A stretch of DNA of 64,000 bases, from assembly GCF_000021485.1 (NCBI RefSeq), contig NC_011761.1:712001-776000 (forward strand), given 5' to 3'. Positions 1 to 64,000 of the stretch are shown here, one piece after another; within the stretch, counting starts at the first letter, position 1; each line of letters opens with the position of its first letter. The notes below the pieces were generated by a model. That model was not told the DNA's origin and searched no databases. It was given only the letters and a program-made list of their open reading frames with translations. The position numbers and the translations under genes were made by a program. The stretch comes from Acidithiobacillus ferrooxidans ATCC 23270 (GTDB lineage: Bacteria; Pseudomonadota; Gammaproteobacteria; Acidithiobacillales; Acidithiobacillaceae).

Positions 1-2
1 CC

Positions 3-728
3 AAACTGGCCTTCAAGTACCGGGACCAGCTCATCGCTGATCCCGACTTTTGCGATGTGGACATTGCGTCATTGCTGAATCCGGATTTCCTGGATGACTG
101 CGCCAGAGAGATACATCCCCTTATCGCGATGCCACTGCCACCCATTGGACCCGCCAAAGGCGATACGGTCTGGTTCGGGGTGGTGGATGGGCAAGGGCGG
201 ATGGTGAGTGTGATTCAGAGTCTCTACCACGAGTTCGGCACTGGCGTGGTGGCGGGCAATACTGGGGTGTTGTGGAATAATCGCGGCTGCGCCTTTTCTC
301 TGGAGCCGGGACACGTCAATGTGTTGGTGCCGGGGAAACGCCCCTTTCATACCCTTAATCCAGCGCTCTATGCCGAGCAGGGGCGGGTGCAACTCGCCTA
401 CGGCAGTATGGGGGGAGATGGCCAGCCCCAAACCCAGGCGGCACTGCTCATGCGCGTCAAGCACTATGGGCTTTCCCTCGCCGAGTCAGTAGCCAGTCCG
501 CGCTGGCTGTATGGGAGGACCTGGGGAGAGATCTCGGCCGGTTTGCGTCTGGAGCAGCGCTATTCCCGGACTGTTTTTGAGGATTTGCAGCGCTGGGGGC
601 ATCAAGTGTCATGGGTTCCGGGTTACAGTGATTTCATGGGTCATGCGGGCATGGTCGCGCGTGACCTGGAGGGTGGATTTGCCGGTGCCGCTGATCCCCG
701 CAGTGATGGGAGCGTGGCAATGCCGTAG
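3..728 (+). CDS. Gamma-glutamyltransferase family protein, C-terminal part (5' end outside window)
   Basis: The frame is open from the window edge, so this is the 3' part of a larger gene; a GTG at 57 lies inside the frame and is not a start. The protein matches the catalytic small-subunit region of gamma-glutamyltranspeptidases, which cleave gamma-glutamyl bonds such as those of glutathione. The Thr in KGDTVWFGVVD aligns with the N-terminal nucleophile that self-processing exposes in this family. The later GSMGGDGQPQ segment matches the conserved glycine-rich oxyanion motif. Downstream lies a decayed transposase rather than a partner gene. Substrate and location cannot be judged because the signal-peptide end is missing. 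Confidence 0.85.
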   Translation, partial: KLAFKYRDQLIADPDFCDVDIASLLNPDFLDDCAREIHPLIAMPLPPIGPAKGDTVWFGVVDGQGRMVSVIQSLYHEFGTGVVAGNTGVLWNNRGCAFSLEPGHVNVLVPGKRPFHTLNPALYAEQGRVQLAYGSMGGDGQPQTQAALLMRVKHYGLSLAESVASPRWLYGRTWGEISAGLRLEQRYSRTVFEDLQRWGHQVSWVPGYSDFMGHAGMVARDLEGGFAGAADPRSDGSVAMP

Positions 729-774
729 GATGCCTATTTAGATAGTAACTATTCACCAAGGGCGCAGTCACCCC

Positions 775-1010
775 ATGGCAGGCTGCGGGGTTTCTCCCTG
801 AAAGGACGGACCAATGCGTGCAGCAGATCATCGCGCTGCTTGCGTAGGGTTTCCGGAAAGGATCAGCTCGTGCAGAAGGCGGCAGCCCTATCAAATCGCT
901 TGCTTGCCGCGGCGTCATTGCCCCAAGCGCCCGTTCCACAGGATTGTTATCGATGCGGAGTTGTCCTTTTTCGAGATTTAAGATGAGCGCGTAACCGTCT
1001 AAGCGACCCT
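775..1010 (-). pseudogene. IS66-family transposase C-terminal relic
   Basis: The minus strand encodes a stretch containing GQLRIDNNPVERALG, which matches the conserved C-terminal block of IS66 transposases (IDNNxxER). The frame then breaks. A neighbouring frame continues with RDDLLHALV...LPWG, like the usual transposase tail. No upstream part of the transposase and no terminal repeats are visible, so this is an old inactive remnant filling most of the gap between the transferase gene and the next gene. Confidence 0.55.
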
Positions 1011-1159
1011 GATTTGCGCACTGCAAGGAGGGGTGGATGTGACGAAGGGTAAGAAAGTCGCTTTTTGGCTCTTGAATGTGTGACGAAAGCGGTCGGGAAC
1101 CGTTTTTGTAGAGTAGGCCATCGTCCGCTGGGTCATACCTACGCCTGACAGAGCGATGG

Positions 1160-1684
1160 CTATGGCGCTTGTTCCAGTCCGGGCCCCTTCCGGAGATTGT
1201 CCGGTCCAATCGGGGTGATGGAATCGCCCTTTAGGAGATAGGCGCCTCCGAATCCCGCGATATAACGCCCGGATAAGGGATCGAGGCCGAACAGGCGAAA
1301 GTCCGGTAATTGGAATAACAGTTCCATGATGCCGCCGAACTTGGCCTTGAACTGCTCGTAGAGCATATGACAAATTTCGGTTTCCCTGAAGATTTCATGG
1401 ACGTCACACGTATAGCTCACGCGCTTTCTGCCAAGCACCTGAGGGGCACCCTGTTCATCCGTGATGATCATTATCCCGACGGGTTTTTTGGCCGCTAGAT
1501 AGGCCGTATGTGGGGAAAGTCCGCTCACGGCGGTATAAAACTGACGGGTTGCCGCATCATGAATAAATGGTGCCATAGACGCCTCCGGGACACCTGCTGA
1601 ATCGAGTGTGGCCAGAGTCATGGTTTGTGTATTGGCTATCAGATAGTTTATTTCAGCAGCTACGATCTCTATTTTTTCCATCAT
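1160..1684 (-). CDS. HugZ/PPOX-like split-barrel protein
   Basis: A 174-residue protein of the pyridoxamine-phosphate-oxidase-like split beta-barrel group, closest in pattern to the heme-utilization HugZ/HutZ proteins. The early segment LATLDSAGVPEASMAPFI and the late RYIAGFGGAYLL correspond to the two conserved blocks of that group. HugZ relatives bind heme and can degrade it with release of iron; other split-barrel proteins bind FMN or F420, so the cofactor here is inferred only. A GAGGTG ribosome site lies 5 nt before the ATG at 1684. It is divergent from the deacetylase gene and not evidently part of the pigment cluster. Confidence 0.7.
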   Translation of the reverse strand: MMEKIEIVAAEINYLIANTQTMTLATLDSAGVPEASMAPFIHDAATRQFYTAVSGLSPHTAYLAAKKPVGIMIITDEQGAPQVLGRKRVSYTCDVHEIFRETEICHMLYEQFKAKFGGIMELLFQLPDFRLFGLDPLSGRYIAGFGGAYLLKGDSITPIGPDNLRKGPGLEQAP

Positions 1685-2042
1685 ATGCTCACCTCATTCG
1701 GCGGATTGTTCAGTTAAGCCAATACGCGGCGAAATGGTTCATCACTGCCGCATCTTCACGGTTGGGGCGGTTCTGTCCGAGACCGATCAACAAATATACA
1801 AAAGACGATGCGTCCCCGGATCTTGCGCCCCTCCCTGTGCCACCAGTGGTCCGGTGGGTGAATATTCGTTCCGACGACTTGCTGGGAAGCATCTACCATG
1901 CCACACTTTCCACCGAAGCGGTAGCGGACCGATCGGGTACCTTAACGAACACGCCAACAGCAGCGAAACGATATACTTTGGAGGTTGTTTCCATGGAGTA
2001 CGGTCTGCCCCAGATGGCTTGGAACCGGAGGGTTCTGGAAAT
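1685..2042. other. Intergenic region between divergent genes, no gene seen
   Basis: This 358-bp stretch separates the HugZ-like gene from the deacetylase gene. The deacetylase frame is open upstream to 1734, but the extra residues resemble no protein and the ribosome site favours 2043. Promoters for both directions are expected here. A TATACT hexamer at 1972-1977 could be a -10 element, but I find no convincing -35 at the usual distance. Confidence 0.4.
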
Positions 2043-2783
2043 ATGCTGCTGACGTCGGCGTTATGGGCTCTGGCGGGTGCAGGGGTCTTGGGAAATGCCG
2101 TGTTGGGATCTCTGGTCATGTGTCCACGCTGCAAAATAATCAGTGCCAACTTGGTACGCTTGCCAAAAGCGGCCATAGGTCGCGGTGAGATAGCATTAAC
2201 TTTTGACGACGGGCCGGATGCCCACATAACCCCCCTGGTGCTGGACCAACTGGATCTCTATGGCGCGAAAGCCAGCTTCTTTTGTATTGGCGAGAAAGTG
2301 GCCGCACAGCCAGATTTGGTTGCGGAAATCGTGCGTCGCGGACATAGTATAGAAAATCACAGCTATAATCACCGAAATCTATTTGCATTTAGTGGGATAA
2401 GGAAACTAAAAATGGAAGTCGTGGCCACACAACAGGCCATTCATTCCGCAAGTAACGGCATCAGCTCCAGGTTTTTTCGTGCCCCATTTGGCTTTCGCAG
2501 TCCATGGTTGGGTAGCGTATTGCGCCAGACCCATATGCAGCATGTGGCCTGGACCCGGCGCGGCTATGACGCTGTTTGTCGTAATCCCGAGGTGGTGCTC
2601 CGTCGCCTCGTCCACAATCTTTCTGCCGGCGACATTTTGTTGATGCACGACGGAGGATCGGCACGTACACGTAATGGCCAGCCGGTTGTACTGGAGGTGC
2701 TGCCCAGGCTATTGGAACGGTGCGCGAGCCACGGACTGCGCAGTGTATCTTTGCCAATGGCGCTCAGTAATGCGCAATTATAA
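2043..2783 (+). CDS. Polysaccharide deacetylase family (NodB domain) protein
   Basis: A 246-residue carbohydrate esterase family 4 protein. A hydrophobic N-terminal segment (about residues 1-25) would anchor it in the membrane or act as an uncleaved signal. The NodB motifs follow in order: TFDDGPD (metal-binding Asp pair, about residue 57), HSIENHSYNH (metal-binding His pair), RAPFGFRSP, and LLMHDGG near the end. Such enzymes remove N-acetyl groups from amino sugars, using a divalent metal. The ATG at 2043 is chosen because GGAGGG lies 10 nt upstream. It is the first gene of the rightward unit that continues with the FAD oxidoreductase 91 bp later, so it may modify the glycan part of a pigment conjugate; that role is inference. 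Confidence 0.8.
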   Translation: MLLTSALWALAGAGVLGNAVLGSLVMCPRCKIISANLVRLPKAAIGRGEIALTFDDGPDAHITPLVLDQLDLYGAKASFFCIGEKVAAQPDLVAEIVRRGHSIENHSYNHRNLFAFSGIRKLKMEVVATQQAIHSASNGISSRFFRAPFGFRSPWLGSVLRQTHMQHVAWTRRGYDAVCRNPEVVLRRLVHNLSAGDILLMHDGGSARTRNGQPVVLEVLPRLLERCASHGLRSVSLPMALSNAQL

Positions 2784-2874
2784 AAATCCTATCCTTGCTT
2801 GCGGATAAGGTTGTCGATGCGCACGCCATGGGCGCAACTGTTTTCGTGAAAAAATTAATATGGAGCAGATCCTA

Positions 2875-4194
2875 ATGGGAAAAAATGAAATGTCCACTTT
2901 GGCTCCGGCAGCGCAAATCTGTGACGTCCTGGTGATCGGCGGAGGGCCGGCGGGCTCCACGATCAGTGCGTTACTGGCAGGGCGGGGCTACCAGGTGACC
3001 GTTCTGGAAAAGGCGTACCATCCCCGCTTCCATATCGGTGAATCGCTACTTCCGGCCAATTTACCCCTATTGCGGGAATTGGGTGTTGCAGAGGAAATCC
3101 GGCGCATCGGCATGGAAAAATGGGGGGCGGAGTTCAATTCGCCTTACCATGCAGAGAAGATGCAGACCTTTTCTTTTGCCGACGCATGGGACAAATCCAT
3201 GCCGATGGCGTATCAGGTGCGGCGTTCCGAATTCGACGAGATCCTCATTCGCAATGCAGAGCGAAAAGGCGCCAAGGTCATGGAAGGTTGTCGCGCGAAC
3301 GCTGTGGAGTTTCTGCGCGATAACGCCGGGGTGCTGGTCCATGCGCAGCACGGAGATGACCGCCAGGAAACCTGGCAGGCACGCTTCCTGGTGGATGCAT
3401 CCGGCCGCGATACGTTCCTGGGCAATCGTCTCAAATCCAAACGCCGCAACTCCAAGCATAATGGCTCCGCCCTCTACGCGCATTTTCGCGGTGCCCAGCG
3501 CCTTGGCGGCAGGGAAGAAGGAAATATTTCGTTATTCTGGTTTGAGCACGGGTGGTTCTGGTTCATTCCCCTTGCGGATGGAACGACCAGCGTAGGGGCC
3601 GTGGTGTGGCCGTACTACCTCAAATCCAGAAGCAAACCGGTAAACGAGTTTTTTCAGGAAACCATCGAAATGTGCCCTGCCCTCGCAGCACGGCTGGTGA
3701 ATGCCCAGCGCACTACCGATGTCGAGGCCACCGGCAACTACTCCTACGCTTGCGATCAAACCCATGGGCCCAACTATCTGCTGCTGGGCGATGCATTTGC
3801 TTTTATCGACCCGGTTTTTTCTTCGGGGGTCATGCTGGCGATGCAAAGCGCATTCATCGGCGCCGAGACCATCGACACGTGCCTGCGTGAGCCGCAGCGC
3901 GCGGCGCGGGCGCTCAGGGATTTCGATCGCCGGGTGCGCCACGGCGGCAAGGTTTTTTCCTGGTATATTTATCACATCAGCCAACCCGCCATGCGCGATA
4001 TGTTTATGCGCTCGAATAACGTGCTGAGGGCCAGGGAGGCGGTACTCTCGGTCCTTGCCGGAGATATTTTCAGGAAGACGCCGATTTGGCCCTCTCTTGC
4101 CGTCTTTAAGGGTATTTATTACTTGTCTTCCCTGCGTCATGCACGTCGTTCATGGGCAGCCTGGAAGCGGCGTAAAGAAGACATACGAGTATAG
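2875..4194 (+). CDS. FAD-dependent oxidoreductase, tryptophan-halogenase-like, of the pigment cluster
   Basis: A flavoprotein of the group that includes geranylgeranyl reductases and flavin-dependent halogenases. The N-terminal dinucleotide-binding motif is GGGPAGSTIS (about residue 22), and the second FAD motif is LLLGDAFAFIDPVFSSGVML (about residue 300). Related proteins are regular members of aryl-polyene and xanthomonadin gene clusters, where ring halogenation or oxidation has been proposed; the reaction here is unknown. The start at 2875 is preferred over ATG 2860 because GGAG at 2862-2865 sits 9 nt before it. The stop overlaps the start of the chorismatase gene, indicating translational coupling. 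Confidence 0.8.
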   Translation: MGKNEMSTLAPAAQICDVLVIGGGPAGSTISALLAGRGYQVTVLEKAYHPRFHIGESLLPANLPLLRELGVAEEIRRIGMEKWGAEFNSPYHAEKMQTFSFADAWDKSMPMAYQVRRSEFDEILIRNAERKGAKVMEGCRANAVEFLRDNAGVLVHAQHGDDRQETWQARFLVDASGRDTFLGNRLKSKRRNSKHNGSALYAHFRGAQRLGGREEGNISLFWFEHGWFWFIPLADGTTSVGAVVWPYYLKSRSKPVNEFFQETIEMCPALAARLVNAQRTTDVEATGNYSYACDQTHGPNYLLLGDAFAFIDPVFSSGVMLAMQSAFIGAETIDTCLREPQRAARALRDFDRRVRHGGKVFSWYIYHISQPAMRDMFMRSNNVLRAREAVLSVLAGDIFRKTPIWPSLAVFKGIYYLSSLRHARRSWAAWKRRKEDIRV

Positions 4195-5270
4195 TGATGA
4201 CGCCAAGAGCGAACGCCTTGCCTACTGATGCGGGAGAACTTTATTACTCTTACGCCCGTCCTGCCGATGGCGCGTTGCCGTCATTGTCCAGGCAGAAAGG
4301 TTTGCTGGGAATCATTACATTCCAAACCGGTTTTGTTGGAGAAGGGGATGGTGCCAAGCCCGAGGGAATATTACAAATACCGTTATCCGGCCGGGGAGAT
4401 GATCTATGTGAACTATGGAAGACCACGCAACCGGTGCTTGCCGGGACGTTTGGCGATATTACCTACCGCTGCAGCCGCGACTTTTTGTTTGGCAGCATCG
4501 CCTTGGCCGTAGCCGACCTTCCAGCCGGCAATCATGGCCTGATTCACCCCCCTTTACAGAACGCGGCCGAACTCGCGTATCAGCAGATATTCAGCCTGCT
4601 GGATCGCCACGGGTACCCGGGCCTGTTGCGTATTTGGAATTTTGTGCCGGACATCAATGGGGTTAGCCATGGTCTTGAACACTATCGTCAATTCAATATA
4701 GGTCGCCAGGATGCGTTCCTTGCCCACAATCGCCTTCCGTCGAGGCAAAACATCCCCGCAGCCAGCGCATTGGGCTCCGTCGATGGACCGCTGGTCGTGT
4801 ACTTTCTTGCGGCACGGCGTAACTCGGTGGCCGTTGAAAACCCCAGGCAGATCAGTGCCTACCATTACCCGCAAGAATACGGGCCAAGCAGCCCGACCTT
4901 CTCTCGTGCCGGCTGGGTTGATCTAGGACAACAAAAAATTCTCTTCATTTCCGGAACGGCCAGCATCATCGGGCATCAAACCCGGCATGGCGGGAATGTG
5001 GCGGCGCAAGCACGCGAAAGCATGGCGAATATCGCCGCCGTCGTCGCAGAGACAAATCGCGTCGCGGCTGGATCCCCATATGACCTCAACGACCTTTCCT
5101 ACAAGGTTTATTTGCGGCAGTTCACGGATCTGCCGATCGTTCGGGCCGAACTGGATCGTCTTGTTACGCCAAAGGCTCCGATATTTTATCTTCAGGCTGA
5201 TATCTGCCGAGCAGATCTTCTGGTGGAAATTGAGGCAACCGCGGGCGTACTCCATGGCGGTATGGCATGA
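4194..5270 (+). CDS. Chorismatase (FkbO/Hyg5/XanB2-like), hydroxybenzoate starter synthesis
   Basis: A 358-residue protein with the pattern of the chorismatase family: GNHGLIHPP, LLRIWNFVPDIN, ENPRQISAYHYP, YGPSSPTFSRA and ISGTASIIGH in order. Members hydrolyse chorismate to pyruvate plus a dihydrodiol, 3-hydroxybenzoate or 4-hydroxybenzoate. XanB2 of Xanthomonas makes 3- and 4-hydroxybenzoate, the former priming xanthomonadin synthesis. Its place beside the other cluster genes suggests the same starter-unit role. GTG 4194 and ATG 4197 are both possible starts directly at the preceding stop. The stop overlaps the next gene by 4 bp. Which hydroxybenzoate isomer is formed cannot be read from sequence by eye. 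Confidence 0.82.
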   Translation: MMTPRANALPTDAGELYYSYARPADGALPSLSRQKGLLGIITFQTGFVGEGDGAKPEGILQIPLSGRGDDLCELWKTTQPVLAGTFGDITYRCSRDFLFGSIALAVADLPAGNHGLIHPPLQNAAELAYQQIFSLLDRHGYPGLLRIWNFVPDINGVSHGLEHYRQFNIGRQDAFLAHNRLPSRQNIPAASALGSVDGPLVVYFLAARRNSVAVENPRQISAYHYPQEYGPSSPTFSRAGWVDLGQQKILFISGTASIIGHQTRHGGNVAAQARESMANIAAVVAETNRVAAGSPYDLNDLSYKVYLRQFTDLPIVRAELDRLVTPKAPIFYLQADICRADLLVEIEATAGVLHGGMA

Positions 5271-6070
5271 GCCAAGTCCAGGGGTCGGGTATTCCAGGTA
5301 TATTGCGTACGCTGCGGGAATATCTCGCCTTCTATTGCGGGCTGGGACTGTTGGCGAGCGTCAGCCTCCTGTGGTCCGTGCTGGCCCTGCCACTGAGCCT
5401 CGTGCTGCCCAGGAAATGGAAAAAACGGACGGGACGACTGGTTATTACCATGGGTTTCCGAATCTACCTGCGGGCCTTATCCATTATGGGGGCCTGCCGT
5501 TTTGACCTGAAGGCGCTGGATATTCTCCAGGGCGAATCGCCCATGATCATCGCGCCCAATCACCCTTCGCTGATGGATGCGCTGATGGTGATTTCCCGCT
5601 TGCCCAATCTGGCGTGCATCATGAAGTCAGAGTTGGTGGATAACGTATTTTTTGGCGCGGGCGCCCGTTTGGCTGGTTATATCCGCAATGATTCGTTACG
5701 CGGCATGATCTATCTTGCCGTGGAAGACCTGCGCAGCGGCAGTCATTTGCTGCTCTTCCCGGAAGGCACCCGGAGCAACCGTCTCCCCATCGGGACCGTA
5801 CGCGGTAGCATTGCCCTGATTGCCAAGGAGGCTGGGGTGCCTATCCAAACTGTTTTGATCGAAACCGACTCGGCTTTCCTGACCAAGGGCTGGCCTTTTT
5901 TCCGCAAGCCATCCATGCCCATTCACTATCGAATACATCTCGGCCAACGCTTTGACCCGCCGACCGATGTGCGCGTCTTCACCGCGGAGTTGGAAAGCTA
6001 CTTCCAATCGGCATTGGTGGACGCCAAATTGCCGCATCTCCCCGCAGTAACGGATGTTCATTCTTCATGA
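5267..6070 (+). CDS. PlsC-type 1-acyl-glycerol-phosphate acyltransferase-like protein
   Basis: A 267-residue member of the lysophospholipid acyltransferase superfamily. It has a hydrophobic N-terminal segment (about residues 22-50), the catalytic NHPSLMD box (H-x4-D, about residue 100) and the acceptor-binding FPEGTRS box (about residue 165). Such proteins work at the inner face of the membrane and move an acyl group from an ACP or CoA thioester to a hydroxyl. In aryl-polyene clusters relatives are thought to load the polyene onto a lipid or glycolipid. It overlaps its neighbours on both sides by 4 bp (ATGA), so it is translated in a coupled unit. Confidence 0.85.
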   Translation: MSQVQGSGIPGILRTLREYLAFYCGLGLLASVSLLWSVLALPLSLVLPRKWKKRTGRLVITMGFRIYLRALSIMGACRFDLKALDILQGESPMIIAPNHPSLMDALMVISRLPNLACIMKSELVDNVFFGAGARLAGYIRNDSLRGMIYLAVEDLRSGSHLLLFPEGTRSNRLPIGTVRGSIALIAKEAGVPIQTVLIETDSAFLTKGWPFFRKPSMPIHYRIHLGQRFDPPTDVRVFTAELESYFQSALVDAKLPHLPAVTDVHSS

Positions 6071-6828
6071 GCGGGGCGTCGACTACTCACCTGTTGCTGA
6101 TTCCTAGCTACAATCCCGGTCCAAAGGTGTATGAAACCGTGGCATTGGCACGGCAGCGGTGGAACCCCGTATGGATAGTGGTGGATGGCAGCACCGACGG
6201 AACGGCTGCGGGGCTGGAGGCGCTGGCCGCCCAAGACGGCGGGTTACACGTTTTTCAACGCACCAGTAATCAGGGTAAGGGCGCGGCCGTGCTTTTCGGT
6301 CTGGATCAGGCCGCCACGCAGGGTTACACTCATGTGCTGACGATGGATTCCGACGGGCAGCACCCCATGGATGCCATTCCCGCGTTTATGGCAGCATCCC
6401 TGCAAAATCCGGATGCCATGATCCTCGGAGTCCCGGTCTTCGATGCCAGCGCTCCAACCTTGCGAGTAAAAGGCCGCAGGGTATCCAACTGGTGGGCCAA
6501 CTTGGAGACCCTGGGGGGAGGCATTGGTGATTCCCTGTTTGGTTTTCGCGTTTATCCCATCGCGCCGTTGCGGCAACTGATGCACTCACAACGCTGGATG
6601 CGACGCTTCGATTTCGATCCGGAGGCGGCGGTGCGTATGTCCTGGCGTGGTGTCAGAATTATCAACATGCCAGCAACAGTCCGCTATTTCCGCGCCGATG
6701 AGGGCGGAGTATCCCATTTTCGCTATCTGCGGGACAACGTGCTGCTTACCTGGATGCACACTCGCCTGTTCTTCGGTTTTCTGGTTCGTTTGCCCGTATT
6801 GTTGTTGCGTTACTGGTCTGGGCGGTAA
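6067..6828 (+). CDS. Family 2 glycosyltransferase of the pigment cluster
   Basis: A 253-residue GT-A fold glycosyltransferase. It contains LLIPSYNPG at the N-terminus, VVDGSTDGT and the metal/nucleotide-sugar binding TMDSDGQHP. A hydrophobic C-terminal segment (FFGFLVRLPVLLL) suggests membrane association. Comparable enzymes are common in aryl-polyene loci and probably add a sugar to the lipid carrier or pigment; the donor is unknown. Its start overlaps the acyltransferase stop (ATGA). Its 3' end overlaps the antiporter gene on the other strand by 19 bp, so the two units converge with no spacer. Confidence 0.85.
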   Translation: MSGASTTHLLLIPSYNPGPKVYETVALARQRWNPVWIVVDGSTDGTAAGLEALAAQDGGLHVFQRTSNQGKGAAVLFGLDQAATQGYTHVLTMDSDGQHPMDAIPAFMAASLQNPDAMILGVPVFDASAPTLRVKGRRVSNWWANLETLGGGIGDSLFGFRVYPIAPLRQLMHSQRWMRRFDFDPEAAVRMSWRGVRIINMPATVRYFRADEGGVSHFRYLRDNVLLTWMHTRLFFGFLVRLPVLLLRYWSGR

Positions 6829-8156
6829 TCTGTGGTCAAACGGTTTTGCGACCGCTCGGGTATGGGAACGGGGGAGGTCAGTTGTACCCCGGCCCGGGGT
6901 AACCACGCACGGAGAAAAGGTGTCGTGATGATGGTGCTGAAGATGGCCATGATCACCAGCATGGTGAAAACCTGCTGGGATATGGCACCCAGATCATATC
7001 CTACATTGATGACGATCAACTCCATTAATGCGCGGGTATTCATCATGATGCCCATAACCTTGGCCTGGTGGTGGTTCAAACCGGCGATCCGTGCCGCCCC
7101 ATATGCACCGCCGAACTTGCCCACCGTCGCAAGAAGTAAGATCGATCCGCACCAACCCCAGAGTGACGCGCTGTCCAATCCGCCAATATTGGTACGCAGG
7201 CCCGTATAAGTGAAGAAAATCGGGAGAAAGAAGACCAGCACAAAAGGGGAGACCCGCTCATTCCACGCCTCCACGAATTCATCCGCGTCGTGGAGGATGA
7301 CGCCCATGATGAAGCCGCCAAAGATCGTGAAAATCCCCAACGAAGAGGTGATCAATCCGGAAACGAATATGCTGATCAGGATGATGCCCAACAAATGCGG
7401 AGTCAGCTTGCCTCCCGCGCTGAAGCGCCGGATCACCCATTTCATCAGCGGCCGAATGCCAGATATCCAGATGACGATGAAAGCGAATACCAAAAAAACC
7501 TTGATGGCGAAGGTGAGCGCTTCAAAATGGGACAGCGCCAGAGTCGTCACCAGCGCGAGCAACAACCAGCCGACGACGTCGTTGATTGCCGCCGCACTGA
7601 TGGCAATGACTCCGAGGCGGGATCTGGTCATGCCGAACTCCATCATGATGCGGCCAAGGATGGGTACGGCGGTGATAGAAAATGCGGTGGCGATAAACAG
7701 TGCCGATGTCCACGGTTCGGCTTGGGGAGCGAGAACGGGCGCGCTGACCAGGCCGAACCCCAGACCAAGGACGAATGGTATCAGCATACTTGCCGTTGCC
7801 ACCCATAACACCGCATTCCGGTTTGCTTTTTCTTTCAGGTGGGAAAAATCGAATTCCAGACCGATCTGAAACATCAACAGGATCAGACCCAGTTGAGAAA
7901 GGGCATCCAGGGGGCCAGCAGGAATCGAATGAAAAATGTAGTGGAAGGCATCGGGCATCAGCAGGCCGAACAGCGACGGACCCAGCACGATTCCGGCGAC
8001 GATTTCGCCAACCACCGCCGCCTGGCCGATCCTGGCGGCGATTTCTCCACCCATGCGCGCGGCGAATATGATGACGCTGAGTGACAGCAATGTGAAAAAG
8101 ATCAGCAGTTCGGATTTCTGCGCGGGCAGATCAAAAACATGACTAAGCGTGCTCAT
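6810..8156 (-). CDS. Cation:proton antiporter, CPA2 family
   Basis: A 448-residue integral membrane protein with about twelve hydrophobic segments. Features of the CPA2 (Kef/GerN/NapA-like) family are VVGEIVAGIVLGPS near residue 50, IATAFSITAVPILGRI, and AAINDVVGWLLLALV, whose Asp is in the position of the transport carboxylate. It ends shortly after the membrane domain and lacks a C-terminal RCK/TrkA nucleotide-binding domain. The family exchanges Na+ or K+ for protons at the inner membrane. Only 15 bp separate it from the fabG-type stop, so it is probably the last gene of the pigment ketosynthase operon. That link to pigment synthesis is unusual. Confidence 0.85.
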   Translation of the reverse strand: MSTLSHVFDLPAQKSELLIFFTLLSLSVIIFAARMGGEIAARIGQAAVVGEIVAGIVLGPSLFGLLMPDAFHYIFHSIPAGPLDALSQLGLILLMFQIGLEFDFSHLKEKANRNAVLWVATASMLIPFVLGLGFGLVSAPVLAPQAEPWTSALFIATAFSITAVPILGRIMMEFGMTRSRLGVIAISAAAINDVVGWLLLALVTTLALSHFEALTFAIKVFLVFAFIVIWISGIRPLMKWVIRRFSAGGKLTPHLLGIILISIFVSGLITSSLGIFTIFGGFIMGVILHDADEFVEAWNERVSPFVLVFFLPIFFTYTGLRTNIGGLDSASLWGWCGSILLLATVGKFGGAYGAARIAGLNHHQAKVMGIMMNTRALMELIVINVGYDLGAISQQVFTMLVIMAIFSTIITTPFLRAWLPRAGVQLTSPVPIPERSQNRLTTDYRPDQ

Positions 8157-8171
8157 GGAAAGCTCCAGGGT

Positions 8172-8894
8172 TCATGCCATGGCGCCATTGATGGAAATGA
8201 TCTGTCCACTGATGTAGGCGGCTTGTTCCGAGGCAAGAAACCCAACCAGATCGGCCACTTCCTCGGGTCGCCCGGCACGCTTCATCGGCACCATTTGCGC
8301 GATGGCGTCAATAGGGAAGGCATTCGCGCTCATTTCGGTCGCGATGATGCCAGGCGCCACGGCGTTGACCGTAATCCCACGGTTGGCGACCTCCAGCGCC
8401 AGGGATTTGGTGGCCGCATGCAGCGCACCCTTGGCCGCCGAATAGTTGACCTGACCGCGATTACCCGTTAGCGCGGCCACCGAGGTGATATTGATGATGC
8501 GCCCCCAGCGCGTGCGGATCATGGGCATGAGTACGGCCTGCGTTACATGGAAGAAACCGTTCAGTGATACGTCTATCACGCCCTGCCACTGCCGCGCGCT
8601 GAGGGCCGGGAAGACCGCATCGTCATGAATGCCGGCATTGTTGACCAGAACCTGGATGGGCCCGGCTTCGAGCTCATCCTGCAAGGCCGCAGTGGTGGCC
8701 TGTGCATCGGTGACGTCGAAAGCCAACAAGGTGGCATCGCCACCCGTGGCGACGATAGAGTCTGCGAGAGCCTGGGCTTTCTCTGGGTTGCGATGGGTAT
8801 GAATAATGACCTGGAGGCCATCTGCGGCGAGTTTTTTGCAGATAGCGGCACCAATGCCGCCGCTACCGCCGGTGACCAGGGCGCGCTTAGGCAT
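8172..8894 (-). CDS. 3-oxoacyl-ACP reductase (FabG-type) of the pigment cluster
   Basis: A 240-residue short-chain dehydrogenase. It has the NADPH-binding TGGSGGIGA motif at residues 8-16, NNAG near residue 85, the catalytic Ser in NITSVAALTG and the YSAAK active-site motif. It should reduce the beta-keto group after each condensation of polyene elongation. The frame is open further upstream to 9122 but the extra residues are shadow sequence. The ATG at 8894 has GGAGGAG just upstream and overlaps the end of the dehydratase gene by 8 bp. Cluster context, not sequence alone, separates it from housekeeping FabG. Confidence 0.87.
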   Translation of the reverse strand: MPKRALVTGGSGGIGAAICKKLAADGLQVIIHTHRNPEKAQALADSIVATGGDATLLAFDVTDAQATTAALQDELEAGPIQVLVNNAGIHDDAVFPALSARQWQGVIDVSLNGFFHVTQAVLMPMIRTRWGRIINITSVAALTGNRGQVNYSAAKGALHAATKSLALEVANRGITVNAVAPGIIATEMSANAFPIDAIAQMVPMKRAGRPEEVADLVGFLASEQAAYISGQIISINGAMA

Positions 8895-9387
8895 GCGGCT
8901 CCTCCCGGATGCCCGCAAGTGGGGCAGCAAAGGAATGCCCTGCTGCAGACGGATTGGCGTCCAGTAGAAGTGCCGCACGGCCGTCCAGCAGCATGCGGCC
9001 CTGGCCCAGAACGGTGAAGCGGTATAATAGATTGTCCGTGTTGGCCAGCTTTTCCGCCGTAATCGTGAGATCGCCGTCGATATCGTCAAGGCGCGATACG
9101 CGCAGGACAACATTGCGCACACTGATGAGATAACCTAACTGAACTGCGTGCCCCTCTCCGGTTGTGGGGCACAACAAGGCGCCATGTACGGCCATAGCCT
9201 GTGCCGCATATTCAATACCGCAGGCGGCACCGAGCCGTCCGTGGGCGCGTAGCGGTAACGTTTCCCATCGGTGGCTGGTGGCCGTGCAGGTAATGGTGTT
9301 TTCATCCCATCGCTCTACAGCATCGAGCAAATGCATGCCCCCCTGGTGCGGTATTTGTCCGGCAATCCACTGGCGGTCTAGCTGCAT
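8887..9387 (-). CDS. Hotdog-fold 3-hydroxyacyl-ACP dehydratase (ApeP-like)
   Basis: A 166-residue hotdog-fold protein with IPHQGGMHLLD near the N-terminus, the characteristic His-containing motif of the ApeP group of aryl-polyene dehydratases. It would remove water from 3-hydroxyacyl-ACP to make the conjugated double bonds. A second dehydratase is at 16048-16368; in studied clusters the two dehydratases form a pair, and here they are in separate operons. It overlaps the chain-length factor gene by 10 bp and the fabG-type gene by 8 bp. Confidence 0.8.
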   Translation of the reverse strand: MQLDRQWIAGQIPHQGGMHLLDAVERWDENTITCTATSHRWETLPLRAHGRLGAACGIEYAAQAMAVHGALLCPTTGEGHAVQLGYLISVRNVVLRVSRLDDIDGDLTITAEKLANTDNLLYRFTVLGQGRMLLDGRAALLLDANPSAAGHSFAAPLAGIREEPHA

Positions 9388-10193
9388 GGTGCCACATCCA
9401 CCGCCAAACGTGGAGGATTCACGTAATCCAGGACGATGCGCCCCGCTTCTCCTCTCGCTATGAGCTGAAGCAGAGGGAGGCAGCGTGCGGCAGGAATGGA
9501 TTGGCGCAGGGTTTCAAGGGCATGGTCATCCATGGGTTGCACTGCGGCGTCCGTAAATAACGTATCGCCGCAAAAACTGAGTTGCGCGATCGTCTTTCCG
9601 GGACGTGGCATGGCTGTCAGCAGCAACGCCACGGCAAAAGTATCGGGAACCGGACGGGCATCGTGCAGAGGCTGCGGGTAATCACTATCACAGGCGATCA
9701 ATAACACAGGGCGCTGCTCGCTCCCCAACAGCATCACCGCTTCCAATAGTCCGGCAGCGAAGCTCCCATCATGGGCGCTGACCACAGAGGACGGCGTCAT
9801 GGCACCCGCCGCAATGCCCCAATAACCGGAAATAGCATTGTGTACGGAATTATGAAACTGGGTGGGAGAAATCATGGTGTCTCCCGACGCCAGCGCCGAA
9901 CAGATGGCATGGCAGATGCGACCATCGCCCCCCGACGACGCAAATACCGATGCCGGATCTGCGGGCCGTACGCCGGCCATGGCGCAGGCCTTATGCCCCA
10001 CCTCCAGGGCAGCCATGACTCCCGGGCTGGCGCGGCGTCGCTCTGCCGCTGGCAATGAGGCCGGTGGCGATAATACGGTTTTCTGCTCGTGGTAGGGCGT
10101 TCGTCCGGCAAGTATGGCTGAACCTTGCGGCCAGTCGGGGACACCAGGGCCGAGCAGCCCTATACCTTCCAGGTATGCACTGATCAATGTCAT
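9378..10193 (-). CDS. Ketosynthase-like chain-length factor (ApeC-like)
   Basis: A 271-residue truncated thiolase-fold protein of the 'beta-ketoacyl synthase chain length factor' group found in aryl-polyene clusters. SPTQFHNSVHNAISGYWGIA is the family signature. The place of the catalytic Cys is taken by a non-cysteine sequence (VVSAHDGSFAAGLLEA), as expected for a non-catalytic partner. It should pair with the ketosynthase encoded 12 bp upstream to fix polyene length. It sits second in the leftward operon. Confidence 0.8.
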   Translation of the reverse strand: MTLISAYLEGIGLLGPGVPDWPQGSAILAGRTPYHEQKTVLSPPASLPAAERRRASPGVMAALEVGHKACAMAGVRPADPASVFASSGGDGRICHAICSALASGDTMISPTQFHNSVHNAISGYWGIAAGAMTPSSVVSAHDGSFAAGLLEAVMLLGSEQRPVLLIACDSDYPQPLHDARPVPDTFAVALLLTAMPRPGKTIAQLSFCGDTLFTDAAVQPMDDHALETLRQSIPAARCLPLLQLIARGEAGRIVLDYVNPPRLAVDVAPCS

Positions 10194-10205
10194 GATATCG
10201 TTTCG

Positions 10206-11399
10206 CTAGGCGGAACGGCCGAAGACCAGACTGCAGTTGCTGCCACCAAAGCCGAAGGAATTGCTTAATATATGGGAAACCCTTTGCCGTTGGTTTGACA
10301 TGAGATATTGAATGCCAGTCGTGGTATCTCTCTGGCCGGCTTCCGGACCCGCCGGCATCAGGTCATGTTGGATGGCGATGGCACAGATGACGGCCTCCAG
10401 CGCTCCGGCGGCACCTAAGGTGTGGCCGGTAGCACCTTTGGTAGAGCTGCACGGTGTTGTGGCACCGAAGACTCCGGCTACTGCTTTGGCCTCGGACGAA
10501 TCATTGTTGAGAGTGGCGGTGCCGTGCAGATTGATATAGTCAATACTTGCAGGGCTCAATCCGGCCGAAGACAACGCCTGTTCCATGGCCATGCGCGCTC
10601 CCAGACCGTCGGGGTGAGGCGATGACATGTGATAGGCATCGCTGGATTCACCCACACCCAACAAAAGCACCGCATCGCTGTCGGGACTGCCCGGCATGCG
10701 TTCTAGCAACAGATAGGCGGCGGCCTCGCCGAGGGAAATACCTTTACGATCGTCGCTGAATGGTCGACAGGGGCCGTCGGCCAACAGCCCCAGCGAATGA
10801 AAACCGTAGAGGGTGGTCGCACATAATGAGTCTACGCCGCCGACTACGGCGGCATCAATCAATCCAGCGTCCAGCATACGTTTTGCCGAGGCGAGGACCT
10901 TGGCGCTGGAGGAGCAGGCGGAAGACACCGACATGGCCGGACCTTCGAGGCGCAATTTTCGCCGGATGAAGTCGCTTAGAGAGTATGGGCTGTGGGTGGC
11001 GGCATAGACAAAATCCGCTGGCAGGCATCCGCTAACGGGGTCGAGATGCCGAAACGCCCATTCGGTCTGCAGAATGCCCGCGGTGCTGGTCCCCAGGAAA
11101 ACGCCGATCCGCCTTCGGCCCCATTTGCTGGCGGCAGTATCCACTGCCTCGGCAAATCCGTCCTGGCGCAGGGCTAACTGCGCCAACCTATTGTTACGAC
11201 AGTTAAAGTCTCGCAGCCCCGGTTCCATTTCCTCGTCGTCAACCGCATCCACTTCGCCGACCCAGGTGTTGATGTCGATACCCTGGAAGGCGCACGGCTT
11301 CAGCCCGCTTTGGCGATCAAGCAGTGCAGCAAGGGTTTGGTCCAGACCGCGTCCGATACAGCTTGTCGCGGTGAATCGTGATACGAGCACCGGTGGCAT
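10206..11399 (-). CDS. Beta-ketoacyl-ACP synthase (condensing enzyme) of the pigment cluster
   Basis: A 397-residue FabF-type ketosynthase. The catalytic Cys is in SVSSACSSSAK (about residue 160), followed by the two active-site histidines in NLHGTATLNND and STKGATGHTLGAAGALE. It would carry out decarboxylative condensation with malonyl-ACP. Aryl-polyene clusters often carry several ketosynthases; only this complete one plus the chain-length factor is present in the window. It is the first gene of the leftward operon; no strong ribosome site is seen before the ATG at 11399. Confidence 0.88.
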   Translation of the reverse strand: MPPVLVSRFTATSCIGRGLDQTLAALLDRQSGLKPCAFQGIDINTWVGEVDAVDDEEMEPGLRDFNCRNNRLAQLALRQDGFAEAVDTAASKWGRRRIGVFLGTSTAGILQTEWAFRHLDPVSGCLPADFVYAATHSPYSLSDFIRRKLRLEGPAMSVSSACSSSAKVLASAKRMLDAGLIDAAVVGGVDSLCATTLYGFHSLGLLADGPCRPFSDDRKGISLGEAAAYLLLERMPGSPDSDAVLLLGVGESSDAYHMSSPHPDGLGARMAMEQALSSAGLSPASIDYINLHGTATLNNDSSEAKAVAGVFGATTPCSSTKGATGHTLGAAGALEAVICAIAIQHDLMPAGPEAGQRDTTTGIQYLMSNQRQRVSHILSNSFGFGGSNCSLVFGRSA

Positions 11400-11702
11400 G
11401 TGTCTTATAAATCATAATAATAGATAATATGAGCATTGTGATTGGGCGACCGGTGAATGTCAAACCGAGCTCAGTGGCCGCCTGTAGGGACGGTAGGGAA
11501 GCACGGCGGCGCGGGTGGGTGGGCCGCCTCGCTTGAGGGCGGTATCCACCGATTGTGAACCAAGTAGCAATCTGGGGTAGAATTATAAAAGCGGAACCGG
11601 GCGGGCACCTCGGTCCTCCTGCCGGAGGAGCTGGATCGTATCGCCCGGGGCGTATCGTCACCTGGCGCGCCGTTAAACATAACGCAATGGAGACTATCAG
11701 AT
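11400..11702. other. Divergent promoter region between ketosynthase and ACP genes
   Basis: This 303-bp region separates two divergent pigment genes and contains no plausible gene. The leftward promoter candidate is listed separately. For the rightward ACP gene a TAGAAT at 11578-11583 with TTGTGA at 11553-11558 is possible, but the 19-bp spacer is long. A GC-rich stretch at 11495-11540 has no clear operator symmetry. Confidence 0.4.
11435..11463 (-). promoter_or_regulatory. Candidate sigma-70 promoter for the ketosynthase operon
   Basis: On the minus strand a perfect TTGACA (11463-11458) is followed after 17 bp by CACAAT (11440-11435), a 4-of-6 match to the -10 consensus. It lies about 36 bp before the ATG of the ketosynthase gene at 11399. 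Confidence 0.4.
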
Positions 11703-11969
11703 ATGTACAGCCTTACGCCCCAGGAACTGGAGTTGAGTGCTTTAATAATAGCGGCACTGAATCTCCCCGTGGGTCCGCAGGACATTGACCCTGAAGCGCC
11801 ATTATATGGTGGAGAATTGGGACTTGATTCCATTGATATTCTGGAGATATCCATGGTCATAGGAAAAAACTACGGATTAATGATATCAAGCGACAACGAC
11901 AATAAGGTAGAAATATTTAGTTGTTTGCGCAACCTCTGCACTTATGTGCAGGCGCATAGGTCCAACTAG
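11703..11969 (+). CDS. Acyl carrier protein of the pigment cluster
   Basis: An 88-residue acyl carrier protein. The phosphopantetheine attachment Ser is in LGLDSIDILEISM, about residue 41, followed by the acidic helix typical of the family. It would carry the hydroxybenzoyl starter and growing polyene between ligase, ketosynthase, reductase and dehydratases. TGGAG about 10 nt upstream supports the ATG at 11703. It stands alone on the plus strand between the two leftward operons. Studied aryl-polyene clusters usually have two ACPs; only one is seen here. Confidence 0.88.
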   Translation: MYSLTPQELELSALIIAALNLPVGPQDIDPEAPLYGGELGLDSIDILEISMVIGKNYGLMISSDNDNKVEIFSCLRNLCTYVQAHRSN

Positions 11970-12042
11970 AAAATCCTTTCCGCGCCCGCCGTAAGCGGGG
12001 AGTATCTGGCGGTTGGTCGGGAGCGCTTTGGGAAGCTAGGGA

Positions 12043-14397
12043 TCAAACGGTCGACTGTTGGGAAAAACTGGCAGAGAATAACAACGCCAGAACAACGCCC
12101 GGCGCGACGGCGGCACCGATGGCCTGCAGTACTGGAACTCCGGAAAAAGCGAGTGGCCCAAATCCCATGATGGTGGTGATGTTGGCGATGACCAGAGAAG
12201 CGAGCGTACGCGGCGCGATCTCCCCGTGGACCTGCCGGGCGCCCTGGTCAAAAAAGAGTGCGTAGTTTGATCCGATGGCGACAATCAGCATCAGCCCGAT
12301 CAGATTCATAATATTTAGTTCGTAGCCGAGCAAGACAAGTCCGGCGGTTACGGTCAGGACGGCCGCAATCAACGGTAGCAGTATCCTGAAGACGCGCACC
12401 GGGGAGCGCAATACGAACAATAACAGCAAGGCAATGAAAGCGACACCGGATAATGACAGCTTAATCCCATTTATCAGATAACTTTTATACAATTGATTCG
12501 ATGTTCCGGACAAGTCGATGAGCATGGCACCCGTGATATGGTGCCGGGCAAGGCTGGCACGCACGCGCCGCGCGTCCACCGTGCCTGAAGCCGGTGCTTT
12601 GAGCGGTAGAATGGCGTCCCATCCGTTGCCGTGGCGGATAAGCATGCTGTTTACCACCATCCCGATACTGGTGCCGCGCAGGTCGGCAAGGGTTAAGGGG
12701 GTGAGCGTGCGCTGCGCCTCGGATTCCTTGATGAACGGCGTGAACAGCGAAGCTTTTACCGGTAGACCAAGCAGGGCTTCACGCAAACGCCTTTCCAGCA
12801 CGTCTTTTGGTGGGATCGCCGCTTGCCGCTCCTGTTGCAATGTGACGCTCGGCAGGTACCGGGCGGGACTCTCATAGCCGGCAATGACGTGATTTTCTAC
12901 CAACCCCTGTAGCGCATTGCCGGTCTTTTCGGCCACAGCCAACGTAGCGTTGACGGTGGGTGCAGAAACGACGACCAGATAACCGCCCTCGGATACACCC
13001 AGGTCAGCACGCATTTGCGTATAGAGTCGTTGTGCTGCCGCCGGAACGGGGCTCAGCGCAGACAGGTCGTAGTTCCAAATCTTGTCGCGATGGCTGACGA
13101 GGACGGCGCTCGCCGCGATCAGTAGCAACACGACGCCAGGCCGCAGGGCGGAAAGGGTTCGTGTCAAGCGAAGCAGATGTTCGCCAATACTGCTTAAATC
13201 CCGTGATTTAAAATTGCCGGGCAGCAGGGTTGGTAATACCAGCCGGGTAACAATTGCCGCAGTGAGAAGCCCGGCAATCGCATAAAGGCCGAGTTGTGCC
13301 AGCCCCGGCAAATTCGAAAAAAGCAGACTGGCAAATCCGATGATCGAGGTGAATACCCCTAATCTGATGGTCGGCCAGTACTTGCGTATCCATTCGTCAC
13401 TTCCTGTTGCAGATTGTCCGGACTGCACAAAAAAATAAATGGAATAATCTACGGCTTCGCCAATTAATGCCGTTCCAAATCCCAGAGTGATATCGTAGAC
13501 AACAGAGAAACCAAGCGCTACTGCGGAAATTCCGACGATTACTCCGGAAAATACGGGTATGAGACCCAGAATAAGCACGATACCGGAGCGGTATACGAGC
13601 AATAGCAGTAAAATTATAAGCGTTATACTGATGGTGGACATCAACTCCGCTGCATGGACGATGGCGTCGCGAGAGGCCACCGAAATCACCCCGACGCCGG
13701 TCATCATCAAGGTAGTGTTCGCGGCTACGGACCCCGCTTCCGACTTCGCAACGGCGAATGCGGTCTGTATGTCGTTGATTGCTGCCTGCTGGGCATTTAT
13801 AGCGGAACCGGAAGCTCGGGTTTGTGCCAATATCAAGGCACTTTTGCCGGAACGCGAGGACCACACTCCGTCGCGGGTCACTGGTCTCACCCCGCTTCCC
13901 ATGGACTGGATCATCTGCACAGTGGCCCCGGTAGGATCACTAGGGAGCAACGACTGAACCATCTCTCCGCCTGGAGTGGCCAACATATCGATGGAATCGG
14001 CAATGGCGTCGTGTAGCCCGGCAACTGTAAAAAGTGTCGGGTTGACGGTGGGGCTCAACAAATAACGATGAGAAAAAATATAATGAAATATTCTGGTATC
14101 ACCATTGTTGCTGCCGTTGTTGATGGACAAAAATGCAGTGTTACCCTGAAGCTTCCGGACCAGCTCATTGGAGAGCTTGGCGCGTATGGTAGCATCACCG
14201 CCATCAATGCGGATCATGATTTGGCGTGATAGAATACCCTGACGTAGTTGTTCGTTCAGGACCGCCTGCTGCGTGGTGGGTGACCGAGGCAGGAATTCCG
14301 AAAGATTTGCTGTGAATTTGGTGGTGCTGATCAATACGCTACCGACAAGCAAAATAGCCAGCCATGTTGCAATGATGAAAACGCGGTTTTTCCTCAC
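12043..14397 (-). CDS. MMPL/RND-family exporter of the pigment cluster
   Basis: A 784-residue membrane protein with the two-fold MMPL layout: an N-terminal transmembrane helix, a large periplasmic domain, about five helices (with GEAVDYSIYFFVQ), a second periplasmic domain, and a final helix bundle (with AIGSNYALFFDQ). Such exporters are constant members of aryl-polyene and xanthomonadin clusters and are thought to move the polyene lipid from the inner membrane toward the outer membrane. It overlaps the LolA-like gene by 4 bp. It is the last gene of the second leftward operon and converges on the ACP gene with a 73-bp gap. Confidence 0.87.
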   Translation of the reverse strand: MRKNRVFIIATWLAILLVGSVLISTTKFTANLSEFLPRSPTTQQAVLNEQLRQGILSRQIMIRIDGGDATIRAKLSNELVRKLQGNTAFLSINNGSNNGDTRIFHYIFSHRYLLSPTVNPTLFTVAGLHDAIADSIDMLATPGGEMVQSLLPSDPTGATVQMIQSMGSGVRPVTRDGVWSSRSGKSALILAQTRASGSAINAQQAAINDIQTAFAVAKSEAGSVAANTTLMMTGVGVISVASRDAIVHAAELMSTISITLIILLLLLVYRSGIVLILGLIPVFSGVIVGISAVALGFSVVYDITLGFGTALIGEAVDYSIYFFVQSGQSATGSDEWIRKYWPTIRLGVFTSIIGFASLLFSNLPGLAQLGLYAIAGLLTAAIVTRLVLPTLLPGNFKSRDLSSIGEHLLRLTRTLSALRPGVVLLLIAASAVLVSHRDKIWNYDLSALSPVPAAAQRLYTQMRADLGVSEGGYLVVVSAPTVNATLAVAEKTGNALQGLVENHVIAGYESPARYLPSVTLQQERQAAIPPKDVLERRLREALLGLPVKASLFTPFIKESEAQRTLTPLTLADLRGTSIGMVVNSMLIRHGNGWDAILPLKAPASGTVDARRVRASLARHHITGAMLIDLSGTSNQLYKSYLINGIKLSLSGVAFIALLLLFVLRSPVRVFRILLPLIAAVLTVTAGLVLLGYELNIMNLIGLMLIVAIGSNYALFFDQGARQVHGEIAPRTLASLVIANITTIMGFGPLAFSGVPVLQAIGAAVAPGVVLALLFSASFSQQSTV

Positions 14398-15110
14398 GGC
14401 GTAGGTGACTTGGTGATGGTGATCAGGGAACGATCGCGATTTGTTTTCAATGTTTCGATGCTGGTTACCGTATTGTTGCTACCGTTGACCTGAATATATT
14501 GAACCAGATCCGCCAACTTTTTTTGTCTGGGCAGCATCGTCAGAGTCCAGTTGCCCTCGCTGCCGCTCAAAGAAAGACGAAAGAATTGCTTCAGCATCTG
14601 CTGGTTCCCGGTCAACGTGCCACGTATGCTATCGATAAATGCCAATAATTCCGGATGATCCTGCAGATGGATATCCTGGTGGTCGATGGTGAGCACGTCA
14701 CCTTGTATGAGCATAACCTCATTTTTTGGTTTGATGGTGTGCATCTCCAAGCCGTCCGGGGCTATGAAACGCAGTCTACCGGATGATTCTATGGGTTTTT
14801 CCAGTATGGTCAGGAATTTTTTCTCGACGAATGTGGCGCGACCGGGTTTGGTATGTGCCAAGGACTGCATCAGATGATCGATATTCCATTCCGATGCCTG
14901 GGCTGCAGCCGCCGTCAGCATCGTACTCATGCCCAGAAGCATCAGTAGGATCACCGCCCCGGAATGGAAGGAGGTCTGGCCAGAAGCTGCCGCGAGTGAG
15001 GGTGTGCCGGGTGACGTCGCCTGGTCCTTGAGAAAGTCCTTTTTCAGGGGCGCCACGAGTATTCCTATCCGGGTATCCAGCAGTTGCCGGAGCACTTTAG
15101 ATATGGCCAT
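14394..15110 (-). CDS. LolA-like periplasmic carrier protein
   Basis: A 238-residue protein whose C-terminal two thirds match the outer-membrane lipoprotein carrier fold (SLAHTKPGRATFVEKKFL, ESSGRLRFIAPDGLEMHT, VLTIDHQD). A hydrophobic stretch AVILLMLLGMSTMLTAAAAQA near residues 52-72 looks like an export signal. It is preceded by about 50 extra residues that are hard to reconcile with a simple signal peptide, so the start may be downstream of 15110 or the protein may be anchored. LolA-like proteins sit next to the MMPL exporter in aryl-polyene clusters and probably ferry the lipid across the periplasm. Confidence 0.75.
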   Translation of the reverse strand: MAISKVLRQLLDTRIGILVAPLKKDFLKDQATSPGTPSLAAASGQTSFHSGAVILLMLLGMSTMLTAAAAQASEWNIDHLMQSLAHTKPGRATFVEKKFLTILEKPIESSGRLRFIAPDGLEMHTIKPKNEVMLIQGDVLTIDHQDIHLQDHPELLAFIDSIRGTLTGNQQMLKQFFRLSLSGSEGNWTLTMLPRQKKLADLVQYIQVNGSNNTVTSIETLKTNRDRSLITITKSPTP

Positions 15111-15127
15111 CAGACTACTCCTTAACC

Positions 15128-16048
15128 TTATTGCCAGAAGTCAAAAAAATTAAACCAGTTATAAGGTGCCATATGACAGTACTTCTCCAACAAGCCGACG
15201 TACTTTTCCATCGTCTGATGCACCACTGCTTCCCGCTCGTCTCGTTCGACATCAGTGAAATCAGCCAATTGTTCAAGAAAAATTTCATATTTCCCCGGTC
15301 CGGTATGCAGCCCGACCATAAAGAAAATCGGTCTGCGCAAGATCACCGCCATCCGGAAGGGCCCGCTGGGCCAAAGGGCGGGCTTGCCCAGAAAAGTAAC
15401 GGACTGCACCTTCTCCTTACCAAAGGAGCGATCACCCAGCAGACCAACCAATGCGCCGTTTTCCAGTTCTTCTTGAACGCGGATCATCGAATCCATACGG
15501 CCAGGGGGTATGATATTTTGTTTGGCCAGCGGATTGATGGCTGAAAGCATCGCATTTAAACGCTGGGCGTTTTGCTCATACATCACCATGACCACGCGGG
15601 GACCAGGGTGCCGCTGGCCAACGCCCCTCAGCACCTCAAAACTGCCGAGATGTGCCCCTAGAAGCAATACCCCTTGTCCGGCGGCAACGGCCGTCTCGAT
15701 GGCCTCTGGCTGGTGTACATGTATGTCAAAGAGATCGAAACGATTGTTGAGCAAATCAATGCGGTCATGGATCGTTGCGGAGAATGTTAGAAAATGGTGA
15801 TATATTTGCCAGATATGTGCGGGTTGGCCGAGCACCCGCGTGAGGTACGCTCGAGATGATCGTCTGGCCGTTGGCGCAAACAAGAGAAAGTATCCGGCGA
15901 TCAGATGCAATATGAGGCGGGCCTGGCGGCGGCCCAGCTTCATGGAAATCCAGGTGATTACCCGTAACATGGCCATGCTTCCGCGCTCCGGATGCTGTGC
16001 CCAGGACGGCTGGTCAGGGGGTATGGACGCCTGGTCTGTGGGGAGCAT
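15128..16048 (-). CDS. LpxL/HtrB-like acyltransferase of the pigment cluster
   Basis: A 306-residue member of the Kdo-dependent lipid A acyltransferase superfamily. LLLGAHLGSFEVLRG contains the conserved His and Glu (H-x4-D/E) of the active site, and LLGDRSFGKEK follows. It should attach an acyl or aryl-polyene chain to a lipid acceptor at the inner membrane. Together with the PlsC-type enzyme it gives the cluster two acyltransferases, matching aryl-polyene loci. Its ATG overlaps the TGA of the preceding dehydratase gene. Confidence 0.8.
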   Translation of the reverse strand: MLPTDQASIPPDQPSWAQHPERGSMAMLRVITWISMKLGRRQARLILHLIAGYFLLFAPTARRSSRAYLTRVLGQPAHIWQIYHHFLTFSATIHDRIDLLNNRFDLFDIHVHQPEAIETAVAAGQGVLLLGAHLGSFEVLRGVGQRHPGPRVVMVMYEQNAQRLNAMLSAINPLAKQNIIPPGRMDSMIRVQEELENGALVGLLGDRSFGKEKVQSVTFLGKPALWPSGPFRMAVILRRPIFFMVGLHTGPGKYEIFLEQLADFTDVERDEREAVVHQTMEKYVGLLEKYCHMAPYNWFNFFDFWQ

Positions 16049-16368
16049 CAGCAGGTTGAGGTCTTTGCGGCAGGAGATAGATCACCAGCGGCTATCCTGC
16101 GGTTGTTCGCGTGGATCTCAAAGGCGATGGACGCATCTGCTCTCGTATCGAAACATAGTGTCAGCACCTCCCCAGGGGATGCAGGGCTGTAAAATTTGGC
16201 CATGGTAATATGGCCTCCCGTCGTCATCGCTTGCCCAGTCGTAGACTCCACCGTATGAATGACCTCGTCAATAAGCATTACGCCGGGAACGATGGGATGC
16301 CCCGGGAAATGACCAGCGAAGACCGGATGTTGCGCCGGGATGCTGAATAAAACTTCATGGTGTGCCAG
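16048..16368 (-). CDS. FabZ-like 3-hydroxyacyl-ACP dehydratase (ApeI-like), apparent non-AUG start
   Basis: About 106 residues of hotdog dehydratase. VFAGHFPGHPIVPGVMLIDE holds the active-site His and the conserved PGV of FabZ-type enzymes. Nothing upstream of the domain is homologous, and the frame has no ATG, GTG or TTG near the expected N-terminus. The nearest ATG in frame, at 16533, lies deep inside the ligase gene. A GAGGAG ribosome site lies 7 nt before a CTG at 16368-16366, which is the start given here; an ATC one codon earlier is the other choice. The gene overlaps the ligase 3' end by 14 bp. It pairs functionally with the ApeP-like protein. Confidence 0.7.
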   Translation of the reverse strand: MAHHEVLFSIPAQHPVFAGHFPGHPIVPGVMLIDEVIHTVESTTGQAMTTGGHITMAKFYSPASPGEVLTLCFDTRADASIAFEIHANNRRIAAGDLSPAAKTSTC

Positions 16369-17716
16369 GATTGTTCTCCTCTTTATGATGGAGCGTCGTG
16401 ACCAGCAACTGAAACGCTTCGCGCGGTAATTTTCCGGTATTATTACGCGGTAGCGCATCCACAATCTGTAGCGGCCGGGGAAGAAATGCCGGATCGATGC
16501 GCTCACGCAGTTTGGCGTAAATCGAATGAGCATCTACTCCCGGTGCCACAACAAATGCAATCAAGCGCTTTACGCTGCCCGCAGCACCGTCGTCGGGCAT
16601 AAAAAATGCGCCATCTTGTACCTCTGGGATGGAATTAAGCTGATGGTTTAGATAAGCCAGGGAGCTGCGTTTGCCCGCTATATTGACAAGGTCGGCGGTT
16701 CGACCATGAAGAAGAAAACGCTCATCGTTAATAATCTCCAGTCTGTCGCTGAGTTCCGTTGCTTGTTCCACATGCCCACCGCTTGCCCACACGCGTCCAA
16801 GTTGCGACGTCAAGCGGAGTTCTGGCAATAACGACCATTCATCGGTTTCTGCACTGCGCCGGGTGGCAATCTGGCCCGTTTCAGTGGATCCGTAGATTTC
16901 TTGCAGAGGGGCATCGAAGCGGGTTTCCGCCTCTCGTGCCAGGTCTTGGGTCAATGGAGCCGTAGCGGAAATCAGCAAATCGGCAGGTGGCAAAGGGGAA
17001 CTCATACCCAACAAAGCGCGGAGGTGAATTGGCGTGCTCACCAGCAATCGTGGGCGTGGCAGCAATGAAAGTTCAGCGCAAATATCCGCAGGGTAAAAAT
17101 ATTGAGGCGCACTGAGGGCACCTCCGCATTGTAAAACGATCAGTATGGTTGATTCGAAGCCGTACATATGTTGTGGTGGAACGGTACCAAGCACTGCATG
17201 TGTACGGCCATCAAGTAAGCCCAGACGCTGGGCTTCGGCGCGGACGCTTCCTACCAGTGCGCCCCAGGTTTTCAGATGAGGAACAGGGCTTCCGGTGGAT
17301 CCGGAAGTGAATACATAACTTACCGGTAGGGTTTCCGGAAGGAGGGGGATCGGCAGATTGTGATTTGCCGCCGATACGGGGAAGCCTTCAGGTAAGGAAA
17401 GTTGAGGTAGATCTATATCGTTATCACCATCGCTGAGGCAAAACACATCCGGAGCGAAGCGGACCATCTGACGGATGGTTTCGTGTGTATATGTAGACGG
17501 CAACAGACTTATTTTGTTGGCAGTCATGGCCGCAGCAAGACCTACCATGAAGCGGTAACGGTCACGGCAAACGTTAAGAACGTGTTTCCCCGGAAGAAGT
17601 ATGGCACGAAGCTGTGCTACGTCCGCTAAGAATTGATGTACGGTAATCGCTTCGCCATGACGAAATGCTACGATATCGCTCGCGGATTGATGGGTCATCA
17701 AGGGGAGGCGGTTCAT
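16355..17716 (-). CDS. AMP-dependent acyl/aryl ligase of the pigment cluster (ApeH-like)
   Basis: A 453-residue adenylate-forming enzyme. YVFTSGSTGSPVPHLKTWGAL is the ATP-binding A3 motif (about residue 135), EIYGSTETGQIATR the A5 motif (about residue 275), and a C-terminal lid domain ends with PRNNTGKLPREAF (A10, with catalytic Lys). It should activate hydroxybenzoate as adenylate and load it onto the ACP, linking the chorismatase product to polyene synthesis. It is second in the leftward unit, 27 bp after the COG4648-type gene. Confidence 0.83.
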   Translation of the reverse strand: MNRLPLMTHQSASDIVAFRHGEAITVHQFLADVAQLRAILLPGKHVLNVCRDRYRFMVGLAAAMTANKISLLPSTYTHETIRQMVRFAPDVFCLSDGDNDIDLPQLSLPEGFPVSAANHNLPIPLLPETLPVSYVFTSGSTGSPVPHLKTWGALVGSVRAEAQRLGLLDGRTHAVLGTVPPQHMYGFESTILIVLQCGGALSAPQYFYPADICAELSLLPRPRLLVSTPIHLRALLGMSSPLPPADLLISATAPLTQDLAREAETRFDAPLQEIYGSTETGQIATRRSAETDEWSLLPELRLTSQLGRVWASGGHVEQATELSDRLEIINDERFLLHGRTADLVNIAGKRSSLAYLNHQLNSIPEVQDGAFFMPDDGAAGSVKRLIAFVVAPGVDAHSIYAKLRERIDPAFLPRPLQIVDALPRNNTGKLPREAFQLLVTTLHHKEENNPGTP

Positions 17717-17743
17717 GGCCGGAGGTTGCCCATTGACTGAATA

Positions 17744-18484
17744 TTACCGTAGTGGACTGGGTTTGCTATTGCGCGATTGCTGTTTGTTCATCGCGCTCTC
17801 GCCGGAATAATGGAAATAGGCACGAAGTCCTTCCACCATTCCGGAACGCTCCCCGGCAGGGATGGTGCAACAGCGAACTATATACTCGGCAAACAACATG
17901 GATGCCACCAGCATCAGGGAGATGGTATTGGTCAATAGAAATAATAAATGATGTGGCAAAAATATAAAAATAATCGGGGGTAAAGCTGTCATCGTGGCGA
18001 AGAGAAATGTCCAGGCCATGGTCACATGTCGAGTATAGCGCGCCACCTGTTCACTCAGGGGCCCATGAACCAGATCGGCAATTCGCGATATCATGGGGGT
18101 ACGCCCGGGAAGCAAAGTGACACCGAATACCATAGCCAATAGTGCGAAAATTCCACTCCTTTGAATCAGGTACGTCCAGTTTAAGTAGTGCACAAAGATA
18201 GTTTGGTAATGCCACAATGCTATACATCCGGCAATGACGGAGATGAGGCCGATAACTCTGTAACGCATGCGCCACGATATAAATAAAAAAACAATAATGA
18301 CGGGTGCGAAGGTGGACACCACTACCAATCCACCCGGGTGGGTCGAAGAGATTCCCCGATAAGTGAGTATTTGGTAGCCGACAAAAATAAATATGGAGAG
18401 CGCTACGCTCCAGTACTTTGCCAACCTGCTGGTTGTCAAATTTCGACAAAATGGTTTAACGGTTTGGTTGCGCAGAAGTTTCAC
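17744..18484 (-). CDS. COG4648-like membrane protein of the pigment cluster
   Basis: A 246-residue integral membrane protein with about six hydrophobic segments. The motifs RSGIFALLAMVFGVTLLPGR and AWTFLFATMTALPP match the COG4648 membrane proteins that commonly lie beside the AMP ligase in aryl-polyene clusters. Its biochemical role is unknown. The start taken is GTG at 18484. It is the first gene of the second leftward unit. Local base composition is lower in GC than the ligase. Confidence 0.7.
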   Translation of the reverse strand: MKLLRNQTVKPFCRNLTTSRLAKYWSVALSIFIFVGYQILTYRGISSTHPGGLVVVSTFAPVIIVFLFISWRMRYRVIGLISVIAGCIALWHYQTIFVHYLNWTYLIQRSGIFALLAMVFGVTLLPGRTPMISRIADLVHGPLSEQVARYTRHVTMAWTFLFATMTALPPIIFIFLPHHLLFLLTNTISLMLVASMLFAEYIVRCCTIPAGERSGMVEGLRAYFHYSGESAMNKQQSRNSKPSPLR

Positions 18485-18634
18485 ATATCTTGCCTTCTCG
18501 ATCGTAAAGATAAACGTTCGCTAGCAGAATCCGCCGTTACTGTTTTTCTGAATTTGGTGGTTGCTTGCTCAATGGATGTATTTCCTATGGAAATGGATGA
18601 AGCGCAACCCGGAGTCGGATTTGTCTTGAACCTG

Positions 18635-18967
18635 TTATTTTTGACTCTTTGTACTTCCCGTGACGGATGGCTTATTCCCCTTGGCTGCTTCCCAAAATCC
18701 GATGGCTCCTGCCTTCGCCGCGTGGCCGATATCAACCGCCTCATGGGCGATGCCAAGCCCCACCGCCTTTCCCGCCTGGCCGATCTTGTGGACGGTTGAA
18801 CCAACTGTCTGGCCCGCCTGCTCGGCTCCTTGTTTGAGGCCTGTATTTTCTGCATATGCTGTGTCCGAGGTCAGGAGCGAAATCAGAAATACGCAGGCGT
18901 ACGCCGGAATCACGGCGTTCACCATCTTTGCCTTGAGGCTGTTGTTCGTCACCTTGTGTCCATGCAT
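18635..18967 (-). CDS. Small secreted protein of unknown function
   Basis: A 110-residue protein. An excellent ribosome site (AAGGAGGT at 18982-18975) lies 7 nt before the ATG at 18967, so this start is preferred over ATG 18991. Residues 10-40 form a hydrophobic signal ending in SDTAYA-EN, a good signal-peptidase site. The mature part is rich in Gly, Ala and Lys with a helical, amphipathic look (QGAEQAGQTVGSTVHKIGQA). I do not recognise a family. It sits 150 bp before the pigment operon on the same strand and could be transcribed with it. Confidence 0.6.
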   Translation of the reverse strand: MHGHKVTNNSLKAKMVNAVIPAYACVFLISLLTSDTAYAENTGLKQGAEQAGQTVGSTVHKIGQAGKAVGLGIAHEAVDIGHAAKAGAIGFWEAAKGNKPSVTGSTKSQK

Positions 18968-19092
18968 CGCATGCACCTCCTTACCACCCATGTAATCCTA
19001 CCCCAGAATTAGGGTTGCTTCCAACCGGAGTGATTCAGAAACTTGCCAGCTTAACGGCCAGCTATTCACGGGAAATTACGAATACCCCCAAA

Positions 19093-20637
19093 TCATTCCT
19101 TCTGGACCGCCAACACATGGCGTTTCAAATCCGCAAGAAGCGCCTGGTCATTGATCACCCGCGGCACCTTGTTCTGACCGCCCAGTCTGCCGCGGGTACG
19201 CAGCCAATTCGCAAAGGTCCCAGGGTCGACGAGGATGACCCGCGGGACATCCAGTTGTATATCGTTTCGTCGATGTTCCCGGTAGTCGGCATTCCGTTCC
19301 TTGAGGGCTAGGTCGATATGGGCCGAGAAGCGTCCGGCCAGGGCCTGCCGTGCGTCCGGTGCTGCGGAAGGCACGCCGGATTCGATGATGTAGATATGGC
19401 GGCCCCTGGTGTTTGAACCCGAAGGGAATTCCGCTCCCATGCTGAAATCGGTGACCTGTATTTTCAGATTTTGCGCCGCTTCAGCTACCGCCCCCTCGAT
19501 TTCCTCGCCGATCAGATGTTCGCCAAAGGCGGACATCATGTAGGAGAGGCGCCCGGTGATCAGGAGACGGGGCGGGTGGCGATCGACGAAGCGCACCGTG
19601 TCGCCGATCACATCGGCCCATAGCCCGGCGTTGCTGCTCAGGACGACGGCATAAGGGATTTCGGTTTCGAGATTGCCGAGCCAATGACGGGTAGGGCGCG
19701 GTGCGTTCAGCTCTTCCACGGGAACGAACTCGAAGAATATCCCGTTGTCGGGCAGCAGCCGCAGACCCTCCCCCGGACTGCGGTCAGCGACGGCGATGAA
19801 TCCTTCGCTGGCCGCATAGACCTCCCGCGTCGCGGCGCCCGTGGCGCGGAGATAATCCGCGAAACGGTCCGCATAGGGGGCGAAGGCGACTCCGCCGTGA
19901 ATGAGCAGTTCCAGCTCGGGGAAGGCCGCCCCCTGGCCCCGCCGTAGGGTCAATACCCGTTCGAAGAGCAGAAGGAGCCAACTGGGCGTGCCGCTCAGCA
20001 CCCGGATGGGCTCGTGGATCGCGGTTTCCGCGATGCGTTCGAGCTTTTCATCCCAATCGGCGAGGAGGGCGAGTTGGGTCCCCGGCAGGGTATAGGGCCT
20101 GGCCCAAAAGGGGATGGTCTTGGCCGCAATGCCGCTCAGGTCGCCGCTATGGACGCCCTTCGCCAGACGGATGAGGGCGGTGCTGCCGCCCAGGATGAGG
20201 GTCTTGCCCGCCAGGGGCTGCCCGTGGGGGTGGCTGGTCAGATGCCAGACGAGAATATCCAGGGCGGCGCGACGGTTGGCGCGCACCATCGCGCGGCTGA
20301 CGGGGATGGCCTTGGTTGCTCCCGTCGTCGTTCCGGAACTGAGGGCAAAAAAGGGGATGCGACCGGGCCAGGTGACGTTCGTCAGCAGCGGGAAGGGTAG
20401 GCGCCAGTACTCCGCCAGGAAATCTTCATAGCGGCGCAGGGGCACGCGCCTTTGGTAGTCAGTGACGTTGTTGATTTTTTCAAAGTGGTGGTCGCGGCCG
20501 AAACGGGTCAGTCGTGCCTGAGCGACGAGTCGCCGTAGTTCCCGTGCTTGCGCGGCGGCCGGATCGAGCCGTTCCAGGTGACGCCGGCGCCTTTCCGCGT
20601 AGAGGCGTAAGAGGGGCGTTCCATTCACGGGTCTCAT
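19093..20637 (-). CDS. GH3-family acyl-acid amido synthetase
   Basis: A 514-residue member of the GH3 auxin-responsive-promoter superfamily, an adenylate-forming group that joins a carboxylic acid to an amine. The ATP-binding FALSSGTTTGATKAIPVS is near residue 105, the second motif REVYAASEGFIA near residue 290, and the C-terminal LSYMMSAFGEHLIGEEIE follows. Plant enzymes conjugate hormones to amino acids; bacterial substrates are mostly unknown. The start at 20637 overlaps the stop of the amidase gene by 4 bp, so the two are co-translated. A longer frame upstream is shadow sequence. Confidence 0.82.
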   Translation of the reverse strand: MRPVNGTPLLRLYAERRRRHLERLDPAAAQARELRRLVAQARLTRFGRDHHFEKINNVTDYQRRVPLRRYEDFLAEYWRLPFPLLTNVTWPGRIPFFALSSGTTTGATKAIPVSRAMVRANRRAALDILVWHLTSHPHGQPLAGKTLILGGSTALIRLAKGVHSGDLSGIAAKTIPFWARPYTLPGTQLALLADWDEKLERIAETAIHEPIRVLSGTPSWLLLLFERVLTLRRGQGAAFPELELLIHGGVAFAPYADRFADYLRATGAATREVYAASEGFIAVADRSPGEGLRLLPDNGIFFEFVPVEELNAPRPTRHWLGNLETEIPYAVVLSSNAGLWADVIGDTVRFVDRHPPRLLITGRLSYMMSAFGEHLIGEEIEGAVAEAAQNLKIQVTDFSMGAEFPSGSNTRGRHIYIIESGVPSAAPDARQALAGRFSAHIDLALKERNADYREHRRNDIQLDVPRVILVDPGTFANWLRTRGRLGGQNKVPRVINDQALLADLKRHVLAVQKE

Positions 20638-22913
20638 GGGGCAGGCTCCAGGTCCATGGACAGGGGGAACTCCGCCGCGATGCTTTCCGCACGGAGGGGC
20701 ATGCGAATATAACTCCCTTGGCGCCAAAGGCCGATCTGATCCGCGAAATTGGCGCTGCCGAGCCAGCCGTCCTGTCCTCCGAAAAGGACGAAATAGTTTT
20801 CGTCGAGGTCGGACAGGTCCGAGATATGCCGTGCCTGGGAGCCGTAAACGGCATCATGGGGGGCGGCAACCAGGCCGTGAGCGGTTTTCATGGGGGTTTC
20901 CCGGGAACCGCCCACGGGGAATCGGGCGACCCGGAAAGCCTTGCCCAGGACAGGAAGCCTTCCCAGCCAATGGGCCGCATCCAGGCGGTGCATATCACCC
21001 CAGACCGCATAACGCCCCGCCCGTCTTGCCGTTTTACGCAACACATGACGGAGAAGTCTTGCCCGCCGCGTCGGCGGCAACGCCTCCAGGTCAGGGATCA
21101 GGTATTTCGTGAGGAAGCCCCACTGACCGAGCAGGGCGCTTGCCTGCCTCCGTCCGTCGGTGTATAGGGCAGGGACGAGATAATACAGCAGGATCTCGAA
21201 GGTGGCCGCGGCAGTGGAATCAGGCCGGTAGTCACCGTCCCAGGTGTCGAGGCGTCCGGCGATCCACTCCGTCTGCCCTGCTTTCCGGATGAGGCGCGCG
21301 AGCTCCCTTGCCAGACGCTGCGCTGCGGGCGAGCGTGTGTCCGTCTGCAGTCGCGTCAGGTCTTGCCGGGAGAATTTCTCTTGCCCGCTGAGGATGTTCC
21401 TCAAGCGGGTGATCCGGTCGCTGTCGGTGAAAAACAGCCCGATCAGGATATCGCTTTCCACTGGGCGATTATTGGCCGAGGCCAGATAGCCTTCGCTTGG
21501 GTTGAGGGCATAGGGGAGCTGGGGCGTCCGGATGATCCCCGTCCAGTGGGTACGGGGATCGGCGGGATCCCGCAGCAGGTCGGGATAGCTCGTCTCCTCC
21601 CGCGCCGGGATGGCCGTAGCGAGAATCTGGAGGATGTTTCCCCGGCTATCGGCGCAGAGCAGATTTTGCCCGGGTACGCCGAATTCGGTGAAACTCGCGC
21701 GAAACTCCCCGCAATGGCGGGCGCGGGCCGCCGCTAAAAGGGCGGTGACTTCATCGCTGGGATGATGTCCTACCCAGGAGAGGGCCAGATCCTTCCCGCT
21801 GCCCCGGGGCAGCAACCGCGCATCGCTGAGGATGGGTCCGAAGGGGGTATAACGGCGGACACGCCGGGCGGGAAAGCAAAAACGGCGGCGGATAAGGAAA
21901 GGTTCGCTGCGGATGCTGGCGGGATCGATCCCGCCGACGCCAAAGAGATCGCTCGCCAGGGCGCGCAGGTTGGTTCCGCCCCAGGCGATAAAGGGGTTGC
22001 GTCCCAGGGCGAAGACCGGGACCCCGACGGGCATGAGCCCCACCACGTGATAGGAGGGGGATTGCGCGCCCAGCAAGAGCCAGGCGTTGGGGAGGGAAAC
22101 CCCCAGGTGCGGGTCGCTGGCGATGAGCGCCCCGCCGCTGGTGCTTTTCCACGGCGACAAGACCACGGAATTGCTCCCGGAACGACCGAGGCCCGAGAAA
22201 AGGCTGGATAGGACACGCTCATCATCCGAGGCGCGAAAGCTGGTCGCGGAATCCACACCCGCCTCCCGCGCCCGCGCCCATATGCGGGGCCAGTCCGGCC
22301 TTCCCTCCTCGCGCAGGAGGGCGAAATAGACGAGCCAATTGACATCGGTCCCCATGAGACGGCTGATGGTGAGCACATCCGCCACTGTCCAGGGTTCACG
22401 CCGCAACCCCGACAGGGCGAATTCCGGCGGAGGAGGCCCGGCCTTTTCCTGGTAATGGTTTAGTCCCGCAACGAAGGCGCCGAGCCAGGCATGGGTGTCC
22501 GCTGGCATCTGCTCCATGATCCCATCCACCGCACGACCAAAATCGAGGATCCGCAACAGTTCATCGATCCCGGTCGCCGGCGGGCCGAAGATCTCCGCCA
22601 AACGTCCCAGGGCGGCGTGCTTGAGCAGGGCGAGTTGGCCCTCGCGCAGGTGGGCGTGGACAAGCCCCAGTACAAAGGCCAGATCGTGGTCGCTTCGGGC
22701 CTGGATATAGGGCACCTGATAGGGATTCCAGCGGATCCGTACTGGGGCTTCGCAGGGGAGACCCTTGCGGGGAAAGGTCGCCAGCCGGGTCTCCAGAGAC
22801 ACCGGCGGTGGAAAGAGGGCAGCGAATCCTGGTAACTGACCGATTATCCGCAAGAGGAGGGATGCGCGACTGCGGGTGCCGCTTCCATCCTGTCTGGGTC
22901 TGCTATCGGCCAT
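20634..22913 (-). CDS. Penicillin-acylase family N-terminal-nucleophile amidase
   Basis: A 759-residue protein of the penicillin/AHL acylase family, which hydrolyses amide bonds of N-acyl compounds. The family is made as a precursor that cuts itself to expose a Ser. Ser247 in GRSGSNSVVLSP is the predicted nucleophile, followed by ALIASDPHLG. Family members are usually periplasmic, but no clear signal peptide is seen, so a cytoplasmic location is possible. ATG 22913 is chosen because AAGGA lies 7-8 nt upstream; ATG 22934 is possible. It is translationally coupled to a GH3-type synthetase, an enzyme of opposite chemistry. Confidence 0.83.
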   Translation of the reverse strand: MADSRPRQDGSGTRSRASLLLRIIGQLPGFAALFPPPVSLETRLATFPRKGLPCEAPVRIRWNPYQVPYIQARSDHDLAFVLGLVHAHLREGQLALLKHAALGRLAEIFGPPATGIDELLRILDFGRAVDGIMEQMPADTHAWLGAFVAGLNHYQEKAGPPPPEFALSGLRREPWTVADVLTISRLMGTDVNWLVYFALLREEGRPDWPRIWARAREAGVDSATSFRASDDERVLSSLFSGLGRSGSNSVVLSPWKSTSGGALIASDPHLGVSLPNAWLLLGAQSPSYHVVGLMPVGVPVFALGRNPFIAWGGTNLRALASDLFGVGGIDPASIRSEPFLIRRRFCFPARRVRRYTPFGPILSDARLLPRGSGKDLALSWVGHHPSDEVTALLAAARARHCGEFRASFTEFGVPGQNLLCADSRGNILQILATAIPAREETSYPDLLRDPADPRTHWTGIIRTPQLPYALNPSEGYLASANNRPVESDILIGLFFTDSDRITRLRNILSGQEKFSRQDLTRLQTDTRSPAAQRLARELARLIRKAGQTEWIAGRLDTWDGDYRPDSTAAATFEILLYYLVPALYTDGRRQASALLGQWGFLTKYLIPDLEALPPTRRARLLRHVLRKTARRAGRYAVWGDMHRLDAAHWLGRLPVLGKAFRVARFPVGGSRETPMKTAHGLVAAPHDAVYGSQARHISDLSDLDENYFVLFGGQDGWLGSANFADQIGLWRQGSYIRMPLRAESIAAEFPLSMDLEPAP

Positions 22914-23208
22914 TTCATGATCCTTGGTATTCATGGGTAAGGGCGTGATCCCTTCAAAGGGAGTTCCGTACCGCCCCGGAGATGCGATGGACGATATTTT
23001 CCAGCGCCGGCGCGCGCACCGCTGCCCATCGTGGCGCGGCATCTCGACGAGTTGCGCCTATACCCGTGCGCGGACCCCGGCATACATGGGGATATCGATA
23101 CCCCGGAAGACCTGGCCTTCTGCGAATCTGCGGGCATGGGCCGAGGCACAGTGGAACCGGCTCCATGATCAAGTGGATTTGCCCGTTGAGGGATCGCCCT
23201 TTTCTAGG

Positions 23209-24258
23209 CTACGGCCGCGGATCCCGCGGCAAGGCGGCGGCAGCCAGCACGGCACGGCGCACCAAGGTTGCCAGCAAGGGTAGTTTGTAGGCATTCTGCG
23301 CCAAGGGTGTTGCCCCCGCCAGCGCCGCTTCTCCCGCCGCCTCCGCCGTTTCCCCGTGGATGATCGCCCCCGTCAGCAGGGCTTCTGCCTGTCTCGCCCG
23401 CCAGGGCGCCGGCGCCGCTGCACCGAGCACGATACTCGCCTCCCGGCAAAGGCCGGCCGCGTCGAGATCCACGACCACCGCCACGGCCGCAAGGGGCCAA
23501 TCGAAGGCTTCCCGTTCAGCAACCTGGAAATAAATGGAGCGATTGGTCTGCATCTGGGGCGGCAGCCATACCGCCGTCAGGATCTCCCCGGGCGCAAGAA
23601 TGTTTTCCCGGTGCATGTCCGCTTCGGGCAAAACGAAAAAATCCTCCAGCGAAACCTGCCGCCGCTGTCCTTGCGGGTGAAGAAGTTCCACCTGCGCGTG
23701 ATAAGCCAGGAGCGCGGTGGCCGGGGTCGAGGGATGGACGATGGCGCAGCCGTGGTTGGCAAAAACGGCATGGTAGCGATTGTCGCCCGTAAAGGCGAAG
23801 CAGTGTCCACCGCCCTTGCGCAGGCAGTGATGGGCGGCGGAGCGCAAGTACCAGCAGCGCGGCCGTTGCAGCAGATTCCCGCCCAGGGTGGCGCGGTTGC
23901 GGATTTGCGGGCTGGCCGCCATGGCGGCCGCTTGTGCCAACGCGGCATGGCTCTGGCGGAGACCCGGGTGAGCGGCGATCTGGGCCAGGGTAGTCAGCGC
24001 CCCGATGCGCAGACCGCCGTCGCTCCCCCGGGAGATGCCCTGCAGTTCCGCCAATCGGCTGATGTCCACCAGACGCAGGGGATTGACCAGGCCTTCCTTC
24101 ATGAGGTCCAGCATGTCCACCCCGCCGGCTTTCACCAGGATGGCCTGTTGTGCGATCGGTGTATTTTGCAGTGTGAGCATCGCCTCGGCCATGGTCTGGG
24201 TGACCAGGGCTGCGGCTTCCCCCGGCGACCGAGCCTGTTGCCACTGGAAGGCTTCCAT
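23209..24258 (-). CDS. Molybdenum hydroxylase FAD subunit (XdhB/CoxM-like)
   Basis: A 349-residue FAD-binding subunit of the xanthine dehydrogenase family. Motifs are AGGVDMLDLMKEGL and, for FAD binding, RNRATLGGNLLQRPRCWY, followed by the CO-dehydrogenase flavoprotein C-terminal domain. It passes electrons from the iron-sulfur subunit to an acceptor. The Cys-rich stretch RPRCWYLRSAAHHCLRKGGGHC resembles the [4Fe-4S]-binding insertion of the PaoB/YagS-type subunits. It overlaps the large subunit by 1 bp. Confidence 0.85.
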   Translation of the reverse strand: MEAFQWQQARSPGEAAALVTQTMAEAMLTLQNTPIAQQAILVKAGGVDMLDLMKEGLVNPLRLVDISRLAELQGISRGSDGGLRIGALTTLAQIAAHPGLRQSHAALAQAAAMAASPQIRNRATLGGNLLQRPRCWYLRSAAHHCLRKGGGHCFAFTGDNRYHAVFANHGCAIVHPSTPATALLAYHAQVELLHPQGQRRQVSLEDFFVLPEADMHRENILAPGEILTAVWLPPQMQTNRSIYFQVAEREAFDWPLAAVAVVVDLDAAGLCREASIVLGAAAPAPWRARQAEALLTGAIIHGETAEAAGEAALAGATPLAQNAYKLPLLATLVRRAVLAAAALPRDPRP

Positions 24259-26606
24259 CAGCGCGGCCCCCCGCCTGCGGCTCCGAGGGCATGGAGTACC
24301 TTTGCGGGCGTCATGGGCAAGGAGCGCATGCGCACGCCGACGGCGTTGTAGACGGCGTTGGCGATGGCGGCGGCGGTGGCGATGTTGGCCGGTTCGGCAA
24401 TGCCGTAGGCATCGGTGGCGCTAAATCCCTGGTAATTTTCCAGCAGTATCACCTCGATCTGCGGGGTGTCCCACGCCCCGGTCAATTTGTAATCGACCAG
24501 ATTGGCGTTGAGCATCCAGCCAGTGTGGATATCCAGGATCCGTTCCTCCAGCAGCGCATAAGAAAGGCCCATGAGTACGCCTCCTTGCACCTGGCTTTCA
24601 ATCTGCAAGGGGTTGATGGGACGGCCGCAGTCCTGAACGGCCACCACTCGTTCCACGCGGATGACGCCCGTCTCCGTATCGACGGCCACTTCGGCGAACT
24701 GGACTCCACCCAAGTCGTTCAGTGCCATGGCCGCATCGCCCGAGCGGCTGCGGAAACCGGCATAGTCATCGCTCCGCCCGGCAAAGGCGCTGATGCGGTC
24801 GGTACGCAGGGCGGCGGCAGCCTCCTGCCAGGAGATGCGCCGCTGCGGCGCATCGCGCAAATGGATCCAGCCGTCTTGCACGGTCAATCGTTGCGGATCC
24901 ACCTGCCAAGCCGAGGCGACGGAGCGGAAAAGGGCCTCTTTGATCCGCCAGGCGGCGGTGCGGGCAGGGGGAGTGATGGAGGCGGTGGTACGGCTGCCGT
25001 AGGAAGGTGGTCCCGAGGGAAATTCGGTATCCCCGATGCGCACGTGGATATCTTCCGGCCGCAGACCCAGCTCCTCGGCCACCACCTGGGCCAGGACCGT
25101 ACCGACTCCGGTGCCGATGTCCTGCACGCTGGAAAGCACTTCGACCCGGCCATCCCGCCACAGGCGTAGCTCGCAGGCGGCATTGGTCTGGACATTGGCG
25201 GACCACAGGGATTGCGCCACGCCCCTACCGCGCTTGACCGGCCCCTGATCAGCCCCCGGCGGCTTGCGCTGCGTCCAGCCGATTCTTTCGGCGCCCATGC
25301 GGCGTTCCTCCCGGCGAACGGGGCTGGGGTCGATGACATCGCGGAGGGCAAGGGGGTCCATGGCGAGTTTTTCCGCCAGTTCATCGATGCCCTGTTCCAG
25401 GGCGAAGGCGCCCTGGGTGTTGCCGGGGCCGCGCATAGCGCAACTAGGGCCGGTATGGGTGAAAACGTCGTACTGCAGGGATTCCACATGGGGGCAGCGG
25501 TACAGGGCGGTGATCATATTGCCCACCCCGGCGCCGAAGGCGATGCCGGCATTGCCGTAGGAATGCAGGGAAAGCGCCGTCAGGGTGCCATCCCGCCGGG
25601 CTCCGATGCGCAGATGCTGTTCGCTGGAAGGGCGGTTGCCGGTGTCCATGTGTTCCTCGTCGCGGCGATGAACCAGACGCACTGGCGCCCCCGCCAGCCG
25701 GGAAAGGGCTACCGCCGTGCGCCCGTAAAGTCCAATCTGCGACTTGGAACCGAACCCCCCGCCAACGGCCTCGGCCCGTACGCGGACGCGGGAAAGGGGC
25801 AATTGGAAATGGCGGGCCAACTGGGCGCGCACGCCGGCGGTGAATTGGGTGGACATCCAGACGTCGAGACCGTCCTCGTGCCAGGCCGCGACGATGGCAT
25901 GGGGTTCCAGGCAGCAATGGGTCTGGACCTGGGTATGATAGGTTCCGTCTACCACGATCTCGGCGGCGGCGAAACCGGCATCGATGTCGCCGCGGCTGCC
26001 TTTGCTCTCGGGCCCCCGGATATTGCCAGCGATGGGGAGATCACCGGCTGCCGCGGGCAGGCCGGCCGAGGGGATATTCTCCCGTTCGCCGTTCGGGTAA
26101 ACAAGGGGCGCATCCGCCTGCCTGGCCCCCTCGAGGTCCACGACGAAGGGCAGGGGCTCGTACTCCACTCGGATCAGGCGCAGCGCCGCTTCCGCCAGTG
26201 CCGGCGTGTCCGCCGCCAGGGCGGCGACGGGTTGGCCGACATAGCGGAGCACCATGGAGGCGCCATCCGCCGGGGGCTCCACCACGGTCAGGACCGCATG
26301 GACGCCGGGCAGCGCGGCGGCCGGGGAAAGATCCAGGGAGCGAATGCGGGCATGGGGCAAAGGCGAGCGCAACACCGCCGCATGGAGCATTCCCGGCGGA
26401 TGCACATCCACCGTATATAGGGCCGCGCCCGTGACTTTGTTCCGGGCATCCGAGCGGCGTATATCCTTGCCGATCTGCGTCAGTGCGGCATTGGGCGCCA
26501 ATGGCGGCGGCTCGTCGGCAGGGATCTCCCGTTCCACCGCATCGAGCCCCAGATGGGCGAGGCCGAAGGGGAATTTCTCCCGGCGCCGCGGGAGTTCGTC
26601 ATCCAT
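24258..26606 (-). CDS. Molybdenum hydroxylase large subunit, molybdopterin-binding (PaoC/YagR-like)
   Basis: A 782-residue molybdopterin-binding subunit. Seen are the N-terminal aldehyde oxidase/xanthine dehydrogenase domain (RRSDARNKVTGAALYTVDV, GQPVAALAADT) and the second domain with AVGGGFGSKSQIG and VVAVQDCGRPINPLQIESQ. These enzymes hydroxylate aldehydes or N-heterocycles. ATG 26606 is preceded by GGAAGGAG and lies 2 bp after the small-subunit stop; an upstream extension to 26783 is shadow. Gene order small-large-FAD differs from paoABC, where the FAD subunit is second. The substrate is not predictable. Confidence 0.85.
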   Translation of the reverse strand: MDDELPRRREKFPFGLAHLGLDAVEREIPADEPPPLAPNAALTQIGKDIRRSDARNKVTGAALYTVDVHPPGMLHAAVLRSPLPHARIRSLDLSPAAALPGVHAVLTVVEPPADGASMVLRYVGQPVAALAADTPALAEAALRLIRVEYEPLPFVVDLEGARQADAPLVYPNGERENIPSAGLPAAAGDLPIAGNIRGPESKGSRGDIDAGFAAAEIVVDGTYHTQVQTHCCLEPHAIVAAWHEDGLDVWMSTQFTAGVRAQLARHFQLPLSRVRVRAEAVGGGFGSKSQIGLYGRTAVALSRLAGAPVRLVHRRDEEHMDTGNRPSSEQHLRIGARRDGTLTALSLHSYGNAGIAFGAGVGNMITALYRCPHVESLQYDVFTHTGPSCAMRGPGNTQGAFALEQGIDELAEKLAMDPLALRDVIDPSPVRREERRMGAERIGWTQRKPPGADQGPVKRGRGVAQSLWSANVQTNAACELRLWRDGRVEVLSSVQDIGTGVGTVLAQVVAEELGLRPEDIHVRIGDTEFPSGPPSYGSRTTASITPPARTAAWRIKEALFRSVASAWQVDPQRLTVQDGWIHLRDAPQRRISWQEAAAALRTDRISAFAGRSDDYAGFRSRSGDAAMALNDLGGVQFAEVAVDTETGVIRVERVVAVQDCGRPINPLQIESQVQGGVLMGLSYALLEERILDIHTGWMLNANLVDYKLTGAWDTPQIEVILLENYQGFSATDAYGIAEPANIATAAAIANAVYNAVGVRMRSLPMTPAKVLHALGAAGGGPR

Positions 26607-26608
26607 GC

Positions 26609-27136
26609 TCAATCTCCTTCCGCCTCGGCCAGGGCCAGAATGGCCTGGATCACATGGGGATAGGTTCCGCAGCGGCAGAGATGGCCGCTGATGGCGGTCC
26701 GGATCTCCGCTTCGCCCGGGTGGGGGTATTCTGCCAGCAGGGCGGCGCAACTCATCACCATGCCGGGGGTGCAAAAGCCGCATTGCACGGCATCATGGGC
26801 GACGAAGGCCTCCTGGACGGGATGCAGTCCCTCGTCCGCGGCCAGCCCTTCGATGGTGGTGACCCGCCGTTCCCCCACCTCGATGGCCAGGATGCTGCAG
26901 GAGGCAACCACGAGGTCGTCGAGCCAGACGCTGCAGGCCGAGCAGGCCCCCTGATTACAGGCGATCTTTGTGCCCGTGAGGCCCAGGGGCCCGCGCAGGG
27001 CTTCGGCAAGGGTGGTGCGCGGTTCGACCAGCAGGGCGTGGGCTTCGCCATTGACCCGGAGGACAATGGGCACGGCACCGGGACCAAGGATGGAAGCGGC
27101 GGCCGATTTTTCAATAGCCTGCGGATCTTCTTTCAT
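26609..27136 (-). CDS. Molybdenum hydroxylase [2Fe-2S] subunit
   Basis: A 175-residue iron-sulfur subunit with two domains. The plant-ferredoxin-like cluster has CNQGACSACSVWLDD with a fourth Cys in VVASC, and the helical domain has QCGFCTPGMVMS and HLCRCGTYPHV. It carries electrons from the molybdenum centre to the FAD subunit. The N-terminus shows no twin-arginine signal, unlike periplasmic PaoA, so a cytoplasmic enzyme is more likely. It is the first gene of the three-gene operon. Confidence 0.87.
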   Translation of the reverse strand: MKEDPQAIEKSAAASILGPGAVPIVLRVNGEAHALLVEPRTTLAEALRGPLGLTGTKIACNQGACSACSVWLDDLVVASCSILAIEVGERRVTTIEGLAADEGLHPVQEAFVAHDAVQCGFCTPGMVMSCAALLAEYPHPGEAEIRTAISGHLCRCGTYPHVIQAILALAEAEGD

Positions 27137-27226
27137 CAGGGTCAGATCTCCCTCTGGAAACGCCCGCGCCGCCGGGAAGATGGTGTGGCGAATACCTTTT
27201 CAGTGTAGACGCCCATAGGGGTGGCT

Positions 27227-27362
27227 TCAAATCCCCACCGCCGAACCGATGCCGGGCGATGTCCTGGGGGCCGTGGCCAAACCTTCACTGGGGATGCTGG
27301 TGAGATCATAAAAGAGCACGGAGACATCCTGATCGATCAAGGGGCGTAACAGTGCGGATTCA
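27227..27362 (-). pseudogene. Transposase relic (IS1634/IS4-type)
   Basis: The minus strand reads PLIDQDVSVLFYDLTSIPSE, closely matching the DLxxxFYDLTT block of IS1634-like transposases, then reaches a stop at 27227. Nothing of the rest of the transposase or of its ends is visible. It is an inert fragment upstream of the molybdenum hydroxylase operon. Confidence 0.5.
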
Positions 27363-27383
27363 GGCCGTCAGCTATTATGGAAA

Positions 27384-27593
27384 TCAGTCGTCTTTAGCTT
27401 TTTTGAGGACAGTGATAACTACTCCGCCAATAATAATCTTCACAAAGAGAATCAATATCAACAAATATATAATGTATTTAAAAGCGATATCTATTCCAAA
27501 AAATTTAAATGAAAAATAGACGATTATTCCGACTGCTGGTGTGATGCTAAAAAATAAAAAATACTCTATCGCTTTTGTCATTGTTTTTGACAT
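27384..27593 (-). CDS. Small AT-rich membrane protein, unknown
   Basis: About 69 residues with two hydrophobic segments (YFLFFSITPAVGIIVYFSFKFF and the stretch ending KIIIGGVVITVL) and a lysine-rich C-terminus. A GGGGGGA stretch lies 7 nt before the ATG at 27593. The region is clearly more AT-rich than its neighbours, which suggests acquisition from elsewhere. No family recognised; it could be a chance frame in AT-rich DNA. Confidence 0.4.
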   Translation of the reverse strand: MSKTMTKAIEYFLFFSITPAVGIIVYFSFKFFGIDIAFKYIIYLLILILFVKIIIGGVVITVLKKAKDD

Positions 27594-27816
27594 TTTCAAG
27601 TCCCCCCAATTATCTGTTGAGTGACAACGCTCATGTGGTCATTGGTAGCACTTATTTAATTACCGTGAGGGAGCTTCTAGTGTCTATCATCTGGGTGACC
27701 TGATTGCTCCCAAAAATCGCACGGCAGGCAGGATCACCGCGTACCTGATGTAGGATGGCAGCCGAAACCTGACCAATCCAATAAACCCATGCTCCGTCGT
27801 TCGTTATTCATCTCCT

Positions 27817-29214
27817 CTATGTTTGGTTTGCATATCCAATAATGGATCGCACCCGATCGTCATCGTATATTTTGCTCTCTACCTTGCAATACACCGCATT
27901 CTCATCCGGAAAAATTGCCACTTCCACCACTCCAGGCAATTGCAGAAGTTGCCGGGTGAGTTGATTGTTGTCTTGACTATCGGCAGGAAGAGGAAATATC
28001 CTGGTGGCGACATAACGTGGCTGCTGCATCGTGAGCGCCACTATTAACCAGATCAAATAGATGGCCGCTACGGCCCAGAAGACATCACTGTAGTTGTGTT
28101 GACCGGGCAAATAAAGTAACCCTCCCAACAAACCGCCAGTGAATGCTCCTAGAAACTCCGCCGTGGTATATACGCCAGTGGCCGTTCCCTTGGCACCTGG
28201 ATGACAGAATTTGGCCACTAGTGAAGGTAAACTTGCCTCCAGCACGTTGAAACCCACAAAAAACAGAAACAGCGCGATGGCAATGGACCAGATGCTGTGA
28301 TTGGAAAGTGCCATCCAGGCGACAGCAGCCAACAGGATCGCGATCGCCAGCACAAAGACTTCCCGGAGGCGATGCTTGGCCTCACCGACAATGATAAAGG
28401 GGATCATCGCTATAAAGGAAAGCAGCATGACCGGGAGGTACAACATCCACTGATCCGCCTCAGAGAGGAGAGGATGCTGCGGATCAATGAGCACCAGCGG
28501 AAGCACCACGAAGAGCGCCGTCAGCCCTGTATGGAGTGAAAATATACCAAAGTCCAAACGGAGCAGGTTGGGATTCCTTAGTACGTCCCTCAGTGCGGCA
28601 GGGTTTATTTCGGCATCACGATGGAAACGTGCCGGAACATCCGGAATCACCTTGTAGAGCACGCCGATGGCGAGGATGGACAGCGCCGCCGTCAACCAAA
28701 ATATCCCTTGCACCCCAATCCATTGTGCTAACGGCGCGGATAACACCAGCGACACGCTAAAGCTGATGCCAATGGTGATGCCGATAGTGGCCATAGCCTT
28801 GGTCCAGCGTTCTTCGCGCACCAGATCCGCGGTGAGCGCTATGATGGCTGCGGCTATGGCACCTGCACCTTGTATGATTCGCCCTGCCAGCAGCCATTCG
28901 ATACTGGTGGCCTGTGCGGCGATAACGCTGCCAACGGCAAAAATGAGGAGTCCCGCCGCAATGACAGGCTTTCTACCCCACTTATCTGACAGTCTGCCGA
29001 AGGGGATTTGGAAAATGGCTTGAGTCAGGCCGTAAGCACCCAGAGCAATGCCAATGAGTACTGGATGGCGCGTTGCCCCATGCAATCCGTGGGCATAGAC
29101 GGAAAACACCGGTAATACCAGAAACAAGCCGAGCAGGCGTAAACCAAATATTCCGGCCAAGGCAATAATGGATCGGCGTTCACGCCCGTCCAGTGCGTTT
29201 TGTGAGGTAGTCAT
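27817..29214 (-). CDS. YajR-like MFS transporter with C-terminal YAM domain
   Basis: A 465-residue major facilitator. About twelve membrane helices are followed by a soluble tail. The loop-2/3 motif GRLSDKWGRKP is the MFS motif A. The final about 70 residues (LLQLPGVVEVAIFPDENAVYC) match the ferredoxin-like YAM domain of E. coli YajR, a proton-driven drug-efflux-type transporter of unclear substrate. AAGGA 5-6 nt before the ATG supports the start. It is transcribed alone. Confidence 0.82.
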   Translation of the reverse strand: MTTSQNALDGRERRSIIALAGIFGLRLLGLFLVLPVFSVYAHGLHGATRHPVLIGIALGAYGLTQAIFQIPFGRLSDKWGRKPVIAAGLLIFAVGSVIAAQATSIEWLLAGRIIQGAGAIAAAIIALTADLVREERWTKAMATIGITIGISFSVSLVLSAPLAQWIGVQGIFWLTAALSILAIGVLYKVIPDVPARFHRDAEINPAALRDVLRNPNLLRLDFGIFSLHTGLTALFVVLPLVLIDPQHPLLSEADQWMLYLPVMLLSFIAMIPFIIVGEAKHRLREVFVLAIAILLAAVAWMALSNHSIWSIAIALFLFFVGFNVLEASLPSLVAKFCHPGAKGTATGVYTTAEFLGAFTGGLLGGLLYLPGQHNYSDVFWAVAAIYLIWLIVALTMQQPRYVATRIFPLPADSQDNNQLTRQLLQLPGVVEVAIFPDENAVYCKVESKIYDDDRVRSIIGYANQT

Positions 29215-29519
29215 ATTTATCCTTATCTAGGGTTATTGTGGTCATTATTAACGAATGATTGATTACTTGTTGATTGGATTTAAATAGCTTTTACGTAAGC
29301 CTCGTTTTCTATTGCTTAACCACACCGGAGCACCCAGGTAAAACCATATATAAAACCAAGAAACAGCGACAGGCATTGCGGTATGTCATTGTTGGTTACC
29401 TTATCATTTTATGCCCCATTGTGGGCTATGGACAAGATATGATCTTTTTGGTTCCCCTCATCATCTCAAATGGGTAACTCATTTCAAAAAATGAGGTTGT
29501 GGCGTATGGGAAGTGCGGA
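29215..29519. other. AT-rich intergenic region, no convincing gene
   Basis: This 305-bp spacer should hold the promoter of the YajR-like gene. A plus-strand frame at 29274-29477 ends in a hydrophobic stretch but has a TTG start, no ribosome site and no recognisable family, so it is not called as a gene. Confidence 0.4.
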
Positions 29520-30905
29520 TCATTTGTCATCCATTTTCTCTTCGACAATATAATGGTTTTCAGGAACGGGAAGCCCCTCGCGATGCAGTGGCAGGGTATA
29601 AATGCTGTCCTGCAAAAACACACGGCGCACCGCAAAAGCAGTCAGGGCCGTCACCATGGCCGGCAGCAGAACATGGTAGTTTCCAGTTAACTCCACCACC
29701 ATCACGGGCGCACTGAGCAAAGCCCCGGTGGTGGCCGCCACCATGCCGGCCATTCCACACAAGGCGAACAAGGCCGCCAGATGCGGAACACCGATAATGG
29801 GTTCCAGGAGCATTCCCAAACAACTGCCGAGTGCGGCCCCCATAAACAGGGAAGGCGAGAAAATTCCCCCGGAACCACCGGTACCGATCGTCAGGCTGGT
29901 CGCTATGGCCTTGAGGGCCAGCAAAAGCAGCAAGAGCAGCGGCCAGTGCATCTGGTGGAGCAATATGTCGGATATCCCAGCATAGCTGCCGCCGATCAAG
30001 TAGTAATGGCCCGTCAACCGACAGGTGACATAGAGCAGGATACCCACCAGCAACATACCGGACATATGGCGCGCATAAGGATTTTGTAGCCGTTTCCGAC
30101 TGTAGGCATCGACACGATCCATGAGCCGAATAAAACCAAGACTCATCAGTGCCATGAGACTGCCCACTACGGCAAAAGTCGGCAACATGAGGCTGCCATT
30201 CCAATGGCTGATATAGGCGTGGGCAAAGAGATGGCCGCTCCCGAACACCTCCTGCGTCACCCAACTGGCAGAGGCTGTTGCCACGAGTGTGGATAGGACG
30301 GTCCAGGGCCGCCAGTCGGGCACGATCACTTCCATGGCCAGAAACCATCCCCCCAGAGGGGCATTGAAGACGGCGGCGATACCGGCACCGACACCACAAC
30401 CCAACAAATGGATGCGCCGGTGATCCGGCACCCGAAAAAGGTACCCTACCAGGGCACCGATAGCGGCACCGAACTGCATGGCCGGGCCCTCGCGGCCAGC
30501 AGAACCGCCCGTGCCAATGGTGATGGCTGTCGCTACCGGTCGCATGATCGCAATCACCGGCCGCATCTGGCCCCGATCGGCATGCACCGCACGTAGTACT
30601 TGGCTGACACCGGCACCCTGTGCTTCCGGTGCGAAGTTGCGCACCAGCACCGTTACCAGCAGGGCACCGATCACTGGCACAAGAATAATCCAAGCGCCCC
30701 ACGGGGAGACGGGAGTATGTTCCCGTGCGTTTTGCACAATACCATAAGTGCCTAAAATCGCTGCATTATGAATGCCGGCAATGAGATAATGGAAAAGTAC
30801 GGCACCCAGCCCAGCCAATAAACCCACTCCGGCACCCAGCAAAATCAAACCAGGACCTTCGTGATGCGGCTCAAAACTGCGATGAAACCATGCGGAAGGT
30901 TTCAA
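29520..30905 (-). CDS. ClC-family chloride channel/antiporter (no CBS domains)
   Basis: A 461-residue ClC protein. The GREGP selectivity segment is present (GTGGSAGREGPAMQFGAA) with its gating Glu, corresponding to E148 of E. coli ClcA. The place of the inner proton Glu (E203 of ClcA, in FIIEEM) appears to be Val (FLAMEVIV), and the GSGIP motif reads GAGVS. This points to a channel-like protein or a different anion. ClC proteins move chloride or fluoride across the inner membrane and help acid resistance. It follows the second ClC gene by 13 bp, in the same orientation. Confidence 0.85.
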   Translation of the reverse strand: MKPSAWFHRSFEPHHEGPGLILLGAGVGLLAGLGAVLFHYLIAGIHNAAILGTYGIVQNAREHTPVSPWGAWIILVPVIGALLVTVLVRNFAPEAQGAGVSQVLRAVHADRGQMRPVIAIMRPVATAITIGTGGSAGREGPAMQFGAAIGALVGYLFRVPDHRRIHLLGCGVGAGIAAVFNAPLGGWFLAMEVIVPDWRPWTVLSTLVATASASWVTQEVFGSGHLFAHAYISHWNGSLMLPTFAVVGSLMALMSLGFIRLMDRVDAYSRKRLQNPYARHMSGMLLVGILLYVTCRLTGHYYLIGGSYAGISDILLHQMHWPLLLLLLLALKAIATSLTIGTGGSGGIFSPSLFMGAALGSCLGMLLEPIIGVPHLAALFALCGMAGMVAATTGALLSAPVMVVELTGNYHVLLPAMVTALTAFAVRRVFLQDSIYTLPLHREGLPVPENHYIVEEKMDDK

Positions 30906-30918
30906 TCAACATGCTCCA

Positions 30919-32766
30919 TCATTGCGCCGCGTGAGGGCGTAGCAAGCGCATGGGCAGGGAGGTGTAGGCCAGCACATCCTCAATCGTCACAATAGCGATA
31001 ACATCTTCGTGATGTTCCGGGGGATCGATCCGGCAGAGTAGCGCGCATTCCTGATGGGTGGCACGGAATCTGGCGACCAAGTCATATATTTGGCAATCCA
31101 CAGGAACACTAAACCAATCCTCGCTGGCAAAATTCCCTATGGGGGTCGAGGTTTGTCGGTGTCGCAGCAGCTCACGCACGCGCGGGGCGGTCAGTACCGC
31201 ACGGGGTTGCGTCCCTTCGAGGACCAGGATGTGTGGTATTTCACGGCCGCGATGGAGCAGTACCGCAATATCCGCCAGCGTCCTGCTACCTTTTACCCGG
31301 ATCAGCGGGGTCTCCATAAACTCTCCAGCCGGACGCATCAGGTAGAGATTGCTGTGCCGCGCCTCAGGGATAAAATGACCGCGGCGGATCAGTTTGCGCG
31401 TGTAAATCGTCTCCCTGGTGATCAATCGACGGACTCCAAAGGCCAGAGAGGCAACGATAATCAAGGGGATGATAATGTGGTAGTCGCTGGTCATTTCAAA
31501 AATCATCACGGCACCAGTAACGGCGGCACCGGTAGACGCGGCGACCATCCCGGCCATCCCCAAGGCGGCCGCGATGGTCATACTGATCCCGATTCCCGGC
31601 AGTAAATGATTGGCGATGACGGCATATAGCCCGCCCAGGACTGCCCCGACATACAGTGAGGGAGAGAATACACCACCCGACCCTCCGGAACCCAGTGTAA
31701 CGGAAAAAGTCAGGATCTTCAGTAAAAGCAGGAGCAGGAGAAAACCGGGATGCGTAATGGCGCCGTCGAGAACATCCTGAACCGTCGCATAACCCACGCC
31801 TTCTACATAGTAGTGACCGGTAAAGGTGATCATGAAATAAATGACCAAGCCTACGCCCAGCATGCCCGCGGCGTGTCGTGCGTAGGGATTTTTGATCCAG
31901 CGCTCGAAGCGATCCTCCGTCCAATAGAGACTGCTTGTGAACAGCAGGCCGGCCCCGCCCGCCAAAAGACCGAGCAGAACATAGGCGGCATAGGCACCGG
32001 CGCTTTGGTGCATGGTCCGGTTGATGATGTGCTGAGAGATGATAAACGACGGATAATCACCCAGAAACAGGCGTGATACGAAGGCGGCGGTACCTGTGGC
32101 GATCATGACCGGAACAAGGGTTCGCGCACTGACTTCAACCAGCATGAGCTCGATCGCAAACAATATGCCGCCCACCGGTGTGTTGAACGTCGCGGCAATG
32201 CCGGCGCCCGCTCCCGCCGCAATCAGCCCCAGTCTCTGCCATTCTTGCAACCGCAACCACTGGGCCAGGCTGGAGCCGAAGGCGGCTCCAATCTGAATAA
32301 TCGGCCCCTCCCGTCCTACCGATCCGCCACTGCCGATACTGATAGAAGACGCGAGCGCCTTCACCAGAACCACCACGGGCCGAATAACGCCGCTCCCATA
32401 ATAAATGGCATCCATCACTTCGGGTACGCCGTGCCCTTTGGCTTCTGGCGCAAAAGTCCGGACGAGCCAGACCACCACCAGTCCGCCGAGAACGGGGACC
32501 AGCACTACCCCTAAACCCCAGAAGCTGGCTGCGGAATGCCGCAAGTCATCAAAGCGTGAGGAAATCTGACCGAAGAAGAAGGCATTATGCATCAGACCGA
32601 TGAGGCGTCGGAAAGCGACCGCACCCAAGCCCGCGACAATCCCCACAAAGAACGCCAGCACCAGATGAAAGGCCGGGTTCGTCCGAAACACCCCCTGCCA
32701 TCCCTGGACGTCGCGTTCCATGACGAGGGTATCCATATCGGCGGGCAGGAAAGAATCGTTGGCCAT
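30919..32766 (-). CDS. ClC-family channel with C-terminal CBS pair
   Basis: A 615-residue ClC protein. GHGVPEV, GSGGSVGREGPIIQIGAAFG (gating Glu present) and GGILFAIELML are the conserved blocks; the inner proton Glu position is Leu. The last about 120 residues (TPLIRVKGSRTLADIAVLL, then ECALLCRIDPPEHHEDVIAI) look like two CBS domains, which bind adenine nucleotides. The frame is open to 32862, but that would overlap the divergent LysR gene, so ATG 32766 is preferred. The LysR-type regulator next door probably controls it. Confidence 0.83.
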   Translation of the reverse strand: MANDSFLPADMDTLVMERDVQGWQGVFRTNPAFHLVLAFFVGIVAGLGAVAFRRLIGLMHNAFFFGQISSRFDDLRHSAASFWGLGVVLVPVLGGLVVVWLVRTFAPEAKGHGVPEVMDAIYYGSGVIRPVVVLVKALASSISIGSGGSVGREGPIIQIGAAFGSSLAQWLRLQEWQRLGLIAAGAGAGIAATFNTPVGGILFAIELMLVEVSARTLVPVMIATGTAAFVSRLFLGDYPSFIISQHIINRTMHQSAGAYAAYVLLGLLAGGAGLLFTSSLYWTEDRFERWIKNPYARHAAGMLGVGLVIYFMITFTGHYYVEGVGYATVQDVLDGAITHPGFLLLLLLLKILTFSVTLGSGGSGGVFSPSLYVGAVLGGLYAVIANHLLPGIGISMTIAAALGMAGMVAASTGAAVTGAVMIFEMTSDYHIIIPLIIVASLAFGVRRLITRETIYTRKLIRRGHFIPEARHSNLYLMRPAGEFMETPLIRVKGSRTLADIAVLLHRGREIPHILVLEGTQPRAVLTAPRVRELLRHRQTSTPIGNFASEDWFSVPVDCQIYDLVARFRATHQECALLCRIDPPEHHEDVIAIVTIEDVLAYTSLPMRLLRPHAAQ

Positions 32767-32822
32767 CAGTACGCTCTGGGGATTCGCTTTAAAAAATATG
32801 CTATTCTTGTTGCCAAAGCAAA

Positions 32823-32835
32823 TCGATTTAATCGA
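32823..32835. promoter_or_regulatory. Candidate LysR-type operator
   Basis: TCGATTTAATCGA is a perfect inverted repeat around one central base and fits the T-N11-A rule of LysR-type regulators. It lies in the 89-bp gap between the divergent ClC and LysR genes, 20 bp before the LysR start, the usual place for an autoregulatory site. Confidence 0.5.
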
Positions 32836-32855
32836 AAACAATATCGGAGTACCCG

Positions 32856-33752
32856 ATGACAATGGATGCCGAGCAGTTGCTGACCCTCCTCGCGGTTGCA
32901 GAAGCCGGCAGTGTCAGCGAAGCCGCGCTACGCCTGGGGCGGGGACAACCCGCCATCTCGGAACGCCTGCATAAACTGACGCGGGAAATTGGCGAGCCTT
33001 TATATGTCCGTGAGGGCGGTGGCATTCATCTGACACCCGTTGGCCAAGCATTAATTCCTGATATCCGGCAGTTGCGCGCCAAGTTACAAGACATCGAGAA
33101 TCTGCTCATGCGCCAAAAATCCCTGCAAGCGGGAGAACTTCGCATCGCTTCTACCAGTCTGATTGCCAATTATTTACTACCGCCATATTTGCAAAGTTTT
33201 CAAAGCCAGAATCCAGGGGTCAATCTCTACATAAAAAGCGGTGTGACCTATTGGGGAGACATCAATCTTTCCGAACTGGACGTCTTCTTTTTTGAAGGAG
33301 AGATGGATATACCGCATCTACCCGATAGTTATGAAATACAACCGTGGTTGACCGGTGAAATCGTCGCGGTCATGCCCAAAACCCATCCCCTGGCATCAGT
33401 GTCGGTGCTGAGCCTGGAAGACATACAGCCTTTTCCTGTGGTATGGCGAGAACCTTCTTCCGGAGTTCGAAGGAGACTGGAGAAGGCGTTCAGACAAAAA
33501 AACATTGTACCCGCGCACTTCATTGAGGTGTCCGATGTGGAATCCGTGGGAGCCATGGTAAAGGCTGGCTTGGGAATAGGCTTTATGACCCATACGGTTT
33601 TTGAACAGAGACCGGATTGGGATCTGCTCTATAAGCCCCTCTCATCCTCTCAACTGATTTGGAGGAGTTTTATGGCCATTCCCAACCCGGCAAGGCGTTC
33701 CCGCGCCTTGTCGGTTTTTTTGGACCTTATGGGTTCTATACCGTTCCGATAA
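32856..33752 (+). CDS. LysR-type transcriptional regulator
   Basis: A 298-residue LysR regulator. An N-terminal winged helix-turn-helix (EAGSVSEAALRLGRGQPAIS) is followed by a linker helix and a periplasmic-binding-like effector domain from about residue 90. Such proteins usually bind next to their own start and control the divergent gene, here the ClC/CBS gene. The effector is unknown. A strong intrinsic terminator lies inside the last part of the coding sequence, 31 bp before the stop, which is odd. Confidence 0.87.
   Translation: MTMDAEQLLTLLAVAEAGSVSEAALRLGRGQPAISERLHKLTREIGEPLYVREGGGIHLTPVGQALIPDIRQLRAKLQDIENLLMRQKSLQAGELRIASTSLIANYLLPPYLQSFQSQNPGVNLYIKSGVTYWGDINLSELDVFFFEGEMDIPHLPDSYEIQPWLTGEIVAVMPKTHPLASVSVLSLEDIQPFPVVWREPSSGVRRRLEKAFRQKNIVPAHFIEVSDVESVGAMVKAGLGIGFMTHTVFEQRPDWDLLYKPLSSSQLIWRSFMAIPNPARRSRALSVFLDLMGSIPFR
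33691..33721 (+). terminator. Intrinsic terminator inside the LysR 3' coding end
   Basis: CAAGGCG (33691-33697) and CGCCTTG (33704-33710) form a perfect 7-bp stem with a 6-nt loop, followed by tcgg and seven T (33715-33721). It acts in the plus direction. The LysR stop codon is at 33750-33752, so a transcript ending here would lack the stop. Confidence 0.6.
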
Positions 33753-33895
33753 GCCCCGATACGGTGGACGACGTGAGGACATGATGCATGTCCCAAGGTA
33801 CAGGTTGCGGATCCAGCCAGGTGTTGTCGGTGGCGATGGCCATGATCGGCACATCGTTGGCGCCGTCTCCGGTCATACTACTCAGCAGTTGGCTA
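33753..33895 (-). pseudogene. Rearranged fragment of a second P-type H+-ATPase
   Basis: The minus strand, in a different frame from the adjacent ATPase gene, reads SSMTGDGANDVPIM followed by AIATDNTWLDPQPVPWDM and ends at a TAG (33763-33765). The first part matches the hinge motif MTGDGVNDAP and the second matches PIMMIAYDNAPTAPQPVRWDM of the neighbouring ATPase. About 120 residues lying between these two blocks in the intact protein are missing. It is therefore an internally deleted remnant of a paralogous ATPase, joined at the similar ND-x-P sequences. Confidence 0.6.
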
Positions 33896-33901
33896 TCCGT
33901 T

Positions 33902-36331
33902 TCAACGCGTTGACGACTTGCGATAGGCGTCCAGCGCCCGATAAGCGATGATCTTGGCCCCGCTGTTGATCAGGAACCAGACCAGGGCGTAGGCCCATAC
34001 CAGCAGGGCATAGCCCCAGCCGATGGGGGGAATGAGCCAGCCGTAGACGGCGGCGAAGGTGCCGATGACCTTGGTGGCGATGGTGACGTTGAAAAAGCTC
34101 CAGCTCGGCCAGGGCCGCTGCCAGATGGCGCCGGTGTTGCGGGTCAGGAAGATGGTCAGGTGGCCAGCCACCAGCAGTTTCAGGAAAATCAGGGTGCGGA
34201 TGACGCCCACCGGCAAATGCAGGTAGGTTTCGGCAATCCAGAACAGGGAAAAGGAGGCGACGACGCCCAGCACGCCGAGGAGGATGGAGATGATCAGCAC
34301 TCGTGTCATGTCCCAGCGCACCGGCTGGGGCGCCGTGGGGGCGTTGTCGTAAGCGATCATCATGATGGGAAAATCATTGAGTAGGGCGATCATGACGATC
34401 ATCACCGCGGTGACCGGATAGAAGTTGAATACCAGGATCGACAGGCTCATGAAGAGCAGGACCCGGATCGTCTCGGCGATCCGATAGATGGCGTAGCTGT
34501 TCATGCGGGCGAAGATCCTGCGCGCCTCCTCGACGGCGTCGACGATGACCGTCAGGCCGGGTGCGGTGAGCACCAGATCGGCCGCGGCGCGGGCGGCGTC
34601 GGTGGCGCCGCTGACGGCGATGCCGACGTCGGCCTGCTTCAACGCGGGGGCGTCGTTGACGCCGTCTCCGGTCATGCCGACGATATGGTTTCTGGCCTGC
34701 AATGCCTTGACGATGGCGAACTTATGCTCCGGAAAGACCTGGGCGAAACCGTCGGCCTGTTCGGCTTGGGTCTGCGCGGTGCGGACATCGGTGGAGAGGG
34801 CTTCGGCCGGAACGATGTTTTGCCCCAGATGCAGCAGCGTGGAAACCTGCTTGGCGATGGCCAAGTGATCGCCGGTGACCATCTTGATGTCGATCCCCAT
34901 CCGTTGGCCCGCCGTGATGGTTTGCGCCGAATCTTCCCGCGGTGGATCGAACAAGGGCAAGAGACCGAGGAAGCGCCAGGTGCCATCCCCATCCTTTCGT
35001 GCCACTCCCAGGGTACGGTAGCCCTTTTCCGCCAATGCATCGATCTGGCGGGTGACCGTCTGCCTGGTGCCGACATCCGGCTGCGCCAGATCCAGGATGA
35101 CCTGCGGGGCGCCCTTGGCTACGCGAAAGCGCTCGGCGCCTGCCGCCACCTCCGCCTCACTGCGCTTGCTTACCGGATCAAAGGGTTGATATTTCAGGAC
35201 GGAATAGGAAGCCAACGGGGCGGAGGCGGGCAAACCGCCCAGCACGGCGGTGTCGATGGGGTCGCCCGTATCCCGCTCGGAGGCCAAAGCGGCGGCGAGG
35301 ATCAGCTCATCTGCATCGTGGGCCCCGATCACCACGGGTTCACCGAGGGTGAGGCGGTTCTGGGTGAGGGTACCGGTCTTGTCGGCGCAGAGCACATCCA
35401 TGCCGGCCATCTCCTCGATGGCCACCAGGCGCGAGACGATGGCTTTCAGCCGTGCCAACCGCTCCGCCCCGACAGCCATGGTCACCGATAAAACGGCGGG
35501 CAGGGCGACGGGGATGGCGGCCACGGTCAGGATCAGGGCAAAGAGGATCGTCCGGATCATGGGTTCATGACGGATCGCCAGAGCCACGAAGAGGATCACC
35601 GCGATGAGGACCAGGGCCGAAACGATCAGGAAGTTGCCGATGGCGAGCACCGCCTTGCGGAAATGGGAGACGCTCTCCGCCCGCTCCACCAGTTGCGCAG
35701 TCTTGCCGAAAAAGGTCTGCAGACCCGTTGCCGTCACCACACCCTGCATCTCGCCCTTGCCCACGATGGAACCGGAATAGGCGCTATCCCCCCGCCCCTT
35801 GTCCACCGGCAGGGATTCCCCCGTCAGGACCGATTGATCGACACTGAGGTAATCGCCGCTCAGCAGCAGCACGTCGGCGGGAATGATGTTTCCCAACTTC
35901 AGGAGGATGGTGTCGCCCGGCACCAGGTCCTGCGCGGCGATCTCTTGCCAAAGGCCGTCGCGCAGGACCCGCGCCCGCAGCGCCAGCTTCCGTTTGAGCA
36001 GGGCGATGGCGTTGCCAGCCTTGTGTTCCTGCCAGAAGCCCACGCCGGCGTTTACCAGCAGGAGGGTCGTGATGATGGCGAAGTCCGCCCAATGTGCCAC
36101 CACGGCGGAAAGCACCGCGGCGATTTCGATCATCCAGGGAATGGGACCCCAGAAATAGCCCAGAAACTGGCGGAGCGGGCTGAGGTGTTTTTCGGGAATG
36201 GCGTTCGCCCCATATTGGGCCAGGCGACGGGCGGCCTCCGCCGCCGACAACCCGCGCTGGGGATCGCTCTGCAATTGCCGGAGGACTTCCGGAATACCGG
36301 GGGTGTTTGTCGGGTCTGGATGGATGGTCAT
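33902..36331 (-). CDS. P-type (P3A) plasma-membrane proton ATPase
   Basis: An 809-residue P-type ATPase. Seen are the N-terminal cation ATPase segment (RLAQYGANAIPEKHLSPLRQ), the actuator TGES motif (SVLTGESLPVD), the phosphorylation motif CADKTGTLTQN and the hinge motif MTGDGVNDAP. The late membrane segment is typical of proton pumps (NDFPIMMIAYDN). It would pump protons out of the cell, useful in an acidic habitat. AGGAGG lies 8 nt before the ATG. The gene is transcribed alone; a fragment of a paralogue lies just beyond its stop. Confidence 0.88.
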   Translation of the reverse strand: MTIHPDPTNTPGIPEVLRQLQSDPQRGLSAAEAARRLAQYGANAIPEKHLSPLRQFLGYFWGPIPWMIEIAAVLSAVVAHWADFAIITTLLLVNAGVGFWQEHKAGNAIALLKRKLALRARVLRDGLWQEIAAQDLVPGDTILLKLGNIIPADVLLLSGDYLSVDQSVLTGESLPVDKGRGDSAYSGSIVGKGEMQGVVTATGLQTFFGKTAQLVERAESVSHFRKAVLAIGNFLIVSALVLIAVILFVALAIRHEPMIRTILFALILTVAAIPVALPAVLSVTMAVGAERLARLKAIVSRLVAIEEMAGMDVLCADKTGTLTQNRLTLGEPVVIGAHDADELILAAALASERDTGDPIDTAVLGGLPASAPLASYSVLKYQPFDPVSKRSEAEVAAGAERFRVAKGAPQVILDLAQPDVGTRQTVTRQIDALAEKGYRTLGVARKDGDGTWRFLGLLPLFDPPREDSAQTITAGQRMGIDIKMVTGDHLAIAKQVSTLLHLGQNIVPAEALSTDVRTAQTQAEQADGFAQVFPEHKFAIVKALQARNHIVGMTGDGVNDAPALKQADVGIAVSGATDAARAAADLVLTAPGLTVIVDAVEEARRIFARMNSYAIYRIAETIRVLLFMSLSILVFNFYPVTAVMIVMIALLNDFPIMMIAYDNAPTAPQPVRWDMTRVLIISILLGVLGVVASFSLFWIAETYLHLPVGVIRTLIFLKLLVAGHLTIFLTRNTGAIWQRPWPSWSFFNVTIATKVIGTFAAVYGWLIPPIGWGYALLVWAYALVWFLINSGAKIIAYRALDAYRKSSTR

Positions 36332-36753
36332 AAGGACCGCCTCCTGGTCGGATCTGGGATTGGCGCCATTTTCCGGGCAGCCGTTGTGCCATAAGTATTA
36401 AATAATACGGCATGCCTGTCCTTAACTATCTTGCGACGTCTCACGTGGTCGAGCCGCATCAAACGTATCATGGCGCGACCGTCACCGGCATACCGAGTTT
36501 CTGGCGTGCCTTTGCGCACATAAACCCACACAAACGGCTTTGGCGCGCCTACTCAGAATATATAACGTGCGCGTCGCGTTTATTGATACGCCCCAACTGC
36601 TTTGAATGGTAAGCAGACTGTAGAGGAAATCCAGGCTGCTCCACAGTGGGGGCGCCCGTCGGGGTCGTAATCCCCGACCGATGGGGGACGGGTGTCCCAA
36701 AGAAAAGCGGAGAACGTCATCCATGATGGTAAATATTCAGGAAATACAGTGTC
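36332..36753. other. Intergenic region before the island, no gene
   Basis: The 422 bp between the ATPase start and the left attachment repeat contain no convincing gene. They should include the ATPase promoter. A perfect hairpin (GTCGGGG at 36658-36664, CCCCGAC at 36672-36678, 7-nt loop) is present without a T-run. Confidence 0.4.
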
Positions 36754-36806
36754 TTATATGGTGCGCCTGGAGGGACTCGAACCCCCGACCTACGGCTTAG
36801 AAGGCC
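36754..36806 (-). repeat. Left attachment repeat of the island (attL), tRNA-Arg 3' fragment
   Basis: These 53 bp are identical to 58083-58135, which include the 3' part of tRNA-Arg(UCU) through the anticodon arm and the CCA end. After 36806 the sequence departs from the tRNA, so this copy is not a functional gene. It marks the left boundary of the integrated island. Confidence 0.85.
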
Positions 36807-36921
36807 AAAAACGCACGTTTAGCATCAATGATGTGATGAATTATATCTTTTAATATCAGTTAGATATGAGGAATTTCATTCCCTGATATTCCTCTAAATT
36901 CCCATCCTGAGTGTGGTGCAA

Positions 36922-37146
36922 TTACGGTGCAATTTTGGGAGTCAGTGGGTCCGGCCACCGTTCATCACATCGTGCAGCATGTCCAAAGCTCCGCAATTGA
37001 CGGTGACTCTCGGCCAAGACGACTTCGGTGAAGCGTTTGGAGTACACCACGCTGAACTTCTCCGGATCTCCCGTACCTTGAGATAAGTTCCGCATGCGCT
37101 GGTCAAGGTTGACCGTTTCCCCGATTTTTGGCCTGCCAGAGGCCAC
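36922..37146 (-). pseudogene. T5orf172/GIY-YIG-like nuclease relic
   Basis: A short minus-strand frame contains KIGETVNLDQRMRNLSQGTG and EKFSVVYSKRF, which resemble the KIGxTxxxxxRLxxLxxxT block of T5orf172 (GIY-YIG superfamily) proteins. The N-terminal part seems to lie in other frames upstream and no full domain can be assembled, so it is called a relic. Confidence 0.35.
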
Positions 37147-37484
37147 GCCAAATCTGCTTCATACCCCCGCGATAACACGGAGCAGTGCCATGCCAGTAGA
37201 GAACCTATCAGCCATTGTCTTTTCCAAGGCTCCACGGTCGCCGAAAGGAAAGACATCACCACGCAGAAAACCAAAAGAAATCGACCAATAATTGATGGTG
37301 ACGCGAATGCCGCAAAAGCCCTATTTTTCGGATGATCTGTCGCGAGGTACCAGGATCAGGGAGAAATCAGCGGCGCTTCGTCATCGTGAAATTCAGCCAA
37401 ATCAGCCGTGGGAAAGGCAATGCCTCGCCTTGGATATTGACCATACAGAGCGCCTTGTAGGGTTGCCAACTCCAAACGTGACAG
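37147..37484. other. Decayed island DNA, no intact gene
   Basis: This 338-bp stretch lies between the nuclease relic and the phosphoesterase. Several short frames are present on both strands but none has a ribosome site or recognisable motif. Part may be the lost 3' end of the phosphoesterase. Confidence 0.35.
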
Positions 37485-37961
37485 TCACGAATACGGCAAA
37501 CGGGCATCGCCATGTCGCCATCGTTTGGAAAAAGCCACCGTCGGCCCTTGGCAGGGTGCAAGCCCATCATGAATCACCTCGAAGTCGGACATCATGTGCC
37601 GACAGTTGCGCATCTGTTTCCCGCTGGCGAAGTCCGTCCAGAGGGTAGCACCCAGGAAACGGGTGCCACCGATCACCACCGACTCGTTTTCCAGCAGAAA
37701 CGCCTGGCGGTCATGGGCGATGGCGTCCCGGTACTTCTGCCGGTCATCGGGGAATACGCCATGGTAATATTCGTGGTTCCCCAGCACAAAAATCACGGGA
37801 CCGGCGTAGGCCAGACGCAACTTGCGCAAAAACTCCGCGTAATACTCCGGCATGGTGTCCACATCACCGGCCAGGACCAGCACGTCGGCACCGGAAAGGC
37901 CGGTCAGCGTGAGGGATGAATCGAACTCCAGGTGGAGGTCGGAGGCGTAGGCAATGCGCAT
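37485..37961 (-). CDS. Calcineurin-like metallophosphoesterase, probably truncated
   Basis: A 158-residue protein with the first three metallophosphoesterase motifs: ASDLHLEF (residues 5-12), LAGDVDT (about residue 31) and LGNHEYYHG (about residue 60). The later GHxH metal-binding motif expected in a protein of about 250 residues is missing. The tail after MMSDFEVIHDG looks unrelated, so the gene seems broken by a frameshift or deletion. Intact relatives hydrolyse phosphoesters with two metal ions. An active enzyme is doubtful. Confidence 0.6.
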   Translation of the reverse strand: MRIAYASDLHLEFDSSLTLTGLSGADVLVLAGDVDTMPEYYAEFLRKLRLAYAGPVIFVLGNHEYYHGVFPDDRQKYRDAIAHDRQAFLLENESVVIGGTRFLGATLWTDFASGKQMRNCRHMMSDFEVIHDGLAPCQGPTVAFSKRWRHGDARLPYS

Positions 37962-38210
37962 GGGTTATCTCGCTTATCTTATCGAACCAGCGATATCTTC
38001 AAGTAAAAACAGAACCGCCAGGAAGGTCTGGATGGTTGCCACTAACCGGAAGGGTCTTCGTCGAAGGTTTCACCATTGGTCGGCCAGAGCGTTCAGCCCA
38101 GAAAAATCGCCCAGCCTGCTGACGACTAAAGCGATAATCCTCAAAAGAATGATGACCGCTATGGAACCTGGTGAGCTCCCCGTAAGCCAGCGCCACATTC
38201 TCGCTTCATC

Positions 38211-38522
38211 TCATTTCTTACCGTAAGTGGCGTCGTGGTCCGGGGCAACGGTTAAAAACCGCAAGTAGTCTCCATCCCGGTAGGCGGTTGCCCTGCGGGA
38301 TTGCGTGATCCGTAGCGAGTAGATGGCAGCAATACCTTTGGGCGGCGTCACACTCAGAATTTTCTCCCATCGCAACCCCTTATCCCGGTAGACCTGATCC
38401 CAGGTCATGTGCAAAATCTTTCTCAAGGTCTCCAGGGCAGAATGGCGTTCTGGCTTGGGCAAGGCAAGCAGGTTTTCCTGGAATACCGGATTATTCAGGT
38501 CCAGACGAACCGGATCACCCAC
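38211..38522 (-). CDS. RelE/ParE-like toxin of a type II toxin-antitoxin pair
   Basis: A 103-residue protein encoded directly after, and overlapping by 8 bp, a small SpoVT/AbrB-like protein, the usual antitoxin-toxin order. WDQVYRDKGLRWEKI, YSLRITQSRRATAYRDGDYL and VAPDHDATYGKK resemble the core of the RelE-type fold, whose members cut ribosome-bound mRNA. The assignment rests on this pattern and on context. It probably helps maintain the island. Confidence 0.6.
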   Translation of the reverse strand: MGDPVRLDLNNPVFQENLLALPKPERHSALETLRKILHMTWDQVYRDKGLRWEKILSVTPPKGIAAIYSLRITQSRRATAYRDGDYLRFLTVAPDHDATYGKK

Positions 38523-38772
38523 GGATCATTTGATCCAGAGCGTGCGGGGTGTCGGTATCATCCGCCGGATGCGCCGATGCCCAAGCCAGAGCACGTTGCA
38601 GATCGCTTTGCGCCTTGGGCGTGTTCAGCCAAAGCTCATTGTCAGGGATGATCTTCACGGTTCGTACCAACCATACCCCGGGCTCTTGTTCTTCCACGCA
38701 TACTTGACGGCCCGCATACCGTTTGCCAAAAGAAATCTGGCCATTGCTCCCAATCGTTTTAACGTTCTGCAT
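38515..38772 (-). CDS. SpoVT/AbrB-like antitoxin
   Basis: An 85-residue protein. The N-terminal NVKTIGSNGQISFGKRYAG fits the swapped-hairpin AbrB/MazE DNA-binding fold, and the C-terminal acidic helix (LAWASAHPADDTDT) would bind the toxin. GGAGG lies 5 nt before the ATG at 38772; the upstream ATG at 38805 falls between the promoter and this site. It should repress its own promoter and neutralise the toxin. Confidence 0.6.
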   Translation of the reverse strand: MQNVKTIGSNGQISFGKRYAGRQVCVEEQEPGVWLVRTVKIIPDNELWLNTPKAQSDLQRALAWASAHPADDTDTPHALDQMIRG

Positions 38773-38807
38773 GATAGCCTCCATGACATGCACCACTGCA
38801 CGCATGC

Positions 38808-38835
38808 ACTATAGCACAAAAGAGATGCGCTCCAA
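38808..38835 (-). promoter_or_regulatory. Promoter of the toxin-antitoxin pair
   Basis: On the minus strand TTGGAG (38835-38830) and TATAGT (38813-38808) are separated by 16 bp. Repeated TGCA/GCATGC sequences between the -10 and the antitoxin start (38786-38810) could be the operator. Confidence 0.5.
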
Positions 38836-39065
38836 CGAACGCTGTGACCGTCCACGCTGATTTTGGCGGCGTGGATAAAACCGCCGAACAGATTGCGTTC
38901 AAACTGGGCCTCACTCAGCCTAGTATTGCCGTATTTGGTACATTCCCGCATTTGGCATACAGTAGTCGCTCAAAGCTGCCTCCCAGTTTGTAGGATAACA
39001 AGATGTTTCAAACGCTCACTCTGTGCCAATAAAAAAATTGCAGATACCCAAAGGGAAAAACGCTG

Positions 39066-40628
39066 GTGGCAAACAATAACGGTAAAGACAAATCCCTCGA
39101 ATCCTGGATCTGGGACGCCGCGTGTTCTATCCGAGGCGCCAAGGACGCGCCGAAATACAAGGATTACATCCTCCCCCTCATTTTCACCAAGCGCCTCTGC
39201 GACGTCTTCGACGACGAACTGAACCGCATCGCTGCCGAGGTCGGCTCGCGCAAGAAGGCCTTCCAGCTCGCCAAAGCCGACCACAAACTCGTCCGCTTCT
39301 ACCTCCCCCTGGTGCCGGACGATCCCGAGCAGCCGGTCTGGTCCGTGATCCGCAAGCTGTCGGATTGGATCGGCGAAGGCGTCACCAGCCACATGCGCGC
39401 CATCGCCCGGGAAAACCCACTGCTGCAGGGCATCATCGACCGCGTTGACTTCAACGCCACCACCCACGGCCAGCGCGACCTCGACGACGACCGCCTCTCC
39501 AATCTCATCGAGGCCATCAGCACCAAGCGCCTCGGGCTCGAAGACGTCGAGGCCGACATCATCGGCAAGAGCTACGAATACCTGATCCGCAAGTTCGCCG
39601 AAGGCGGCGGCCAGAGCGCCGGCGAGTTTTACACCCCGCCCGAGGTCGGCACCATTATGTCCCGCGTGCTCCAGCCCGAGCCCGGCATGGAAATCTACGA
39701 CCCCACCTGCGGCTCCGGCGGTCTGCTCGTGAAATGCGAGATCGCCATGGAGGAAACCGCCAAAGGCAAAAAGCGCACCGTTGCCCCGCTGAAACTGTTC
39801 GGCCAGGAATTCACCCCCGAGACCTGGGCCATGGCCAACATGAACATGATCATTCATGACATGGAAGGCCAGATCGAGATCGGCGACACCTTCAAGAACC
39901 CCAAATTCCGCAGCAAAGGCAAACTCCGCACCTTCGACCGCGTCGTCGCCAATCCCATGTGGAACCAGGACTGGTTCACCGAGGCTGACTACGACAACGA
40001 CGAACTCGACCGCTTCCCCGCCGGGGCCGGCTTCCCAGGCAAATCCTCCGCCGACTGGGGCTGGGTGCAGCACATCCACGCCAGCATGAACGCCACCGGC
40101 CGCGCCGCCGTCGTCCTCGACACCGGCGCCGCCTCGCGCGGATCGGGCAATGCCGGCACCAACAAGGAAAAGACCGTCCGCCAGTGGTTCGTCGACCACG
40201 ACCTCATCGAGAGCGTGCTCTACCTGCCCGAAAACCTCTTCTACAACACCACCGCCCCCGGCATCGTGCTGTTCTTGAACAAGGCCAAGGCGCATGAGCG
40301 CAAGGGCAAAGTCTTCCTCGTCAATGCATCGCAGGTTTTCGAAAAGGGCGACCCCAAGAACTTCATCCCCGAAGCCGGCATCCAGCGCATCGCCGACACC
40401 CTCATCGGCTGGGTCGAAGCCGAAAAACTCAGCCGCATCGTCGACCACGCCGAACTGAAGAAAAACGACTACAACATCTCCCCCAGCCGCTACATCCACA
40501 CCTCGGATGCCGAAACCTACCGGCCCATTGCTGAGATCGTCGAGGAACTGGAGGCCATCGAGGCCGAGGCCAAGGAAACCGACCAGGCTCTCGACAGAAT
40601 TCTCAAACAACTCGGAATTGGTGCATGA
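39066..40628 (+). CDS. hsdM: Type I restriction-modification N6-adenine methyltransferase subunit
   Basis: A 520-residue HsdM. An N-terminal helical domain (SLESWIWDAACSIRGA) is followed by the SAM-binding motif I DPTCGSGGLL (about residues 212-221). The catalytic motif IV reads NPMW (about 295) where most family members have NPPF or NPPY. It methylates adenine in the recognition sequence as part of an M2S complex. Start is GTG at 39066 with AAAGGGA upstream. Its stop overlaps the next start by 4 bp. GC content is high, giving a long antisense open frame that is not a gene. Confidence 0.88.
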   Translation: MANNNGKDKSLESWIWDAACSIRGAKDAPKYKDYILPLIFTKRLCDVFDDELNRIAAEVGSRKKAFQLAKADHKLVRFYLPLVPDDPEQPVWSVIRKLSDWIGEGVTSHMRAIARENPLLQGIIDRVDFNATTHGQRDLDDDRLSNLIEAISTKRLGLEDVEADIIGKSYEYLIRKFAEGGGQSAGEFYTPPEVGTIMSRVLQPEPGMEIYDPTCGSGGLLVKCEIAMEETAKGKKRTVAPLKLFGQEFTPETWAMANMNMIIHDMEGQIEIGDTFKNPKFRSKGKLRTFDRVVANPMWNQDWFTEADYDNDELDRFPAGAGFPGKSSADWGWVQHIHASMNATGRAAVVLDTGAASRGSGNAGTNKEKTVRQWFVDHDLIESVLYLPENLFYNTTAPGIVLFLNKAKAHERKGKVFLVNASQVFEKGDPKNFIPEAGIQRIADTLIGWVEAEKLSRIVDHAELKKNDYNISPSRYIHTSDAETYRPIAEIVEELEAIEAEAKETDQALDRILKQLGIGA

Positions 40629-42205
40629 GGATCTTCATCAGCAGCGTCCAGAAGGAATTCGCCGCCGAGCGCAAGGCGCTGGCCGAATACCTATCCGGCG
40701 ACCCGCTGCTGCGGCGTTTCTTTGAGACGTTTCTCTTCGAGCGCGATGTCCCCGCTTCCGACCGTCGGCCCGATGCCGTCTATCTCGATGAAGTCCGGAA
40801 CTGCGATCTCTACCTTGGACTCTTTGGAGACGACTACGGCTGGGAAAACAAGGACGGCCTCTCGCCCACCCACCTCGAATTGAACGAGGCTACCCGGCAG
40901 GGCAAGACCCGCCTGATCTTCGTCAAGGGCGCGGACGATGATGCCAAGCACCCGAAAATGCGCGCCTTGATCCGCGACGCCGGGGACACGCTTGTCCGGC
41001 GGCGTTTCAATTCCTCCGAAGAACTTGTCGCCGCCGTCTATGCGAGCCTGGTCCGGATACTTGAAGAGCGCGAGCTGATCCGTTTGGGGCCCTTCGATGC
41101 CACGTTCTGCCGGAACGCCACGCTCGACGACCTGGACCAGGACAAGATCACCCGCTTTCTCGGGCTGGCCCGCCGTGGGCGCAATTTCCTGTTGCCGGAG
41201 GACACGCCGCCCCATGAGGTGCTGACCCACCTCAACCTGCTCGACAAGGGGCGGCCGACCCATGCCGCCATCCTGTTGTTCGCCAAACAGCCGCAACGCT
41301 TCCTGATCACGTCCGAGGTGAAATGCGCCCACTTCCACGGCTATGAAGTGGCCAAGCCCATCCCTTCCTATCAGGTGTACAAGGGCACGGTCTTCGACCT
41401 CGTGGACCAGGCCAAGGATTTCGTGCTCTCCAAAATCGATCTCTGGGTCGGCACCCGCGAGCACGGCACCCAGGCGCCCACGAAATACGAAATCCCGCAG
41501 GAGGTTGTCGCCGAGGCCATCGTCAACGCCGTCGTGCATCGCGACTACACCAGCAACGCCAGCGTGCAGGTAATGCTCTTCAAGGACCGGCTGGAAATCT
41601 GGAACCCCGGTTCCCTGCCGCCCACGCTGACCCTCGAAAAACTGCGCGGCCCGCACGCCTCCGTCCCGCACAACCCGCTGCTCGCCGAGCCCATGTATCT
41701 CACCAAATACATCGAGCGCATGGGCACCGGCATCCGCGACATGATCCACCGTTGCCGCAAGGCCGGGCTTCCCGAACCTGAAATCCGGCTGGATGGCGGC
41801 TCCTTCGTCCTGACGATCCGCAGACCGGCCTCTGGGTCGGCGACCCCGTCGGGACAAGCTAAGGACCAAGGCGGACAGCTAGAGTCACGGCTAGGGTCAC
41901 GGCTAGAGTCACGGCTAGAGTCACGGCTAGAGTCACGGCTAGAGTCACGGCTAGAGTCGGCTTTGGCCGCCAAGGTCATGCTGGCCATCCAACCGCAGCC
42001 TCTCGGCAAAGCCGCCATTGCGCCGATCCTCGGACACAAAACGGTCTCCGGCGAACTCCACAAGCAGATCAAGCGCATGGTGGACGGCGGCCTCATCGAG
42101 CCCACCATCCCCGAAAAACCCAGCAGTCGCCTCCAGAAATACCGGCTCACCGCCAAGGGCCAGGCATTGCTGGCGGAGTTGGAAAAGCCGGGGGGCAATG
42201 CATGA
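40625..42205 (+). CDS. DUF4062 / ATP-binding (AlbA-type) protein in the hsd operon
   Basis: A 526-residue multidomain protein. The N-terminus (MRIFISSVQKEFAAER, residues 1-16) begins a DUF4062 domain, a TIR-like fold. A middle region resembles the Schlafen/AlbA and HATPase_c_4 regulators (PPHEVLTHLNLLDKGRPTHA, then EAIVNAVVHRDYTSN near residue 298, an N-box-like motif). A linker of seven LESR-type tetrapeptides follows, and a winged-helix domain ends the protein. Similar proteins occur in restriction loci, but the role is unproven; signalling or regulation in defence is an inference. ATGA overlap with both neighbours shows co-translation. Confidence 0.75.
   Translation: MRIFISSVQKEFAAERKALAEYLSGDPLLRRFFETFLFERDVPASDRRPDAVYLDEVRNCDLYLGLFGDDYGWENKDGLSPTHLELNEATRQGKTRLIFVKGADDDAKHPKMRALIRDAGDTLVRRRFNSSEELVAAVYASLVRILEERELIRLGPFDATFCRNATLDDLDQDKITRFLGLARRGRNFLLPEDTPPHEVLTHLNLLDKGRPTHAAILLFAKQPQRFLITSEVKCAHFHGYEVAKPIPSYQVYKGTVFDLVDQAKDFVLSKIDLWVGTREHGTQAPTKYEIPQEVVAEAIVNAVVHRDYTSNASVQVMLFKDRLEIWNPGSLPPTLTLEKLRGPHASVPHNPLLAEPMYLTKYIERMGTGIRDMIHRCRKAGLPEPEIRLDGGSFVLTIRRPASGSATPSGQAKDQGGQLESRLGSRLESRLESRLESRLESRLESALAAKVMLAIQPQPLGKAAIAPILGHKTVSGELHKQIKRMVDGGLIEPTIPEKPSSRLQKYRLTAKGQALLAELEKPGGNA
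41879..41960 (+). repeat. 12-bp tandem repeat encoding LESR
   Basis: The unit ctagagtcacgg is repeated seven times, the last incomplete and the second with one change (LGSR). Because the unit is a multiple of three, loss or gain of units changes linker length without a frameshift. It joins the ATP-binding part to the C-terminal winged helix. Confidence 0.9.
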
Positions 42206-43269
42206 AAAAGAAGCCAGACAACAAGGAAACTTCCCTCACACGGTCCTCCGCGGCGGAATACCTCACCTTCATCACCGCCAAGGGCGAAGGCGGCGTCGAG
42301 GCGATCTACGCGGATGAAGACGTCTGGCTCAGCCAGAAAATGATGGCGGCTCTTTATGACGTGGACGTCCGGACGATCAACTACCACCTGCAGAACGTAT
42401 TCAAAGACAGCGAGTTGGCGGAAGAATCAGTTATCCGAAAATTTCGGATAACTGCCGCCGATGGCAAAACCTACGACACCGGCCACTACAACCTCTCCGC
42501 CATCATCGCCGTCGGCTACAAGGTCAACTCCGAGCGGGCCGTCCAATTCCGCAAATGGGCCACCACCGTGGTCAAGGAATACACCATCAAGGGCTTCGTC
42601 ATGGACGACGAACGCCTCAAGGCCGGCGGCACCGTCCTGACCAAACAGTATTTCGAAGAACAGCTCCAGCGCGTCCGCGAAATCCGCCTCAGCGAGCGCA
42701 AGTTCTACCAGAAGATCACCGACATCTACGCCACCGCCATCGACTACGACCGCAGCGCCACCGCCACCCAGCGCTTCTTCGCCACTGTGCAGAACAAGCT
42801 CCACTGGGCCATCCACGGCCACACCGCCGCCGAGGTCATCGTGGACCGGGCCGATGCCGGGAAACAGCACATGGGCCTGACCACATGGAAAGATGCACCC
42901 CATGGAAAAATCCAGAAATTCGATGTCAACGTCGCCAAAAACTACCTGACCGAACCGGAGATGGCGCAACTCTCGCGCCTCGTGAACGCCTACCTCGATG
43001 TCGCCGAAGACATGGCCCAGCGGCAGATCCCCATGACCATGCAGGACTGGGAAACACGCCTCAACCGCTTCATCGCAGCCACCGACCGGGAAATCCTGCA
43101 GGACGCCGGCAAAGTCACCGCAGAAATCGCCAAGGCCCACGCCGAATCCGAGTTCGAGAAATACCGCATCGTCCAGGATCGCCTGTTTGTCTCGGACTTC
43201 GACGCCGAAGTCATGCGGATCGCAAGGAATGATGAGGAAAACGGGAACGATGATGGAGGTGCGGAGTGA
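42202..43269 (+). CDS. RhuM-like protein in the hsd operon
   Basis: A 355-residue protein matching the RhuM family first noted in Salmonella pathogenicity island 3. Conserved stretches are VWLSQKMMAALYDVDVRTINYHL (helix-turn-helix-like), ESVIRKFRITAADGK, YNLSAIIAVGYKVNSERAVQFRKWA and LTEPEMAQLSRLVNAYLD. The biochemical function is unknown. RhuM-type genes are often found between hsdM and hsdS, as here, which suggests a role connected with restriction. It overlaps the preceding gene by 4 bp. Confidence 0.78.
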   Translation: MKKKPDNKETSLTRSSAAEYLTFITAKGEGGVEAIYADEDVWLSQKMMAALYDVDVRTINYHLQNVFKDSELAEESVIRKFRITAADGKTYDTGHYNLSAIIAVGYKVNSERAVQFRKWATTVVKEYTIKGFVMDDERLKAGGTVLTKQYFEEQLQRVREIRLSERKFYQKITDIYATAIDYDRSATATQRFFATVQNKLHWAIHGHTAAEVIVDRADAGKQHMGLTTWKDAPHGKIQKFDVNVAKNYLTEPEMAQLSRLVNAYLDVAEDMAQRQIPMTMQDWETRLNRFIAATDREILQDAGKVTAEIAKAHAESEFEKYRIVQDRLFVSDFDAEVMRIARNDEENGNDDGGAE

Positions 43270-43297
43270 GCGCCAAACGGAGCCAACGGATCGGGGT

Positions 43298-44402
43298 ATG
43301 AGCGACTGGCAGAAAACTACAGTTGGCGAGATCGCCTCCGGATTCCTCAGCGGTGGAACGCCATCGACATCGCGGGCTGATTTCTGGGAAGGAGAGAATC
43401 CTTGGATCACGAGTAAATGGCTCGGAGACAAACTTGAGCTCACTACCGGAGAGAAATTCGTCTCCGAAGGAGCAGTCAAAAAGACTGCAACCAAGATCGT
43501 CCCCAAGGACAGCATCATCTTCGCAACGCGGGTTGGCGTCGGCAAAGTCGGCATCAACCGGATTGACCTCGCCATCAACCAGGACCTCGCAGGCGTCCTG
43601 ATCGACAACGAGCGCTACGACATCAAGTTTCTCGCATACCAATTGGGGATCGACTCGATTCAGCAATACGTCGCGATGAACAAGCGCGGCGCGACGATCA
43701 AAGGGATCACGCGAGATTGTCTCGAACAGATTCGGCTCAACCTCCCCCCACTCCCCGAGCAGAAGAAGATCGCGCACATCCTTTCGACGGTGCAGCGGGC
43801 GATCGAAGCGCAAGAGCGGATCATTCAGACCACCACCGAGCTGAAAAAGGCCCTCATGCACAAGCTCTTCACCGAAGGCCTCCGCAACGAACCCCAAAAA
43901 CAAACCGAAATCGGCCCCATCCCCGAAAGCTGGGAGGTGGTGGAGATAGGTGACCTCGGAAAATGCATCACTGGCTCCACGCCAAAAACGAAGGTTGACT
44001 CGTTCTACGATCCACCTACCGAAGACTTCATAGCCCCTGCCGACCTCGGAGCACGTCGCTACGTATACGATTCGGAGAAGAAGATTTCTCCCGAGGGTAT
44101 GGCCACCATCCGGCCAATTCCTAGGAACGCAGTGATGTGCGTCTGTATCGGATCAAGCATTGGCAAGGTAGGCATGAGCTATCGGGAAGAGTCTGCGACG
44201 AATCAGCAAATCAATTCGATCATCTGCGGTGAAGGTCGCGACCCCGAATTCGTCTACTGCCTCCTCAGCTACCGCTCTGATTACTGGAAAAGCTTCGCCA
44301 CGTTTGGCCCAGTGCCAATCCTCAGCAAAGGGCGCTTTTCCACAATCGGCGTTCCGATCCCTTCGTCACTTGACGAGCAGCAAGCCATCGCCAAGCCGCT
44401 GG
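43298..44402 (+). pseudogene. hsdS: Type I specificity subunit, 5' part (split by a transposon)
   Basis: The first 368 codons of HsdS: target-recognition domain 1 (about residues 1-150), the central conserved region (LPPLPEQKKIAHILSTVQRA), target-recognition domain 2 (from about 220) and the beginning of the distal conserved region (SLDEQQAIAKPL). At CTGG 44399-44402 the transposon begins. Reading into it adds about 18 foreign codons and a stop at 44458. The missing 42 residues are at 51274-51401. HsdS decides the DNA target and holds the complex, so loss of the distal coiled coil probably impairs it. Start 43298 is chosen for homology; a start at 43252 is possible. Confidence 0.85.
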
Positions 44403-44546
44403 TGAGTACGGTCAAAGATATTGAAGGTTTTGTCTACGCTGACGGTCACGTAGCGTGAGGGGCTGGGGGTAAACCCCCTCGAAGAACTTGAACAAACGCG
44501 CCTGTTGGGGGAGTGTCACTTTTCGACCAAGAAAAGGACCCCGTCA

Positions 44547-45095
44547 GTGTGCCATAACCTTCTGCAGGATCCCAAAATATTTCAGTGGTTGTACCGCGTG
44601 GATGAAGCCCTTGCCGAAGAAACCAGGACCACCCGGTGTGCCTGTGGTGGGAGGTGGCATCGGGCAGACTACCCGCGCAAGCCCAGAGGCGGTTTACGGG
44701 ATTTCAGAATGCAGTATGCCTCGCGCTTCAGCTTCTGCTGCAGTCACTGCCGCAAGCGCAGAACATCCCCCTCTGTGCGGTTTTTCGGGCGCCGGGTCTA
44801 TCTGGCCCTGGTGATTCTGCTGATGGCGGGTCGGCTGACCGCCAGAACACCGGGTGCCCAGGCGGTTTGCGCTCTGCTCGACGTGCCCGGACGCACCCTG
44901 CGACGCTGGCGGGACTGGTGGCGGCAGGACTTTCCCATGACAGCTCTCTGGAAGGCGGAAGTCGCCTGCTATCTGCCGCCGGTCCACCGGGAAGATCTGC
45001 CACTCAGCCTGCTGACCCGGTTTGCGGATCCACCCGTTGCTGCCGTGCTGGATGGCTTGGCGCTGCTCACGCCGCTGACGATCCGCCAGAGGTAA
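44547..45095 (+). CDS. Zinc-binding accessory protein of the transposon
   Basis: A 182-residue protein. Paired cysteines in TRCACGGRWHRADY and FCCSHCRKRRTSPSVRFFG could bind zinc in a ribbon-like fold. The C-terminal half (LDVPGRTLRRWRDWW) looks like a helix-turn-helix. It could be a DNA-binding protein for the transposon ends or target choice; that role is inferred from position. GTG 44547, with AAGGA 9 nt upstream, is preferred to the TTG at 44505. Confidence 0.6.
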   Translation: MCHNLLQDPKIFQWLYRVDEALAEETRTTRCACGGRWHRADYPRKPRGGLRDFRMQYASRFSFCCSHCRKRRTSPSVRFFGRRVYLALVILLMAGRLTARTPGAQAVCALLDVPGRTLRRWRDWWRQDFPMTALWKAEVACYLPPVHREDLPLSLLTRFADPPVAAVLDGLALLTPLTIRQR

Positions 45096-45228
45096 ACCAG
45101 GGGTAAAAATCCAGCGGAATGAGGGGTGCAGATTTCCCGCAGAACTTGGCACGTGTCACCCTGACTGAGGGTTTGTAAGCTGGGTCTTCCGTACTGCCCT
45201 GGGCAGCACCACTTCTGGAGACCGGACT

Positions 45229-46072
45229 ATGAAGACCCGTATCGACTCCCCCCAACGGGATCGCTGGGCGCTGTTGCGCTTTGCGATCATCGGCCCCTTG
45301 CTGGCGGCGCCACCGGCCCCGGGGGAACTGGCCTTGGCATTGAAGGCGCTGTCCGCCCGGTCGTGGCGTCATCCGCGCACCGGGGAACCGGTCCGGTTTG
45401 GATTCTCTACCCTGGAGCGCTGGTATTACCGGGTACGCGCTGCAGAGAATCCGGTCCTCCCCCTGCGCAACCGGTTACGCAGTAACATCGGCCAGTTTCC
45501 GAGTCTGACGCCACTGGTGATCACCACGCTGACTACCCAATACCGGGAGCATCCGGGCTGGACAGCAAAGTTGCACTACGACAATCTGCAGGCCGTCCTG
45601 CAGGGGCAGGGCGTGACGCTTCCGTCCTACCCGACGATCCGTCGCTATCTCCAGGCGCAGGGCCTGTTCCGTCAGGCGCGACCGAAGCGCGCCACCGCCG
45701 GTGCGATCGCCGCCCGTGATCATCTGGAACGGCTGGAAGTGCGCAGCTATGAGGTAGAACAGACCGCCGCCCTCTGGCATCTGGATTTCCATCATGGCTC
45801 CCGCCAGGTGTTGACCCGTGCGGGCACCTGGGAGACGCCCATGCTGCTGGGGATCATCGACGATCACTCGCGGCTGCTCTGCCACCTGCAATGGTATCTG
45901 GACGAAACCGCCGAGAGTCTCATCCACGGCCTCTGCCAGGCCTTCATGAAGCGCGGCCTGCCACGGGCGCTGATGACGGACAATGGTGCCGCCATGGTGG
46001 CCGAGGAAACCACCAACGGGCTGGCCCTGCTGGGGGTGCTGCATCAGGCGACACTGCCTTATAGTCCGTACC
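45229..46072 (+). pseudogene. DDE transposase (rve/IS481-like core), 5' part
   Basis: The first 281 codons of a transposase. It has an N-terminal helix-turn-helix region (TLERWYYRVRAAENPVLPLR), then the integrase-type catalytic core: HLDFHH (first Asp), ALMTDNGAAM (second Asp), and the start of PYSPYQNGKQECFWG. That last motif, with the catalytic Glu, is cut by the RIT element after TACC 46069-46072. The intact protein, rejoined with 49503-50087, would be 474 residues. Confidence 0.85.
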
Positions 46073-46099
46073 ATTATGTGGCGCTTTAAAATATGTGGC
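46068..46099 (+). repeat. RIT left inverted repeat
   Basis: A 32-bp sequence identical in inverse orientation to 49450-49481. It contains two TATGTGGC blocks around an AT-rich core, likely recombinase-binding half sites. Confidence 0.88.
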
Positions 46100-46163
46100 T
46101 ATTGGATTTAAAACCCGCATACCACCTGCCTGAGGATCAAATTAACGCCACATAAGTATTCAG

Positions 46164-47162
46164 CTATAAGCCGTGGAGGAAGGCCATCAGGTCCGGCTGC
46201 TGACGCCAATGTTTCGTTGCCATCCCCTCTGCTGTGGGCGGAGCACATGTCGCCAACGCACGAGTTTTAGTCTCGAGGTCAGTCTCAGCGTAGATGTTGG
46301 TCGTAGTGAGCGAAACGTGTCCCAGCCAGGCTCGGACGGTATTGATGTCCACGCCAGCACGTAAAAGGTGGGTTGCCGTGCTGTGGCGGATCACATGTGG
46401 ACTGACCTGCTTCGTACTCATTGATGGCACTTGCACACAAGCCCTAGCAGCATGTCGTTCGACCATCGTATGGATACCAAAGCGTGTGATGGGTTGGCCG
46501 TTGCGATTTAAAAAAACTCGTTGATCCAACCCACGTTGCGTTGCTAGCGCACGCAATTGATCCAGAGTGGTCGGCCACAATGGACAGGTACGCCGCTTGT
46601 TACCTTTGCCGATAATGTGGGCGCATTGAGCATGCCAATCCACATCAACGATCCTGAGATCGGCAGCTTCACTGGCACGCGCCCCAGTGTTGTAGAGAAA
46701 CAGTAATAAGGCGTAATCACGTTGGCCTTGAGGGGTCTGGCGATCTGGAGATTCTAAAAGGGCGTCCATTTCTGGCTTTTCGAGATAGGTAATGCCTGGA
46801 TATGCCGTTTTTTTAAAAGGAATCAGCCGGATTTGTGAACACCACTCGATATGCTCAGGACTATTTTCACCAATGAATCGAGCCAACGCGTGCAGGCCGC
46901 CGAGGCGCTGATTGCGGGTGGCGGCGAGACAGTGGCGGCTTTCCTCAATATCACTAAGGAATTGACGGATAAGGTCTGCCGACAGATCAGATACCGTTAA
47001 TCGGTCCACGGATTTGTTGAGTTGTTTACTCACGTGGGGCAGAAAAAGGGACAGCATATCTCGATAGCTGCGCTGGGTATTTATCGAAAGATTGCGCTCT
47101 CGTACCAGATACTCCAGTAGAAATCGCCGTATCCAGGGGCCAAGCAGGGTCACGTCAGTCAT
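46164..47162 (-). CDS. RIT tyrosine recombinase, third gene (RitC position)
   Basis: A 332-residue tyrosine recombinase. An N-terminal SAM-like core-binding domain is followed by the catalytic residues: Arg in NTGARASEAADL, Lys in GKGNKRRTCPL, HVIRHSTATHLL, LGHVSLTTTNIY with the nucleophile Tyr. GGAG with a 7-nt spacer points to ATG 47162 rather than 47180. It overlaps the upstream recombinase gene by 8 bp. Confidence 0.85.
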   Translation of the reverse strand: MTDVTLLGPWIRRFLLEYLVRERNLSINTQRSYRDMLSLFLPHVSKQLNKSVDRLTVSDLSADLIRQFLSDIEESRHCLAATRNQRLGGLHALARFIGENSPEHIEWCSQIRLIPFKKTAYPGITYLEKPEMDALLESPDRQTPQGQRDYALLLFLYNTGARASEAADLRIVDVDWHAQCAHIIGKGNKRRTCPLWPTTLDQLRALATQRGLDQRVFLNRNGQPITRFGIHTMVERHAARACVQVPSMSTKQVSPHVIRHSTATHLLRAGVDINTVRAWLGHVSLTTTNIYAETDLETKTRALATCAPPTAEGMATKHWRQQPDLMAFLHGL

Positions 47163-48096
47163 GGTCTTTCTCCAATGCATAGTGTGCGAAGCGCAGGCTC
47201 GCCTCGTGAAGTAACTCTGGTGTCATGGTCAAATAACGTTGTGTTGCCGAAAGATCGACGTGCCCAAGATAGGTTGCCAACTTGGGCAACAAATCGCGCA
47301 AATCTGCACCGCAGCGATACCAGGCAATAAGGCGATGCACAGCGGCTGAGTGGCGAAGATCGTGAAGGCGTGGCTGATGCCTCGGGCCACCCTCTTTGAG
47401 GACGTCAGCTTTAGCGCGTACGCGCCGAAACAGACCATGGGCGGCGGATCTACTCAGTGGTGTGCCGTCACGGAAGCAGAAGAACGGCGCATCTGTAGCT
47501 GCTGAGTAGCGGTTATTCCGTTTGGCGATATATTCATTCAGAATTTGGGTTAAATCCTTGCCTAATGGGACTATGCGGGTCTTGTAAAACTTCGTCTCGC
47601 GAACATATAGAATGGTCTGTTGCAGGTCGACGTCATGGATATGGAGCGATAGCGCTTCACTGATTCTAAGTCCTGCACCATACATCAGTAACAGAAGGGC
47701 TTTGAAGACGTAATCGTCGATTCTGGAGCGTCCGGCGCAAAGAGCGGGAAGGACATCAATCAGTCTTTTCAACTCTGCGTGGGAATAAATATAAGGCACA
47801 AATATGGGCCCGTCCTGCTTTGGTACACTGCGAGGCAGCGGGATTGCAGTGACCATCCCGCGTGCCAATGCGAATCGGTAACATCCGGTTAACACATGAT
47901 ATTTCTTGTACCAGTAGGCCGTAACGGACCCCTTGCCATTTAAAAAAATAGATACGGCGTCTGCACCGATAGTTTCTATTGGCCTATCACCGACTGCCCG
48001 GCAAAAAGATCTCAACAAGTGGTCCTCTGTTAGAAACCGATATCCGAGCGCACGTTTATGGGCGATGTAGAGAGAAATCAGTTCTGAGAGGTTCAC
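47155..48096 (-). CDS. RIT tyrosine recombinase, second gene (RitB position)
   Basis: A 313-residue tyrosine recombinase with GAGLRISEALSL (Arg), the Lys in RETKFYKTRIVPLG, LHDLRHSAAVHRL and YLGHVDLSATQRYLTM (His and nucleophile Tyr). The GTG start at 48096 overlaps the first gene's stop (GTGA). All catalytic residues are present, so it is probably active. Confidence 0.85.
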   Translation of the reverse strand: MNLSELISLYIAHKRALGYRFLTEDHLLRSFCRAVGDRPIETIGADAVSIFLNGKGSVTAYWYKKYHVLTGCYRFALARGMVTAIPLPRSVPKQDGPIFVPYIYSHAELKRLIDVLPALCAGRSRIDDYVFKALLLLMYGAGLRISEALSLHIHDVDLQQTILYVRETKFYKTRIVPLGKDLTQILNEYIAKRNNRYSAATDAPFFCFRDGTPLSRSAAHGLFRRVRAKADVLKEGGPRHQPRLHDLRHSAAVHRLIAWYRCGADLRDLLPKLATYLGHVDLSATQRYLTMTPELLHEASLRFAHYALEKDHD

Positions 48097-49337
48097 AGTA
48101 AACCCCCCAAGTCGAATTCGGCGACCTGTCGCAACCCCGTCAGATCAACCTTGGTATAGCTCAGCGCCGAATTGGCGTTGCGATGACCAAGGTGATCACC
48201 AATTTGCTTTAGTGAAAAACCCGAAGAGAGGAGATGACTGGCACAGGCGTGACGCAGGCAGTGCGCCCCGCGAGGAGAGAGCGTGAGACCAAGCTGGTTT
48301 AAGCGTGCGCGGGCGACATGCGAGATACTCTCCGCCGAAAGTGGGCGCATGGGGGCACCGATCGTGAGGAATAACGCCCGATGTTCACACTGAGGACGTA
48401 CATCGCGCAGATAGCGCACAATGGCTTCGCCCACACTGGGCAGTAAGGGATAACGCTGAGCGATGCGCTGTTTAGGTCGTACCACGCAAATTTTATCCCC
48501 GTCCCAATCCAAATGCTCGAGTTGAAGTGCTGCGACCTCGCCACGGCGCAATCCGTACAATGCCAGCAACATCAAAATGGCGCGATCGCGAATATCTACA
48601 GGATGATCGCCAGCAGTACTGACCAAGAGACGCTGTACATCTTCCCAACCCGGGCCCTCCGGGATTCCCTCGCGGGTATATAGTCGCGGCGATTCAATGG
48701 TCGCCGTTAACCCTTTGGCACACCAGCCGCGAGCTTCAGCAAAAGCAAAAAAGCTGCGTAAGGAGCTGGCCAATGAGCCCAGTGAGGCGCGCGTCCAGCC
48801 TTGTTGGCCCTTCAGTTCGACGAAGGCATCGAGATCGCAAATGGTGATTGCATCCAGCGTGCCTCGTGGCGGATTTAATCCGGCGAAAAACCAGCCAAGC
48901 CGTTCACAACGGGTTGCAATAGTCACGGGAGATAGTCCCCGTTCTTCGCGCATGTGGCGAGCAAAAATCCCTATTTGTACCGCGAAACTATCCTGAGGTT
49001 TCGCAGCTTGTCCAAGACAACCCATATGTCGCGCCCATTCCGTCGCGAAATGGATAAACATCTGGCGAGTGCTCTTCGATTCCTTGGTCTGGGTTGATTG
49101 GCGTTTAAAGCGCGTCCGGTGATCTACAGCAATCCTAATGTCTTGCATAGTCACCTTGCCATGATCAATGCCAATGTACTCTGCGACAGCCCAGATCACC
49201 CAAGAAATCTTCTTGAGCATGGAGGGCGAGTAACCTACCTGCGCACAGTGTTTGAGAAAATTATCCCTCTCTTCTGCGAGCGGAGCCCCCAGATAACGCG
49301 CCAACGTAGTGGGGCGCTTGATAAGTACTTCCATCAT
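48093..49337 (-). CDS. RIT tyrosine recombinase, first gene (RitA position)
   Basis: A 414-residue tyrosine recombinase, the longest and first translated of the trio. Catalytic blocks are LYGLRRGEVAALQL (Arg), VRPKQRIAQRYPL, HCLRHACASHLL and LGHRNANSALSYTKVD (His and nucleophile Tyr). The extra N-terminal length is a core-binding domain plus about 100 residues. The frame begins with two ATG codons (49337 and 49334). Confidence 0.85.
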   Translation of the reverse strand: MMEVLIKRPTTLARYLGAPLAEERDNFLKHCAQVGYSPSMLKKISWVIWAVAEYIGIDHGKVTMQDIRIAVDHRTRFKRQSTQTKESKSTRQMFIHFATEWARHMGCLGQAAKPQDSFAVQIGIFARHMREERGLSPVTIATRCERLGWFFAGLNPPRGTLDAITICDLDAFVELKGQQGWTRASLGSLASSLRSFFAFAEARGWCAKGLTATIESPRLYTREGIPEGPGWEDVQRLLVSTAGDHPVDIRDRAILMLLALYGLRRGEVAALQLEHLDWDGDKICVVRPKQRIAQRYPLLPSVGEAIVRYLRDVRPQCEHRALFLTIGAPMRPLSAESISHVARARLNQLGLTLSPRGAHCLRHACASHLLSSGFSLKQIGDHLGHRNANSALSYTKVDLTGLRQVAEFDLGGLL

Positions 49338-49449
49338 GATCGACCGCCTTTTTCAACAAAATGGACGGTCATCATCCCATGAAGTCGACAAAATTATGTG
49401 GCGTAGATTTGACATGAGGCCTTGACCTATATGGGGACTTTCATTGGTC

Positions 49450-49481
49450 GCCACATATTTTAAAGCGCCACATAATGGTAC
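49450..49481 (-). repeat. RIT right inverted repeat
   Basis: Perfect inverse copy of 46068-46099. It is followed outside by a palindrome of TTATGTGG and CCACATAA (49482-49501) that has no counterpart at the left end. Confidence 0.88.
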
Positions 49482-49502
49482 TTATGTGGTCGGCCACATA
49501 AA

Positions 49503-50087
49503 TACCAGAATGGGAAGCAGGAGTGCTTCTGGGGCCAGATCGAAGGTCGCCTGCTGCCCATGCTGGAGGGCGAAGAGGGGTTGACCCTGGGTGCCCTGAA
49601 CCGGGCGACGCAGGCCTGGGTAGAGCGGGAGTATCATCGTGCCCGCCATAGCGAGATCGGCACTACCCCGCTGGCCTGCTATCTGGAGGGTCACAGTGTC
49701 GCCCGGGAATGCCCTTCCGTCACCGAGTTGTCCCGTGCCTTCCGCATCGAAGTCCGGCGGCGGCAACGGCGCTCGGACGGCACGGTGAGTCTGGAGGGCA
49801 AGCGCTTCGAGATTCCTGCCCGCTACCGCACCCTCCCGGAGGTCACCCTGCGCTATGCCCGCTGGGATCTGACCCAGGTCGATCTGGTGGAACCGCGCAC
49901 GGGTACGGTCCTCTGCCCGATCCACCCGCTGGATAAAACCGCCCATGCCGACGGGGCGCGCCGAACCCTGAACCCGACACCGGACCTCAGCCCCTTGCCG
50001 GCCACCGGTATGGCCCCGCTGATGCGTCAACTACTCGCCGAATATGCCGCCACCGGCGTTCCCGCCCGCTATCTGCCCAAGGAGTAA
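49503..50087 (+). pseudogene. DDE transposase, 3' part
   Basis: The remaining 194 codons of the transposase. It starts with YQNGKQECFWGQIEG, which supplies the catalytic Glu region, followed by the rest of the core (YHRARHSEIGTTPLACYLEG) and a Mu-type beta-barrel C-terminal domain (SLEGKRFEIPARYR). In this state it has no start of its own at the right place. It ends 3 bp before the ATPase gene. Confidence 0.85.
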
Positions 50088-50090
50088 ACC

Positions 50091-50930
50091 ATGAGTCAAA
50101 CGTTACTGGCCCTCTACGGGCTCAAGTGGAATCCCTTCTCCGCCGATCTGCCCATTGCGGCGGTCAGTGTCCCGCCCAAAGTCGAGGATTTCTGCTGGCG
50201 GATAGAACATGCTCTGGTCCGGGAGGGGGGCTTCGCTCTGATCCAGGGCGATCCCGGCACCGGCAAGAGCGTGATCCTGCGCTTGCTGGCGGAGCGCCTG
50301 TCCCGGTTGCCGGATCTGACCGTCGGCGCCATCCATCACCCGCAGAGCAATCTCGCGGACTTTTACCGGGAACTGGGAGATATCTTTGCCGTCTCCCTCA
50401 AACCCAGTAACCGCTGGGGCGGCTTCAAGGCCCTGCGCGAGCGCTGGCTCGCCCATCTGGAGGCCACCCGCCGTCGCCCGGTGTTGCTCATTGACGAGGC
50501 CCAGGAGATGAATGCCCCGGTGCTCTGCGAACTGCGCCTGCTGTCCAGTGCCCGCTTCGATTCCCAGAGCTTGCTCAGTGTCCTCCTCGCCGGGGATGCC
50601 CGACTCACCGAAAAACTGCGCCGGGAAGAACTGGTCCCGCTGGGCAGTCGCATCCGGGTCCGTCTGCACACCGAGTCTGCCAGCCGTAATGAACTGCTCG
50701 GCTGCCTGGAACACCTGATGACCGAAGCCGGTAACGCCGGACTGATGACGGCAGGTCTCTGCCAGACCCTCTGTGATCATGCCATGGGTAATTACCGGGT
50801 GCTCACCCAAATGGCGGCCGAACTCCTGGCGGCCGCCACCCAACGCCAACTGGATCAACTGGACGAGAAGCTGTTCCTCGAACTCTACGGCCCCGCCCAG
50901 CAACCCGCCCGGCGCAAAGCCGCACACTGA
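50091..50930 (+). CDS. ExeA/TniB-like AAA+ ATPase of the transposon
   Basis: A 279-residue AAA+ ATPase. FALIQGDPGTGKSVILRLLA is Walker A (about residues 45-64) and RPVLLIDEAQEMN is Walker B with a Sensor-type Ser-Arg region after it. Proteins of this type (MuB, TniB, ExeA-like) bind DNA and choose or protect the target for a DDE transposase. The gene starts 3 bp after the transposase stop. Confidence 0.85.
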   Translation: MSQTLLALYGLKWNPFSADLPIAAVSVPPKVEDFCWRIEHALVREGGFALIQGDPGTGKSVILRLLAERLSRLPDLTVGAIHHPQSNLADFYRELGDIFAVSLKPSNRWGGFKALRERWLAHLEATRRRPVLLIDEAQEMNAPVLCELRLLSSARFDSQSLLSVLLAGDARLTEKLRREELVPLGSRIRVRLHTESASRNELLGCLEHLMTEAGNAGLMTAGLCQTLCDHAMGNYRVLTQMAAELLAAATQRQLDQLDEKLFLELYGPAQQPARRKAAH

Positions 50931-50940
50931 GGAGCCCGTC

Positions 50941-51144
50941 ATGATCTCTTACCCCTGCAACGACCAGACGCCCCTGCCGCCGCTCTCCGACGAGGCCGCC
51001 GTCACGGTCCTGGAGTTCCTGCACCACTTCACCGAATGCTTCGAGAGTCAGTACTACGGGGAGATCCACCGGTATTACGAAGAACGATCACAGGCCAATA
51101 CTCAGGCTGCTGAGCTGCCACCTGCCGACGATCCGCTGTTCTGA
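50941..51144 (+). CDS. Small protein of the transposon
   Basis: A 67-residue acidic protein (LSDEAAVTVLEFLHHFTECF, then YYGEIHRYYEERSQ). It follows the ATPase gene by 10 bp and GAGGAG lies 5 nt before the ATG. No family is recognised by name. Its constant place after the ATPase would suggest an accessory role in transposition. Confidence 0.6.
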   Translation: MISYPCNDQTPLPPLSDEAAVTVLEFLHHFTECFESQYYGEIHRYYEERSQANTQAAELPPADDPLF

Positions 51145-51162
51145 AAAACTGACCAATCCAAG

Positions 51163-51206
51163 AGCCATGCCGCCCCGTTCACAAAATCGGGCTGCGTGGC
51201 TTTTTT
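51163..51206 (+). terminator. Intrinsic terminator at the end of the transposon operon
   Basis: A long imperfect stem (AGCCA...TGGCT with inner GC and CCCG/CGGG pairs) is followed by six T. It would stop transcription of the transposon genes before the resumed hsdS and downstream restriction genes. Confidence 0.6.
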
Positions 51207-51273
51207 ATGCCGCCGTCTGCCCCTCAAATATGTTGACCAGTGAACCATCGATTTGGGTGACCACACTCACTGG

Positions 51274-51401
51274 TCGCGCTCGAAACAAAAGTTGAAGTCG
51301 CCGAGAAGAAAGTCACGGTACTGAAAGACCTTTTCCGCACCCTCCTTCACGAACTGATGACCGCGAAGACCCGCGTTAACGAACTAGAGATTTCCACATG
51401 A
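51274..51401 (+). pseudogene. hsdS: Type I specificity subunit, 3' part
   Basis: This stretch encodes ETKVEVAEKKVTVLKDLF, then RTLLHELMTAKTRVNELE and a stop. It is the distal conserved coiled coil of an HsdS. Joined at CTGG to the 5' part (43298-44402) it gives one continuous frame of about 410 codons. The stop overlaps the ATG of the next gene (ATGA), showing that the TrlF-like gene was originally coupled to hsdS. Confidence 0.85.
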
Positions 51402-54352
51402 GCACGCCCCAAATCCCAATAAAGATTGCGCCTTCACGTTGGCCTCGTGGGTCAGAATGGCGGCGATGGGATCTCCATGTCCACACACCAGAGAGCAGAC
51501 TCGGATCACCGTTCGGTGGATTGACTTGGGCCCAATACGTGACCGAGATTGAGACAGCAGCAGCGGCGGCGAAGATTTCTGTAATTGGAGTCACCGACTA
51601 CATGACTCTCGATGGATACGAGAAGTTATGCGCGGAAAAGAAAACAAACGGTCGCTTGAGCACGGTCGATTTATTGATTCCGAATATCGAGTTCAGGATG
51701 ATGCCGCAGACCGCCGATGGGAAGGCTCTGAACCTCCACTTATTGATCGACCCTTCTGAGGATGATCATATCGATAAGATAAAGCGGGCACTAAGAAATC
51801 TGAAGTTCGACTACGACGGGCAACCTTACGGTTGCTGTCGGGAAGATCTGATCGAATTTGGTCGAGCTCAAGACCCGCTGCTTGCAGACGATGATGCCGC
51901 ATATACGTTCGGAATTCGACAATTCAAACCGGATCGAACTGCGATTAAAAAGTGGCTCGATGGCGAGAGGTGGCTCCGAAGCAATTCGTTGATTGGAATC
52001 GCAAACGGAAAGGATGGGATCAGCGGACTCCCTCTAGATGGCTTTGGTGCCGTCCGTGATGAAATCCTGAAATGGAGCCACTTCGTATTCTCGGGAAACC
52101 CGCGCGATCGTGAACACTACCTTGGCCTCAAGGCGGGCACACCCAAGGATGAAATCATTCGTCAGTATCGTTCGTTGAAACCATGCGTTCACGGCTCCGA
52201 TGCACACGAAGTTGAGCCGCTATTTAAACCCGATAACGAACGTTTCTGCTGGGTTAAAAGCGATCCCACCTTCCATGGATTACGCCAGATTCTCTGGGAG
52301 CCCGAAGACCGTGTTCATATCGGGACTCTACCCCCTCAGCCGTCCGACCATAGTCAGCAAATTCGAAGGATTTCGCTTTCGAATAGCTCAGGATGGTTCG
52401 CGACTGATTCGATCGAATTAAACGCGGGGCTCGTGGCGGTAATTGGTGAGAAGGGCGCGGGCAAAACTGCCGTCGCCGACCTTTCATCGTTTGCGTCAGG
52501 CTACCCGATGGATCGGAAATCCCAGTCGTCCTTCATCACAAAAGGAGCGCTGCATCTCTCCGGAACAAAGATTGAACTCGAATGGGGAGGCGGCGACAGG
52601 ACGGAAGGAGTTCTTACAGACTCCCCACTAAGCTCCACCCGGCCGCGTGTCCGGTATCTATCTCAGGACTTTGTCGAGCGATTGTGCTCTTCGGATCATG
52701 AAGGAACGGAACTCCAGAAAGCGATTGAGGACGTAGTTTTTGCGAAGTTGGACGAAATCCAAAAGGAAGGCTACTCATCGTTTGGCGAGCTAAGGAAAGC
52801 CCGAGAAGCCGCATCTAATATCCAAAAGGAAGCACTCCGGGGGGAACTTGCGACCCTTCACAAGAAAGTCGATAGGCTCCAAGAAGCAATCGACCAAAGA
52901 GGCTCGAAAATAAGAGCAAAGGCTGAGGTTGAAAAGCAGGTTGAAGAGCTAAAGAAGCAGCTGCCTGACGCGACTCAATCGGTCGATCAGAAGATTCTGG
53001 AAGAACTTGAAAAGCAACAGATCCTCCTAAGAGAGCTCGAAGAGCAGATCGCCAACAGAAGCCGGCGACGCCGGACAATTGAGGGAGCAATAGAATCGTA
53101 TGGCGCCATCAAGAAAAGCACTACTCAGGAAGTAGCAAAAGTCGGGAAGCAGTTGCTCGACGCCGCCGTGGCGGAATCCACGGTGCAGAAAATCGGGCCA
53201 ACATGGGCACCGGATGTCGATGACCTCCTGCAGAAGGAAGTCGAGAAATTGGACGCTGAGATCGTAGCCTTGAAAGGGGCGGATGGTGCCCCGCTGAACC
53301 CACTGTCCGTATTTGGCGTTCAGATTGAAATTGCGAGGCTTAAGGAGCTAGTCGCAAAAGATGAGGTTAGCCGGAAGCGTCTTCTCGATCTTCAAAAACA
53401 GATCGCGGAGCGGAGCGCGAATGCAGAACGATTGGCCAAGGAGATTCTGAATCTCGATGAGAAAGTCACGAGGGCACTTGAAAAACAGAAGGCCAAACAG
53501 GTCGATCTGTATCTTGACGTGTTCAAAGCACTGTCAGCCGACGAGGCCGGTTTGAAGGAGCTTTACTCGCCGATGCAGGACGCGATAGACCAGCTCGGAG
53601 AGGAGATGCAATTCAGTGTTTCAGTCGGATACCAAATTGACGCGAAATCTTGGCTAGACCGGTCGGCAAGATTCTTCGATGGCCGCCGAGTTGGCGCCGA
53701 AGCCAAGCGTGAAGAGATTGAGAGAATTGTTGAGACAAAGCTGGTGCCCGCATGGAAGAGCGGTGACCTGGAAAACATTAAGACCGCGTTTGAAGAGTTT
53801 CTTGCTGCGGTAGACATTCGATCGTTTCCGGAAAAGTTCGGAACGTCGAAATCCTCCAGAGTCGAGCTTTCCGATTGGATCTACTCGGTCGATCACATTG
53901 AGCTGTCCTACAAGATTCACTACGCGGGAACTGAGCTCGAATACCTTTCACCAGGCACTCGTGGGATAGCACTCCTAGTGCTCTACTTGCTGATGGATGA
54001 GGACGACACACGGCCGCTCTTGATTGATCAACCGGAAGGCAATTTGGACAATTCTTCCGTCTACAAGCAACTGGTGCCCTACATCAGGAAAGCGAAGAAA
54101 CGTCGGCAGATTATTCTAATTACCCATAACCCGAATCTTGTTGTAGCGACAGATGCCGAACAGGTCATTATTGCGACAGCGGAGCGACCTACTACCCAGC
54201 CATATCCCTGTCTAAACTACGACTCGGGCGGTCTAGAACATTCAGTTGCTGGAACTGATATGGGCGTTCGCGAAGCGGTTTGTTTGCTTCTCGAAGGCGG
54301 TGAGGACGCATTCAGAGCACGTGAAAATAGATATTCTCTCGTGCAACTTTAG
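51398..54352 (+). CDS. TrlF-like PHP-domain / SMC-type ATPase in the hsd operon
   Basis: A 984-residue protein. The N-terminal PHP domain starts with WDLHVHTPES (metal-binding HxH, residues 26-28) and has a second metal block CVHGSDAHEVE near residue 265. An ABC/SMC-like ATPase follows: GEKGAGKTAVADLS (Walker A, about 351), a long coiled coil (about 470-700), the signature LSPGTRGIALL (about 850) and PLLIDQPEGNLDN (Walker B, about 871). The PHP fold suggests nuclease or phosphoesterase activity controlled by ATP. Relatives are found inside type I restriction loci; the molecular role is not known to me. GC content is lower than in hsdM or hsdR. Confidence 0.8.
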   Translation: MSTPQIPIKIAPSRWPRGSEWRRWDLHVHTPESRLGSPFGGLTWAQYVTEIETAAAAAKISVIGVTDYMTLDGYEKLCAEKKTNGRLSTVDLLIPNIEFRMMPQTADGKALNLHLLIDPSEDDHIDKIKRALRNLKFDYDGQPYGCCREDLIEFGRAQDPLLADDDAAYTFGIRQFKPDRTAIKKWLDGERWLRSNSLIGIANGKDGISGLPLDGFGAVRDEILKWSHFVFSGNPRDREHYLGLKAGTPKDEIIRQYRSLKPCVHGSDAHEVEPLFKPDNERFCWVKSDPTFHGLRQILWEPEDRVHIGTLPPQPSDHSQQIRRISLSNSSGWFATDSIELNAGLVAVIGEKGAGKTAVADLSSFASGYPMDRKSQSSFITKGALHLSGTKIELEWGGGDRTEGVLTDSPLSSTRPRVRYLSQDFVERLCSSDHEGTELQKAIEDVVFAKLDEIQKEGYSSFGELRKAREAASNIQKEALRGELATLHKKVDRLQEAIDQRGSKIRAKAEVEKQVEELKKQLPDATQSVDQKILEELEKQQILLRELEEQIANRSRRRRTIEGAIESYGAIKKSTTQEVAKVGKQLLDAAVAESTVQKIGPTWAPDVDDLLQKEVEKLDAEIVALKGADGAPLNPLSVFGVQIEIARLKELVAKDEVSRKRLLDLQKQIAERSANAERLAKEILNLDEKVTRALEKQKAKQVDLYLDVFKALSADEAGLKELYSPMQDAIDQLGEEMQFSVSVGYQIDAKSWLDRSARFFDGRRVGAEAKREEIERIVETKLVPAWKSGDLENIKTAFEEFLAAVDIRSFPEKFGTSKSSRVELSDWIYSVDHIELSYKIHYAGTELEYLSPGTRGIALLVLYLLMDEDDTRPLLIDQPEGNLDNSSVYKQLVPYIRKAKKRRQIILITHNPNLVVATDAEQVIIATAERPTTQPYPCLNYDSGGLEHSVAGTDMGVREAVCLLLEGGEDAFRARENRYSLVQL

Positions 54353-54357
54353 TCATC

Positions 54358-57279
54358 ATGCCCACCCCCTCCGAACACAAAACCGTCCAATCCCGCATCC
54401 TCCGCTACGCCGAGGCCATCGGTTGGACCTTTGTGTCCCGCGAGGCAGCCGAGCAGCGGCGCGGGTTTGATCCGGACGTGCCGCCCGCCGACCGCGCCAA
54501 GAACCGTTCGCTTTTCTTCGACGACCTGCTCGACGCCAAGCTGCGGGAATTCAACCCGCGCTACGCCGAGGCCGAGGGCGCCTTGCTCGGGCAGTTCCGC
54601 CATCTGCACGCCGACATCTACGGCAACCGGGAATTCGTCGAGCACCTGCGCAACCGGGGCAAGTTCTTCGACCATGAGGAAAAGCGCGAGCGCGACCTGA
54701 TCCTGATCGATTACGACGACCCGGCGCGCAATGTTTTTGAGGTCACCGAGGAGTGGGCCTATAACAACGGCCACTACGGCACACGGGAGGATGTGGTCTT
54801 TCTCATCAACGGCATCCCGGTGCTGGTGATCGAGTGCAAGAACGCCAACAAGGATGAGGCGATTGCCCTGGGGGTGGATCAGATTCGCCGTTACCACCGC
54901 GAGACGCCCGAGCTGTTCGTGTCGCAGCAGCTCTTTACTGCCACCGACGCCATCGGTTTTTCCTACGGGGTGAGCTGGAACACGGTGCGGCGGAACATTT
55001 TCAACTGGAAGGACGGGGAAGTCGGCAAGCTGGAGGCCAAGGTGAAGAGCTTCTGCGCCATCCCGCAGGTGCTCGCCTTCCTGAAGGACTACATCGTCTT
55101 TGCCGAGAAGGACGAGGAACTCAACAAATACATCCTGCGCCAGCACCAGACCGGCGCGGTGGAGGCGGCCGTCAGCCGCGCCCTCGATCCCCAACGCACG
55201 CGCGGCTTGGTCTGGCACACCCAGGGCAGCGGCAAGACCTTCACCATGATCAAGGCGGCGGAGCGGCTGTTCCGCGCGCCCGGTGCGGACAAGCCGACCG
55301 TGCTGCTGATGATCGACCGCAACGAGCTGGAAGACCAGATGCTCAAGAACCTCGCCGCGCTCGGCCTGGGCAATCTGGAGCACGCCAGCAGCATCGCCCG
55401 GCTCAACCAGCTGCTGCGCGACGACTACCGGGGCATCATCGTGACGATGATCCACAAATTCCGCGACATGCCGGCGGACTTGAACACGCGCTCGAACATC
55501 TACGTGCTGATCGACGAAGCCCACCGCACCACCGGCGGCGACCTCGGCAACTTCCTGATGGCCGGCCTGCCGAACGCGACCTTTATCGGCTTCACCGGAA
55601 CACCGGTGGACAAGACAGTGTATGGCAAGGGCACCTTCAAGACCTTCGGCTGCGAGGACGACCAGGGCTACCTGCACAAGTATTCCATCGCCGACAGCAT
55701 CGAGGACGGCACCACGTTGCCGCTGTACTACCAGCTCGCCCCCAACGAAATGCTGGTGCCGCACGAAACGCTGGACAAGGAGTTCCTGTCGCTGGCCGAA
55801 GCCGAAGGCGTGGCCGACATCGAGGAACTGAACAAGATTCTCGAACGGGCGGTGAACCTGAAGAACTTCCTCAAGGGCAAGGAGCGGATTCAGCACGTGG
55901 CGCAATTCGTCGCGGCGCATTACCGCGAGAACGTCGAGCCGCTGGGCTATAAGGCCTTCCTCGTCGGCGTCGACCGCGAAGCCTGCGCCCATTACAAGCG
56001 CGCCCTCGACCAGTTCCTGCCGCCCGAGTATTCCGAGGTCGTCTACACCGGCAGCAACAACGATTCCAAGCTGCTGAAAGAATTCCACCTCGACCCGAAG
56101 CGGGAGCGGCAGATTCGCAAGAGCTTCGGCAAGCTCGACCAGATGCCGAAAATCCTCATCGTCACCGAGAAACTGCTCACCGGCTTCGACGCGCCGGTGC
56201 TCTACGCCATGTATCTCGACAAACCGATGCGCGACCACACGCTGCTGCAGGCCATCGCCCGGGTGAATCGCCCCTACGAGAACGAAGTGCAGGAGATGGT
56301 GAAGCCCCATGGCTTCGTGCTGGATTTTGTCGGCATCTTCGACAAGCTCGAAAAGGCGCTGGCCTTCGACAGCGACGAGATCAACGCCATCGTCAAGGAC
56401 CTGAAGCTGCTGAAGGTGCTGTTCAAGAACAAGATGGAGTCCAAGGCCCCGGACTACCTCGGCCTGATCGAGCGCAACTTCAACGACAAGGACGTCGATA
56501 CCCTCATCGAGCACTTCCGCGATCCCGAGCGGCGCAAGGAGTTCTTCAAGGAATACAAAGAGATCGAGATGCTCTACGAGATCATCTCGCCCGATGCCTT
56601 CCTGCGCCCATTCATTGCAGACTATGGCACCTTATCGGCGATCTACCAGGTCGTCCGCAAGGCCTACACCCGAACCGTGATGGTTGACCGCGAGTTTCAG
56701 GCCAAGACCAACCATCTGGTGCGGGAGCAGGTGGGCAGTTATGGCGTAGGTGGTTTGGGTGAGATTGTCGCGATCGACGGCAATACCATCGAGCTGATCA
56801 AGAACAAGCGCGGCGGGGATGGCACCAAAGTCATCAACCTGATCAAAAGCATTGAAAGGCTTGCCGAGGAGGGCAGCGATGACCCTTACCTCATCGCCAT
56901 GGCGGAGCGCGCGAGGGCTGTGCAGGAGAGCTTCGAGAGCCGCCAAACCAGCACTGCCGAGGCGCTGGCCGAATTGCTGCGTGAAGTGGAAGGCAACGAA
57001 ACGCGGAAGAAGGAACAGGCCGAAAAGTCCTTCGATGGCCTGACCTATTTTGTCTACCGCAGCCTGCTCGATGCGAAGATTCAGAACGCCGAGGCGGTTA
57101 GCCGGAAGATTCGCCACGCATTCACCGAGTTTCCGAACTGGAAGCGCAGCGAAAACGCCCTGCGCGAACTCCGCAAGAAAGTGACCTTTGCCCTCTTTGC
57201 CGAAACGGAGGACCTTGACCGGGTGACGGCGATGGTGGATGAGTTGTTTACCCTGCTGGAAAAGGCGGATCGGATTTGA
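54358..57279 (+). CDS. hsdR: Type I restriction endonuclease and translocase subunit
   Basis: A 973-residue HsdR. The N-terminal nuclease domain has the PD-(D/E)xK elements in EDVVFLINGIPVLVIECKN (about residues 143-162). The motor has Walker [12 protein letters not shown] (about 290), VLIDEAHRTTGG (about 383), the GFTGTP helicase motif and the later AIARVNRP motif. It joins HsdM and HsdS to pull DNA and cut unmethylated targets. It starts 5 bp after the TrlF-like gene. The transposon now separates it from the promoter in front of hsdM. Confidence 0.9.
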   Translation: MPTPSEHKTVQSRILRYAEAIGWTFVSREAAEQRRGFDPDVPPADRAKNRSLFFDDLLDAKLREFNPRYAEAEGALLGQFRHLHADIYGNREFVEHLRNRGKFFDHEEKRERDLILIDYDDPARNVFEVTEEWAYNNGHYGTREDVVFLINGIPVLVIECKNANKDEAIALGVDQIRRYHRETPELFVSQQLFTATDAIGFSYGVSWNTVRRNIFNWKDGEVGKLEAKVKSFCAIPQVLAFLKDYIVFAEKDEELNKYILRQHQTGAVEAAVSRALDPQRTRGLVWHTQGSGKTFTMIKAAERLFRAPGADKPTVLLMIDRNELEDQMLKNLAALGLGNLEHASSIARLNQLLRDDYRGIIVTMIHKFRDMPADLNTRSNIYVLIDEAHRTTGGDLGNFLMAGLPNATFIGFTGTPVDKTVYGKGTFKTFGCEDDQGYLHKYSIADSIEDGTTLPLYYQLAPNEMLVPHETLDKEFLSLAEAEGVADIEELNKILERAVNLKNFLKGKERIQHVAQFVAAHYRENVEPLGYKAFLVGVDREACAHYKRALDQFLPPEYSEVVYTGSNNDSKLLKEFHLDPKRERQIRKSFGKLDQMPKILIVTEKLLTGFDAPVLYAMYLDKPMRDHTLLQAIARVNRPYENEVQEMVKPHGFVLDFVGIFDKLEKALAFDSDEINAIVKDLKLLKVLFKNKMESKAPDYLGLIERNFNDKDVDTLIEHFRDPERRKEFFKEYKEIEMLYEIISPDAFLRPFIADYGTLSAIYQVVRKAYTRTVMVDREFQAKTNHLVREQVGSYGVGGLGEIVAIDGNTIELIKNKRGGDGTKVINLIKSIERLAEEGSDDPYLIAMAERARAVQESFESRQTSTAEALAELLREVEGNETRKKEQAEKSFDGLTYFVYRSLLDAKIQNAEAVSRKIRHAFTEFPNWKRSENALRELRKKVTFALFAETEDLDRVTAMVDELFTLLEKADRI

Positions 57280-57296
57280 AACCGCAGATTTCATAG

Positions 57297-57632
57297 ATGG
57301 ACGCAAATTCAAAGAAGACGGAGTTCAAACAGCGCGTCCGCCACTGGGCCGAAAAGCTGGACGTCAAGATCGTCTGGCTGGGGGTGCGTCCGATGCGCAA
57401 CAAATGGGCCTCGTGTTCTACCGCCGGCCATTTGAATTTCAGCGACGAACTGCCCGCCCTGAAGCCCGAGCTATGGGACTACGTGATCGTCCATGAACTG
57501 CTCCACTTCTCTGTTCCCAACCACGGAAAACTTTGGAAAAGCCTGATGCGCTCGCATCTGGGCGAATATGAAGCACATGAAGGCGAGTTAAAGCGGATCG
57601 CGGGTAATCAGGCGCCGCAGCGTACGCGCTGA
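57297..57632 (+). CDS. M48/YgjP-like zinc metallopeptidase
   Basis: A 111-residue protein with VIVHELLHFSVPNHGKLW: an HExxH-type zinc site (HELLH) and a further His. RNKWASCSTAGHLNFSDEL is the other block of the YgjP group. Most relatives are about 230 residues, so this is a short form. Short members are often the last gene of type I restriction operons. It starts 17 bp after hsdR. Substrate unknown. Confidence 0.8.
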   Translation: MDANSKKTEFKQRVRHWAEKLDVKIVWLGVRPMRNKWASCSTAGHLNFSDELPALKPELWDYVIVHELLHFSVPNHGKLWKSLMRSHLGEYEAHEGELKRIAGNQAPQRTR

Positions 57633-57807
57633 AGCAGACCGCTGCACTTATCGTTGCAGTGTTCTGTTTTGCACCCGCCTTTTTTCCCTGAATGTATCCA
57701 TGTGGTGCCCGCACGGTGCCCACAAGTGGTCACAGAGTAAGGTGCGCCCATGCAGATGCGGCGCGACATGCCGAAGCGAAAAGAGCAGGTGAAGCGTAAT
57801 CCGCCCG

Positions 57808-58078
57808 TTACGCAATAACAACAATAAGTGACAAGTCGCAGAATGTAACGACCGCAACTACCGGTCGTGATTCGTGGCTCCCCCCAAGCACGGCTTGCAA
57901 CGCCTTTATCCTTGATTGCTCCCGGTAGCCGCCTTTCAACGTGGGCAGCACCTCTTTGGAGTATCGGCACAGCAAATCATTCAATGTAGTCTGTTCAGAC
58001 TCCGTACGCTGGACAAAAACCCCTCGCACCATCTCAGATAGGAGGCGTGTTCCGTCACCAATTGCTGACGCAACTAAT
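57808..58078 (-). pseudogene. Decayed island integrase, N-terminal part
   Basis: The minus strand reads RGVFVQRTESEQTTLNDLL followed by CRYSKEVLPTLKGGYREQS, typical of the N-terminal core-binding domain of tRNA-directed tyrosine integrases. The frame extends back toward the tRNA (LVASAIGDGTRLLSEMV) without a plausible start, and downstream it is lost after about residue 70. The catalytic domain is absent. Its position next to the intact tRNA-Arg is where an integrase of this island is expected. Confidence 0.6.
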
Positions 58079-58082
58079 TGTT

Positions 58083-58135
58083 TTATATGGTGCGCCTGGA
58101 GGGACTCGAACCCCCGACCTACGGCTTAGAAGGCC
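58083..58135 (-). repeat. Right attachment repeat of the island (attR), within tRNA-Arg
   Basis: Identical over 53 bp to 36754-36806. It covers the 3' half of the intact tRNA-Arg gene plus five bases beyond its CCA end. Confidence 0.85.
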
Positions 58136-58164
58136 GTTGCTCTATCCGGTTGAGCTACAGGCGC
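58088..58164 (-). tRNA. tRNA-Arg (anticodon UCU)
   Basis: A complete 77-nt cloverleaf with acceptor stem GCGCCTG/CAGGCGC, anticodon stem ACGGC/GCCGT with loop CTTCTAA (anticodon TCT), TPsiC loop GGTTCGAGTCC and an encoded CCA. It is the integration site of the island; the repeat regenerates the 3' half, so the gene stays functional. Confidence 0.93.
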
Positions 58165-58299
58165 ATAGGGATGATCGAACAGTAAATCATCGGCGCCATT
58201 GTAGAGGACCGGTGGCGGTCAGGGAAGCCGGAGTGTGCCTCTTTTCGCTGACGGCTGCCAGCGTGTATGGTTGGTGGTATCAGCCGATCGGAGCAGGGC

Positions 58300-60327
58300 A
58301 TGGACAAGCGCTTTATCCTGGAGAGCAGTTTCCCGCCGCAGGGCGACCAGCCGGAGGCTATCCGTCTGTTGGTGAACGGCCTCGCCGCTGGTGAATATTT
58401 CCAGACCCTGTTGGGGGTGACCGGTTCGGGCAAGACCTTCACCATGGCCAACGTCATCGCCATCACTCACCGGCCCGCCATCATCATGGCGCCCAACAAG
58501 ACCCTGGCAGCGCAGCTCTATGCGGAAATGCGCGCGTTCTTTCCTCACAATGCCGTGGAGTATTTCGTCAGTTATTACGATTACTACCAGCCGGAGGCCT
58601 ACGTTCCTTCCTCCGACACCTTCATTGAAAAGGACGCCGCTATCAATGATCACATCGAGCAGATGCGCCTCTCCGCCACCAAGGCCTTGCTGGAACGGCC
58701 GGATGTCATCATTGTGGCCACCGTTTCGGCGATCTACGGCCTGGGTGATCCCGCCTCCTACCATGGCATGATTCTGCATCTGCGCGAATCCTCCACCATG
58801 GATCAGCGCGCCATCCTCAAGCGTCTGGCGGAGATGCAATACAGCCGTAATCCTTTGGAAATGAAGCGGGGTACCTTTCGCGTCAACGGCGATGTCATCG
58901 ATATATGGCCCGCGGAAAGTGAGGACGAAGCCGTTCGGATCGAGCTTTTTGGCGACGAACTGGAGCGCATCTCGCTCTTCGATCCCCTGACCGGCAAGAC
59001 CATCACCCGTTTGCCGCGCTACACCATCTACCCCAAAAGCCACTACGTCACCCCGCGCGAGACCATTCTCGCGGCGCTGGACGCTATCAAAGATGAGCTT
59101 CGCGCGCGTCTGGAGGACCTGCGCCGCGCCAACAAGCTGGTCGAGGCGCAACGACTGGAGCAGCGCACCCGCTTTGATCTGGAGATGATGGCCGAGCTGG
59201 GGTATTGCTCGGGGATCGAGAATTACTCCCGCTACCTCTCGGGACGAGTGCCCGGTCAGGCACCGCCGACCCTGATGGACTACCTCCCCAAGGATGCCCT
59301 GCTATTCATGGACGAATCCCATGTCACGGTCCCACAGTTCGGGGGGATGTACAAGGGCGACCGTTCGCGCAAGGAAACGCTGGTGGAATACGGGTTCCGG
59401 TTACCCTCGGCGCTGGACAACCGGCCCTTGACGTTTCCCGAGTTCGAGTCGCTGATGCCGCAGACCGTGTTTATTTCCGCCACGCCCGGTCCCTACGAAC
59501 TGGAGCACTCCGGGCAGGTGGTGGAGCAGGTGGTGCGGCCCACCGGCCTGGTCGATCCCGCTGTGGATATTCGTCCGGCGAAAGGGCAGGTCGATGATCT
59601 GATCAGTGAAATCAACATCGTTGTACGTAACGGTTGGCGCATTCTGGTGACGACGCTGACCAAGCGGATGGCCGAAGATCTGACCGATTATCTGCATGAG
59701 CTAGGCATTAAATGCCGTTATCTGCACTCTGATATCGAAACGGTGGAGCGGGTGGAGATCATTCGCGATCTGCGCGCCGGGGTGTTCGACGTGCTGATCG
59801 GGATTAACCTGTTGCGGGAAGGCCTGGATATGCCGGAGGTGGCATTGGTCGCCATTCTGGATGCGGATAAGGAGGGCTTCCTGCGCTCGGAGCGGTCCCT
59901 GATTCAGACCATCGGGCGCGCCGCGCGTAATTTGCATGGACGGGCCATTCTCTATGCGGACAGCATCACCAAATCCATGGCTCGGGCCATAGCCGAAACC
60001 GACCGCCGCCGGGAAAAGCAGTTGCAGTTCAATGCAGCGCACGGCATCACCCCGCGCGGCATCGTCAAGCCGGTATCGGACATGATTGAGGGGGTCTATC
60101 GCCGCAATGTACAACCTGCCGCGCATGCCGCGGAAAAAAATGCGGATTATCGTGTGCTCCGTGATCCCCAAGCCGTTGCCAAGAAAATCAAGGAACTGGA
60201 GGAAGCGATGTACCGACACGCCCGCAACCTGGAGTTTGAGCAGGCAGCGGCGCTGCGGGACGACATCAAAAAACTGGAAACCCGCCTTCTGGGAACCGAC
60301 CTGCCGGTATCTCTGGAGGAGGACTGA
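58300..60327 (+). CDS. uvrB: Excinuclease ABC subunit B
   Basis: A 675-residue UvrB of nucleotide excision repair. Walker A is [16 protein letters not shown] (about residues 35-50), the damage-probing beta-hairpin contains [12 protein letters not shown], and the helicase motifs [17 protein letters not shown] and QTIGRAARN follow. The C-terminal UvrC-binding UVR segment is [19 protein letters not shown]. The start is ATG 58300, preceded by GGAG, not the upstream in-frame codon at 58267. The protein loads onto damage with UvrA and recruits UvrC. Confidence 0.96.
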
Positions 60328-60360
60328 AGGGGCAATCCTCGGGGAATGGCGGTTGTCGCC

Positions 60361-60389
60361 TTGACGCCAACTTGAGCATTGCCTATCCT
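60361..60389 (+). promoter_or_regulatory. Promoter candidate for the alcohol dehydrogenase gene
   Basis: TTGACG (60361-60366) and TATCCT (60384-60389) with a 17-bp spacer, 42 bp before the ATG at 60432. Confidence 0.5.
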
Positions 60390-60431
60390 GTAAACCAACC
60401 GGACGGTATGCAATGACAGGAGAACATGATC

Positions 60432-61481
60432 ATGATCAAGACAAAAGCCTACGCTGCTCAGACTGCTCGCAGTCCGTTGGCGCCCTACGAAGTCCTGCGT
60501 CGTGAGCCGGGTCCTGATGATGTCCAGATAGATATACTCTTTTGCGGTGTCTGCCATTCCGATTTGCACACCGCCCGCAATGAGTGGAAAAACACGCTGT
60601 ATCCCACTGTTCCAGGTCACGAAATCGTGGGTCGTGTCGTTGCCGTCGGTAAGGATGTCAAAAATTTTAGCGTTGGTGATTTTGCCGGTGTCGGTTGCAT
60701 GGTGGACAGTTGTGGGCACTGTCCGTCCTGTGCCGAGGGTGAGGAGCAGTACTGCGATAACGGATTCACCGGAACCTACAACGGCCCGGTCTTCGGCGGC
60801 GAAAATACCTACGGTGGCTATTCCCAGAGCGTGGTGGTCAAAGAATCCTTTGTGCTGAAGATTCAGCATGATGAAAAAGATCTGGCGAGTGTGGCACCAC
60901 TGCTCTGCGCCGGTATCACCACGTACTCGCCCTTACGCCATTGGGGTGCCGGACCGGGTAAAAAGGTCGGCATTGTGGGTTTGGGCGGCCTTGGTCATAT
61001 GGGCGTCAGGTTGGCGCACGCCATGGGCGCCCATGTGGTGCTGTTCACCACCTCTCCCGGCAAAGTGGAGGATGGTAAGCGGCTGGGGGCGGATGAGGTC
61101 TGCATCTCCAGAGATGACGCGCAAATGGCCAGCCATGCCAACAGCTTCGATTTTATCCTCAATACGGTGGCGGCGTCCCATAACCTGGACGCCTTCCTGA
61201 ATCTGCTCAAGCGGGATGGTACGATGACGCTGGTGGGTGCGCCGGCAGAGCCCCATCCGTCACCAGAAGTCTTCAACCTGATTTTTAAGCGCCGGCAGCT
61301 CGCGGGCTCCCTTATCGGTGGTATTCGGGAAACGCAGGAAATGCTGGATTTCTGCGCGCAGCACGGGATTGGTTCGGATATCGAGATGATCCCCATGGAC
61401 TACATCAATACCGCCTACGAAAGAATGCTGAAGAGCGATGTGAAGTATCGCTTTGTGATTGACATGGCGACGCTGAAATAG
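60432..61481 (+). CDS. Zinc-dependent NAD(P)H alcohol dehydrogenase (YahK/CAD-like)
   Basis: A 349-residue medium-chain dehydrogenase. The catalytic zinc site is CGVCHSDLH and GHEIVG, the structural zinc site is DSCGHCPSCAEGEEQYC, and the coenzyme motif is GIVGLGGLGHMGVRLA. It reduces aldehydes or oxidises alcohols in the cytoplasm, in the group of cinnamyl-alcohol-type broad-range aldehyde reductases. ATG 60432 is preferred over 60426 because AGGAG lies 9 nt upstream. It is transcribed alone. Confidence 0.88.
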   Translation: MIKTKAYAAQTARSPLAPYEVLRREPGPDDVQIDILFCGVCHSDLHTARNEWKNTLYPTVPGHEIVGRVVAVGKDVKNFSVGDFAGVGCMVDSCGHCPSCAEGEEQYCDNGFTGTYNGPVFGGENTYGGYSQSVVVKESFVLKIQHDEKDLASVAPLLCAGITTYSPLRHWGAGPGKKVGIVGLGGLGHMGVRLAHAMGAHVVLFTTSPGKVEDGKRLGADEVCISRDDAQMASHANSFDFILNTVAASHNLDAFLNLLKRDGTMTLVGAPAEPHPSPEVFNLIFKRRQLAGSLIGGIRETQEMLDFCAQHGIGSDIEMIPMDYINTAYERMLKSDVKYRFVIDMATLK

Positions 61482-61677
61482 GTTCTCTGGGGCCGGAGAT
61501 ATCCAGCCCCAGCAGCAAGAGACCGAATACGCGCCGGGCTGAAGCCATAAACGATAGTCCGGCATGTTTTTTGTCACAGCGCAAAATGTCAAGGCAGCAG
61601 GAACTGCGCGCGGGCCACCACAGCAAGGCGGTCTGCGTTGTGCCGCACGTCCGAATTGGCTACCATGCGCAGGTTAA

Positions 61678-64000
<2,323 letters not shown>

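Follow-up and report, generated by a model that had tools for sequence, protein, structure and literature searches.

A conserved acylase–GH3 gene pair in Proteobacteria and a proposed two-step system for fatty-acid/amino-acid conjugates

Why would a bacterium encode, in overlapping genes, one enzyme that forms amides and another that cleaves them? This question is raised by a locus of Acidithiobacillus ferrooxidans ATCC 23270 that lies in the stretch of DNA analysed here (the window), which comprises 64,000 nucleotides (bases 712001-776000) of a genome that forms a single contig of 2.98 Mb. The first gene of the pair (20634..22913, minus strand) runs from an ATG at 22913 to a TGA at 20636-20634 and encodes a 759-aa acylase of the penicillin amidase family (Ntn, S45-type), as assigned by PF01804 and an AlphaFold model. 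The second gene (19093..20637, minus strand), assigned by Pfam, NCBIfam and an AlphaFold model, begins with an ATG at 20637, has a stop codon ending at 19093, and encodes a 514-aa GH3-type acyl-acid amido synthetase. Both reading frames are intact and full length. The 4 bp overlap and the coordinates given in a preliminary description of this DNA are correct, and the sequence ATGA at 20634..20637 (minus strand) carries both the acylase stop and the GH3 start.

The Pfam profile Penicil_amidase (PF01804) spans the full length of the acylase (494 bits, E 1e-147), and the top PDB folds for its AlphaFold model (pLDDT 84.8) are D-succinylase and cephalosporin acylase. Features of S45/PF01804 membership are present as predicted from sequence and model, namely the profile match, a serine nucleophile following a spacer, and an active-site Asn and Arg. 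Specifically, Ser247 (22173..22175, minus strand) is the predicted nucleophile: in the alignment it takes the place of residue 1 in the beta chains of solved structures, and it would become the first beta-chain residue after self-cleavage. Asn481 and Arg500 (21414..21473, minus strand) are likewise predicted to be catalytic and, together with Ser247 and His269, are invariant in 22 aligned acylase sequences. In the model, a low-confidence spacer (residues 222-245) sits just ahead of Ser247, as would be expected for self-processing.

The preliminary description had labelled this protein penicillin/AHL-acylase-type. We reject the AHL-acylase label, because the model for PvdQ-type AHL acylases (NF051460) yields a negligible 14.7 bits against a cut-off of 950, and because the nearest solved structures by sequence and fold are D-succinylase and cephalosporin acylases, followed by MacQ, with PvdQ farther away. 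The D-succinylase of Cupriavidus and the glutaryl-7-ACA (cephalosporin) acylases share the catalytic layout of the window acylase but are 18-24% identical to it over the fold matches, and these enzymes are not known to be paired with a GH3 protein. PvdQ and MacQ belong to the same superfamily but are merely 15-16% identical by fold.

Members of the penicillin amidase family usually carry an export signal, although one is not required. The absence of this signal had been remarked upon for the present acylase, and for the window protein this observation appears to hold: no export signal is recognisable in its N-terminus by inspection and alignment with relatives. Residues 17-34 (ASLLLRIIGQLPGFAALF) are moderately hydrophobic at most and are broken by Arg and Gln, and residues 27-30 (22824..22835, minus strand) form a degenerate lipobox, LPGF, where aligned relatives carry LPGC. 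The observation does not extend to the family, as a lipoprotein signal (LPGC, LSAC, TASC or LGGC) is predicted from aligned N-termini in nine of the 26 acylases found in such pairs. A recognisable lipobox is absent from the other 17, and those aligned among them keep all catalytic residues. The signals fall in two separate clades of the acylase tree, for which the root was not inferred, and at least three changes are needed to explain their distribution. Judging from these N-termini, the replacements of LPGC by LPGF and of LSAC by LSAR look like losses of the lipoprotein signal, and the window acylase is likely cytoplasmic, with some start codons being uncertain. Given the nine predicted lipoproteins, the acylase and GH3 need not share a compartment across the family.

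The synthetase carries the N, middle and C domains of its family (Pfam GH3, GH3_M and GH3_C; E 7e-27, 5e-9 and 9e-19, respectively), and the top PDB folds for its AlphaFold model (pLDDT 88.7) are plant GH3 enzymes. Both the domains and the fold of PF03321 are present. Plant acyl-acid amido synthetases such as JAR1, GH3.5 and GH3.12 have the same fold and domain plan, but are 15-19% identical to the window protein over the best fold matches, and the plant hormone context is missing here. The preliminary description stated that no substrate is known for a bacterial GH3 enzyme. This is no longer true, since OlsH of Singulisphaera acidiphila uses ATP and Mg to join free fatty acid to ornithine, yielding N-acyl-ornithine (JBC 2025, PMC12493201), and the window GH3 matches the NCBIfam OlsH model (NF052613) with 569.4 bits. 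The OlsH product was not made in living E. coli, for which its authors suspect a scarcity of free fatty acid (PMC12493201). Alignment against the motifs in PMC12493201 reveals that all three nucleotide-binding motifs of the OlsH/GH3 type are kept in the window protein: motif I reads SSGTTTGATK (20311..20340, minus strand; TSGTTQGATK in OlsH), motif II reads YAASE (19804..19818, minus strand; YPCSE in OlsH), and motif III reads GLWADVIGD (19600..19626, minus strand; GMWSHLIGD in OlsH).

The locus resembles the OlsH/OlsI pathway of S. acidiphila in having a GH3-type enzyme, matching nucleotide motifs and a hydrolase-type partner encoded alongside. However, this partner is an Ntn acylase rather than an alpha/beta-hydrolase, and neither OlsI nor OlsG lies beside the window GH3, which is surrounded by the acylase, xanthine-dehydrogenase-type genes and a small open reading frame. 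Moreover, the match to the OlsH model is under the curated cut-off of 620 bits, which no tested GH3 relative reaches (best 611 bits), and OlsBA-type genes are already present in the genome. For these reasons we reject the assignment of the window GH3 as a plain OlsH. According to the authors of the OlsH study, several of its relatives probably produce different N-acyl amino acids, and where a bacterium already has OlsB or OlsF, its GH3 protein probably works on other amino acids (PMC12493201).

Is the gene pair more than an accident of one genome? Among 57 genomes searched, a full-length GH3 gene occurs in five (G010, G017, G018, G021 and G043) in addition to the window genome, and in every one of these the acylase lies directly upstream. 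A scan of a genome collection with the GH3 alignment yielded 37 loci; when these were pooled with loci from other searches, 26 carried the acylase upstream on the same strand. The two genes are separated by no more than 16 bp in 25 of the 26 (the exception, L052, has a gap of 2.5 kb), and a larger overlap for L055 is an artefact of a stray profile match. The hosts belong to the Alphaproteobacteria and Gammaproteobacteria, along with a Desulfofustis. A further pair resides on a megaplasmid of Indioceanicola profundi, which, like Siccirubricoccus soli, is a host available in culture. One clade of the GH3 tree, with moderate support (91/80), has 29 members, of which 26 are paired with an upstream acylase. 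The unpaired members are L044, L060 and L062, the last of which is truncated where its contig stops. The outer clades, which come from Roseobacter-type bacteria and relatives of Geobacter, are not paired with the acylase.

A sample of 398 genomes drawn evenly from the proteobacterial phylum gives the same picture. The OlsH model exceeds 480 bits in four of these genomes and the acylase profile exceeds 700 bits in five, with the next acylase score falling to 363 bits. Four genomes have both genes, which are adjacent in all four, and the fifth acylase genome (G086) has no GH3 gene beside it. This co-occurrence corresponds to a Fisher p of 5e-9 when kinship is ignored. The preliminary description was to be refuted if the pair were not conserved in related genomes; the pair is conserved, and the two enzymes form a real unit. 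The same order and spacing in 26 loci, together with the co-occurrence in the even sample, establish that the pairing is beyond chance. When the neighbours of these loci were compared, no third gene recurred beside the pair across lineages, and no recurring regulator, receptor, transporter or uptake gene was found.

Third-position GC is 0.74-0.77 for the GH3, acylase and xanthine-dehydrogenase-type genes, versus 0.50-0.65 for flanking genes. This high value and the patchy distribution of the pair indicate that it was probably acquired horizontally. The GH3 protein shares 95% identity with its counterpart in Acidithiobacillus ferruginosus, and dN/dS values for both genes (0.14-0.33 versus A. 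ferruginosus and A. sulfuriphilus) indicate that acylase and GH3 are under purifying selection. Decay is evident in other genomes, as the relative G012 holds degraded pieces of acylase and GH3 side by side, and G007 and G015 keep GH3 fragments. The window genome itself has a remnant of a second GH3 copy at 1.936 Mb (L040, about 9895-10182), which is a C-terminal piece with an in-frame stop.

Several other gene sets in the window are worth recording. The xanthine-dehydrogenase/aldehyde-oxidase-type cluster of three genes (23209-27136, minus strand) has the same high third-position GC as the pair and was probably acquired together with it; in A. ferruginosus, an extra MobA-like gene lies between this cluster and the acylase. 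A relative of the xanthine-dehydrogenase large subunit also occurs 4-6 kb from the pair in two Acetobacteraceae-type loci. Despite the shared high-GC island, we judge this proximity to be chance rather than a functional link, because such genes are common. Another cluster (about 10200-17716, minus strand) encodes a ketosynthase, an MMPL exporter, a LolA-like protein, a lipid-A-type acyltransferase, an ApeI/FabA-like dehydratase and an AMP-ligase, and resembles an aryl-polyene cluster. A link between this cluster and the pair is rejected, as A. sulfuriphilus has the pair in another context. Two homologous tandem genes at 29520-32862 (minus strand) are ClC-type chloride channel-like, as named from their translations.

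What compounds might the pair act on? Old work on T. thiooxidans reportedly found ornithine lipid in Acidithiobacillus. At 651-653 kb, the window genome carries an OlsB-type gene next to an OlsA-type one; the two are homologous to, but score below the cut-offs for, OlsB and OlsA. An OlsB-type N-acyltransferase gene (PF13444) is present in 24 of 25 paired genomes, versus 218 of 398 in the even phylum sample. This association is weak, given how common OlsB is in these lineages and that kinship within the sample is not corrected for. With these genes in place, the pair probably does not serve as a substitute pathway for ornithine lipid, and may act on, or beside, the ornithine-lipid pool.

GH3 genes outside the paired clade have neighbours of other kinds. 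In Geobacter relatives (L068, L069, L070, L071, L072, L074 and L077), a weakly matching alpha/beta-hydrolase with a GVSFG motif lies just upstream of GH3 in five of seven loci, and by analogy this arrangement is a possible OlsH/OlsI-like module outside the planctomycetes. In Ruegeria and Seohaeicola, GH3 is accompanied by a GNAT-like protein, a short-chain dehydrogenase and an AONS/serine-palmitoyltransferase-like enzyme (L063 9974-14763; L065 9998-14659). This Roseobacter-type arrangement could be a sphingoid-type lipid cluster in which GH3 serves as the amide former. With the acylase pair included, all three settings fit a role for bacterial GH3 enzymes in amide-linked lipids.

We tentatively favour, at somewhat less than even confidence, a hypothesis in which the pair is a two-enzyme module that acts on N-acyl amino acids like those in ornithine-type membrane lipids. 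From a position at or near the membrane, the acylase would cleave an N-acyl amide to release free fatty acid, and GH3 would then activate the freed acid with ATP and rejoin it to an amino acid or amine. An amino lipid would thereby be turned over, repaired or given a different head group. The sequences show the genes, their families, their conserved order and coupling, the catalytic residues and the degenerate lipoprotein signal; which way each reaction runs in the cell, that the substrate is a lipid, and that acid passes from the acylase to GH3 are what we infer. The hypothesis draws on the linkage of the genes (26 loci, adjacency in all four GH3 genomes of the even sample, and joint decay in G012), on the complete GH3 fold with its three nucleotide motifs and a relative, OlsH, that uses free fatty acids, and on the four invariant acylase residues. 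A connection to the membrane is suggested by the acylases predicted to be lipoproteins, and a connection to lipids by the frequency of OlsB-type genes and by the OlsI-like or sphingoid-type neighbours of other GH3 genes. Counting against it, the closest solved acylases take short polar acyl groups (succinyl, glutaryl) rather than fatty acyl groups; acid released by a lipoprotein acylase outside the cell would need to cross the membrane to reach a cytoplasmic GH3; and the G086 acylase has no adjacent GH3, just as L044 and L060 lack the acylase. A more specific version, which we consider speculative and rather unlikely, holds that the acylase strips the acyl group from OlsBA-made ornithine lipid and GH3 attaches it to a different amino acid, so that no fatty acid has to be newly made, with the acylase of several lineages having moved from the envelope to the cytoplasm.

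The preliminary description instead envisioned a cycle around a single N-acyl amide, formed by GH3 and broken down by the acylase, through which the pair would control how much of a signal or conjugate is present. The conserved, tightly coupled unit with opposed chemistry agrees with this proposal, as does the apparent lack of export signals on both proteins in the window lineage and several others. We do not prefer it to the turnover or remodelling of N-acyl-amino-acid lipids and consider it unlikely, because the predicted lipoprotein acylases would work on the far side of the cytoplasmic membrane, neither a regulator nor a receptor or transporter recurs nearby, and the acylase is not PvdQ-like. 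Those same lipoprotein signals, found in two separate clades, and the patchy, apparently horizontally acquired distribution would suit a scavenging system, in which an acylase that was once a surface lipoprotein cleaves N-acyl compounds of foreign origin, and the freed acid is stored or detoxified when GH3 links it to an amino acid. This we find quite doubtful, as most paired acylases lack a recognisable lipobox while the aligned ones retain every catalytic residue, and no uptake gene accompanies the pair. It seems improbable that the acylase is an acyltransferase that works through its acyl-enzyme intermediate and replaces OlsI, creating another route to acyloxyacyl amino lipids. OlsI is itself a hydrolase-fold acyltransferase (PMC12493201), and the acylase occupies the place of the GVSFG alpha/beta-hydrolase beside Geobacter-type GH3 genes; yet the window genome already has OlsBA-type genes, and exported forms of the acylase could not use cytoplasmic acyl donors. 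Finally, GH3 might simply be an OlsH that makes lyso-ornithine lipid, with the acylase as an unrelated passenger. Scores of 569 bits, and of up to 611 bits among relatives, speak for this explanation, which we regard as very improbable given that all tested GH3 proteins fall below the curated cut-off, that OlsI and OlsG are absent from the neighbourhood while OlsBA-type genes are present, and that linkage to the acylase is conserved.

The literature searched yielded no description of a bacterial GH3 together with a penicillin acylase, and no mention by name of an ornithine-lipid amidase. No amidase that acts on ornithine-type lipids is known to have been described, and an enzyme dedicated to this task would be new, if true. 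OlsH, reported in 2025, is the one characterised lipid-forming GH3 of bacteria, and a conserved acylase partner offers a first handle on the proteobacterial branch, because a partner amide hydrolase could either supply the free-acid substrate of GH3 or remove its product. The presence of this pair in many unrelated proteobacteria suggests that fatty-acid/amino-acid conjugates, probably membrane lipids, are handled by a two-step system that has not been described before.
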